A DNA stretch of 47,678 nt, from positions 1 through 47,678 of IMG/VR virus record IMGVR_UViG_3300008113_000438. The stretch is one strand, 5' to 3'. Position 1 is the stretch's first letter. Each line of letters begins with the position of its first letter. Under the pieces are notes generated by a model that did not search any database, had not been told where the DNA came from, and was given only the letters and a program-made list of their open reading frames with translations. Origin of the DNA: a virus. Shown here piece after piece: positions 1 through 47,678 of this stretch. Both the position numbers and the translations under genes were made by a program.

Positions 1-3000
1 ACAGTTCTTGTTGGAGTATTTGTTGGGGTAACAGTATTCGTAGGAGTATTAGTAGGTGTTAATGTAGGTGTAACAGTCTTGGTCGGAGTGTTTGTAGGAG
101 TATTTGTTGGTGTAACAGTGTTTGTTGGTGTTACCGTGTTTGTAGGAGTATTGGTAGGAGTGTTCGTTGGAGTATTGGTTGGTGTTAATGTAGGTGTAAC
201 AGTATTAGTAGGTGTTAATGTAGGTGTAACAGTCTTGGTTGGGGTGTTTGTAGGAGTATTTGTTGGTGTAACGGTGTTCGTAGGGGTAACTGTAGGACTC
301 AATGTAGGGGTTACAGTATTGGTCGGAGTATTAGTAGGTGTTAATGTAGGTGTAACAGTCTTGGTTGGTGTATTGGTTGGGGTAACCGTGTTAGTTGGTG
401 TGTTGGTGGGTGTTACTGTATTAGTAGGAGTAACTGTAGGACTCAATGTAGGAGTTACAGTCTTGGTTGGTGTATTAGTGGGTGTGTTTGTTGGTGTAAC
501 AGTATTGGTTGGGGTAACCGTGTTAGTTGGTGTGTTGGTTGGAGTATTTGTTGGGGTATTGGTTGGGGTGACTGTCTTAGTCGGTGTATTAGTTGGGGTT
601 ACTGTATTTGTTGGTGTAACCGTATTTGTTGGTGTATTTGTGGGTGTATTGGTTGGAGTTAAAGTTGGTGTTACAGTTTTTGTTGGTGTGTTGGTCGGTG
701 TAACTGTATTTGTTGGTGTATTTGTGGGTGTATTGGTCGGTGTAACTGTATTTGTTGGAGTATTTGTTGGGGTGTTAGTGGGTGTAACAGTATTAGTAGG
801 AGTATTTGTGGGCGTATTGGTCGGTGTAACTGTATTTGTCGGAGTATTGGTTGGGGTATTTGTTGGTGTAACGGTGTTCGTAGGGGTAACTGTAGGACTC
901 AATGTAGGGGTTACAGTGTTTGTAGGAGTGTTTGTGGGAGTGTTGGTTGGGGTAACTGTATTAGTAGGAGTAACTGTAGGGGTGACAGTTTTAGTAGGTG
1001 TATTAGTTGGAGTATTGGTAGGGGTTACAGTATTAGTAGGGGTATTTGTAGGAGTTAATGTAGGAGTTACAGTCTTGGTTGGGGTATTTGTTGGTGTAAC
1101 GGTGTTCGTAGGGGTAACTGTAGGACTCAATGTGGGAGTCACCGTATTGGTCGGAGTATTGGTGGGGGTTACTGTATTAGTAGGAGTATTAGTAGGAGTA
1201 TTGGTTGGGGTTACCGTGTTGGTCGGAGTTAAAGTTGGTGTAACAGTTTTTGTTGGTGTATTGGTTGGAGTTACAGTGTTCGTAGGGGTATTTGTTGGTG
1301 TTAGAGTTGGTGTAACAGTTTTTGTTGGTGTATTAGTAGGAGTTACGGTGTTAGTTGGAGTGTTGGTAGGTGTGTTAGTTGGTGTTACAGTGTTGGTTGG
1401 TGTATTAGTAGGTGTCTGAGTTGGTGTAACTGTCTTGGTTGGGGTATTAGTTGGCGTTACAGTATTGGTTGGGGTTACCGTATTTGTAGGAGTTACGGTA
1501 TTGGTTGGAGTAACAGTATTAGTCGGCGTTACTGTGTTAGTTGGGGTGTTAGTGGGGGTAACAGTATTAGTAGGAGTAACGGAATTCGTGGGAGTGTTTG
1601 TAGGAGTGTTTGTTGGTGTTAATGTAGGTGTTACGGTTTTTGTTGGTGTATTGGTTGGGGTTACTGTATTTGTAGGAGTATTTGTAGGAGTTAAGGTAGG
1701 TGTAACAGTATTGGTTGGGGTATTGGTAGGTGTGTTGGTCGGGGTGACTGTGTTAGTTGGTGTAACTGTATTAGTTGGTGTATTCGTAGGGGTTTGAGTT
1801 GGTGTAACAGTATTGGTTGGGGTATTTGTTGGAGTTAAAGTTGGTGTGACAGTTTTTGTTGGTGTATTGGTAGGAGTTACGGTATTTGTAGGAGTATTAG
1901 TCGGTGTCTGAGTTGGTGTTACGGTGTTTGTTGGAGTATTGGTTGGAGTTAATGTAGGTGTTACAGTCTTGGTTGGTGTATTAGTTGGTGTTACAGTATT
2001 AGTAGGTGTAACAGTATTAGTAGGTGTAACAGTGTTTGTAGGTGTAACGGTATTGGTGGGAGTCACCGTATTAGTTGGTGTGTTAGTTGGGGTTACGGTG
2101 TTGGTTGGAGTAACGGTATTTGTTGGGGTGTTTGTAGGAGTGTTTGTTGGTGTTAATGTAGGTGTTACGGTTTTTGTTGGTGTATTGGTTGGTGTAACAG
2201 TATTTGTTGGTGTGTTGGTGGGTGTGTTGGTGGGTGTTACAGTATTAGTTGGGGTATTAGTAGGACTCAATGTTGGGGTAACAGTATTCGTTGGTGTTAC
2301 AGTATTGGTTGGAGTGTTTGTTGGGGTATTTGTTGGGGTTACGGTATTAGTAGGGGTATTGGTTGGAGTTAATGTAGGAGTAACAGTCTTGGTTGGTGTA
2401 TTAGTTGGCGTAACAGTGTTTGTTGGGGTGTTAGTTGGGGTATTTGTAGGGGTTACCGTATTGGTCGGAGTGTTGGTTGGTGTTAATGTAGGAGTAACAG
2501 TCTTGGTTGGAGTGTTTGTTGGGGTAACAGTATTGGTTGGAGTCACTGTATTAGTTGGTGTGTTGGTCGGTGTATTTGTTGGGGTTAAAGTTGGTGTGAC
2601 AGTTTTTGTTGGTGTATTGGTTGGGGTTACTGTGTTAGTAGGAGTGTTTGTAGGTGTATTAGTAGGGGTATTAGTATTAGTCGGGGTATTGGTCGGTGTA
2701 ACTGTATTCGTTGGAGTAACGGTAGGAGTTAATGTAGGAGTAACAGTCTTGGTTGGTGTATTAGTAGGTGTGTTAGTAGGGGTTACCGTATTGGTTGGGG
2801 TGTTAGTCGGGGTAACTGTGTTAGTTGGTGTGTTAGTTGGTGTGTTGGTCGGAGTTACCGTATTTGTTGGAGTATTTGTAGGGGTTAAGGTAGGCGTAAC
2901 AGTTCTTGTTGGAGTATTGGTCGGTGTAACTGTATTCGTTGGAGTTACAGTGTTAGTGGGGGTTACGGTATTGGTCGGCGTTACAGTGTTAGTCGGTGTT

Positions 3001-6000
3001 ACCGTATTAGTTGGAGTATTTGTTGGCGTAACAGTGTTTGTTGGAGTTACAGTGTTTGTGGGGGTATTGGTTGGAGTATTGGTGGGAGTCTGAGTTGGGG
3101 TGACTGTCTTAGTTGGGGTATTGGTCGGGGTAACTGTGTTGGTTGGAGTAACGGTATTTGTTGGGGTATTGGTCGGGGTATTGGTTGGAGTTAAAGTTGG
3201 CGTAACAGTGTTTGTTGGTGTATTGGTAGGTGTTACAGTATTAGTTGGGGTATTGGTTGGAGTTAAAGTTGGTGTAACAGTTTTTGTTGGTGTATTAGTT
3301 GGCGTTACAGTATTAGTTGGTGTGTTAGTTGGTGTGTTTGTTGGGGTTACCGTATTGGTCGGAGTTACCGTAGGACTCAATGTAGGAGTTACAGTATTAG
3401 TTGGTGTGTTGGTTGGTGTGACTGTATTCGTTGGAGTGTTAGTAGGTGTCTGAGTTGGGGTAACAGTATTTGTTGGAGTATTGGTAGGAGTATTGGTAGG
3501 GGTTACAGTATTGGTAGGAGTATTGGTAGGGGTTACAGTATTGGTAGGAGTATTCGTTGGGGTTAGAGTTGGTGTAACAGTTTTGGTAGGAGTATTAGTA
3601 GGGGTTACAGTATTTGTAGGAGTTACCGTAGGACTCAATGTGGGAGTCACCGTATTAGTTGGTGTATTGGTTGGGGTTACGGTGTTGGTTGGAGTGTTTG
3701 TAGGTGTATTAGTTGGAGTAACAGTATTTGTAGGTGTATTAGTCGGGGTATTGGTTGGTGTTACGGTGTTGGTTGGGGTTAAAGTTGGTGTGACAGTTTT
3801 TGTTGGTGTATTGGTTGGCGTAACAGTGTTTGTCGGAGTATTAGTTGGGGTGTTGGTTGGTGTATTAGTTGGAGTTACAGTGTTGGTTGGAGTGTTAGTT
3901 GGTGTTACGGTATTGGTTGGGGTTACTGTGTTTGTAGGAGTATTGGTCGGTGTATTCGTTGGGGTTAGAGTTGGTGTAACAGTTTTGGTAGGAGTATTAG
4001 TAGGAGTTATAGTATTCGTTGGTGTGTTGGTCGGTGTAACAGTATTAGTTGGGGTGTTGGTTGGGGTGTTGGTTGGAGTAACAGTATTAGTTGGAGTATT
4101 AGTTGGGGTGTTGGTTGGAGTAACAGTGTTTGTTGGGGTTACCGTAGGGCTCAATGTGGGAGTTACAGTTTTAGTAGGGGTGTTTGTTGGAGTTACGGTG
4201 TTGGTTGGGGTATTGGTTGGTGTGTTAGTTGGTGTAACTGTATTAGTGGGAGTCACTGTAGGGCTCAATGTTGGAGTTACAGTGTTGGTTGGGGTGTTAG
4301 TTGGTGTATTGGTTGGTGTAACTGTATTCGTTGGAGTGTTTGTAGGAGTGTTGGTTGGGGTTACAGTATTAGTTGGTGTGTTGGTTGGAGTTAATGTAGG
4401 TGTAACGGTTCTTGTGGGGGTGTTGGTAGGGGTTACGGTATTAGTTGGAGTGTTTGTTGGGGTATTTGTTGGGGTTACGGTATTAGTTGGAGTGTTTGTT
4501 GGGGTATTTGTTGGGGTTACGGTATTAGTAGGGGTATTGGTTGGGGTATTTGTTGGGGTTACGGTATTAGTAGGGGTATTGGTTGGAGTTAATGTAGGTG
4601 TAACGGTTCTTGTGGGGGTGCTGGTAGGGGTTACGGTGTTAGTTGGAGTGTTGGTAGGTGTGTTAGTTGGCGTAACGGTGTTAGTTGGAGTCACAGTCGG
4701 ACTCAATGTAGGTGTTACTGTATTTGTTGGGGTGTTGGTAGGGGTATTTGTAGGTGTTACGGTGTTGGTAGGTGTAACTGTTGGACTCAATGTAGGAGTC
4801 ACAGTATTTGTTGGTGTATTTGTAGGTGTGTTAGTTGGGGTAACGGTATTAGTTGGAGTGTTGGTTGGTGTATTTGTTGGTGTTACTGTGTTAGTAGGGG
4901 TATTTGTGGGAGTATTTGTAGGTGTTACGGTGTTGGTAGGTGTAACTGTTGGACTCAATGTGGGAGTCACAGTTTTAGTAGGAGTATTTGTAGGTGTTAC
5001 GGTGTTGGTAGGTGTGTTTGTTGGGGTATTGGTTGGAGTTACCGTATTCGTCGGAGTATTAGTAGGGGTGTTAGTTGGAGTTACAGTGTTTGTTGGTGTG
5101 TTTGTAGGGGTATTGGTAGGTGTTACTGTGTTAGTAGGAGTATTTGTAGGAGTATTGGTTGGTGTTACGGTATTTGTAGGAGTTACAGTTGGTGTTAATG
5201 TAGGAGTCACCGTGTTTGTTGGGGTATTGGTGGGAGTATTTGTAGGGGTTACCGTATTTGTCGGTGTATTGGTTGGTGTTAAAGTAGGTGTAACCGTTCT
5301 TGTTGGAGTGTTAGTTGGTGTAACCGTATTTGTAGGAGTATTAGTAGGGGTGTTGGTAGGGGTTACAGTATTCGTAGGGGTATTGGTTGGTGTATTCGTG
5401 GGTGTGACAGTATTAGTTGGTGTTACGGTTGGACTCAGTGTAGGGGTTACTGTATTGGTTGGAGTGTTAGTTGGGGTATTTGTAGGTGTAACTGTATTTG
5501 TTGGGGTGTTTGTAGGTGTATTAGTTGGTGTAACTGTATTAGTTGGTGTATTCGTAGGGGTTTGAGTTGGTGTAACAGTATTTGTAGGAGTCACAGTCGG
5601 ACTCAATGTGGGAGTCACGGTCTTAGTCGGTGTGTTAGTAGGGGTAACTGTGTTCGTAGGAGTTACCGTAGGACTCAATGTAGGGGTGACAGTGTTGGTT
5701 GGAGTATTGGTTGGTGTGTTGGTTGGTGTTACGGTGTTTGTAGGAGTTACTGTATTAGTAGGAGTGTTCGTAGGGGTATTGGTAGGGGTTACTGTGTTAG
5801 TTGGAGTGTTAGTAGGTGTATTGGTAGGAGTAACTGTATTGGTTGGTGTATTTGTGGGTGTAACAGTGTTAGTTGGTGTGTTAGTTGGTGTGTTGGTAGG
5901 AGTTACGGTGTTAGTTGGAGTATTTGTAGGTGTCTGAGTTGGTGTAACTGTATTCGTAGGGGTTACAGTCGGACTCAGTGTAGGTGTTACTGTGTTAGTC

Positions 6001-9000
6001 GGGGTAACTGTAGGTGTATTTGTTGGAGTTACAGTGTTGGTTGGGGTGTTGGTTGGAGTTACGGTGTTCGTTGGAGTATTGGTTGGTGTATTAGTTGGGG
6101 TTACTGTATTAGTTGGAGTATTGGTTGGGGTATTGGTTGGAGTTACAGTCTTGGTTGGTGTGTTGGTTGGTGTTACGGTGTTTGTTGGAGTATTGGTTGG
6201 AGTGTTTGTGGGGGTGTTGGTTGGTGTTACGGTGTTTGTTGGGGTGACTGTATTGGTTGGAGTGTTTGTTGGGGTGTTGGTGGGAGTATTTGTAGGGGTT
6301 ACCGTATTTGTCGGTGTATTGGTTGGTGTTAAAGTAGGTGTAACCGTTCTTGTTGGAGTTACAGTCGGACTCAATGTTGGAGTTACTGTATTGGTTGGTG
6401 TTAGTGTCGGGCTTAATGTTGGTGTAACAGTACTAGTTGGGGTATTGGTTGGGGTGTTGGTTGGAGTTACCGTATTGGTTGGTGTATTCGTCGGTGTATT
6501 TGTAGGTGTAACAGTATTCGTAGGTGTTACAGTTGGAGTATTGGTTGGGGTTACTGTGTTAGTTGGAGTATTGGTGGGGGTATTGGTTGGAGTAACAGTA
6601 TTTGTTGGTGTCACAGTCGGACTCAATGTTGGTGTAACAGTTTTTGTTGGGGTATTTGTCGGTGTCTGAGTTGGTGTTACGGTATTGGTTGGCGTATTGG
6701 TAGGAGTATTGGTTGGCGTATTTGTTGGAGTTACGGTATTAGTTGGTGTGACTGTATTGGTTGGGGTGTTAGTCGGCGTGTTCGTAGGGGTGTTGGTTGG
6801 TGTTACCGTATTTGTTGGTGTATTAGTAGGTGTGTTAGTAGGTGTTACTGTATTTGTAGGCGTGTTCGTGGGAGTCTGAGTTGGTGTTACAGTGTTAGTA
6901 GGAGTGTTAGTTGGCGTGTTAGTGGGTGTAACAGTATTAGTAGGAGTCACCGTTGGACTCAATGTAGGTGTAACAGTATTGGTTGGTGTGTTGGTCGGAG
7001 TGTTGGTAGGAGTTACAGTATTAGTAGGAGTCACCGTTGGACTCAATGTAGGTGTAACTGTATTTGTTGGGGTATTTGTTGGGGTATTGGTAGGAGTTAC
7101 TGTATTAGTCGGAGTGTTGGTCGGGGTGTTGGTTGGAGTAACAGTGTTGGTGGGAGTATTGGTTGGAGTGTTAGTTGGTGTATTTGTTGGGGTTACGGTG
7201 TTGGTTGGAGATACCGTATTTGTAGGAGTATTGGTTGGAGTGTTAGTTGGGGTTAGTGTTGGGGTTACGGTGTTTGTTGGGGTATTGGTAGGTGTATTGG
7301 TTGGTGTAACGGTATTTGTAGGAGTAACAGTGTTGGTTGGAGTATTGGTAGGACTTAATGTTGGCGTATTAGTTGGGGTTACGGTGCTGGTTGGAGTCAC
7401 TGTTGGACTCAATGTAGGTGTAACTGTATTTGTTGGTGTGTTGGTAGGAGTGTTTGTAGGAGTCACAGTATTAGTAGGAGTCACAGTTGGACTTAATGTG
7501 GGAGTTACTGTATTAGTTGGAGTGTTGGTAGGTGTGTTAGTTGGGGTTACTGTATTTGTCGGGGTATTGGTTGGGGTATTTGTTGGTGTAACGGTGTTGG
7601 TCGGAGTGTTTGTGGGAGTATTTGTAGGAGTTACTGTGTTCGTAGGAGTTACTGTAGGACTCAATGTTGGTGTTACTGTATTTGTTGGGGTGTTAGTAGG
7701 AGTGTTTGTTGGAGTCACCGTGTTTGTTGGGGTATTGGTGGGAGTATTTGTTGGTGTAACAGTATTTGTTGGGGTGTTAGTTGGGGTGTTGGTAGGAGTT
7801 ACCGTATTGGTTGGTGTGTTAGTTGGGGTGTTGGTAGGAGTTACCGTATTGGTTGGTGTGTTAGTAGGAGTGTTTGTTGGTGTAACAGTATTGGTTGGTG
7901 TGTTAGTAGGAGTGTTTGTTGGTGTAACAGTATTGGTAGGAGTTACAGTTGGGGTGTTGGTTGGAGTTACAGTATTAGTAGGCGTATTGGTAGGAGTATT
8001 AGTTGGAGTTACTGTATTTGTAGAAGTATTGGTAGGAGTATTGGTAGGGGTGACAGTATTGGTGGGCGTATTGGTAGGAGTATTGGTTGGGGTGACTGTA
8101 TTTGTTGGAGTATTTGTTGGGGTGTTAGTTGGAGTTACTGTATTTGTAGGAGTATTGGTAGGAGTATTGGTAGGGGTGACAGTATTGGTGGGGGTGTTTG
8201 TAGGAGTATTGGTAGGGGTGACAGTATTGGTTGGAGTATTAGTTGGGGTGACTGTATTTGTTGGAGTATTTGTTGGGGTGTTGGTAGGGGTGTTGGTAGG
8301 AGTTACAGTATTGGTTGGAGTAACTGTATTGGTTGGAGTGTTTGTCGGGGTATTTGTAGGTGTCAGTGTCGGTGTTACGGTATTTGTTGGAGTATTAGTA
8401 GGAGTGTTAGTTGGTGTAACCGTATTTGTTGGTGTATTTGTGGGTGTATTGGTAGGAGTAACTGTATTGGTAGCCGTATTGGTAGGAGTGTTGGTTGGTG
8501 TATTAGTTGGTGTGACTGTATTGGTCGGAGTTACCGTCGGTGTATTTGTTGGGGTTACGGTATTGGTAGGGGTTACTGTTGGTGTATTCGTAGGCGTGTT
8601 TGTTGGGGTTACGGTATTTGTTGGAGTATTAGTGGGGGTATTCGTAGGTGTATTGGTTGGTGTTACGGTGTTAGTTGGGGTATTTGTAGGGGTTTGAGTT
8701 GGTGTAACGGTATTGGTTGGAGTCACTGTTGGACTCAATGTTGGCGTTACCGTATTGGTAGGAGTATTAGTTGGCGTATTGGTAGGAGTAACTGTGTTGG
8801 TTGGGGTGTTGGTAGGAGTGTTAGTTGGTGTTACAGTATTAGTTGGTGTGTTAGTTGGTGTGTTTGTTGGTGTTACGGTGTTCGTAGGGGTGTTAGTAGG
8901 TGTCAGTGTTGGGGATACCGTATTGGTAGGAGTGTTAGTTGGTGTATTTGTAGGGGTTACCGTATTGGTAGGAGTATTAGTTGGTGTATTTGTAGGAGTA

Positions 9001-11690
9001 GCAGTATTAGTAGGGGTATTTGTTGGAGTATTGGTCGGTGTTACAGTGTTTGTTGGAGTGTTGGTTGGTGTTACAGTGTTTGTTGGGGTGTTTGTCGGAG
9101 TGTTGGTTGGGGTATTCGTTGGTGTTACAGTATTTGTAGGGGTTACGGTGTTGGTTGGAGTATTGGTGGGGCTTAATGTTGGGGTATTTGTAGGGGTTAC
9201 GGTGTTGGTTGGGGTCGCTGTTGGAGTCAATGTAGGTGTAACTGTATTGGTTGGGGTATTGGTAGGAGTATTGGTTGGGGTAACAGTATTGGTAGGAGTA
9301 ACTGTTGGACTCAATGTAGGAGTAACTGTATTGGTAGGAGTGTTTGTTGGTGTATTGGTTGGTGTTACAGTATTAGTTGGAGTATTTGTTGGAGTTAAAG
9401 TTGGTGTAACAGTTTTTGTTGGTGTATTAGTTGGGGTGTTAGTAGGAGTTACTGTATTGGTTGGTGTGTTTGTGGGAGTATTGGTTAATGTAACGGATGG
9501 TGTTACAGTGTTGGTTGGTGTTACCGTTGGAGTATTGGTGGGTGTTGGGGTGCTCGTTGGAGTTGGTGAGGGTAACATTGTATAATCAATGTCACAAGAA
9601 GGTGCTGGTGTTGGTGAAACCGTCACAGTTACACTTGGTGTATTTGTTGGAGTTACAGTATTGGTTGGAGTTACAGTATTTGTCGGGGTGTTTGTGGGGG
9701 TAACTGTATTGGTTGGAGTCACTGTTGGACTCAATGTTGGTGTTACAGTGTTAGTAGGAGTGTTGGTCGGCGTGTTAGTTGGAGTATTGGTTGGTGTTAC
9801 GGTGTTAGTTGGTGTTACCGTAGGACTCAATGTAGGAGTCACAGTATTGGTAGGTGTATTGGTTGGAGTATTGGTTGGTGTTACGGTGTTAGTTGGTGTT
9901 ACCGTAGGACTCAATGTAGGAGTCACAGTATTCGTTGGTGTGTTTGTAGGTGTATTAGTCGGAGTTACGGTGTTGGTTGGAGTTACGGTATTTGTGGGAG
10001 TGTTTGTAGGAGTGTTGGTAGGAGTGTTTGTTGGAGTTACGGTGTTGGTTGGGGTATTGGTTGGGGTATTGGTTGGTGTAACGGTATTTGTAGGAGTATT
10101 TGTAGGTGTCTGAGTTGGAGTTACTGTATTCGTCGGTGTGTTTGTTGGGGTGTTGGTAGGAGTTACGGTATTGGTAGGACTTAATGTTGGAGTGTTAGTT
10201 GGAGTATTTGTTGGAGTTACTGTGTTGGTTGGAGTATTCGTAGGTGTAACCGTATTTGTTGGTGTATTAGTTGGGGTGTTTGTAGGTGTATTAGTTGGTG
10301 TCACAGTTTCTGTTGGAGTCACTGTAACAGTATTGGTTGGTGTGACTGTATTGGTAGGGGTTACGGTGTTGGTTGGTGTAAGTGTTGGTGTTTCTGTGGG
10401 AGTATTTGTTGGTGTGTTGGTGGGGGTATTTGTTGGTGTTTCGGTTGGTGTATTTGTAGGTGTATTAGTTGGAGCTACCGTATTTGTTGGAGTTACAGTT
10501 GGAGTGTTAGTTGGGGTAACCGTTGGTGTAACAGTATTGGTAGGAGTATTGGTTGGGGTTTGAGTTGGTGTAACGGTTGCAGTATTTGTTGGTGTTAGGG
10601 TAGGTGTTTCAGTTTGTGTTACAGTGGGTGTATTGGTTGGAGTTACAGTATTGGTTGGAGTTACAGTTGAGGTATTAGTCGGAGTGTTAGTTGGTGTTAT
10701 GGTGTTGGTTGGGGTATTGGTAGGTGTTTCGGTAGGGGTAACGGTTGGACTCAGTGTTGGTGTTACTGTGTTAGTCGGAGTATTAGTTGGGGTGTTGGTT
10801 GGTGTTTCGGTAGGGGTAACGGTTAGGGTTACGGTGTTGGTTGGAGTATTGGTTGGTGTTTCGGTTGGTGTTTCGGTTGGTGTATTAGTTGGGGTAACAG
10901 TATTGGTTGGAGTTACAGTTGGGGTAACAGTTGGGGTAACAGTTGGAGTTACGGTGTTGGTTGGGGTATTGGTTGGTGTTTCGGTTGGTGTTTCGGTTGG
11001 TGTATTAGTTGGGGTAACAGTATTTGTTGGGGTGTTAGTGGGTGTTTCAGTCGGTGTATTAGTTGGGGTATTGGTTGGTGTTTCGGTAGGGGTTACTGTA
11101 TGAGTTGGTGTATTGGTAGGTGTTTCGGTAGGGGTTACCGTATTTGTTGGAGTTACAGTTGGAGTTTCGGTAGGGGTAACTGTATTTGTTGGGGTGTTGG
11201 TAGGTGTTTCAGTTGGTGTATTGGTTGGGGTTACCGTATTTGTTGGGGTTACAGTTGGAGTTTCGGTCGGAGTAACAGTTGGTGTCTCGGTTGGTGTAAC
11301 TGTATTCGTAGGAGTTACAGTAGGTGTGTTGGCTGGTGATTCGGTTGGAGTTACTGTGTTAGTTGGGGTAACTGTAGGAGTTTCAGTTGGGGTAACCGTT
11401 GGGGTATTTGTTGGGGTATTGGTTGGAGTTACTGTGTTAGTTGGAGTAACTGTAGGAGTTTCAGTTGGGGTAACTGTAGGCTCGTTTGTTGGAGTATTAG
11501 TCGGAGTTACGGTATTCGTAGGAGTATTTGTTGGAGTGATAGTATTGGTTGGGGTAACAGTAGGTGTTTTTGTAACCGTAGGTGTAACAGTAGGGGTTTT
11601 GGTAACTGTTGGGGTTGGGGTATTTGAAGTAAAGGTTGTTGGTGTTGGTGTTAATGATGGTGTAAGTGTTGGTGAAGGTGTAGGTGAAGG
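1..11690 (-). repeat. Degenerate coding minisatellite, 6-bp base period with 30- and 42-bp units
   Basis: The smallest period is 6 bp (Thr-X). These build 12-bp (TPTN) and then 18-, 30- or 42-bp units ending in a Val-Thr pair. Higher-order tandem copies are visible: 4441-4482 and 4483-4524 are identical 42-mers followed by a diverged third copy; 7801-7930 holds successive 42-bp copies; 9778-9848 is repeated at 9862-9932 with an 84-bp (2 x 42) spacing. The plus strand is rich in G and T and poor in C throughout, so the transcript is rich in A and C and poor in G. The pattern fits growth by slippage or unequal recombination followed by drift at silent sites. Confidence 0.9.
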
Positions 11691-11891
11691 TGTAGGGCAA
11701 GGAATCTCAGCCACACAAGTTTTATCAAGTGACGGAAAATAAACTGAGTAAGTACCTAAGTAGTAGTTTGTGTCGTAATAATATGGCATCACGACAGTAC
11801 CTAAATTCAAGGTACCGCCAGTACAAGGATAAAATGTGATAACACCAATTTCACCATCAAAATTACCTGTGTTTATTTTTATTAATGCCAT
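1..11891 (-). CDS. Giant Thr/Pro-repeat fibre-like protein (partial, open at left edge)
   Basis: One minus-strand frame runs without a stop from an ATG at 11891-11889 to the left window edge: 3963 codons and continuing. Residues 1-65 look globular (start [16 protein letters not shown], with Cys at about 23, 58 and 65). The rest is low complexity, with Thr at nearly every second position and Pro, Asn, Val, Leu, Glu or Gln between, as units V-(TPTN)n-T plus TLSPTVTP variants. A short non-repeat island ([10 protein letters not shown]) lies near residue 766. Glu-containing TPTETP units are confined to about residues 134-527. The plus-strand Val-Gly frames are antisense shadows: they are broken by TGA, which reads as Gln (CAG/CAA) or His in the minus frame. 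The gene follows eight tail/baseplate genes of the same polarity. A virion fibre or surface-exposed, possibly O-glycosylated stalk is inferred; the 3' end and any receptor-binding tip are outside the window. Confidence 0.85.
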
Positions 11892-11931
11892 TTAAATCTA
11901 CAGTCTTATCTATATCTATTTTTATTATAAA

Positions 11932-11960
11932 AATATACTCATTTATTCGGGTATTGTCAA
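11932..11960 (-). promoter_or_regulatory. Candidate promoter for the giant repeat gene
   Basis: In the 90-bp gap between the 1414-residue gene and the giant gene, the minus strand carries TTGACA (11960-11955), a 17-base spacer and TATATT (11937-11932), a near-consensus sigma-70 type promoter. The same stretch also resembles the Bacteroidota -7 element (TAnnTTT). Transcription would begin near 11925 and leave a leader of about 35 bases with no Shine-Dalgarno sequence before the ATG at 11891. The region is AT-rich, so a chance match is possible, but the exact TTGACA and ideal spacing are notable. Confidence 0.45.
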
Positions 11961-11981
11961 CGTCTATTTTTACAGTTTTTA

Positions 11982-14900
11982 TCATGGACAATCAAAAATG
12001 GAACTACTTAATTCCTCATTAGTTGGTTCTGTAGGACAATGGTTGGCATCGATATAATATTGACCGAGGTTGAATCCAATATTTGGATGTTTATCGTATT
12101 TGTGTTTCATCAGAATTTGGTCGCTGTTATTTCCATTGAAAACAACAACAAATTCATCAGTTAGTGGTGTATTGTCTAATTCAAAATTTAGATTGAAGTA
12201 TAATCCTGTATCGCAATAATTTAAGTCGACATCAATTACTTCTATGGTTTTACCATATTTGTTTATTAAATAATCCCCATGGTTATATAATTCTTTCGGA
12301 TGGTCACAACAAGGTTCAATAAAATCTGTTGGTTTTTTTTGTAATTCCTCTGGGAACCTATCGTCAAAAAAGTAAACACTATTTGTAGGTGTTCCAAAAT
12401 TTTCAATGATTCTATTTGTATAAACTCTTAGTTGTGTTGTTGGTAAAACTTCAAAAACTTCATAAGTATTATTTTGGGTTAATCCTGTAATGATACTTTT
12501 CTTGATTGATGCTAAACATTCAATGTCTGTAATTTCAAGTTTTTGATAGTTGTACGTAAATGAATACCCTGATACAGGTCCATTCACAATTTGTTGGTGA
12601 CTATATTCTGTACATTGTTTGTAAGATGCAGATAAAACATATTCCCCAACATTTAAATCACAAACACTTTTACCACTTATCGTACCACCACTAATATAAC
12701 TTTCAATATTGTCATCTGTAGTTTGGTTGTCAATGGTTAATCCGCTATCAACTACTAAAACTATAGAGTCACATTTTAAACCATAGTTAAAGTTTGATTT
12801 GTATTCAACTTTTGGTTGTATTGTGTAACCTGTGTAATTGTCACAATATGTTGCACCTGAAACAACTGAAATTGGGGATGATATTGTTCCTTGGTAACCA
12901 ACAATACTAAATAATTCTACGTGACTTTTTCCTGATGGTGTTGGACATGGGTCATGTTCAATTTTGGGTTGTAGACCTTCAATTTTGAATTTTACTTCTT
13001 TATTTGCTGCATCTACAATATTAAAATCTATTACATCATTTTCTGAAAAACCAGTTAATTTATATACACAATCACTAACTTTTTGAATGTAAACATCCGC
13101 ATTTTCATTTGTTCCACTTACACAATTAGCATAAATGTTAAATGGCCATGTTGAACCTTGTTGGATACCTGTTTTGTATCCAATTACTTCAAAAAACACA
13201 TCACTCACTAATGTACATCCACTGTTTGAGTCGCAATAAACGGTATTATCAGTATAAACTTTAACACTGATTCCATTTGTATTTTTTGTGATTTTGTAAT
13301 CGGCATCAAATCGATAATCAAAATAGTCGACCACTGAACATTCGTTTGGACCTAATTTTACGGATGAAAACTTAACTTTTTCAACACCATTTTCATCAGT
13401 GTATGTTGTGTATTTTATTAATGGTATTGTTTCTGAAAAATATGTTTGGCCTGTGGTTCCCGTGAAAGCAGAATAGGGTTCATACCCTGCACTATTTCTT
13501 GTAATAGTTACGTCATCAATCAATACAGATAACGCCGATAACCATAGTTCTTTAATTTTAGTAACATCAGGTTCAAGATAATCTTTATAATCACATATTA
13601 AGGAAAGATTTACCGTATCACCACTGGTGACCCCACTTGTACATCCTGTAAATGGTTGTGCATCAAATAATTTTGCACTGTTTGAAGTGTTACTTGTTCC
13701 ACTAACAATCACATACATAGAGGATGTTAGACCCGTGTAGTCGGCCCCACCATAAACTGTTCCATCAATTTCAATTACAGGATAGTAAGTAACACCTGTA
13801 AGGTTTATTAAACCTCTAAAATTATTTTCTTCACCTAAAATATTTTCTAAATCTTCCTCAATTACATTTTCAAAATCAGGGTATAGTTCCTCAATAAATT
13901 CTAATGGTTGACAATCATATCTATATTGATATTTTGGTCTACCAAACACGTTATTTTCTATTAAATTACCGCCGGTCCATTGAGTGGTTGATGGTACTAA
14001 TTGTTCAACTAATTGTGGCCAATAAGGTGATAATTTATTAACAAATTCAATAACATTTATTTGATTATATGGTGTAAAACCTGTTGTTTGTGATATATAA
14101 TCTCTATAGACATCTTCTAATTGAATATAATTTTTTTTGTAACGAATTTTGTTAGAATTTGTTACAAGTCCATGAATAAAGGTGTCTAAAAATTCAGCAA
14201 AAGTTTTACCTGTTTGGGGTAATAAAGTATTTGTACCAAAACTTATTAATAATTCTCTACTTTGTCTAAAGATATCATAATCTATACCTCGTGATGGTGA
14301 GATATAAATTCCAATGTTTTTTCTATTTAAAATTAATAAATAATCATCCTCAATTGGTTTTCCGTCTTTATTATCGACCGCGGAAACCAATTCATAACCG
14401 GTATCTAAACCTGGTAATGTTCTATATAAATCAAAGTATTCTTCTCCGTATGTGTAGTTTTTATTCTTTGTTTTAATTGTTTTGGTGTTACCCGTTAGTA
14501 TTGAGTTACTACTGTCTAAAACGAGTGGAGTACGGTGTGATAATGTAATATCGTACCATCCTGAACCTTTACCAAAGAATATGTTTTCAGTTTCGTTATA
14601 TGCTCTTCTTGGTAGTCCAGTTTTTTCGTCTACAGGGTAACCCTCTCTGTCAAATGTTGTTGACGCTGAGTAGTAAACTTTAGAATATGTGAAACCTGTA
14701 CTATCAAAGGTGGCGTAAGAATATCTTTTGTTACCTTGAATCGCATCGTATATGTCTTGTTGTAAATTAAAACTAGATGGAATTGACGTTACTTTATAAA
14801 TGTATTCATCAATCCTAATCAAAGGCTCGGGTGCCCCCAAAAATTTTAAAAAGAAATCAATAGAGGATTTTGTTCCTTTTGATTTATAAATGTGAGCAAG

Positions 14901-16226
14901 ATTTATAAGTAATCTTCGATAAAACTCATACTCAGCTTCAATTAAATTCGTACCGGTTGATACTCCGTCATAATTTGATTGTAATCTTGAATATAAAACA
15001 TCATTTAGACTATTTTCATCGAATAAATTTAATGTTGATAAACCTAAATTTTCTGCTAAGTTTTTTAAAAGTACATCAGGTAAATTATTAATTCCATCAT
15101 AACTTACGTTTCTCATATAAGCTATGTTGTCTATGTATTTCTTTACACTATCAAAGCTTTGACCATATAATTGAAATACACTTTCAGCTCTTTTATCTTC
15201 GGTGTCAAATTCAAATAACTGTGGTGCGGCTAAAAATCTAACCATTAGATTAGATTTATACACATCTATCTCATCAGCAATATCTTTTAATTTACCAACA
15301 TATAAATCGTAATCAAAACCGGTTATTTGTATGTTATAACCATCATTAGATATTGGCCAAGTTATTACAACATCAACCAAAGATGTTTTTGAATTGTCTT
15401 GAACATCTCTCGGTACTTTAAATGATGAAGTATAAATTGGATTTGTTTCTCTATTTAAAAGTGATTCCTCTAAATCGTCTAACCCTTCGAAAAATTCTTC
15501 AACTAAACCATCGTTTGGTCTTATCAATAAATTTTCTGAATATGTTGAACCAGTAAATGGTTGTCCATATACCTTTAAGTAAATTCTATTGTTTGTATTC
15601 GGTTCGCTGTATTCTAAAATTGGATATGGTGTGTTATTTGTAACAACAACATATTTTGTATAAGACGAATAAAAATTTCTTAATTCGTTTTCAGTTTCTG
15701 GTTTAACTACTGAATTAGGCTCAACAAAAACTAAATCAAAAGGATTGAATATTTTACTTCTTTCGATGTAAAAAGTTGTGGTATTGGTGCTATCGTTATA
15801 TGTTATTCCACTAGCACTGTAATTAGAAACACCTATAGGACTGTCCGATAAGATTGAAATTCCACCCGGAAACTTGTTTATAATTCTAGTTAATGAAACT
15901 AAAATTCTACTTGTTAACGAACCAAATAAAGATTTATCGGCATATTTTTTGTTGCCCTTAAACCTTACTTCGTCAGTTCTCTTTTTTCTTGGTGTTGCTG
16001 ATGTTGTTTGAATACCCTCAACCTCTTTTAACGTATCTAATGTTAAAAATTGAGAGAATGGGTTACTCGTAAAATTTTTAGAATCTTTGTCAGGGATAGA
16101 CTTATCAAGCGCAAATACGGTGTTGGTTAGTGCAGATGAACCATCAGTTATCTGTCTACCAACTAAGAAATCATTAAATGTTTCCGCTCCGCTTGACGCT
16201 TGACTCGGTACTTTTCTCCTTGCCAT
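11982..16226 (-). CDS. Large baseplate/tail structural protein (1414 aa)
   Basis: No family is recognised with certainty. The N-terminal half is mixed alpha/beta; around residues 350-490 a helical segment including FYRRLLINLAHIYKSKGTKS and FFLKFLGAPEPLIRIDEY resembles the tail protein I / wedge-type proteins that contact the baseplate periphery in contractile systems. The C-terminal half is rich in Gly, Thr, Tyr and scattered Cys and looks like a string of beta-sandwich domains, as in tail-tip or fibre-anchoring proteins. Its ATG shares the A of the preceding gene's TAA (TAATG), indicating translational coupling. It lies last in the baseplate block, directly before the giant Thr/Pro gene, so it is a reasonable candidate for the fibre attachment protein (inference). 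A gp7-like wedge role is an alternative. Confidence 0.7.
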   Translation of the reverse strand: MARRKVPSQASSGAETFNDFLVGRQITDGSSALTNTVFALDKSIPDKDSKNFTSNPFSQFLTLDTLKEVEGIQTTSATPRKKRTDEVRFKGNKKYADKSLFGSLTSRILVSLTRIINKFPGGISILSDSPIGVSNYSASGITYNDSTNTTTFYIERSKIFNPFDLVFVEPNSVVKPETENELRNFYSSYTKYVVVTNNTPYPILEYSEPNTNNRIYLKVYGQPFTGSTYSENLLIRPNDGLVEEFFEGLDDLEESLLNRETNPIYTSSFKVPRDVQDNSKTSLVDVVITWPISNDGYNIQITGFDYDLYVGKLKDIADEIDVYKSNLMVRFLAAPQLFEFDTEDKRAESVFQLYGQSFDSVKKYIDNIAYMRNVSYDGINNLPDVLLKNLAENLGLSTLNLFDENSLNDVLYSRLQSNYDGVSTGTNLIEAEYEFYRRLLINLAHIYKSKGTKSSIDFFLKFLGAPEPLIRIDEYIYKVTSIPSSFNLQQDIYDAIQGNKRYSYATFDSTGFTYSKVYYSASTTFDREGYPVDEKTGLPRRAYNETENIFFGKGSGWYDITLSHRTPLVLDSSNSILTGNTKTIKTKNKNYTYGEEYFDLYRTLPGLDTGYELVSAVDNKDGKPIEDDYLLILNRKNIGIYISPSRGIDYDIFRQSRELLISFGTNTLLPQTGKTFAEFLDTFIHGLVTNSNKIRYKKNYIQLEDVYRDYISQTTGFTPYNQINVIEFVNKLSPYWPQLVEQLVPSTTQWTGGNLIENNVFGRPKYQYRYDCQPLEFIEELYPDFENVIEEDLENILGEENNFRGLINLTGVTYYPVIEIDGTVYGGADYTGLTSSMYVIVSGTSNTSNSAKLFDAQPFTGCTSGVTSGDTVNLSLICDYKDYLEPDVTKIKELWLSALSVLIDDVTITRNSAGYEPYSAFTGTTGQTYFSETIPLIKYTTYTDENGVEKVKFSSVKLGPNECSVVDYFDYRFDADYKITKNTNGISVKVYTDNTVYCDSNSGCTLVSDVFFEVIGYKTGIQQGSTWPFNIYANCVSGTNENADVYIQKVSDCVYKLTGFSENDVIDFNIVDAANKEVKFKIEGLQPKIEHDPCPTPSGKSHVELFSIVGYQGTISSPISVVSGATYCDNYTGYTIQPKVEYKSNFNYGLKCDSIVLVVDSGLTIDNQTTDDNIESYISGGTISGKSVCDLNVGEYVLSASYKQCTEYSHQQIVNGPVSGYSFTYNYQKLEITDIECLASIKKSIITGLTQNNTYEVFEVLPTTQLRVYTNRIIENFGTPTNSVYFFDDRFPEELQKKPTDFIEPCCDHPKELYNHGDYLINKYGKTIEVIDVDLNYCDTGLYFNLNFELDNTPLTDEFVVVFNGNNSDQILMKHKYDKHPNIGFNLGQYYIDANHCPTEPTNEELSSSIFDCP

Positions 16227-17143
16227 TATTCTGTTATAGTATCAAAGTTTAAGGTTTCGTCTACGTCATTTCTTTCTTCACGAATCTCATATAATGTTTC
16301 ATTAAATTCGTCTTTAACTTCGTAAAGATTGTATTGTCTATAGATGTTATTATTATTGTCATAGATGGTATAGATACCTTGTGAAACCGCTTTACTTTGA
16401 TTACCATAAAGAGCATGTGCCAATGTTGAAGCATCATGTTCAACCATTTCTACCTCAATTGTGGTGGGATTTAAATATGTGTTTGTTAATATGATTTTTT
16501 GTGATGGTACACCAATAAATGGAACCGTATTTGGTTTATTTGTTGGTGCTGAAGATGGTGTTACTGTTAAAAACATCAAATTGGTTGCCTGTTCACTATA
16601 CTGATATCTGATAGCTTTTTGTGATGTACTTGTTAAATTTGAAACAATTGGTGTACAGTAGAACGAAGATGTTACGATTCTATAAAAATTTGGAATTTTT
16701 TTATTGTCAGATGAATTAATGTACTCAATTCTATATCCAACAAGTCCTTGTGGTGTAAATTTATTTCTATCATCAGCAGGAACATTGGATAAGTCAATGA
16801 CCAATCCTCTAACTGAAGGTAGAGACGCTAAAATTCCACAATCAGTAATTGAAGTTCTTATTTGTTTTGGTCTTATATGGAGTGTGTATACACCTAAATC
16901 CGCAAAATCGGATGCGGTTAATTTTAAGTTGTACAATCCACCTAAGATTTCAACATTAGGTGCTGAAGTATCATCCGTGGTGTTCGAATTATGATAAACA
17001 GGGGTTAATACTTCAGCTGAACTTAATTTCTTAAGAGTAACAGTCGAAGTGCTATTTCTATCCGCAACGTAATGAAAATAAATTTCAACGTCTTCGGGTG
17101 ACACATCTGATGGTCTAATTATACCGTAACTACCTACTGCCAT
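16226..17143 (-). CDS. Tail/baseplate-associated structural protein, unknown family (305 aa)
   Basis: I do not recognise a family. The protein has no signal peptide or membrane segment and is Thr/Ser/Asn-rich with many short beta-strand-like segments, typical of phage structural proteins. Near the N-terminus, GIIRPSDVSPEDVEIYFHYV leads into a segment ending YTLHIRPKQIR that reads like a beta-sandwich. The C-terminus is charged (YEIREERNDVDE). The start at 17143 follows an AT-rich leader (ATTTATTATAAAAAAAC) without a Shine-Dalgarno sequence. Its stop overlaps the next gene's start as TAATG. Position between two tail-tip genes suggests a baseplate accessory or fibre-connector role (inference). 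Confidence 0.6.
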   Translation of the reverse strand: MAVGSYGIIRPSDVSPEDVEIYFHYVADRNSTSTVTLKKLSSAEVLTPVYHNSNTTDDTSAPNVEILGGLYNLKLTASDFADLGVYTLHIRPKQIRTSITDCGILASLPSVRGLVIDLSNVPADDRNKFTPQGLVGYRIEYINSSDNKKIPNFYRIVTSSFYCTPIVSNLTSTSQKAIRYQYSEQATNLMFLTVTPSSAPTNKPNTVPFIGVPSQKIILTNTYLNPTTIEVEMVEHDASTLAHALYGNQSKAVSQGIYTIYDNNNNIYRQYNLYEVKDEFNETLYEIREERNDVDETLNFDTITE

Positions 17144-17167
17144 GTTTTTTTATAATAAATATGAAAA

Positions 17168-18334
17168 TTATTGTTTTCTAATATTAAAATATCCGTTTCC
17201 ATAAATTGATAATTCACCTGTGTTGTCAATTTCAGATAATCGTAATGTTTTTTCCATTACACCTTGTTTTCCTCTTTCAACAAAAATGTCAGAATAGATT
17301 ACTGGTTCATCAATAAATCCTAAGAAATGTTCATTTCTTGTAATAACCTTATTGATGACTTCTTCTTTTGTAAATCCTGATGTTGTACCAGTAATTGTAG
17401 TGATTCCATCCTCAAAATCTTGATAATACAAATTATCAATTGTGTATGCACTGTAAGCCACACCATTTGTTACTCCTGTAGTTACACCTGAGTATGTATT
17501 TGAACCGTATAATTTTAATTCGCTAATTTTACTTTTACCAATTGCAGCATATGTAAATGTGGTATAACCTGTGTTGGTTCCATTATAGTCTAAATCGTTT
17601 AGATAATTTTGACTTTGACCCGATATGTTGGTGTATGGTATTGTGAACCCGGAGAATGTCCCTAATGGGTTAGAGACAGTGGTATTTGAAGGTACTTGTA
17701 CTTTCTTTTTAGTTTCAAACTGACTCCATGGTGTGTTGATTGAAATTGATATGGTTGTTTCGCCGGTGGATGAATATGTTTTTGTTGCGGTAATTCCAGT
17801 TGTTGATAGAATACTTGTAGTCCCGTCTCCCCAACTGACAGTAAAATCGATAAAATGTATTTCAGAAACTTTACTCGTGTCCACCGTATTGTAAACCTGA
17901 ACTGTGTTACCGGTCTGAGTATAAGAAAAGTTACAAATTTGTTCAACTTGTTCAAGTTCCCCATCAAAACCAACCATTACACCCATTTCGTCAACGTGTG
18001 TTTCTAAAAATATCGGTAACATGTGTTCACCATACGCCTCCCCTTTTGTAATATTGTTCCAACCATATAGTTCTAAAGTTAAATCACAACCAGCGTCTCC
18101 GTAAGAGTTGGTTGGTATGGTGGTTCCCGTCCACATGTAGTATCCATTACTAACAGTACCACCAGTGACGTTATACACTATAAAACCATCTAAAGGGTCA
18201 AGATATTGAGACTCCGACCACGATATTAAACTACCCAAACTATTGTACCAATATGGACCATCGTTTGAATACAATTTAACATTAGGAATATTTTTCCTAA
18301 GTATTTCGTATTTTGTTGGTGATTTAATATCCAT
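17168..18334 (-). CDS. Tail structural protein with PKD-like domain (388 aa)
   Basis: A stretch around residues 165-205 reads as a PKD-type Ig-like fold: the strand FIDFTVSWGDGTTS, with the characteristic W-G-D-G turn, followed by KTYSSTGETTISISI. PKD domains are common as extracellular or virion-surface adhesion modules. The N-terminal part has Trp/Tyr/Gly-rich segments (GPYWYNSLGSLISW) and the C-terminus returns to charged alpha/beta sequence. The ATG overlaps the stop of the upstream 277-residue gene (TAATG at 18332-18336), implying coupled translation and a shared assembly. Likely on the outer part of the baseplate or tail tip; the exact role is unknown. Confidence 0.65.
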   Translation of the reverse strand: MDIKSPTKYEILRKNIPNVKLYSNDGPYWYNSLGSLISWSESQYLDPLDGFIVYNVTGGTVSNGYYMWTGTTIPTNSYGDAGCDLTLELYGWNNITKGEAYGEHMLPIFLETHVDEMGVMVGFDGELEQVEQICNFSYTQTGNTVQVYNTVDTSKVSEIHFIDFTVSWGDGTTSILSTTGITATKTYSSTGETTISISINTPWSQFETKKKVQVPSNTTVSNPLGTFSGFTIPYTNISGQSQNYLNDLDYNGTNTGYTTFTYAAIGKSKISELKLYGSNTYSGVTTGVTNGVAYSAYTIDNLYYQDFEDGITTITGTTSGFTKEEVINKVITRNEHFLGFIDEPVIYSDIFVERGKQGVMEKTLRLSEIDNTGELSIYGNGYFNIRKQ

Positions 18335-19167
18335 TATTGTTTTCTTTCATAAAAATTTATTGGTGCGGTTACTATTCCTTTTCTTGTACCTAATGAACCA
18401 TTATACGCATAAACTATGTATGAATAATTTGTTCTATCTATAATTACTTTATAGTAGACATCTTCTTCTTCAGCATACGGTGTTGTTGCATTTACATTTT
18501 TTGATTTATTTACAAAATCAATAACACTTCCGTCTTTTGCATTATAGTACTTGGCGGTCATATAAAATGTATTTCCCGTAATATTTGTTTCATCAAATGG
18601 TGAATCATCCGCAAACCAAAAAAAGTACATATTTTCCGTATTTCTGTAGTTTGAACCAGTGAAAACAGGGACATAAACAAAATCGTTTAGAGGTAACGTA
18701 GCTCCCGACGGTGTGCCTGTATAATATATTCTTTCACCAAGAGGGAGTGATAAATTCTTTGCAAAAACCAATCTTCTATTCGTTTGATTTGGTGATGCGT
18801 CATTATTAGTTTTGTAAAACTCTAATCTGAAAAAACTTTCTGTTGACTGTTTTAACATTTTAGAATTTTCTTCCATTGTTATTCCAACGTCTTCATAATT
18901 TTGTGAGTAATTACCAAAACTATTCAAAAAATAAAAATTATACCATATGTCCGTTTGGTTAAAAGTATTATCAGTTACCGGTGAAACTTGGTCATATGCG
19001 GTATGTATGTATCTTACAGTTTCATAATTTTCAGTTGGGTTGATGATTTCATATAAAATCTCTTGCTCCATCTGCTCAGCATTATCAGTCCAACCCAAAT
19101 CTGTTTTAAACATTTGGTTTGATGGAATTATAATTGTTTGGTCATTATTTTTAGCAAGAATTTTCAT
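18334..19167 (-). CDS. Tail-associated structural protein, unknown family (277 aa)
   Basis: No family is recognised. It is rich in Asn, Tyr, Phe and Thr with regular short hydrophobic strands and no predicted membrane segment or signal peptide, consistent with a beta-rich virion protein. Aromatic clusters (IWYNFYFLNSFGNY, MYFFWFADD) are prominent. The C-terminus (RKGIVTAPINFYERKQ) runs straight into the TAATG overlap with the next gene. The start at 19167 lies two bases beyond the stop of the 586-residue gene, so the three genes are almost certainly translated from one message. Confidence 0.6.
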   Translation of the reverse strand: MKILAKNNDQTIIIPSNQMFKTDLGWTDNAEQMEQEILYEIINPTENYETVRYIHTAYDQVSPVTDNTFNQTDIWYNFYFLNSFGNYSQNYEDVGITMEENSKMLKQSTESFFRLEFYKTNNDASPNQTNRRLVFAKNLSLPLGERIYYTGTPSGATLPLNDFVYVPVFTGSNYRNTENMYFFWFADDSPFDETNITGNTFYMTAKYYNAKDGSVIDFVNKSKNVNATTPYAEEEDVYYKVIIDRTNYSYIVYAYNGSLGTRKGIVTAPINFYERKQ

Positions 19168-19168
19168 A

Positions 19169-20929
19169 TTAACATTTAAACTTGTTTACGTTCTTAACTT
19201 TATCTTGTTTATTCCTGTAGATATTTTCGTTTCGTAAATAAAAATCAATATCACTTTTTACATAATGTATATTATTAATAAAAGGAAAGTTGGTACCGAA
19301 ACCATCAGGGTCAATAAATCCATGGTCGTATAAATCTCTCCATTTCCATAACGCCTCGTCTTCAAAATATTTTGAATTCTGTGGTAATCCGTATACTTGA
19401 TTTGTTGTTGAAGTTTCAATATATGGTGACAATTGTCTTAGTTTTACTCTATGGTGTGGTTGATAATAAAGACCATACATGTTTGTCATTGAACCACCTG
19501 AAAAGGTTACAGTTGTACCCGTTTGTCCATAATCAAAAACAAATAAAGGATTAGAGAATCTGTGATATGATTCACTTATAATTCTTTCTTTTAATTCTGA
19601 ACGATTGTATTCAACAAAGGCACCATGTAAAACTGTACCAACAGGTAAATCTACACCTGTTGTAAAATTATAGGTTGTTGCACTAATCGTTCTCGAGAAA
19701 CCACTTGTTAATATGGACGTTTCAGTAGTTCCTGTACCATTAAAATGTTCGTCAACCCATGTATCATGAAAATTGAATTTCCAACCAACTTTAGGTGGGT
19801 ATTCAAAATAACCGTTTCTATTGGCCAAAATGGTACTTACATAAACTTCAGTTGGTAAATAACCTAAATTATTAGTTAATCCCGTAAGAACAAATGGTTC
19901 TTTGAAATCATAAATTAATGATTCCATCATATTCCTTTCAACCAAAACATCAGAAACACCAGCACTATTTTCTAAAAGTAATTTTCTTTCGTTTTCCCAA
20001 ATAGATGACTCAAATCCAATTTTGTCTAATATATAATCTTCCCTTTCTGTTAGTGTTTTGTGTTTGTGAACGTAATAATTAGATGTGGAACCTGTTATGT
20101 CATTTCTGTCAAGACATCGTTTACCAAAAACAACTGTTGAAAGTGTTGAACCAGAGGGTAATTCGGATTTAGATATTTCTAAAACATATTTTTCAGAATT
20201 ATATATTGAGTCACCAACACTTATAATTGTGAATGTTTTACCCGTGACATTTACCGCGTTATTAAAACTACCTCCGCTTAGTGTAATAAATTCACCCGAT
20301 AACATTCCGTGTTCTACAGGACTTGTTAACTTGTATGTGTTACCATTGCTTTCAACCCTAAAAGGTATTCCATCGCCTGATGTAAAACTAAAATAAGTTC
20401 CACCACTTAATGAATATTTCATCGGATAAGCACTGTCTTGACCATAAACATATGAAAGGTATATGTTCCAATTGTGATATGGTGCTTGTATGGACGATAT
20501 TGAGGTGTGTTCAGTTTCTCCTGAATAAGCAAAAATGGGACTGTACGTTGTTAATGATGAAATAGTTTGTATAGTGTTTATTTGTCTTACCACATCTTTT
20601 CTTAAAAAAGCAAATTCTTGGTAGGGTATGAAACCTGTAAAATCATTATTACCACCGTCACCAACCAAATACAGTCTTTTTAATAATGGATTATATTCAG
20701 ATGAACCACTATAAAGATTTCTAAAAACCATTTTTAGTTTACCATGAATTTTATAGCTATTACTTTCGTTCCTTTCTTTATTAAAGAGCTCCGCGTTACT
20801 TAGAATAATTGTTCTGTCACCTTCTCTTAAAAGATTCTCAGTTTCCTCTAACCCAACACGAATTGTTTGGTCTTCATTGATTGAACCAAAAAATTTTTTA
20901 GATGGTAATATAATCCTTTTTTTATCCAT
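19169..20929 (-). CDS. Tail/baseplate structural protein, unknown family (586 aa)
   Basis: I do not recognise a family. The N-terminus (MDKKRIILPSKKFFGSINED) is basic and then the chain becomes beta-rich, with many Gly/Ser/Thr turns. Residues about 190-270 (PFRVESNGNTYKLTSPVEHG and the following TGKTFTI segment) look like a small beta-barrel or Ig-like insert. The C-terminal 80 residues contain Trp/Tyr/His-rich stretches (EDEALWKWRDLYDHGFIDPD) and a basic end. The start ATG overlaps the preceding stop (TAATG at 20927-20931). By position it belongs to the baseplate periphery or tail-tip complex encoded by this block. Confidence 0.6.
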   Translation of the reverse strand: MDKKRIILPSKKFFGSINEDQTIRVGLEETENLLREGDRTIILSNAELFNKERNESNSYKIHGKLKMVFRNLYSGSSEYNPLLKRLYLVGDGGNNDFTGFIPYQEFAFLRKDVVRQINTIQTISSLTTYSPIFAYSGETEHTSISSIQAPYHNWNIYLSYVYGQDSAYPMKYSLSGGTYFSFTSGDGIPFRVESNGNTYKLTSPVEHGMLSGEFITLSGGSFNNAVNVTGKTFTIISVGDSIYNSEKYVLEISKSELPSGSTLSTVVFGKRCLDRNDITGSTSNYYVHKHKTLTEREDYILDKIGFESSIWENERKLLLENSAGVSDVLVERNMMESLIYDFKEPFVLTGLTNNLGYLPTEVYVSTILANRNGYFEYPPKVGWKFNFHDTWVDEHFNGTGTTETSILTSGFSRTISATTYNFTTGVDLPVGTVLHGAFVEYNRSELKERIISESYHRFSNPLFVFDYGQTGTTVTFSGGSMTNMYGLYYQPHHRVKLRQLSPYIETSTTNQVYGLPQNSKYFEDEALWKWRDLYDHGFIDPDGFGTNFPFINNIHYVKSDIDFYLRNENIYRNKQDKVKNVNKFKC

Positions 20930-21567
20930 TATTCTTGAGATGGGAACGCACCTTTTGGTCCAAATAATTTTATAAATTTATCAACCGCAGTTGCGCCTGG
21001 TCTTAATCCAAAATAAAATAAGAATGGTGTTGATAATATTTGTTTATTACCAGTATAATTTACTTGTGTTGGTTTTAATATAAAATCAACATCATTATTC
21101 CACGGTTTTGAAGCCCATCCCCCCACCTCTCCAACTCTAATCCACAAAGTACCTGCATCCGGTGATAAAGTGGTTCCTGATGTTATATGTAAAACAGTAA
21201 ACCCTTCCTCTTGATTGTTGTAGTTTAGATGCACGTCGTTTGTATCTTCAACATCAAACGAACCATCGTTAACATCAGCACCTGCGATTGTGAATGTATC
21301 TCCCGAATATGTTTTTGTCATCGGAAATAAAACATAATTATATGTTGAATCACCCGTAAACGCATAATTATACGTCATTCCTTGTAATCTCTGAGAAACA
21401 ACAGTGGCATAATCCCAAGATTGTCCATATCCTTCACCAAAACCTTGTCCGTCCTTATCCCAATAAAAAAATGGAACAATTTGTGACGATTCTGTTAACC
21501 TACCTGGTTCATTTAGACAAACTCTAACCCTATAACCGTCATCGTCTAAAACAAAATTTATCGGCAT
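20929..21567 (-). CDS. Small tail structural protein; true start probably upstream (212 aa from ATG)
   Basis: From the ATG at 21567 the product is 212 residues, beta-rich and aromatic (IVPFFYWDKDGQGFGEGYGQ), ending FGLRPGATAVDKFIKLFGPK plus a few residues. The same frame is open upstream as far as a TAA at 21657-21655, and the 27 codons between ATT (21648) and the ATG read like real protein (KWCPVILDPDDYVQLFKS). There is no ATG, GTG or TTG in that extension. It crosses the stop of the 1113-residue gene (21632-21630). So either a rare ATT start, or a -1 frameshift from the upstream gene, or an assembly indel is possible. Function unknown; structural by context. Confidence 0.6.
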   Translation of the reverse strand: MPINFVLDDDGYRVRVCLNEPGRLTESSQIVPFFYWDKDGQGFGEGYGQSWDYATVVSQRLQGMTYNYAFTGDSTYNYVLFPMTKTYSGDTFTIAGADVNDGSFDVEDTNDVHLNYNNQEEGFTVLHITSGTTLSPDAGTLWIRVGEVGGWASKPWNNDVDFILKPTQVNYTGNKQILSTPFLFYFGLRPGATAVDKFIKLFGPKGAFPSQE

Positions 21568-21629
21568 TGGTCCATTCGTTGTTCCGGATTGTGATTTAAA
21601 TAATTGAACATAATCATCAGGGTCAAGAA

Positions 21630-24600
21630 TTACAGGACACCATTTAATATTTCTTTATTAGTGTTAAACGGGTAGTATGAAGTGTATCCATTATTAGAGA
21701 AAAAATCTTTATAATTATAATTGGCGTTTGTGTCAAGTCTGTAATTAATGTAAAGACCCAACATTTCTTTAAAATTTTGATACGATGTTGAACCTATACT
21801 TCTAACAATAGAGCAATTTGGGTCTAATGTTGGGTCTACACAAATTTCTTTAATAAATTCATCTCTTGGACCTAAATCCATTATTGTTGTTGGGTGTCTT
21901 AGGGTACTGAATTCAGAACCTGATGCCGTTTTTTGGAAAATCGAGCCGTTCCATTTTGTGGACCTGTAATAAAATTTTTTTACTGCGTCATTTGATGTTT
22001 TTTCTGAAACTTTATAATATAGTAAATTTTGACAGTAATTGGTCCCTCTGACGTTCAAATCTAAAGTTTCTTCATTGTCCCATCTCACTCTAGCTTTGAA
22101 AGGGAACATATAAAGAGAACCCGCTAACCAGTTGTCAAAAAAGGAATAATTAGCAATACCTTCGCAGAAAACTTTATTTACCAATTTTCTTCTTGCATAT
22201 TCTCTGATTAATTTAAATTGTACATCTCTATTGTCTGTATGAGCCGCGGGAATTACTGTGTAAACACCAAATCTAAATTCAGAAAAACCACTTCTCGTGT
22301 CACATTTTATCGAACAAGGGTTTTTGGACAAGTCATTAGCTGCTGCTTGTCCAACTACCATTAAGTTTAAATTATTACAATTTGTACCAGGGTTTGCCGT
22401 TGTTCCACTATAATCGGCAGTAGTACCGCTTGCACAGTAACTTATTTTTACAATACCACTATCGTCATATATTGTATTTTGAGATAAACACCCTTCGGGT
22501 AAAGATGTGGAATCAAACGAGCTTGTTGTTGAACCGGTTATCGGGTAATTTGAATCGTATATTTCGTAAGTGAATCCCGACCAAACATAATCTTTTGGGA
22601 TTGTTGGGTCGTTCCATTGTAACCACGAATTTGCGGACGCTAAATCTCTACCTAAAACACCTGTTGTTGAACCACAAGTATAGTTTCTGTAAAGAAAAGT
22701 ATAACTATTTCCTGTTGTTAATCCACTTAATGCTGTAATATCGGCCGTTTGTGCACCTGAATGAGCTAGATAAGAAGTAACCCTTATGTAATAATTTCTA
22801 TTAGGATTTACTATTATATTGTTTATAATTGTTGATAATGATTGTCCATACGTGTAACCCGTATAATAATAAGATGTTAAACCACTTGAGGGTGATTCAC
22901 TTAAAAAATATTCTCTTTCAGTTGGGTCATAGTCACATATAAAAATATCTGTCACCGTGGAATCACAGGTTCCTGTTACCACGGGTACACCATCTCCACC
23001 AGCGTAGGACATAGAACCATCTCTAGCGCAAACACCTGTAACTGATGACCCACTAAATGGTATTGATTGGGATTGAATTGAGTTATTAGTACAATCTCTC
23101 CAAGTATAGGTGGTTGTGCCAGTAGTTGGTGGTGGTAAAGTGTATGTTGTACAATTAACCAAAAAAGTAAGTTTGTCTCGAACCGCGGTACCACTAGCGA
23201 CTTTTTGATATATGTTAGAAGGGTCGGTGTCAGTCGACGAATCTTCCGTAAAAACTTGAATTTCATCACAAGATTCACATTCGGGATATATTGTTAAACT
23301 TAATCTTACTGTTCCCAATGCTTGTAATGGTTCAATAATTGATTCATCCCACCCGTCAAAAGGTGCCCAATAAAAAGTCCATCCTAAAATATTCCAAGGA
23401 CCAATTCTAACTTTTTCATAAATTAATTGAAATGGAGCAATGATAATTTGAACAGCACCAACAAAGGCGGTATATATGACTCTTTCGAACGCATTAATAA
23501 TAATCGCCAAAAGAATTGCAAAACTAAACTTTCTCCACGCATAATTTATTGGTGGGGTGACAACACTTGATTCGCAATCTTCTTCCGCTTTTGGTGCAAT
23601 ATCTTTTATACCTAAAAAGTTGTCTTTACCACCTTTAAAATGCCCACCCATGTAAGATGTTACAGTGTAGACTTTGTTATATGTAAATCTATAGAAATAA
23701 TCCTCAGGATAATAACTTCCATAAGTCTGATTGAATATTACTGATGAACTTGTGGCTGAAGTTGGGTAGTCGTCCCAATTTAATGAAAACGCATATGAAC
23801 CATCAACGTCGGAATTGTACTCCCTAATGTTTGGTATCAAATAACTAGCAACATATCTAACCCTACCTAAAGTTTCATTTTTACCTGATATTCTGAATCT
23901 ATAACAAGCCGATGTTGGTATTCCTTTGTTAGGGTCATTTGTTGTTTCATTTTCACCAAATTCATTTGTGTACACAAAATCCATGTTCATGGGTAATGGG
24001 ACCACAAATGAACCATCGTCCTCGATATCTTCTTGTATTTCGTATCTCTCAAGTATTGGTCGACCACTACTGTCTTTATTTGGTGTAAACCTTATTATTT
24101 CAATAACAGCATCAAATGTGGTTAAATCACATTTTCGACCCATCTCACCTCTTGGTCTACAATTTTTATTTATTGTATTTTTACCTTTATCCGAATATAT
24201 TGAACCTAATAGATACGCTTTTGGCTCTACTTTAACCCCTTTACTTGATAAATCAAAATCAGTTCTGGTTAATCCAATTTCACATAAATCTTCGTTACCC
24301 CAAAAAGGATAAACTTCTATAGTTTGATTAAAAGAAACTATTTGAGGTAAAGTGTCTAAATCATTTGACGCTTTGTACGAATATGTATTTTTGAATTTGT
24401 CAACACCTAAACCTTGTCTAATAAAATCGTCAGGTCTAAGTGAAAAACACCCAATATCAGATAAATCTACATCAACATGAATTGTTTGTGTCCCTACAGG
24501 AACACCCCAAATCATGAAGTCACCAGCATCGTTTGTTTTTACAGTGTATTTGTAATATTTTTCATAAACCTCAAGAACCTCTTCTCTCGTTAAAATATCT

Positions 24601-24971
24601 TTTTGGTCAGGGAATGTACCGGTTGGTTCGTGTCCACCGTGTTGTTTTCGACTTGGTAAAAGATTATATCTATATCCTTCATCATTTTTACTATCTACCG
24701 TGGTAAATGGATATAACTCAGAAATTACGGGGTCGTTTGAATCTTCTTCGGATATTGGAATGAAAATAGAAACTCTAGCATTTGGAACACCGAATCCATT
24801 GTTTACAAAGATTCTTCCACAAACAACACCATAGTCCGCACACATTGAGGAGTATACCTCCGTCTGTGTGAATTTAAGGGATAATATTTCCAATAAGTCA
24901 AAGTCGTTTTTTAATTCGACAACAACTTTTTGGTCTTTACCTATATTTGTGGAAATTCTGTGTTTCTGCAT
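21630..24971 (-). CDS. Large baseplate/tail protein with carboxypeptidase-regulatory-like domain (1113 aa)
   Basis: The N-terminal 180 residues contain a carboxypeptidase regulatory-like (transthyretin-type) beta-sandwich: GRIFVNNGFGVPNARVSIFI followed later by KTNDAGDFMIWGVPVGTQ. This fold is frequent on phage and bacterial surface proteins. A second similar segment may lie near residues 285-330. Around residues 480-520 is an unusual hydrophobic stretch (FAILLAIIINAFERVIYTAF and continuing) that would rank as one or two membrane helices. The C-terminal half is Cys-rich and Thr/Gly-rich, then more compact and charged. The gene follows gp6-like with a 50-base AT-rich gap and no Shine-Dalgarno sequence. 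It occupies the place where T4 has gp7/gp8 wedge genes, but no similarity to those is visible to me. Confidence 0.7.
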   Translation of the reverse strand: MQKHRISTNIGKDQKVVVELKNDFDLLEILSLKFTQTEVYSSMCADYGVVCGRIFVNNGFGVPNARVSIFIPISEEDSNDPVISELYPFTTVDSKNDEGYRYNLLPSRKQHGGHEPTGTFPDQKDILTREEVLEVYEKYYKYTVKTNDAGDFMIWGVPVGTQTIHVDVDLSDIGCFSLRPDDFIRQGLGVDKFKNTYSYKASNDLDTLPQIVSFNQTIEVYPFWGNEDLCEIGLTRTDFDLSSKGVKVEPKAYLLGSIYSDKGKNTINKNCRPRGEMGRKCDLTTFDAVIEIIRFTPNKDSSGRPILERYEIQEDIEDDGSFVVPLPMNMDFVYTNEFGENETTNDPNKGIPTSACYRFRISGKNETLGRVRYVASYLIPNIREYNSDVDGSYAFSLNWDDYPTSATSSSVIFNQTYGSYYPEDYFYRFTYNKVYTVTSYMGGHFKGGKDNFLGIKDIAPKAEEDCESSVVTPPINYAWRKFSFAILLAIIINAFERVIYTAFVGAVQIIIAPFQLIYEKVRIGPWNILGWTFYWAPFDGWDESIIEPLQALGTVRLSLTIYPECESCDEIQVFTEDSSTDTDPSNIYQKVASGTAVRDKLTFLVNCTTYTLPPPTTGTTTYTWRDCTNNSIQSQSIPFSGSSVTGVCARDGSMSYAGGDGVPVVTGTCDSTVTDIFICDYDPTEREYFLSESPSSGLTSYYYTGYTYGQSLSTIINNIIVNPNRNYYIRVTSYLAHSGAQTADITALSGLTTGNSYTFLYRNYTCGSTTGVLGRDLASANSWLQWNDPTIPKDYVWSGFTYEIYDSNYPITGSTTSSFDSTSLPEGCLSQNTIYDDSGIVKISYCASGTTADYSGTTANPGTNCNNLNLMVVGQAAANDLSKNPCSIKCDTRSGFSEFRFGVYTVIPAAHTDNRDVQFKLIREYARRKLVNKVFCEGIANYSFFDNWLAGSLYMFPFKARVRWDNEETLDLNVRGTNYCQNLLYYKVSEKTSNDAVKKFYYRSTKWNGSIFQKTASGSEFSTLRHPTTIMDLGPRDEFIKEICVDPTLDPNCSIVRSIGSTSYQNFKEMLGLYINYRLDTNANYNYKDFFSNNGYTSYYPFNTNKEILNGVL

Positions 24972-25023
24972 TATTCTATAAATAGAAAATTATGGATTTC
25001 CAGAAAAATAAATAAAAATTAAA

Positions 25024-26742
25024 TTAGAATGTAGTCGTTCCTAATGTTTTTACTCTAACTTTTATATCTTTCTGAGGAAATCTTATTTGATATATTTGGT
25101 TAGATTTCATAGCGTTTACCACTCCATTTACTTCACCTATTGTTTTATATAAATCACCAACAAATAATGGGTCACCCATTTTTCTTTTTTCAATTGAAAA
25201 ATAACTAACAGTATCCTCGATAATAGTTTTAACAATCTCTGTTTGGTTACCATTTTTATCAATAACAACGTCAATCTCTAGTGTGAAATCAACCACTTCA
25301 CCGCTTTGAACTTCTAAAAAGTCATTAACCATTCGGTACTCGGCTAAGTAAGATAAAATGTTGTTTTTTAATGTGTTTGAAACAGTATCAATAAGATTAC
25401 CATTCTCATCATATGACAATAATTTAATTTTTATTTTATTGTCTTCTTCCATCACGTTTACCTTAGCGGGAGCCCCATATGTTGATGGCATTGTCTCAAT
25501 TAAAGATTTATAATCATTAAGAGTTACCGCCCTATTTTGTGCAGAGAAGTTATATGCTATCATGTTTCTAACTTCTTCAATTGTGGGTTGGTCCGCACCT
25601 CCAACAGCTGGTGTTACGTTGGTTACGGTTAAAGAATTTTGTACTTGAGTGTTCGTTGATGAGTTAGGTCCATTAATAGAAAATTCAACATTATCTACAC
25701 TTGTAATAATATCAATACCGAGATTACTATCCTTACCTCCTCCAATTCTATATTTTATGAATAACGTTGTATTTGATTTCGGTAAAGCACCTAATGATAG
25801 GTTATTCAAATACGTTCCAAGACTTACTCTTAAAGTACCTTGGTTATAGTTGTCCAAATTATCCAATGGATTAACATTACCAGAACCAAATGTTACCGAA
25901 AAATAATTTTCGGGAGTATATTCTGTAATAAATTTATTTGTAACTGGAACGTATGTTCCCGATATGAAATTATCACTATCAGATGCCGATGTTGGGTCGG
26001 GCACAAATACTTTATCTTGTATTAATGATTTTACTTCGTACCATTTATTTTCAGAACTTAAAAATTCAGAGTTAGTTGGATTATTTACAAAGTTTGTTCC
26101 CTCTTTATGAATTACTCCACTCACCCCTAATATGTTTTGTTCAGGTAAGAATATTTTTAAGAAAGGTTTTTGGTCAACTTCTGTTATAACTTTTCTATAT
26201 ATTCTTGTTACACCATTTACAACAGCTTCTCTTTTTACAATTGAGTATGATATGAGTCTATTATTACCATCAAAATTTGGGATTTTTAATCTGTTTGGTT
26301 CACCTCTTTTATTGAAGGGATTTGAGAAATCAATATCGTCGATGGTTTCAAAAACTTGTCCCCCACCCGATACTTGTGCACCTGATTTTATAGTCCCCAA
26401 ATAACGCTCATCTTCTTTATCTCCTCTAACAGGTACTTGTATTGTAAAATCACACAAAGAAACCGATGGTCTATTACCTGGTATTCTCATACCATATGTT
26501 TTGGCAATATGATACAATGATTGTCTTTGTTGTGCAAAATCTAGCATTGTCTCTTGCCAAACCCTATCAATGTGAAAATGTAAATTGTCTGTCACAGCGG
26601 CATTTAAATCCAATAAAACAGAATAAATTGATGCGTCATTTGTATTCTTAATCAAATCGGGATAATATTCCCTTGTGAGATTAACTAGTTCCTGTCTTAA
26701 ACTCGCAAAGTCTCTGACGGCGTATGATATTTTTTTAGCCAT
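25024..26742 (-). CDS. Baseplate wedge protein, gp6/J-like (572 aa)
   Basis: This is a gp6-type wedge protein, the core component that forms the baseplate ring around the hub. Visible family features: the N-terminus with DFASLRQELVNLTREYYPDL and the following segment about dimerising helices (NLHFHIDRVWQETMLDFAQQ), and the C-terminal core GGADQPTIEEVRNMIAYNFS, AQNRAVTLNDYKSLIETMPS and GAPAKVNV, the hallmark of baseplate J/gp6 proteins. The length is close to the T4 protein (about 660 residues). It begins two bases after the gp25-like gene stops, the same pairing found in T4-like and P2-like tails, so both wedge proteins are made together. Confidence 0.9.
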   Translation of the reverse strand: MAKKISYAVRDFASLRQELVNLTREYYPDLIKNTNDASIYSVLLDLNAAVTDNLHFHIDRVWQETMLDFAQQRQSLYHIAKTYGMRIPGNRPSVSLCDFTIQVPVRGDKEDERYLGTIKSGAQVSGGGQVFETIDDIDFSNPFNKRGEPNRLKIPNFDGNNRLISYSIVKREAVVNGVTRIYRKVITEVDQKPFLKIFLPEQNILGVSGVIHKEGTNFVNNPTNSEFLSSENKWYEVKSLIQDKVFVPDPTSASDSDNFISGTYVPVTNKFITEYTPENYFSVTFGSGNVNPLDNLDNYNQGTLRVSLGTYLNNLSLGALPKSNTTLFIKYRIGGGKDSNLGIDIITSVDNVEFSINGPNSSTNTQVQNSLTVTNVTPAVGGADQPTIEEVRNMIAYNFSAQNRAVTLNDYKSLIETMPSTYGAPAKVNVMEEDNKIKIKLLSYDENGNLIDTVSNTLKNNILSYLAEYRMVNDFLEVQSGEVVDFTLEIDVVIDKNGNQTEIVKTIIEDTVSYFSIEKRKMGDPLFVGDLYKTIGEVNGVVNAMKSNQIYQIRFPQKDIKVRVKTLGTTTF

Positions 26743-26743
26743 A

Positions 26744-27172
26744 TTATATGTTAATAATTATAAAATCGGACGAAACAAAAGGTTCGTTATTTATGTCATA
26801 GTCAATTCGAACTTTTGCGGTATATGGTTTGGTTGAATAATCAGAAACTCTAAACAATCTTGAGTCCTCATCTTCTTGTGGGCTCATAGATTCTTCAGGG
26901 TCTTGGTCAGCGGGTGTAACTCTAATTGATTTTATTTCTAAATTAGGTATGTATAATTTCACCGCAGTTCTTATTTCATCTTCTATCTGACCCCATGTTA
27001 CAGCGTCATTTGGTTCAAAAATAAATTCATATAATCTAGTCCCAAAATCAGGTAAATAATATCTTGAACCCTTTCTTGTTAATAACAAGTGAATCAAGTT
27101 TGCACGAATCTCTCTCTCAGGGGTTTCGGTCGGATTATATATTGTTTGATTTTTTTGCTCCTGTATAATCAA
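26744..27172 (-). CDS. Baseplate wedge protein, gp25-like (142 aa), TTG start
   Basis: A GPW/gp25 family protein, the small wedge component at the inner baseplate ring that nucleates the sheath. The family core is clear: REIRANLIHLLLTRKGSRYY, then LPDFGTRLYEFIFEPND and IEDEIRTAVKLYIPNLEIKS. The length is normal for the family (about 130). There is no ATG in the N-terminal region: the codon at 27172-27170 is TTG, and the frame is closed by TAA about 24 bases further upstream, so TTG (or a neighbouring ATT/ATA) must initiate. It starts the second baseplate block, about 50 bases after nrdA. Confidence 0.9.
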   Translation of the reverse strand: MIIQEQKNQTIYNPTETPEREIRANLIHLLLTRKGSRYYLPDFGTRLYEFIFEPNDAVTWGQIEDEIRTAVKLYIPNLEIKSIRVTPADQDPEESMSPQEDEDSRLFRVSDYSTKPYTAKVRIDYDINNEPFVSSDFIIINI

Positions 27173-27192
27173 ACAAAGTAGATGTATGGTTA

Positions 27193-27198
27193 ATTATA
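27193..27198 (-). promoter_or_regulatory. Possible -10 element before the second baseplate block
   Basis: In the 50-bp gap after nrdA the minus strand has an exact TATAAT (27198-27193), some 20 bases upstream of the TTG start of the gp25-like gene. No good -35 hexamer is present at 17 bases, so this is a weak call made because the gap marks a switch from nucleotide metabolism to structural genes. Confidence 0.2.
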
Positions 27199-27222
27199 AA
27201 ATATCAATGGAGCCACCTACAG

Positions 27223-29655
27223 TTACGAGCCACAACCTTCACATTCAAAAGGAGAATCTGTTGGTCTTGATGGTATTGACATCTCCACGACTTCTTCTTC
27301 TTTTTGATTATTTTGGTTGTATGAAGTATTTTGTACTTCTTTAGCTTCAACTGTGGGTTTTGCTGTTGAGGTGTCGATTCCTAAACCCTTTAATGGGTCA
27401 ACAGCAGCTCTGGTTCGTAAATAATACATACCCGTTTTTAAACCAAGTTTCCATCCATAAAGATGTGCGGCTAAAACTTTGGTTTTGTTTGCGTTGTCAA
27501 TAAATAAATTTAAAGACTGTGATTGGTCAATGTAAATTGACCTGTTTGCCGCCATGGTTAAGATTCTTTTTTGAGACATTTCCCAAACTGTTTTGTAAAC
27601 TTCTTTCACATCAACAGGTACCTCAGGAATGTTTTGAACAGAACCATTTTCCATGATTAGTTTTTTCTTTAATTCGTCAGACCACAATCCTCTTTCAAGT
27701 AATTCATTTACGAGATGTTTATTGATTACAATAAATTCACCTCCTAATGTTCTTCTTGAGTAAAGGTTAGATGTAAATGGTTCAAATGCTTCATTATTAC
27801 CAAGAATTTGTGCGGTAGATGCTGTTGGCATAGGAGCAACTAATAGAGAGTTTCTTACACCATGTTTAACAACATCTTTTCTTAGTGACTTCCAATCCCA
27901 TCTTCCACTTGTGTCCTTGTCTGTTTTACCCCATAACTCGTATTGAAATTGACCTTTAGATAACGGAGAACCTTCAAATGAAGAGTACGCCCCGTTTTCA
28001 ACAGCCAAGTCTTTAGACGATGTGAGAGCCGCGAAATAAATTGTTTCAAATATTTCTACTTGTAATTTGTCCGAATCCTCACTTTCAAAAGGTAATTTTA
28101 ACATACAAAACACATCCGCCAATCCTTGTACACCTAAACCAACTGGTCTATGTTTCATGTTTGAAAGTTTTGTTTCCTCAGTAGGGTAAAAATTCAAATC
28201 AATAACGTTGTTTAGGTTTTTCACAACTTGATATACATTATCATAAAGTAGTTCATGATTAAATTCTTTATTAATGATGTATTTTGGTAATGCGATTGAC
28301 GCTAAATTACAAACCGCTTGTTCTGTTGGGCTTGAGTACTCAATAATCTCGGTACACAAATTAGATGATTTAATTGTACCTAAGTTCTTTTGGTTTGATT
28401 TGTAATTAGCAGCATCCTTGTACAACATGTATGGGGTACCGGTCTCAATTTGTGCCGTTAAAATTGCGTCCATTAATTTTCTCGCTTTAACAACTTTTCT
28501 TGCTCGACCCTCTTTCTCATACCTTTCGTACAATTCTGTGAATTCTTGAGTAAAAGAAAATGGGTCATCATAAGCGTCTGACAAACCAGGAGCTTCATCA
28601 GGTGAAAATAGTGACCACTCCCCGTCTTCCTCAACTCTTTTCATAAAAAGATTGGGTGTCCACATCGCTAAGAATAAATCACGAGCCCTTAATTCTTCTT
28701 TACCGTGATTTTTTCTCAAATCAATAAATTCAAAAACATCTGCGTGCCATGGCTCAAGATAAATCGCGAAAGAACCTTTTCTTTTACCACCCTGATTAAT
28801 CCAACGAGCGACTTCATTGTATGTTTTCATCATCGGGAGTAGTCCGTCTGATTCACCACCTGTTCCTTTAATATATGAACCCTTGGCTCTAACATCATGA
28901 ACATGTAGTCCGATACCACCAGCCCATTTTGAAATTTTAGCAACATCTTTAATTGTGTCAAACAAACCATCAATGTCATCACCTTTATTACCAATTAAGA
29001 AACAAGAAGACATTTGTGGTCTACGAGTACCGGCATTAAACAAAGTTGGAGTTGCGTGAGTGTAAAAATGTTGTGATAAATCGTCATAAATTCTCAAAGC
29101 AGTTTCTAAGTCACCATTACAAATACCAACAGCAACTCTCATGTACATATATTGAGGTCTTTCAACGATTCTTCTTCCGATTTTCAAAAGGTAAGAACGT
29201 TCAAGAGTTTTAAATCCAAAATAATCAAAATCAAAATCTCTCTCTTGAACAATCGCACCATCTAAAGATTCTTTGTTTTGAATCACAAATTGATAAACCT
29301 CATCTGATATTAAAGATGAATCTTTTCCTGTTCTTGGTTCAATAAATGAGTGAAGTTCTTTAATACATTGGGAAAACTTTTTTGGTGTCGTTTTATGTAG
29401 ATTTGACACCGCCAATCTTCCAGCTAATTTAGCATAGTCTGAATGTGTTGTTACCATAGACGCAGCCGTCTCGGCTGCTAATGTGTCCAACTCAGTTGTA
29501 GATATACCATCGTAAATCCCTTGAGTAACTTTAAGAGTCACTAATGTTGGGTCAATGTATTCTAAATTCAAATCATCACAGAAATATTGTATTCTTCTGG
29601 TGATTTTGTCATATCTCATTTCTTCCAATGAGCCATCTCTCTTTTTTACTTTCAT
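27223..29655 (-). CDS. nrdA: Ribonucleoside-diphosphate reductase large (alpha) subunit, class Ia
   Basis: Reduces ribonucleoside diphosphates to deoxy forms, feeding phage DNA synthesis; acts with the NrdB encoded just upstream. An N-terminal ATP-cone is present (KRDGSLEEMRYDKITRRI at about residues 5-22), so allosteric dATP control is likely kept. Active-site residues match class I enzymes: C218 (MSSCFLIG), N432/C434/E436 (SNLCTEI) and C449 (AVCNLAS). The radical-relay Tyr pair is in GMYYLRTRAA near residues 735-745. The C-terminal redox pair is C805/C808 (CEGCGS). At 810 residues it is somewhat longer than the E. coli protein (761) because of a Gln/Asn-rich linker before the tail. The gene starts 7 bases after nrdB ends; the order nrdB-nrdA is the reverse of T4. 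Confidence 0.97.
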   Translation of the reverse strand: MKVKKRDGSLEEMRYDKITRRIQYFCDDLNLEYIDPTLVTLKVTQGIYDGISTTELDTLAAETAASMVTTHSDYAKLAGRLAVSNLHKTTPKKFSQCIKELHSFIEPRTGKDSSLISDEVYQFVIQNKESLDGAIVQERDFDFDYFGFKTLERSYLLKIGRRIVERPQYMYMRVAVGICNGDLETALRIYDDLSQHFYTHATPTLFNAGTRRPQMSSCFLIGNKGDDIDGLFDTIKDVAKISKWAGGIGLHVHDVRAKGSYIKGTGGESDGLLPMMKTYNEVARWINQGGKRKGSFAIYLEPWHADVFEFIDLRKNHGKEELRARDLFLAMWTPNLFMKRVEEDGEWSLFSPDEAPGLSDAYDDPFSFTQEFTELYERYEKEGRARKVVKARKLMDAILTAQIETGTPYMLYKDAANYKSNQKNLGTIKSSNLCTEIIEYSSPTEQAVCNLASIALPKYIINKEFNHELLYDNVYQVVKNLNNVIDLNFYPTEETKLSNMKHRPVGLGVQGLADVFCMLKLPFESEDSDKLQVEIFETIYFAALTSSKDLAVENGAYSSFEGSPLSKGQFQYELWGKTDKDTSGRWDWKSLRKDVVKHGVRNSLLVAPMPTASTAQILGNNEAFEPFTSNLYSRRTLGGEFIVINKHLVNELLERGLWSDELKKKLIMENGSVQNIPEVPVDVKEVYKTVWEMSQKRILTMAANRSIYIDQSQSLNLFIDNANKTKVLAAHLYGWKLGLKTGMYYLRTRAAVDPLKGLGIDTSTAKPTVEAKEVQNTSYNQNNQKEEEVVEMSIPSRPTDSPFECEGCGS

Positions 29656-29662
29656 AATCTAA

Positions 29663-30640
29663 TTAAAAATCTATATCTTCAAATGATGTATCCATATCTT
29701 CAATGGAAACGTTATTATTCACACCAGCTTTTTGATATTCAGCAACTCTTTTTTCAAAGAAATTAGTCTTACCTTGAAGAGCAATATTTTGCATGAAATC
29801 AAATGGATTTTCAACATTGTAGACCTTTGAACAATTTAATGACATTAATAGTCTATCGGTCACAAATTCCAAATATTGAGACATCAAATCTGAATTCATA
29901 CCAATTAGTTTAACAGGTAGTGCCTCTAAAATAAATTCTTTTTCAATCTCTAAAGCTCCACAGATAATGTCTTTAATTCTCTTCTCACTTAATTTATTTT
30001 CAATATGGTGATTAAACAAATGACAAGCAAAGTCACAGTGCATTCCTTCATCTCTTGAAATAAGCTCATTTGAAAAGGTTAAACCCGGCATTAAACCACG
30101 TTTTTTGAGCCAGAAAATAGAACAGAATGAGCCAGAAAAGAAAATACCCTCAACAGCAGCAAAGGCAATAAGTCTTTCAACGAAGGTACCCTTTTCAATA
30201 TACTTTAACGCCCATTCCGCCTTTTTCTTAACAGCAGGGATTGTGTCAATTGCATTAAATAATCTACCTTGTTCTTGTTTATCCTTGATATATGTATCAA
30301 TCAACAAAGAATAAGTTTCACTGTGAATATTTTCCATCATGATTTGGAAACCATAAAACATTTTAGCTTCCGTATATTGTACCGCATTCACAAAATTCAT
30401 TGCAATGTTTTCATTTACAATACCATCCGAAGCGGCGAAAAATGCTAATACGTTTTTAACAAAATGTTGTTCATCTTCATTTAGTTTGTTTTCCCAATCA
30501 TAAATGTCTTGAGCTAAATCAATTTCTTCAGCAGTCCAAAAACATGCTTCTTGTTGTTTGTAAAGTTTCCAAATGTCGTGGTGTTCGATTGGAAAAAGGA
30601 CAAAACGTCCTGGATTTTCTTTCAAAATCTTCTCTGTCAT
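29663..30640 (-). CDS. nrdB: Ribonucleoside-diphosphate reductase small (beta) subunit, class Ia
   Basis: Carries the diiron-tyrosyl radical that activates NrdA. All metal ligands are visible: D72 ([10 protein letters not shown]), E103 and H106 ([10 protein letters not shown]), E164 ([10 protein letters not shown]), E198 and H201 ([11 protein letters not shown]). The radical Tyr is Y110, four residues after H106, so this is a Tyr-bearing class Ia enzyme, not a Tyr-less one. The 325-residue length and the [16 protein letters not shown] signature resemble the eukaryote-like NrdB subgroup also common in Bacteroidota. The acidic C-terminus ([11 protein letters not shown]) is the usual NrdA-docking tail. 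The gene starts 14 bases after the helicase ends. Confidence 0.97.
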
Positions 30641-30654
30641 GGTGATAATAATTA

Positions 30655-32031
30655 TTAATTTCTGTTTAAAGTTTCCTGTCTTTTGGTGAAAGCTTCTCTC
30701 ACCCTGTCAGCAGCGTTTTTTTGTTTCTCCTCTTTATGACCAAGGAGTGTTGTTTGAGACTCAGTATCAATGACTAACAGTCTATTGTCAAATTTACAAT
30801 TCTGCCAAATAATTCCGTCACGACCAATTCTTGACTTAAGTAAAGTCATGGTTGCTAAGTTATGTTCTTTTTGTTCTATGGTTTTACCTATTGATAAAAT
30901 TACGTGGGCAATTTGCGCTTTTTTAATTGACCCACCCATTTGGTCACTGTTTACAACTTCAGATGAAATAGATTCTCTGTTACCCTGAGTAGCCGTCCAT
31001 ATAACAATTCCAAATTCACTTGTCATCGCTTCTAAACTTCTCATTACTGAACCTTCACCTTTCCATTCTTCACCGAAATTAGATTTTTCGGGACTGATAC
31101 AGTCGACATAATCAATAACTAAAAGGTCAATCTTTTTACCTTCTGAAATTCTTTTTCTCAATCGAGATTTAATCTCAGATATTGAAACTGAATCACTTGG
31201 TAACTTTAAAATATCCAAGGTTCCTTTACTTTGAGTTTGAACCTCGTTTATCTTTTCTTTTACAAAATCTTTATTTTCAGGTTGTTCATCGGGTGCAATT
31301 CCTGACCAAATTGTGTAATGTTTCTTTTTGATGTTATCGGGATTGTCTTCAAAAAATATTTGAAGAACATTGTACCCATGTAAGTAAGCAGTATTTGCAA
31401 ATAATGATAATATGGTCGTTTTACCCGTACCTGTTGGTGCTAATACAACACCAAGTTCCCCAATACCCAAACCACCTTTTAAAGCGGTGTCAAGACCCTC
31501 TATACCTGTTGGTATTGGTTGTCTATTATCTTTTTCTAAAGCGGCGTCGATATTGTGAAAAACATCCATACATTCTTCAGGTGGTAATCCGACTTGTAGT
31601 GCCTTTTGAATAATACCTTCAATCTTATGATACTCTTGGAATTTACCATTTTCAATAATGGTTGTTACCATTTTAAGTTCCTTCTTTAAATTTTGTTGTT
31701 TACAAAAATTCAAAGCCTCTTCTCTGACCATTGGGTCATCTACGGTATTTTCTTTGATGTCGTGAATTGTATCTAAATGTATTCTCGCGGTTTCTTGTGA
31801 ACCCATTTCAAGAATTATAGTTTGACACAAACTTTGATAATCAGGAATTTTCCCATATTTCTGATAGTACTCTTTGATATGGGAGGTAATAAATCTAAAA
31901 GAACTATTATCAAAATATTTGCTCTCGATTACATCAATAATCTGTTCACCGTACTTTTTATCCTCTACAATTGATTTAATTAACGTTTGTTGAAATGACG
32001 CTCCGAGAAAACCAAAATTTTTTTCTGACAT
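30655..32031 (-). CDS. Replicative DNA helicase, DnaB/gp41-like (458 aa)
   Basis: A hexameric 5'-3' helicase of the RecA-fold DnaB/gp41 family that unwinds the phage replication fork. Residues 1-150 form the helical N-terminal domain. The ATPase core has Walker A at 198-206 (APTGTGKTT), the catalytic Glu strand near 225-230 (QIFFEDN), Walker B at 303-307 (LLVID, within [12 protein letters not shown]) and a motif near 345-350 ([10 protein letters not shown]) corresponding to the sensor/H3 region, followed by [13 protein letters not shown]. The length matches T4 gp41 (475). No primase is encoded in the window. Tight spacing with the 147-residue gene upstream and nrdB downstream suggests one operon. 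Confidence 0.93.
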
Positions 32032-32045
32032 AGTTTTTTATTTTT

Positions 32046-32489
32046 TTATAATTGATAGTTTAAATAAGTTGTTTCCAAATCTCTAGATGATAAAATGTCG
32101 GTTAAATCTGACAAATATCTCTTTAAATAAGGACGAATGTCTACCGTATATCTAACCTTTGGGTGATAGACTTTAGCGGAAAACATCCTTTGAATAAATA
32201 CATCGTCACCCATCTTAATCTCGAGCAAAAAGTACTCTTTTTCATTTTGTTCATCGGTTTCTGCACTATCCAAACCGTAAAAATAATCACGATTTTCATG
32301 TAGATAATCCAATGTTTTTGTTTTCAAATCTACACCAATATCGTCACAAATATTTTTAACGTAATAGTGTAAATCCATAGAACGTCTCGACTTTGGGTTA
32401 TGCTCTCTTACATTGAAGAAGCGCTGACAGATAATGTTTCCTTCTAATGTCAAAAGGAACTCGAACTTTGTTACTTCTTGATTACTCAT
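32046..32489 (-). CDS. Unknown replication-cluster protein with two similar halves (147 aa)
   Basis: I do not recognise a family. The sequence appears to be a tandem duplication: residues about 9-51 (FEFLLTLEGNIICQRFF ... HNPKSRRSMDLHYYVKNI) align with about 86-129 (YFLLEIKMGDDVFIQRMF ... HPKVRYTVDIRPYLKRYL), sharing FLL, a QR-x-F pair, an H-(N)PK motif, an Arg and a D-hydrophobic-x-x-Y-hydrophobic-K segment. It is soluble and charged. The start overlaps the end of the 5' nuclease gene by 8 bases, and the helicase follows after 14 bases, so it is probably a small partner in replication or recombination (inference). Confidence 0.75.
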   Translation of the reverse strand: MSNQEVTKFEFLLTLEGNIICQRFFNVREHNPKSRRSMDLHYYVKNICDDIGVDLKTKTLDYLHENRDYFYGLDSAETDEQNEKEYFLLEIKMGDDVFIQRMFSAKVYHPKVRYTVDIRPYLKRYLSDLTDILSSRDLETTYLNYQL

Positions 32490-33504
32490 TGTTTTTGATT
32501 TTAATTAATTTTTTATTCTTTTCTTTTCTTGTTAATCTTAAAAATGGATTGAGGAAGTTTATCCACGCATCATCCGATTTTGGAAGTAATAAAAATATAC
32601 CATCTTCCATCATCATCTTCATGGTGTTTTTATATGACCGACCTTCAGGGTCAATCAAATCGTTTATTAATGAAGTTATAGATTCCCTTGCTTCATCAGT
32701 TAAGAAAGGATTATCAAGACTTACAATACGACTATTGACATCAAAAAATTCCTCACCTAATATCCCATATTTGGTAACACCTGTCAGAAGATTCTTTACA
32801 AGACGATTATCGTTGTCTTCCTCAAATAAATTGTTAAATCTTTCAAGAATAAATTCAACGGTAATCTCTTCGGTTTTAATTTCAGGAACTAATGAAATTA
32901 ATCTCCTGACACCTAAATTTTTGATGCCCGCAATATTATCCGATGGGTCACCACAAATCATCTTGACCAATTTTATATTCTGTATAAGAATTTGTTCATG
33001 GTCATAAACGAACATATCATTTGGTTGGTATATTTTACTGTGTGAGGGATTAAAGAGTTTGGTATTTTCTGAAACTAATTGAGTCAAATCACCATCTGAA
33101 GAAAAAATTATTTTGTTTTCTTTTGGTGAGTTTTGAACATAATATGCGATTGAATCGTCTGACTCACAGAATTCATATTCACCTTGTCTAACAAATAGTT
33201 CTTCAAGATATTGTTTAATTCTGTTTCTTTGTTTTCCGTAAGAATGTAATTCTTCTTCAGACCTGATACGAGATTTTCTATTCTCTTTGTATTGATGGTA
33301 GAACCTTTTTCTTGTTATAGAACCATCTTGTCCATCCCAAAAAACGACAATCTTATCCAAATGATGGATTTCAATTGTTCGTCTTAAGGTGTTTATAAAA
33401 TGATATATCCCACCAATATGTTCCCCCTTATAAAAGTGATTTTTTAATCCAAAAAAACCAATAGTAAGTAAATTGTCACCATCTACCAATAATACATTAG
33501 ACAT
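32482..33504 (-). CDS. FEN-like 5'-3' exonuclease / RNase H (340 aa)
   Basis: A PIN/FEN-superfamily 5' nuclease like T4 RNase H, which removes RNA primers and 5' flaps during lagging-strand synthesis. Acidic metal ligands are in the expected order: D8/D10 (LLVDGDNLL), D57 (FWDGQDG), E114/D116/D117 (ESDDSIAYY), D137/D139 (SSDGDLTQLVS) and D186/D189 (GDPSDNIAGI). The helical-arch basic motif RKRFYHQYKENRKSR lies at 65-79. The helix-hairpin-helix (IAGIKNLGVRRL) follows the last Asp motif. The length is close to T4 RNase H (305). A basic Lys-rich C-terminus (RKEKNKKLIKIKNNE) is present. It sits between uvsX and the helicase. Confidence 0.93.
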   Translation of the reverse strand: MSNVLLVDGDNLLTIGFFGLKNHFYKGEHIGGIYHFINTLRRTIEIHHLDKIVVFWDGQDGSITRKRFYHQYKENRKSRIRSEEELHSYGKQRNRIKQYLEELFVRQGEYEFCESDDSIAYYVQNSPKENKIIFSSDGDLTQLVSENTKLFNPSHSKIYQPNDMFVYDHEQILIQNIKLVKMICGDPSDNIAGIKNLGVRRLISLVPEIKTEEITVEFILERFNNLFEEDNDNRLVKNLLTGVTKYGILGEEFFDVNSRIVSLDNPFLTDEARESITSLINDLIDPEGRSYKNTMKMMMEDGIFLLLPKSDDAWINFLNPFLRLTRKEKNKKLIKIKNNE

Positions 33505-33535
33505 TAATCATCACTCTTATAGGGTTAAACAAAAA

Positions 33536-34534
33536 TTAATCTTCTTCTTCGAAATCGTAAGTTGTTGATTCCGCTAAATCAAAGTCGCTAGACCCTAATT
33601 TTTCTTTCCAAAAACTTGAATATTCTTTTTTATACGACTCCAAAGCTTCTTTGGTGTCGGCAATATATCCATTATGGACAACGATAACTTTACCGTCTTT
33701 GTAACCTAATCCATTAACGTGGTTTTTAAGGATTGAAATTTTGGTTCTAACAGCGTAAACAATTTTTCTACCGTCTTTGGTTGCATCAATGTGGTTGATA
33801 CCTGATTTTTTCTGATTACCAAATAAGAAGATAAGTGAAGACGCTAATTTTAATGCTTCACCACCTTTTGGTTTGATTTCAGGTTGACCCATTGGATTGT
33901 CAGGTAATTCTACCCATGGTTGATTCACCACAACCATTGTCAAATAATATGACGAGTCTTTAGATGGGTAATCTTCTTTTTTTGATTTGGTAATTCTTGA
34001 GTGAATACCCATACCAATTTTATCGGATAATGCACTTGCGTTGTGTTGTTTACCACCTTTACCATCAAAAGTCATCTTACATGGTATTGAACCAATTGAA
34101 TCCCAACAAAATAAAATGTGTCTTGGGATTTCACCTTTTTCATGAGCATCAATGATGTCATTTATAAAATCGGTTGCTTGTTCAATATAGTCAAATGAAT
34201 CATTGAAAATAAAATCACCTGTCCACTCGCCATTCGCATCTTTTTCAGCTTGGAAACCAAGTTCAATTGCGTGTTCCCATTTCCATTTTCTTTCAGTGAT
34301 AATAAGTACGGGTAAATGGCCTTTCTTTTGTGCATCAACCGCAGCTAAAATCATTGCGGTTGTTTTTGATGAGTTTGTATGTCCTAAGAACATATTAATA
34401 CCTCCCATCACGGGTCCTGGTAATCCACATGCGTTGTTAAACGCCTCACCACAATAATAAAAGTTTTCATCCTTATATTTTGTTTTTGATGAGAATTTGG
34501 ATATATAATCGAATTCTTTTTTCTTGATTGCCAT
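33536..34534 (-). CDS. uvsX: UvsX/RecA-like recombinase (332 aa)
   Basis: Strand-exchange ATPase that coats ssDNA for recombination-dependent replication and repair, acting with the gp32-like protein encoded just before it. Walker A is GHTNSSKTT (51-59), with Ser before the catalytic Lys as in the unusual UvsX P-loops rather than the Gly of RecA. Walker B ends at D145 (ILFCWDSIGS). VVVNQPW and PKGGEALKLASSLIFLF match the RecA core around motif 4 and the L2 region. The acidic C-terminus (YDFEEED) is typical. I chose the ATG at 34534 (MAIKKKEF): the upstream in-frame ATG at 34582 lies inside the terminator hairpin after the gp32-like gene, so the longer form is unlikely. Confidence 0.93.
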   Translation of the reverse strand: MAIKKKEFDYISKFSSKTKYKDENFYYCGEAFNNACGLPGPVMGGINMFLGHTNSSKTTAMILAAVDAQKKGHLPVLIITERKWKWEHAIELGFQAEKDANGEWTGDFIFNDSFDYIEQATDFINDIIDAHEKGEIPRHILFCWDSIGSIPCKMTFDGKGGKQHNASALSDKIGMGIHSRITKSKKEDYPSKDSSYYLTMVVVNQPWVELPDNPMGQPEIKPKGGEALKLASSLIFLFGNQKKSGINHIDATKDGRKIVYAVRTKISILKNHVNGLGYKDGKVIVVHNGYIADTKEALESYKKEYSSFWKEKLGSSDFDLAESTTYDFEEED

Positions 34535-34561
34535 TGTATATTTTCTATTGTTTTTAATTAA

Positions 34562-34605
34562 AAAAGAAGAACTTGGACACAATGTCTAAGTATGTGTCCA
34601 AGTTC
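34562..34605 (-). terminator. Rho-independent terminator after the gp32-like gene
   Basis: A perfect inverted repeat (34593-34605 with 34569-34581, core GAACTTGGACAC / GTGTCCAAGTTC) makes a 13-bp stem with an 11-base loop. On the minus strand it is followed by TTCTTCTTTTTTAATT. It lies eight bases past the gp32-like stop codon and before the uvsX start, so it should end or attenuate the gp32-like transcript. Confidence 0.85.
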
Positions 34606-34612
34606 ATTTTAA

Positions 34613-35470
34613 TTAGAATGGTAGGTCGTCATCCCCCTCCATGTCTTCTTGTGGGTCAACTTGAGGAACTGATGTTTTTGTTGGTGAAGATGGTTTAGAC
34701 ATTTCAATTTCTTGAGTGGAATTTGAAACATATTTACCAGTTGTTGTATCCCATCTTGGGACTTCACCTTTAGCAATCATTTCTAAATACTCTTCAGGTT
34801 TTTTAGAATATACATCAGACCAAACCAATTCATCATTAATCCAAGTATCTGCAATAACTGAATCAGAGTGTAGTGGTGATTGGTCTTCAGGGATGATAGA
34901 TGTAATTGTTGTGTATTCTCTACCGTTACCCGCCTTAGTTAGGTTAAGATTAAGAATCAAATCCCTTCCTTTCTGTGGGTCGGTAATATCACCTTTATTT
35001 CTGAAAAGAGGTGCAATTTTATCCAAAACACCTTCACTTTTAGTGTTTCTTTTAAATCTCCAAAATTTAACACCATCTTGTTCTCTATCTCTATCAATAA
35101 CTTTTACGATATAGAACATTTTAGATTTATACTGACGAGCTAAAATAGCATCTTGTTCGTCACCTGTCATTTTTAATCCTTCATGTACTTCGTTCAATGG
35201 TGAACGTTTACCTTCTTGATTTGGGTCATACAGTTTAACCCAATTACCATCAACCTGTACCTCGTGGAAATACACGGGAACAAATGGGCTACTACCATCT
35301 TTCATAGGTAGGATTCTAATTCTTCTTTCACCACTTCTTTCACCTTTTGGTAGGAGTGTGGTAAAATACTTCTTCATTCTATCCTCTTGGGATACCTTGT
35401 TTGTGTTGCCGCTTGCGACCTGTTTGTCTTTTTCGTACTGTGCCAGTACTGACTCTGTTGTTGACATCAT
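34613..35470 (-). CDS. Single-stranded DNA-binding protein, gp32-like (285 aa)
   Basis: Coats ssDNA at the phage fork and during recombination. The N-terminus has the gp32-family layout: a short basic cooperativity arm, then MKKYFTTLLPKGERSGERRI, RILPMKDGSSPFVPVYFHEV and later FWRFKRNTKSEGV in the OB-fold core. The region that in T4 gp32 holds the zinc ligands (three Cys and a His) has no Cys at all here, so this is a zinc-free variant. The tail is acidic and ends EDMEGDDDLPF, very like the DDDIPF tip by which bacterial SSB recruits partner proteins. The gene is bounded by hairpin terminators on both sides, suggesting separate, high expression. ATG 35470 and 35467 are adjacent; either may start. 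Confidence 0.9.
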   Translation of the reverse strand: MMSTTESVLAQYEKDKQVASGNTNKVSQEDRMKKYFTTLLPKGERSGERRIRILPMKDGSSPFVPVYFHEVQVDGNWVKLYDPNQEGKRSPLNEVHEGLKMTGDEQDAILARQYKSKMFYIVKVIDRDREQDGVKFWRFKRNTKSEGVLDKIAPLFRNKGDITDPQKGRDLILNLNLTKAGNGREYTTITSIIPEDQSPLHSDSVIADTWINDELVWSDVYSKKPEEYLEMIAKGEVPRWDTTTGKYVSNSTQEIEMSKPSSPTKTSVPQVDPQEDMEGDDDLPF

Positions 35471-35516
35471 ATGTTTGTTTTTTAAAAGTTAGAAAATGTT
35501 TCTATGTAAAGTATAG

Positions 35517-35546
35517 ACAAAAAAAGTCAGATTACAAAATCTGACT
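35517..35546 (-). terminator. Terminator between the Dps-like gene and the gp32-like gene (probably bidirectional)
   Basis: A 9-bp stem (AGTCAGATT / AATCTGACT; 35525-35533 with 35538-35546) with a 4-base loop is followed by a run of T on the minus strand (35524 downward) and also on the plus strand (CTCTTTTTTTTT). It lies 32 bases after the stop of the 124-residue gene and separates the structural/small-gene transcript from the gp32-like gene. Confidence 0.85.
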
Positions 35547-35578
35547 CTCTTTTTTTTTAAAATTGTTTTGGGAAGGGG

Positions 35579-35953
35579 TTACTCAAGAGTTAAAAGATAC
35601 AGTAATTTATTCAATAAACCAAGCATCTCATCTCTTAAATTTAACAAATCAGTGTCTAATCTATCATCTAAGTCATCTGAGAACTCAACAAGAGCTTCAG
35701 TACAAACTTTGACCATGTCAACGGGATTGACCTCTGAAAGGTTTACTAACTGAATAGTATTTGTATCCTCTTCAAGTGTAAATCTACCATATTTACCCAT
35801 GGCAACCTCAACAAATTCGTCAATAAGGTCTGATAAACCATCATAGGTTTTACCAAAAGCGTCGTGCCTGGCAATACCTTTTGTTTGCCAATGGTTTATT
35901 TTCATTTGTAATTGTAAACCTAATAAGAAGTTTACTTTAGAACTTAAATTCAT
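35579..35953 (-). CDS. Small ferritin/Dps-like helical protein (124 aa)
   Basis: The all-helical sequence has a Dps-like first-helix signature: QMKINHWQTKGIARHDAF then YDGLSDLIDEFVEVAMGKYG. H21 (in NHW), H30, D45 and E49 keep the Dps ferroxidase ligand order, and the H30-D45-E49 spacings (15 and 4) equal those of E. coli Dps; only the first loop is 3 residues shorter. The protein is shorter than Dps (about 165), lacking part of the C-terminal bundle. It resembles phage proteins placed in a domain of unknown function (I recall DUF5856, not checked). Iron binding or DNA protection is possible but unproven. The start overlaps the preceding gene by 17 bases. Confidence 0.7.
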   Translation of the reverse strand: MNLSSKVNFLLGLQLQMKINHWQTKGIARHDAFGKTYDGLSDLIDEFVEVAMGKYGRFTLEEDTNTIQLVNLSEVNPVDMVKVCTEALVEFSDDLDDRLDTDLLNLRDEMLGLLNKLLYLLTLE

Positions 35954-36566
35954 CTTCCTCTGTTTCTGCGTTAAAACTATCTTTTATTGTGTCGTTTGAA
36001 TAATCTTCAATATCTTGCTTGGTGAGGACGTATTCGTTTTTACCTGTTTGTTGCATCTCACCTTGTTTTTGAGCAAAAAACTCTTGGGGATTTAGATTGA
36101 AAGGGTATGAATCCAAAGAACGTAACTCCAACTTTTCTTGTGGTGATTTTTCTTTCATGGTTTCAACCTTGCTACCTAATTCATCAATTTTGTTCATTAC
36201 CGCATCCATCTGAGATAATTTTTGTTCCAAATCTGTCAGTTTAGTAAATACTGTTTCCATTTTACCAACAACATCATTGTTATTAGATTTGCTATCATCC
36301 AAATCCTTTTTAATTGATTTAGTCATATTAACTAAATCTGTGATATCGATTTCTTCGGTATCTTCCACGGGTGCTGCCGGTGCTGGTGGGACTTCAGCGG
36401 GCATCGGTGCTGCTGGGTCCATAGGTGGTACATCACCAGGTGGTGGGGGTGGTACATCTCCAACAGGAGGTGGTACTTCACCTTGTTCCATTAAGGTTTT
36501 TGCATATTTGTTAATCGCGTTGTATCTCGCGAGTTCTTCCATAAGTGATTTTTCTAATTTTTTCAT
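35937..36566 (-). CDS. Proline-rich, probable coiled-coil protein (209 aa), unknown
   Basis: No family is recognised. The N-terminal helix (MKKLEKSLMEELARYNAINK) is followed at about residues 30-68 by a run of Pro/Ala with PPP clusters, then a long heptad-like helical region, about 75-140 (VNMTKSIKKDLDD ... MDAVMNKIDELGSKVETMK), likely a trimeric or dimeric coiled coil. The C-terminus is acidic (AETEEDEFKF). The architecture (anchor helix, flexible Pro linker, coiled coil) suits a virion-associated linker or scaffold. It lies seven bases or less from the neighbouring small genes and overlaps the Dps-like gene. Confidence 0.65.
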   Translation of the reverse strand: MKKLEKSLMEELARYNAINKYAKTLMEQGEVPPPVGDVPPPPPGDVPPMDPAAPMPAEVPPAPAAPVEDTEEIDITDLVNMTKSIKKDLDDSKSNNNDVVGKMETVFTKLTDLEQKLSQMDAVMNKIDELGSKVETMKEKSPQEKLELRSLDSYPFNLNPQEFFAQKQGEMQQTGKNEYVLTKQDIEDYSNDTIKDSFNAETEEDEFKF

Positions 36567-36568
36567 AG

Positions 36569-36775
36569 TTAGTCTTGTAAAAGTTGTCTACCGTCTTCGG
36601 TTATAAATTTTTTGTTTATTCTTTCTACTATACCATCCTTAGACCTGATAACATAACATTCACCGGTTTGAAGGTCGCATTCTTCTGTTTCCATTCCGTC
36701 TTTTGAAACGGATTTTACTTGTTTTGGATTTTTCATGTAGTTATCCAAAGTATTATTCAATTTTTCGTTGTTCAT
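36569..36775 (-). CDS. Small unknown protein (68 aa)
   Basis: A short charged protein with the features of a real gene: an ATG after an AT-rich leader (ATATTTATTAAAGAAAATACC) and a stop two bases before the next start. A Cys pair sits in EECDLQTGECYVIRSKDG, between two beta-like SKDG segments (SVSKDGMETEE and IRSKDGIVERI), which may form a small beta-hairpin pair. No function can be assigned. Its gene begins 46 bases after the hub-like gene ends. Confidence 0.6.
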   Translation of the reverse strand: MNNEKLNNTLDNYMKNPKQVKSVSKDGMETEECDLQTGECYVIRSKDGIVERINKKFITEDGRQLLQD

Positions 36776-36820
36776 GGTATTTTCTTTAATAAATATCTAA
36801 AAAAGTGGAAAACTTAAAAA

Positions 36821-39800
36821 TTAATCCATTTTAAAGTATACAACGTCTCCATCGTATAGTCCTAATTCGGACATAAGTTTCGGTGACATACCCATACCAA
36901 TCTCGGTAGACTTCGGTCCTCTACTAATTGGACCTTCAACCACTATTGAACCAACAGTTTTGTCTAATTGGTAATTAGGATTTACTGTTAATTGAGTATT
37001 GTTTTTAGGGTTCTTAAATGTTGTTTTAGCAGTTTTTATAACATCATTAGTAATGGTTCTTGACAATTGAAAATCCACATTATAGAATTTATAACTTGAA
37101 TCCTTAACGTCAGACCATGTAATTCCGTTTGTGAGATTAAATCCTTGTGCGTCATCTATTGGGTATTTTTCTCCACCCATTTTATATACAATAGTTCTAA
37201 ACCATTCCTCATTACCGTTTCTAACTTTTTGTATTAGACGAGTTTCATTATATCCATTATATGGTACACCAAATCTGTTAATACCAACTTCTTGAATAAC
37301 CGTTTCACCCTGTATATTTTTACCTTGTCTGTCCGTAACATATGGTATTCCTTGGTATATAACTTCTTGGTCGGTGTCGGTATCGTTAGCGGCTCTCTGT
37401 TTGATTTTAGCAATAGCTTTTGCTTGAATTTTATCAAATAGAATTCGATAACTTGCAACAAATGAGTCTTTAGGGTCAGGTAATGAAGTATATGGTATTC
37501 GTGTTCCTGAAAAACTTGTTGAGATGTTATTACCCTTGATTTGATGAGAAACCTCAGTAATCCAATATGAACCCCTAAACATAGGTATGTTTTTTAAGTA
37601 AAAGAACATTGTTGGTTGAATCATAACGTTACCCATGGCAGTTACACCACATTTATATGATGCTTGTTTATAATAATCGAATAAACTTGTGTCTACATTA
37701 TGAACACCAGCACCTGAAGCCGACCTTGATAGATTTTCTAAAACTTGAAAAGACTCTGATGTATTTTTTAGTGTACTTTGGTCTAATGTAACTCCTTTGA
37801 ATATACCTTGATTTTGGTCACCAAAACTCACCTCAAACGCAACTACCCTATTAGATTTTGATAAATCGTTTTGTGAGAAACCTTCTAATGATGTTATTAA
37901 TAATGGGTTTGGAGTTTGTCCACCAATATAAAAACTATCGTCAACAAACTTATACGCCTTACTATTGGACATATCAATTCTTTTCGATGTTTGTCCAACT
38001 AATTGTATGATAACTTTTGGTGTCGCCTCTTGATAATCAACCTCTAAGAATGTACCAAATAAAGTTGATGCCACTTTTTTTGATGGTGTTATTTTATTCT
38101 TATTTGTCAAGTTATTACCATAAAAATTTATATAGGCAGGTAACGCTCTCATATCTAATCCAGTACCTTGTATTATCATAGAAATGGCGTTGTACAAAGG
38201 AAGTTTAGAGTTGTTTGGGTCCAATAAAGGTGTAAACTTATCTATGTTTAAATAAAATTTATCACCAATGTCTCTATTGGCTTTGTCTAAGAATAAAAAT
38301 TCCTCAAGTAACAAACGTTGACCAATTGAATTACCGGCGGTCCATTTATCGTTAAATGATTTGAAAGTGTTATACAATTCTAACTTTGTTTGAGTTGAAT
38401 TGTAACCTCTAAACATATCAATACTAGCAGCAGGATTACCCGTGGCGTTACTCGTTAAATTACCTAATAATGGTAAAAGTGTATTCAAATACAAAGCAAG
38501 TCTAGCTTCAGCCCCTTTTGGAACATTTGTTCCACCTGTATTTTTAAGTATTATTGAATCTTGTAAATAAGTTAAAAACGCGGCTTTGGTGTTGGTTCCT
38601 CCCGCTTTTCGATATCCACCATATATTTGAGCCAACGGCCTATGTTTTTTTATGTTATCTTCAGTTAATTTAACGTCCAATAAACTAAAGAAATTAACAT
38701 AGTAACTATCAATATCTTCACCAATATATAATTTAATAAAATTAAGATTTGGGGTTGTTAAATCTGAAGCACTGAAAGGTTGTGGTTTATAAGTTGTCAA
38801 AGACTTATAAGGTTGAACCGCTGTCAAACCATATAAAGAATTGGCATCAATTTCTTTTGGGTTTGCTAACGTAAATTTTATTAAGTTGTTAGCACTTAAT
38901 ATATCTGTAGTGATAGATTCAGCGTTTCTTTTTTGTCTTTCTTTTAATGTGTTACCAATTAATAAATCAATATCATTACTATCATCGTCTTTCTTTTCAA
39001 CAACGGATAATTTCTTTAACATATCTTGGAATTTAGGATAACTAATATTCCTAAAAATGTTATACGGTATTTCTTCATTTATTTTTTCACTAGCAAAATC
39101 AAGAAAGAAACTTTCAAAATACTCAAGTATTTGAGGGCTAAATGTACCGATTAAATCTAACGCCTTTTTGTAATTAGTTGATATTGAATATGTGTTACCT
39201 GTTGTCCTAAAATAATCGTACGGACTTGGGAACGTTTGTCCACTAAAACTAGTTGAAAGAGTGTCGTTTAGGTACCAAAGTGTTTTAAATGTCAACTCCT
39301 CAGCTACTGTGAATGTGTTACTATTGGATATGTCACTATTTTTATGTCCCCCAAGAGATGGTAATAAAGTGTAGTTTTTGTCTGAGGTTATGTATTTGGA
39401 ATTATCCATAACCACGTCCCAATAATTCATACCGCTTTTTTGTGTAACCCTATGTAATAATTTACCCGATGTACTTGTGGAAGAATATGAAACATTACCT
39501 AAAGTTATATCATAAGTTGCATAGTCATTTACTATTTGACTGTACACAGTTTGATAGAACGGTCTAATACCTGCATTAGTGTAACCAGTATATGTAACAC
39601 CTGAAGTTGAACCTGATGATGTGGAAATTTTTGGTACTATATCAAAGGTCACATATTCATCATAAACAGCAAATACTGTGGCACCTGTTAGTCCTGTAAG
39701 TGGAGTTTGTGAAATTGTAAATCCTGTAGTACTTGTAATATTTGTAATGTACGTATTCGGCGCTGTTTGTCCTGTACCAGCAATAACCGTAACGGTCATT

Positions 39801-42800
39801 CCTGTTTGTAGTCCTATTGTACTTGGTACATTAATCGTAGTACCACTACTACTTGCGTTTGTTGATGTGTATGTTATTAGTGCACCATTATTATCAAATA
39901 GGGTTTTACCTGTTAATGGTTTTGTAACATAGCTTGAATTTACACATCCATTCAAAATATCGTAACCATCTATTAAGTGTGTTTTATATCTATGATAAAT
40001 TGAACCCCATTTTAACATTAAATGATATGGTATAAAATGTGTAGACGATACTTCTCTAAATAAAGAAGATGTTAATATTGACTGACCTCCAAATGTTATT
40101 TGTTCATCTAAATCAATGAAAGGTAATGAGTTTAATAACAAATACGATGAACCAGCGTACTTACCTCGTAAAGTTGATTTATTAAAATCATTAAATAATT
40201 GATTATGAAAATATGGTGTGTTTAATATTGAGGTTGTGTTTCCTGTAACATTAATCGTATTTTTAAAAAAGTCAGTGCTGTCTGCTGATGGTTTAACCCA
40301 TGATTTAGATTCTATTGGTGAACATATAAAACCTTGAGAACTGTTAACTTTTAAAATGCCATTAAATTTAAAATTATCTCTTGTGAAATTTGTTTTACCT
40401 AAATAATTCAAATATGTTGTTGAATTGAAGGGGTATATGTCTGTCCTGTATGTTTCAGGTTCGTAATCAATTAAAATTTTATTTAAATCATCTTCTTTTA
40501 AATCACCCGTAGGGTTAGTTGCTGTCTCGTCATATTTTTCAAATTTAAATGGTTCGTCAATGACTGAAGATATATAATTGGTTGTTGGTAGATGGTCTTT
40601 AAAATAATTGAATCTTTCATATGGTGATAATCCAGGTAGATATCCATCATAAACCGTAGTGGTCTTAGGTGTCCCATCTTCATTTTTTTGAATAACACCG
40701 TTTTCTCTTAATTCTGTTTTTGTAACAGGAGCAATTAATTGGTCTTTATTGGTTATTTTTTTTGCTAACTCAATAATATCGTTATCGTCTTTTATTAATT
40801 CTTGAATATTTTTAAATTCTTCATTGGCCAACTGTCTAATCATTTGGTCATTAAAAGAATCAAACAATGTTGAATACAGTGCTCTTTCGTACAATTCGTA
40901 AACAAATCCCGCGTAACTTTTATCAATAAATGGTATAGATTCATTTATAACGTCAATACCTGATAAGTCTTCAATTTTTTGATTTTCAGTATTTGAATCA
41001 AAAACATAATTTACATCATTTCTTGTGGGTTCCCCATTTACGTTTGTTTCTACCCTATTGGTTACAATTTTAATATACTCTTCAATAAAGTCAATTTCAG
41101 GCCAAAGGGTTTTGTCATAAGATTTTAATTTGTGAACTAATTCTTCATCACCGGGATACGCAATTACATTTTGTTTACCACCACCTTGGGGTTTTTTTAC
41201 TTCAGGCCATGGATATATGTTTTCACCTTTTGATTCTTTTGATAAATTTGTTAAAGTCTTTTTTCTATTATTAGCAGCATCAAAAGCCTTGTTATGAACA
41301 TCTTTCATTAACCTAATAAAAACCTCAGCATTAGCTAATAAAACCGCAAACATATTTCTTACGGTTGGTTCGAATCCAAATCCATATTCTTTACTTTTGA
41401 TGACCTTATTCATTTCTGATTCAACATCATCTTCGACTTTTTTTCTTTGTTCCTCAAATGATTTTCTTATTTGAAAAATGTCTTCAAAAATTCCATCAAT
41501 ATGTACAACTACTTTTTTATCATTAAGAACTTTATAATATGAACTTACGTTTTTAACATTCCTAATTGAAATCCTTTTGAAGTCTCCACTTGTTTGATTT
41601 AATAGTTCTTGAGTTAAAAGTTTGGTTTTACCCATAGCGGCATTGAAACTAGATAAAAGGAGTTCAAGAGCACCCGCTCCGTTACCTAATATATGTTTTG
41701 TCTCTGTCTTATCTTTCGCGTTCAAATAAAACCATAAATCACTAATTGTTTCATTATTGGTTGCAGTTTTAGTAAATGATGTATATTCTTGTGATAGATA
41801 TTGTTTACCCCAAGCCTTAATTGAATTTTCAAAATCATTGAGAAGGGTGTCCATTTCTTTTATACCAGAAAAGACATCCATACTGACTTTACTAAAAATT
41901 TGTTGTTCAAGTATTTTATCAAGAGTTTCAGCGATGTAACCAATTTCTTTTAGGGTACGAACAGGAAAACCTTTTGGGATTAAACCTTTTTGTTCGTATT
42001 GTCTATACACCGATTTTAATATCGTATAACCTCTTGATGATTGTTTTACTCTTTTTTCATATAATCCTGTACTTTCATTAAATTTTGTATTGTCTTTTTC
42101 TTCGACCAAAAACATATAAGGGCAGTTGATAATTGCAGACAATGGGATATCGTTTAACCATGCAAAAGTTGAACCAACAAACTTTGTTGTTATTTCAAAA
42201 TTACCATTAGATTCATTAAATCTCGATTTAAAATCGGTCATATGTAATCTATAACGAATGGCTTTACCGTAGTAACCTTTAACTGTTAAATAAAAAATTG
42301 GCCACGGTAAATGGAAGAAAGCTCGATAAGGTGAGTTTTCAGAAGATTCGAAAAGAGTTTTACCTCTTACGTCAACAAAGTTTATAGTGATTTGTGGAAC
42401 AAAGTTGGCACCTTTTACGTCAATATTAATTGAATCAATACCAAAAGATTGTCCTGTTGGGTCTTTGAATTGGTCCTCACCGAATGTTACGTCATATCCA
42501 TCTTTATATGTAGATTCTTGACCCTGAATTGGTTTGGGAACAAAAGCGTCAGTCCATGTGGCATCAAAGTTCCCATCACCACTTGCGTTTCTTAAAAAAT
42601 TGAGATTACCTTTTGCAACTTGAGTTAGTGTATTTCCTACGTTATCGTCAGCAATAAGAGTCGTTCTTGGAATCAAATCAGCTTCCAAGTTCACATACAT
42701 GACTAAGTTTTCTTGTTTATGTCCTCTTGGTTGAACTTCTCCGTTTGCATCAACAACACTATTTGGGTCAACATAAATAAGATTGTTTTGGTCAACTTTT

Positions 42801-42844
42801 ACAAGTATGTTTTCATTATTTGGGTAATCATTATTGCTCGCCAT
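36821..42844 (-). CDS. Very large baseplate hub-like protein (2007 aa)
   Basis: The protein is likely to form the baseplate hub or spike base. Residues 1-260 contain a beta-rich domain with SINIDVKGANFVPQITINFV and AFFHLPWPIFYLTVKGYYGK, typical of the hub/inner-wedge interface. Near residues 1760-1800, FRGSYWITEVSHQIKGNNIS and TSFSGTRIPYTSLPD match the layout of hub domains of the gp27/VgrG kind. Long Ser/Thr-rich and helical sections in the middle make it far larger than T4 gp27 (391) or gp5 (575), so several hub functions may be fused. The C-terminal 40 residues (GPISRGPKSTEIGMGMSPKL ... YDGDVVYFKMD) look like a small double-psi-type barrel. It overlaps the gp53-like gene by 14 bases. No lysozyme motif was identified. 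Confidence 0.7.
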   Translation of the reverse strand: MASNNDYPNNENILVKVDQNNLIYVDPNSVVDANGEVQPRGHKQENLVMYVNLEADLIPRTTLIADDNVGNTLTQVAKGNLNFLRNASGDGNFDATWTDAFVPKPIQGQESTYKDGYDVTFGEDQFKDPTGQSFGIDSINIDVKGANFVPQITINFVDVRGKTLFESSENSPYRAFFHLPWPIFYLTVKGYYGKAIRYRLHMTDFKSRFNESNGNFEITTKFVGSTFAWLNDIPLSAIINCPYMFLVEEKDNTKFNESTGLYEKRVKQSSRGYTILKSVYRQYEQKGLIPKGFPVRTLKEIGYIAETLDKILEQQIFSKVSMDVFSGIKEMDTLLNDFENSIKAWGKQYLSQEYTSFTKTATNNETISDLWFYLNAKDKTETKHILGNGAGALELLLSSFNAAMGKTKLLTQELLNQTSGDFKRISIRNVKNVSSYYKVLNDKKVVVHIDGIFEDIFQIRKSFEEQRKKVEDDVESEMNKVIKSKEYGFGFEPTVRNMFAVLLANAEVFIRLMKDVHNKAFDAANNRKKTLTNLSKESKGENIYPWPEVKKPQGGGKQNVIAYPGDEELVHKLKSYDKTLWPEIDFIEEYIKIVTNRVETNVNGEPTRNDVNYVFDSNTENQKIEDLSGIDVINESIPFIDKSYAGFVYELYERALYSTLFDSFNDQMIRQLANEEFKNIQELIKDDNDIIELAKKITNKDQLIAPVTKTELRENGVIQKNEDGTPKTTTVYDGYLPGLSPYERFNYFKDHLPTTNYISSVIDEPFKFEKYDETATNPTGDLKEDDLNKILIDYEPETYRTDIYPFNSTTYLNYLGKTNFTRDNFKFNGILKVNSSQGFICSPIESKSWVKPSADSTDFFKNTINVTGNTTSILNTPYFHNQLFNDFNKSTLRGKYAGSSYLLLNSLPFIDLDEQITFGGQSILTSSLFREVSSTHFIPYHLMLKWGSIYHRYKTHLIDGYDILNGCVNSSYVTKPLTGKTLFDNNGALITYTSTNASSSGTTINVPSTIGLQTGMTVTVIAGTGQTAPNTYITNITSTTGFTISQTPLTGLTGATVFAVYDEYVTFDIVPKISTSSGSTSGVTYTGYTNAGIRPFYQTVYSQIVNDYATYDITLGNVSYSSTSTSGKLLHRVTQKSGMNYWDVVMDNSKYITSDKNYTLLPSLGGHKNSDISNSNTFTVAEELTFKTLWYLNDTLSTSFSGQTFPSPYDYFRTTGNTYSISTNYKKALDLIGTFSPQILEYFESFFLDFASEKINEEIPYNIFRNISYPKFQDMLKKLSVVEKKDDDSNDIDLLIGNTLKERQKRNAESITTDILSANNLIKFTLANPKEIDANSLYGLTAVQPYKSLTTYKPQPFSASDLTTPNLNFIKLYIGEDIDSYYVNFFSLLDVKLTEDNIKKHRPLAQIYGGYRKAGGTNTKAAFLTYLQDSIILKNTGGTNVPKGAEARLALYLNTLLPLLGNLTSNATGNPAASIDMFRGYNSTQTKLELYNTFKSFNDKWTAGNSIGQRLLLEEFLFLDKANRDIGDKFYLNIDKFTPLLDPNNSKLPLYNAISMIIQGTGLDMRALPAYINFYGNNLTNKNKITPSKKVASTLFGTFLEVDYQEATPKVIIQLVGQTSKRIDMSNSKAYKFVDDSFYIGGQTPNPLLITSLEGFSQNDLSKSNRVVAFEVSFGDQNQGIFKGVTLDQSTLKNTSESFQVLENLSRSASGAGVHNVDTSLFDYYKQASYKCGVTAMGNVMIQPTMFFYLKNIPMFRGSYWITEVSHQIKGNNISTSFSGTRIPYTSLPDPKDSFVASYRILFDKIQAKAIAKIKQRAANDTDTDQEVIYQGIPYVTDRQGKNIQGETVIQEVGINRFGVPYNGYNETRLIQKVRNGNEEWFRTIVYKMGGEKYPIDDAQGFNLTNGITWSDVKDSSYKFYNVDFQLSRTITNDVIKTAKTTFKNPKNNTQLTVNPNYQLDKTVGSIVVEGPISRGPKSTEIGMGMSPKLMSELGLYDGDVVYFKMD

Positions 42845-43157
42845 AATATAGGTTATACAATTCTACACTTCTTTTATAATCTTGTAAAGACGTTGTGAGA
42901 GGAAAAGGTATTCTAATAACAAAATTATCAGGTATCTGAAATTCAACACTACCAGCGGTTGGATTTGCTTGTAATATTAACCAACCAAATACTGGTGAAC
43001 CATAATAATCTTGAGATATCTTATCGAATCTATCTCTACCTTTTTTATAAAACATATATCTGTCAGAAGGTTTTATTGGGATTTCAATACCTGGTACAAT
43101 CCTAAATTTACCATCTTCAACAAAAAACTGATATCTATCAAAATACTGTCTACTCAT
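42831..43157 (-). CDS. LysM / gp53-like baseplate protein (108 aa)
   Basis: A small protein with a LysM-like core: YMFYKKGRDRFDKISQDYYG, then SPVFGWLILQANPT and IPDNFVIRIPFPL. This is the arrangement found in gp53 wedge proteins and short LysM baseplate proteins that link the hub to the wedges or touch peptidoglycan. It is shorter than T4 gp53 (196). Its ATG overlaps the stop of the upstream gene (TAATG at 43155-43159) and its end overlaps the hub-like gene start by 14 bases, so the three are translationally linked. Confidence 0.8.
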   Translation of the reverse strand: MSRQYFDRYQFFVEDGKFRIVPGIEIPIKPSDRYMFYKKGRDRFDKISQDYYGSPVFGWLILQANPTAGSVEFQIPDNFVIRIPFPLTTSLQDYKRSVELYNLYYGEQ

Positions 43158-46100
43158 TATTGTGGTCTATAATAATTTAATTTATCTTTTACTTCGTTTG
43201 ATGTTGAAAAGATTTGGTTCGCTTCATCTATTATTGTTTGGTTTGTTTCATCTGTTGTGGATGAAATTCCAAACTTAATTTCTTTATCACTTTTCCTTTT
43301 TTTGAATTTGGTTAATTTAAATTTCTTTTCTTCTGGTTTTTCAACAAATTTATTTAATCTCTTTTTCAATTGATTTTTTAGAGGGTCTTTATATAACGAA
43401 GGGTCTTTTAGCTCTGATATAAATGCATCTACTTTATCGTATAACAATTGTTTCATCATAAATTCAAAATCCGCCGATTGTATTGTTGGATTTAAAAATG
43501 TAATATTGGTAGATAGACCATCAACTAATTTCGGTGCATTTGTCTCAATATAATCAATACAGGTACTATATTCATTATATAATAAATCAGAAGTAAATCC
43601 ACTAATTGCCACAGATTTAACAACACTGTCTTGTACTGTTGAATCCTTACCATTTTTAATAACGAAATTAACTCTATCTAAATCAGATATTAGTTGGTTT
43701 CTTGATTTTTCAAGTTCATCTAATATTTGAGTGGAAACGGTAAGTTCATTTATTTTATTTTCAATTATCTCTTTAGTTATAAAATCTTTTAATTTAACAT
43801 TCGTATCTGTAAGTATTGAGCCGGTCATTTCTTTATTAAAACCAACCATATCAACTAAATAAGTTGATGATGAATTGTTAAGAAAATTAGCTAATCCTGT
43901 TTTTAATCCAGTTGTGTAAACTGTTAATTCTTGTGTCTTTTTATATAAACCAAGTAATGATAATGTTTTACCCGGTGTTGGTGATGTTGAGGTGTAAATG
44001 TCGTATTGATTTATTGGTCTATATTCACCCTTAAATAAAAGAGCGGTAATATCTTTACCGTATTTTGTATAAACTTTGTTATACGTGTCTTGGTACTTAT
44101 CAAAATAACTTTCTGTTGAGGCGAAGACGGATTTAATTATGTCCGTATATTTTATACTGTTACCATCAAGGGCTCCCATATAATTTCCACCTTTTACATT
44201 TTTAGTATTTTGAGATTGATTGGTTTTGTTAATGGCATTACCATAAGTTTTGTTCAAATCTTCTAAAAATTCACGAGTAAATTCTTCGGCCTTCTTACCA
44301 CCGATTGTTTCATTTGTTGCAATTGACCTTTCATCGTACATTTCGGTGTTGGCATAAAAATTAGATGATAGAGCGTTTTGAAGTCGTTCAACAGGTTTTG
44401 AAAGACCTTGACCACCAATAAAGTTTATCGATAGTGTGACCGAAGCAATCATTGGTTGTACACCAATACCTTCAGGGTTTAAATCCCACAATATTTGACC
44501 TCCGTCATCAAAAGATATGTTCACATCTCTAATGACTATTTTTGAATGGTAAAAATCACCGATTCTTAATACACAAACAGGTGGTGGACCAAAAGAGGTA
44601 TTTCTTGCTCTAACATCCGAATCTTCTGATATACCTTTAATTGGTATGGTATCACCCGGTCTTATACATTGTTGTAAAAATGTAAGTCTCGCATTTAAAC
44701 CTTCAGGTGTTGTTGAGTGAAACGCGGGATGAAAATATTTTAATTTTTCTTTAAGTGATGAAAAAACAACAGGGTCACTATCTTCTAATTTTTTAAAGTA
44801 AAAACATTCAGATAGTGTTTTTGCAATGATTCTTTTTAATGGGTCAATTGCCGGTTTCCTTGTTGGTGGATTTACAACAACTTGTCCATTTTCCTCAATT
44901 TTTGTTATGGGTGGTTGTGGTGCGGGTGTTTCGGGTTGTTTCTTCTCTGATTTATTATTGTACTTTAAAGACATTGCAGTTTGTCTACAATAGAACGCAA
45001 TTGGTGAGTATTGTTTTAATTTTGGTACTCTAACGAAATCTTTATTAACACAATCTTTATCAGGTTGGGTTCCAGTTAATGTTTCACCATAATTGACCGA
45101 TTCTACAATAATTTTAGTATCATGTTCAAAACCAAAATCTTTTGTACTATATTCTTTTACAATTACAATAGGTTCTCCTTTTTGAATTATTTCTTTGTCG
45201 TTATCAGAATTATTTTTATTTACTAAATTTAAATTTGTTGGCCATTTTATTTGCCATTCTTTTTTTCCTCCGACAGCCGATAATCTATCAAAAATATCTT
45301 GAATTACGGAGTGACTTCTTCTTAGTGATAATCTTTCGTTGTAATCATTGGTTGCAACTGATGAACATGAAGATAAAATTTGAAATCTAATTGTTTCCGC
45401 TGTTTTACCAGATATGTCTGATATTAAACTATTTAAACTAGATTCATATTTATTAAATGACACATCGGCTTCATCAAAATAATCACCGATTTTTGTTTTT
45501 TGAGCATCAATGTCGGATTGTGTTATAACGTGATTAGCATCACCAAAAATAAAAGATTTTTCTGTTTTTACTTGAGTGTCTGTTTGAGACAAACCAGTTA
45601 AAGTATTTAACGCGGCACCTAATTCATTAATATAAGCTTGTTTTTGGTCTTTGTAAGCTTTGTATAATTGTGTATAATTTTGTGTGGTATCAACTTTATC
45701 TCTTGGTCCCGGTATATCGTTTTCATACTTTAATTTAATTATAACCTCATCAACAGCTTTAGAATCTGCTTCGTTACCTTGTGTTGTTGTGTTTGTTGGT
45801 GTTGTTTCTGTTGGATACTCAGTGGTTACCTTATATTGTTTGATAGTTTCGGGGTCTTGTCCTTGATTTAAGAAACTTTGAATTAGTTTTATATCGTTTG
45901 TATCTAATTGAGCGAATCTTCTGATTAATGCGTAGAAATCTAATTCCTCACACCCCGCAAAAAATGCGTTGATATAATTTTCCGATTCTTCATCGGACAT
46001 TCCTTTAAAGTATTCTCTAACCAATAAATTTAAAATACTTGGGTGGTCCACTACAACCTTAAATGATAATTGACCGCTTCTAGAAGTATCTTGATAAGTA

Positions 46101-47678
46101 TATATTGGTTCAGGTCTACCTAAAAACGTATTGTCTTGCCATCTAGCTTGGTTGTTCTCGCTAACTTTCAAATCATACGGAGGAAACCACATAACCCTAC
46201 CTCCATTATTACCTCTCTCACAGAATGGTAAATCATTGTATGTGAAACCAGGTGTATTAGATGTTCTCCATGCTAAGTTCTCAATTGAGAACATATATTT
46301 TTTAGCGTAAAATCCATCACCTGTGGGTGATTCAAATATGTTTGTTGAATTCTTTGCACCAAATGAGTTTTTAAAACTATTTTTTGCATCATAGTTTCCG
46401 CTTGACATTGGTGCGATATTAATATTCCAAGGTCTGCTCTCACCACCCATTACACTATCATCAAATTTTCTGATATTAGCGGTTCTTTTCATTGTGTCTG
46501 AATAGTTCATATAAGACCTATCTTTGGTCCACACCCTACAATATTCAGCACCTGTTTCTTGTTTATACTTGTCAACAAATTTAATTGCGGAACCTCGAGA
46601 CAACATACTGTCACCTTCTTTAAAAATTCTACTTGTTTGGTCAATAACATTACCAACGTGTGTTCTTGTGGCTTGACCATCTTTAGGCATTGAATCCAAG
46701 ATTTCTTGAGTTTTACCCAAAATTGAATCTTCTCTAAATCCGTATTTTGTTGAAATTGAATTGTTGTACGTATCACTTTCTCTTGATTGGAATTCCTCGT
46801 TCCATAATCCAATTTTGTTTTGTGAGTTCTTACTAATCCACGTCAGTTTACCACTAATTGGTCCACCTTGGGAAATATTTCTTTGTCTCTCGAATAACGC
46901 GGCTTGTACCGGGTCAAACATTAAACTTAAGAAGTAACTACTTTTAACCATGTTGTCATTAAAGTCTGACATGGTATATTTCACGTCTTCACTTCTATCG
47001 TCTCCAATATATGCGACACCTTTTGGTGCTTCTAATCCTAAAACAGTTTTTACCCCTTGAGCAAAACTATTCGCAAAATTGAAAATTTTTGATGACTGTT
47101 GTGACCTCGCTGTTGTTGTATAATTTGGAGCATATGTTGAATATGTTAATTGGTCAAATAATATTTGTTTCTGACCCTCTCCCATGTATTCAATCATTAA
47201 ATCGGAAGGTTTTCTTCCGAGTTTAGGTCTTCTTTGAATACCAACTAAACTTCCTAAAACACCAGTAACGTCTTGTAAAATAGCGCCGGCTTCTGTTTTT
47301 GGTGTTGGTCTATTTTCAATAGGGTTTCTTGGGTTGGTTAAATAATCGCCAGGTATTTTCATTAACCTCGAATCACTATCGAAGTTTTGGCCCGCCATAA
47401 TACTAATTAAATTTGTTGTTTGGGGTTCGAATGAATTTACATATCCAGCTGGATTTATACCACCTAATAATAAAGCTAAAGACGGTAAAGATGTGTCAGT
47501 ATATTCTTCAATTGTGTTATTGGGTGGAACATATAAATTGATAAAATTTTGTCCAAAATAAACCGCCCAATTTGTTTTAACGTCACCGGGGTCGACATTA
47601 GCAAAATTATTTAGATTCTGAACACTATAATTCGCATCCGTGAACGTTTGAGGTCCATTCGGTCTATTCAGAGTTTTT
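43157..47678 (-). CDS. Large tail/baseplate protein with OmpA-like segment (partial, open at right edge)
   Basis: The frame is open from 43157 to the window end: 1413 residues from the Met at 47398, plus 93 upstream codons (such as FGQNFINLYVPPNN and SLPSLALLLGGINPAGYV) that read as protein, so the Met at 47398 is probably internal. A segment at about 45300-45410 (ILSSCSSVATNDYNERLSLR, then RSHSVIQDIF) matches the peptidoglycan-binding helix region of OmpA/MotB domains, with the conserved N-x-x-LS-x-RR pattern; the usual Asp is replaced by Ser. Elsewhere FLGRPEPIYTYQDTSRSGQL and a second segment, VQPMIASVTLSINFIGGQGL, resemble tail-tube/baseplate junction proteins. The C-terminus is long, helical and Lys-rich. 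Its role may be a tail-tube cap or hub component that contacts cell-wall material (inference). Confidence 0.7.
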   Translation of the reverse strand, partial: KTLNRPNGPQTFTDANYSVQNLNNFANVDPGDVKTNWAVYFGQNFINLYVPPNNTIEEYTDTSLPSLALLLGGINPAGYVNSFEPQTTNLISIMAGQNFDSDSRLMKIPGDYLTNPRNPIENRPTPKTEAGAILQDVTGVLGSLVGIQRRPKLGRKPSDLMIEYMGEGQKQILFDQLTYSTYAPNYTTTARSQQSSKIFNFANSFAQGVKTVLGLEAPKGVAYIGDDRSEDVKYTMSDFNDNMVKSSYFLSLMFDPVQAALFERQRNISQGGPISGKLTWISKNSQNKIGLWNEEFQSRESDTYNNSISTKYGFREDSILGKTQEILDSMPKDGQATRTHVGNVIDQTSRIFKEGDSMLSRGSAIKFVDKYKQETGAEYCRVWTKDRSYMNYSDTMKRTANIRKFDDSVMGGESRPWNINIAPMSSGNYDAKNSFKNSFGAKNSTNIFESPTGDGFYAKKYMFSIENLAWRTSNTPGFTYNDLPFCERGNNGGRVMWFPPYDLKVSENNQARWQDNTFLGRPEPIYTYQDTSRSGQLSFKVVVDHPSILNLLVREYFKGMSDEESENYINAFFAGCEELDFYALIRRFAQLDTNDIKLIQSFLNQGQDPETIKQYKVTTEYPTETTPTNTTTQGNEADSKAVDEVIIKLKYENDIPGPRDKVDTTQNYTQLYKAYKDQKQAYINELGAALNTLTGLSQTDTQVKTEKSFIFGDANHVITQSDIDAQKTKIGDYFDEADVSFNKYESSLNSLISDISGKTAETIRFQILSSCSSVATNDYNERLSLRRSHSVIQDIFDRLSAVGGKKEWQIKWPTNLNLVNKNNSDNDKEIIQKGEPIVIVKEYSTKDFGFEHDTKIIVESVNYGETLTGTQPDKDCVNKDFVRVPKLKQYSPIAFYCRQTAMSLKYNNKSEKKQPETPAPQPPITKIEENGQVVVNPPTRKPAIDPLKRIIAKTLSECFYFKKLEDSDPVVFSSLKEKLKYFHPAFHSTTPEGLNARLTFLQQCIRPGDTIPIKGISEDSDVRARNTSFGPPPVCVLRIGDFYHSKIVIRDVNISFDDGGQILWDLNPEGIGVQPMIASVTLSINFIGGQGLSKPVERLQNALSSNFYANTEMYDERSIATNETIGGKKAEEFTREFLEDLNKTYGNAINKTNQSQNTKNVKGGNYMGALDGNSIKYTDIIKSVFASTESYFDKYQDTYNKVYTKYGKDITALLFKGEYRPINQYDIYTSTSPTPGKTLSLLGLYKKTQELTVYTTGLKTGLANFLNNSSSTYLVDMVGFNKEMTGSILTDTNVKLKDFITKEIIENKINELTVSTQILDELEKSRNQLISDLDRVNFVIKNGKDSTVQDSVVKSVAISGFTSDLLYNEYSTCIDYIETNAPKLVDGLSTNITFLNPTIQSADFEFMMKQLLYDKVDAFISELKDPSLYKDPLKNQLKKRLNKFVEKPEEKKFKLTKFKKRKSDKEIKFGISSTTDETNQTIIDEANQIFSTSNEVKDKLNYYRPQ

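Follow-up and report, generated by a model that had tools for sequence, protein, structure and literature searches.

A probable giant alternating-threonine tail fibre gene in a large phage with candidate PF11397 glycosyltransferases

Linkers of large phage proteins that are rich in Thr, Ser and Pro, in which every second residue is Ser or Thr ((S/T)-X), have been grouped in PHROG 15511, a family of unknown function that five linker-bearing G010 proteins match and that shares the alternation described here. The same (S/T)-X stretches were found in ORFs 174, 180, 190, 232-237, 350, 369, 370, 372 and 384 of Xanthomonas phage XacN1, some of which are encoded beside tail genes. XacN1 also encodes an enzyme (ORF334) of Pfam family PF11397, which we take to comprise the GT60 and Skp1-type enzymes. 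The gene for this enzyme adjoins a carbamoyltransferase gene and is near a DNA polymerase gene, a neighbourhood that could fit DNA modification. According to the available text of the XacN1 report, glycoproteins were detected in the virion and tentatively credited to phage enzymes, tail fibres were not observed by electron microscopy, and no link was made between the enzyme and Thr-Pro repeats (PMC5852040).

Other described systems are similar in single respects. In the accessible parts of PMC9472816, the GT60 enzyme TcOGNT1 makes GlcNAc-alpha-O-Thr in mucin-like proteins of Trypanosoma cruzi, and the T. brucei GT60 protein has no known function. The T. cruzi proteins are Thr-rich like the protein described here, and the enzyme adds GlcNAc to Thr (PMC9472816 and PMC3769586, as far as their available text extends), but these are membrane-anchored mucins of a eukaryotic Golgi, whereas here the setting is a phage in bacteria and the enzyme activity is predicted. 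Among phages, mycobacteriophage structural proteins carry glycans (Freeman 2023, as cited in the available text of PMC12619734); these are located on the capsid and on tail-tube C-termini, in contrast to the mucin-like shaft considered here, for which glycosylation is predicted. The hyperbranched tail fibres of jumbo phage phiKp24 are likewise complex host-catching fibres of a large phage, as described in the accessible part of PMC9700779. A threonine-rich motif associated with HFTV1 was rejected as a parallel, since it is located in the host S-layer (PMC9973310). Searches of titles and the first lines of abstracts, outside subscription journals and bioRxiv, returned no paper on PF11397 in phages, or on phage fibres that are mucin-like or built of Thr-Pro repeats.

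The DNA analyzed here, referred to as the window, is a complete IMG/VR virus record of 47,678 bases. A minus-strand frame beginning with ATG occupies positions 3-11891 and runs for 3,963 codons without a stop until it leaves the contig, which confirms the continuous minus-strand frame of the preliminary description. Plus-strand coding was rejected because the plus frames are interrupted by stops several times. The features discussed below are as follows.

3..11891, minus strand: giant fibre gene, codons 1-3,963 of 5,472, with the stop and C-terminus past the contig end
11697..11891, minus strand: N-terminal domain, residues 1-65, found at 28 loci with 79-100% identity
3..11621, minus strand: shaft, alternating (Thr/Ser)-X array, aa 91-3963 in the window (the complete gene extends it as far as about aa 4812)
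9558..9611, minus strand: shaft motif with a single Cys, aa 761-778, which recurs in seven distinct family members
11982..16226, minus strand: gene directly upstream, 1,414 aa, with no PHROG or Pfam match
25024..26742, minus strand: baseplate wedge subunit (phrog_6, 7.3e-23), presumably T4 gp6-like
26744..27172, minus strand: baseplate wedge subunit (phrog_261, 1.2e-18), presumably gp25-like

Because the window is the entire record, the end of the gene is absent from it, and ten longer records of this virus were re-fetched for comparison. Nine of the ten matched the window exactly throughout the 11,891 nt. Leftward extension to find the C-terminus, which had been proposed at the outset, was successful in six records (L030-L035), all of which contained an identical open reading frame of 5,472 codons (a 16.4-kb gene; protein P0001) that ends in Cys-rich domains. 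The remaining four had net losses of 310, 253, 268 and 430 nt, located between gene nt 11,628 and 13,386 with junctions out of repeat register, and the frame was broken in each. These four were read as local misassemblies, the alternative being that they are real variants. Examined across ten assemblies for in-frame stops or a collapsed repeat, the frame was therefore agreed upon by six and broken in four. No 127-mer recurred within the array, and exact direct repeats in the gene were at most 116 nt long, so longer reads or read pairs could resolve it.

The composition of the shaft was extreme. Thr accounted for 1,905 of the 3,963 residues in the window, followed by Pro (828), Asn (619) and Val (351), and in 11 arrays Thr or Ser was present at 98.8-99.8% of lattice sites while the X residues and the T/S ratio varied. 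These counts bear out the initial observation of Thr at nearly every second residue. The description of the units as V-(TPTN)n-T fared less well: the alternation is there, but unit lengths vary and the shaft contains one Cys motif. The full shaft is approximately 4,720 residues long, and the giant protein contains approximately 4,990 lattice residues, compared with 28-373 per ORF in XacN1. XacN1 is like the phage of the window in having a PF11397 enzyme and many lattice proteins, but its longest lattice ORF (2,829 aa) has only 373 lattice residues and its host is different.

Codons for Thr, Pro, Asn and Val are at least two substitutions away from a stop, so the openness of the frame is by itself weak evidence for a gene. 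Codon usage was more informative. Over 2,355 alternating sites, codon positions 1, 2 and 3 had entropies of 0.09, 0.15 and 1.81 bits, and in 463 pairs of identical 18-aa windows a mean of 60% of the codons differed, compared with 62% for independent draws. Synonymous codons have thus been scrambled, which indicates selection at the protein level, and these codon-position statistics led us to reject chance or a selfish repeat as the origin of the array. The shaft changes in length and in its X residues while selection maintains the spacing of hydroxyl residues. Repeat recombination would be the probable cause of this turnover.

When the protein was compared with known repeat types, it had the long, dense Ser/Thr/Pro repeats that are typical of mucins. 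A collagen-like pattern, with Gly at each third residue, was absent, as there are 56 Gly in 5,472 residues. Compared with ice-binding proteins of the TxT type, the Thr alternation was present, but the dense Pro and irregular units speak against the regular turns that make a flat Thr face in such proteins. N-glycosylation of the shaft was rejected because the whole protein contains six N-X-S/T sequons, which the alternation largely excludes.

The ends of the protein were conserved in a manner expected of a fibre: an N-terminal domain shared between loci, a variable shaft, and a distal tip without repeats. The N-terminal domain was predicted to be a small all-beta fold (pLDDT 64.6), and the tip is Cys-rich and predicted to be beta-rich. 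Four relatives had different arrays, framed by this N-terminal domain and a related tip. Four complete family members of 2,737-5,472 residues were found, each with an array of thousands of residues, and those of 2,737, 2,940 and 4,989 aa have the N-domain and a related tip in common. A C-terminal domain of the giant-fibre type was present in 14 of 19 records. Foldseek returned no match to the tip or N-domain folds at E ≤ 0.001. VIA gave a highest Z of 3.8, for 64 residues, which decides nothing about the fold. A tblastn search with the N-domain returned no match in named phages. Six matches of the C-terminal domain to Synechococcus phage baseplate-wedge proteins (E 0.3) were discarded.

The baseplate wedge genes are 13-15 kb upstream of the fibre gene on the same strand, which places the fibre gene in a tail or baseplate module, and the same genome also encodes tail sheath and tail tube proteins. 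Together with the N-domain, shaft and Cys-rich tip, and the relatives that exchange shafts while keeping both ends, this supports the giant fibre or tether that had been proposed from the window alone.

The 288-kb record of this phage contained two PF11397 glycosyltransferase genes, o315 and o316 (3.1e-72 and 7.1e-48; 244.4 and 164.3 bits against a curated cut-off of 21), and such enzymes were also found in the relative G015. In a comparison made among phage enzymes, LDSHHRF, GEEI and other columns were invariant across eight sequences; a sequence search against solved structures returned none at E ≤ 0.001. Three PF11397 homologues were found by tblastn among 50,697 phage records. The three named phages that contain them, XacN1 among them, had 93, 64 and 64 alternation sites, versus two or fewer in 17 hand-picked enzyme-free phages of 141-551 kb, which included five tail-sheath relatives of XacN1. 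The PF11397 search of those five relatives was blank, as it also was in its control genomes, so the absence of the enzyme from them rests also on tblastn.

Co-occurrence was also apparent in contigs. At least five pattern sites were found in 18 of 22 contigs selected for the enzyme (14 of 18 when the four closest by enzyme identity were removed), with fewer than five in the other four of the 22, and in none of 20 control contigs. Conversely, the enzyme was found in 13 of 21 contigs selected for the repeats, compared with none of 20 controls, and was absent from eight. Of eight DNA-polymerase relatives, six had repeats and no PF11397 gene in the available contig, among them contigs as long as 199 and 208 kb. 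Fragmentation may explain the enzyme-free repeat contigs only partly. The repeat gene was directly upstream of the enzyme gene in L162 and L172/L173, but linkage as a general rule was unsupported: 8 of 20 windows versus 4 of 20 control windows showed clustering (p 0.15, not significant). A control scan with gp6 yielded mostly short contigs, and 3 of 49 loci, those of at least 53 kb, were used.

The best explanation is a giant tail-associated phage mucin fibre that is glycosylated by the phage's own PF11397 enzymes, to which we assign a probability of about 0.55. Within it, the fibre role is well supported, and glycosylation of the shaft is the part that we infer from sequence. The fibre of this large contractile-tailed phage would consist of an anchor, a shaft and a tip and act like a mucin tether, with the 65-residue N-domain docked on the tail or baseplate. 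The PF11397 enzymes would link GlcNAc or a similar sugar to many of the Thr and Ser residues of the shaft, as suggested by the co-occurrence and by the known chemistry of members of this family. With its sugars and prolines the chain would stay extended and soluble and would resist proteases, holding the Cys-rich C-terminal domains far from the virion to catch the host surface, and the single-Cys motif may join chains by disulfide or bind a partner. A length near or above a micrometre, as first suggested, would be reached only by an extended chain. The initial suggestion of a mucin-like, possibly O-glycosylated shaft has gained indirect support from the PF11397 genes in the same genome and from co-occurrence elsewhere.

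The fibre could be real and its shaft a bare, disordered entropic tether, with PF11397 enzymes that modify phage DNA or host surface sugars and a co-occurrence that comes from the lifestyle or shared ancestry of large phages. This is a possible explanation, though a less likely one. The position of the XacN1 enzyme gene, the wider set of glycan genes in the phage of the window, the description of DNA-modifying phage glycosyltransferases (work cited in the available text of PMC12619734), the general lack of close proximity between enzyme and repeat genes, and the many repeat-bearing contigs that lack the enzyme are all consistent with it. However, large size and lineage alone do not easily explain the co-occurrence, since the 17 enzyme-free phages, XacN1 sheath relatives included, show no more than two sites of the pattern each. 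The thymidylate synthase matched an ordinary Pfam family, which argues mildly against modified bases but is compatible with them all the same. Furthermore, the GT60 enzyme with demonstrated activity, TcOGNT1, modifies protein (PMC9472816, available text).

Three further explanations were considered, which concern the array itself. In TxT beta structures, such as those of ice-binding proteins, alternating Thr gives a hydroxyl face, and the strict two-residue periodicity of 11 arrays would suit an unmodified ordered fibre in which chains with one all-hydroxyl face pair in a beta-rich filament. This is improbable given the irregular unit lengths and the 1,095 Pro in 5,472 residues, one residue in five, which are hard to fit in long beta strands. 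That the array is a tolerated expansion, with a length of no function and only the ends important, would agree with the range of lengths and the turnover of X residues but is very improbable, as the hydroxyl spacing is at least 98.8% although synonymous sites in the window's array look saturated, all four complete members have thousands of residues, and a motif is conserved within the shaft. An assembly artefact of length or continuity is slightly less probable still: four of ten records deviate locally with a broken frame and the window lacks three short stretches of the longest record, but the gene is identical in six records, its array has no recurring 127-mer, and the different arrays of relatives are likewise thousands of residues long.

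If the glycosylated-fibre reading is correct, the presence of an (S/T)-X lattice and a PF11397 gene can be used to predict in which phages, and on which of their proteins, glycans are added, mucin-type chemistry exists in viruses of bacteria, and phages have gained a device for capture at long reach, with a rapidly evolving length and surface. In a broader form, to which we would give even odds, large phages of several lineages have their own mucin system of PF11397 GlcNAc-transferase-like enzymes and alternate-Ser/Thr structural proteins, which in the family of the window would take the form of a single-chain, densely glycosylated filament, possibly longer than 1 micrometre, that bears a single Cys node for cross-linking and ends in a Cys-rich tip. 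Both are testable in XacN1, Stenotrophomonas phage RAS14 and CM1, which are sequenced phages with named hosts. The giant protein would be easy to overlook in trypsin-based proteomics, having 77 tryptic sites and as many as 924 residues between neighbouring ones.

A host among the Bacteroidota can only be guessed at, on the basis of signal-peptide style and a distant match of gp6 to a Flavobacterium phage. The sole genomic-contig match to the enzyme was in a contig of an alphaproteobacterial MAG without a lattice ORF, and no host was assigned from it. PADLOC returned no match for four window proteins. The N-domain is also at the start of another fibre-like protein of this phage, a short one of 308 aa, which had an F5/8 type C match of 3.1e-5, below the curated cut-off. 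The phage also encodes a candidate for prolyl hydroxylation, a protein with a weak match to 2OG-Fe(II) oxygenases (7.9e-5, below the cut-off).

A giant open frame on the minus strand was claimed in the preliminary description, and this was borne out: window 3-11891 holds 3,963 codons without a stop and runs off the contig. The gene is real, and its full size, 5,472 codons, exceeds what the window contains. Its N-terminal 68 residues were matched by 28 IMG/VR loci, 13 of them at 100% identity, and the C-terminal domain of a relative was matched in 14 of the 19 records searched, in six of them within an open frame of 5,472 residues. The gene was then compared across ten records of this virus, leaving out G001 and G002, which lacked the C-terminal match. 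Nine of the ten were identical to the window across 11,891 nt, and six contained the same 5,472-codon gene. In the remaining four, the frame was broken by net losses of 310, 253, 268 and 430 nt at differing sites, and the junctions did not keep the register of the repeat. The longest exact repeat was 116 nt, and no 127-mer recurred in the array. Compared with G010, a 288,260-base record of the same phage, the window is missing about 81, 113 and 124 bases at positions 21638, 25111 and 27131, which looks like local assembly loss, and ORFs are shortened at these gaps (e.g., 572 aa versus 610 aa in G010 for the protein similar to the baseplate wedge subunit gp6). Because the window lacks these stretches and its ORFs are shorter there, small assembly errors probably occur in this record set. 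On the strength of six concordant records, 5,472 codons is the best estimate of length.

The encoded protein, P0001 (564 kDa), and a second G010 protein with the same N-terminus, o058, are organized as follows.

P0001 aa 1-65: N-domain
P0001 aa 66-90: Pro/Ser/Thr linker
P0001 aa 91 to about 4812: shaft
P0001 about aa 4813-4886, 5004-5090 and 5091-5173: Cys-rich domains
P0001 about aa 5314-5472: C-terminal domain
G010 52194-53120 (L050:12194-13120): o058, 308 aa, with the same N-domain as P0001, a short linker of Thr/Ser-Pro and a match to F5/8 type C below the curated cut-off

Further Thr-Pro linkers connect the post-shaft domains of P0001. AlphaFold predicted a small, all-beta N-domain (pLDDT 64.6) and a beta-rich C-terminal domain (pLDDT 75.5), neither of which had a convincing match among known structures. 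Recurrence of the N-domain in o058 suggests that it may be a common anchor carrying different tips. Baseplate wedge genes lie upstream of the giant gene within the window, tail sheath and tail tube genes are encoded among the 341 ORFs of G010 (simple ORF caller), and the downstream genes o094, o095 and o097 likewise link Cys-containing segments by Thr-Pro linkers. There are 23 tRNAs in G010, among them Thr, Pro, Asn and Val. By the tail sheath gene region (G010 61770-64304; L051:1770-4304), an 844-aa protein combines a Thr/Ser-Pro lattice linker with DUF5122 beta-propeller repeats.

Complete relatives of the giant fibre were found in the records G013 (2,737 aa), G015 (2,940 aa) and G016 (4,989 aa); in G018, 4,688 residues, including a 20-N gap, were readable before a frame break close to the tip. 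A C-terminal-domain profile scan, which relied on one short pattern, returned 18 loci: 12 from the window's own virus, one each from G018, G015 and G013, two from G016, and the short contig L583. One of the two G016 loci is an additional fibre-like protein (1,872 aa; L041:4118-9733), which has many Cys-rich modules and a Cys-rich tip in common with the giant fibre. Identity to the window's N-domain was 79-96% in the other 13 rows of the alignment, and tip identity was 26-38%. The shaft repeats differed: TPTN/TVTP in the window, SVTPSVTPTSS in G015, TNTLTPTNTI in G016, and TITPTITS in locus L028. In 11 arrays, hydroxyl residues (Thr or Ser) filled 98.8-99.8% of the alternating sites and 0.4-15.2% of the others; setting the lattice phase from neighbouring residues and choosing array windows on S/T/P content raises this score, though such choices would not bring it to 99%. 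For the window's phage, entropies at codon positions 1, 2 and 3 of lattice sites were 0.09, 0.15 and 1.81 bits, and 60% of codons differed between 18-aa windows identical in protein. The lattice is therefore kept by selection on the protein, not by recent DNA copying; the shafts turn over while the ends are conserved.

A shaft motif with a single Cys, ending -[MRK]-[LI]-PSPTP, was present in seven distinct family members, at residue 334, 612, 766, 840, 1008 or 1255 in the six that could be numbered. In five long arrays its Cys was the sole Cys from residue 100 to 800 residues before the end of the available sequence, and a disulfide may form at this node. The motif was absent from G015 and was not found when searched for in Xanthomonas phage XacN1; several short fragments stop too early to reveal it.

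Two genes of G010, o315 and o316, matched PF11397 (GlcNAc glycosyltransferase) at 3.1e-72 and 7.1e-48. We take PF11397 and family GT60 to be one kind of enzyme. The GT60 member TcOGNT1 is described as forming GlcNAc-alpha-O-Thr in T. cruzi mucin-like proteins (PMC9472816; see also PMC3769586), and the T. brucei member as having no known function (PMC9472816). Among 24 records searched, most of the others being fragments and three being whole named phages, PF11397 matches occurred only in G010, G007 and G015, always as a tandem pair. A tblastn search with o315 (E ≤ 1e-5) against 50,697 named phage records gave three matches, XacN1 and the Stenotrophomonas phages CM1 and RAS14; in IMG/VR it gave 166 relatives, and the 80 best were carried forward. 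The genes flanking o315/o316 appear by eye to be glycan-related or methyltransferase-like (G010 265375-281748; L061, L062); in a Pfam scan of three genes in this region, the two PF11397 enzymes matched and the third had no match.

Repeats were counted as sites of the pattern WCNCCNWCNNNNWCNCCNWCNNNNWCN on both strands, with the backward pattern as control. The named phages with the enzyme had 93 (XacN1), 64 (RAS14) and 64 (CM1) sites, against one backward site each. Twelve named phages without it, hand-chosen from gp6 and DNA-polymerase matches, had 0, 1, 1, 0, 0, 1, 0, 0, 0, 0, 2 and 0 sites, and five tail-sheath relatives of XacN1 without it had 0, 0, 1, 0 and 0 (3/3 versus 0/17, Fisher p = 0.0009; 0.006 with CM1 and RAS14 merged). 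The sets are uncorrected for shared ancestry. At least five sites were present in 18 of 22 enzyme-selected IMG/VR contigs (≥117 kb, from the best 80 loci, own virus excluded), the remainder having 1, 0, 4 and 4; backward controls over all 22 totalled 8. After the four closest by enzyme identity were dropped, 14 of 18 kept at least five. Conversely, PF11397 was present in 13 of 21 contigs selected by a Thr-Pro repeat pattern (≥86 kb, among at least 80 loci, own virus excluded), one contig, G042, being common to both sets. Neither PF11397 nor more than two pattern sites was found in any of 20 contigs used as controls, of which an arbitrary 14-mer supplied 17 (≥53 kb, among 80 loci) and a gp6 scan three; most of these fall short of the test contigs in length, so that the named phages serve better as controls. 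Counting against an enzyme-repeat rule, DNA-polymerase relatives had 15-56 sites in 8 of 8 cases, and the available contig carried PF11397 in only two.

Repeat genes fell within short flanks at 5 of the 80 enzyme loci (best 80 of 166) versus 2 of 80 for DNA polymerase, whose flanks were shorter, and within 20-kb windows at 8/20 versus 4/20 controls (p 0.15). From these counts, set against the co-occurrence, the link at genome level is clear but a neighbourhood link is not general. Close arrangements do exist: in loci L162 and L172, only 45 and 19 bases, respectively, separate the end of the repeat gene from the enzyme gene that follows on the same strand (L173 is arranged as L172), and in L162 a second PF11397 gene comes next. 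At L596:8529-11824 the gene for a Thr-Pro lattice protein and those for two PF11397 enzymes are consecutive. In XacN1 the PF11397 enzyme and a carbamoyltransferase are neighbours (219791-223508; L080:5989-9706), with DNA polymerase about 5 kb upstream, and the enzyme might have a role in DNA or glycan modification.

Alongside the observed anatomy, tail module, enzyme genes and enzyme-repeat co-occurrence, we propose that the shaft may be glycosylated and its chain extended, and that the distal tip would bind a target. At 0.25-0.31 nm per residue, an extended shaft would by arithmetic reach about 1.2-1.5 micrometres; a bare disordered coil would come closer to one tenth of the extended length. 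The PF11397 homologue of XacN1 is ORF334. In the XacN1 paper, ORF328 and ORF334 are both named as glycosyltransferases, proteomics is reported to show two or more glycoproteins, phage enzymes are proposed as their possible makers, and tail fibres are described as not seen by EM (PMC5852040). Since Thr-Pro linkers and phage glycoproteins already exist, the giant fibre is not new in principle as a gene product; no description of its size, strict hydroxyl lattice and pairing with a mucin-type enzyme family in combination was found in searches of one open-access library.

A weak 2OG-Fe(II) oxygenase match at G010 196667-197539 (L057:16667-17539) resembles the annotated prolyl 4-hydroxylase of Microcystis phage Mel-JY01, and this putative enzyme could act on fibre prolines. 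The window, an IMG/VR virus record 47,678 bases long, had no Rfam matches at gathering thresholds. Close to its replication genes, at 35579-35953, is a small protein with a PHROG match described as a starvation-inducible transcriptional regulator.
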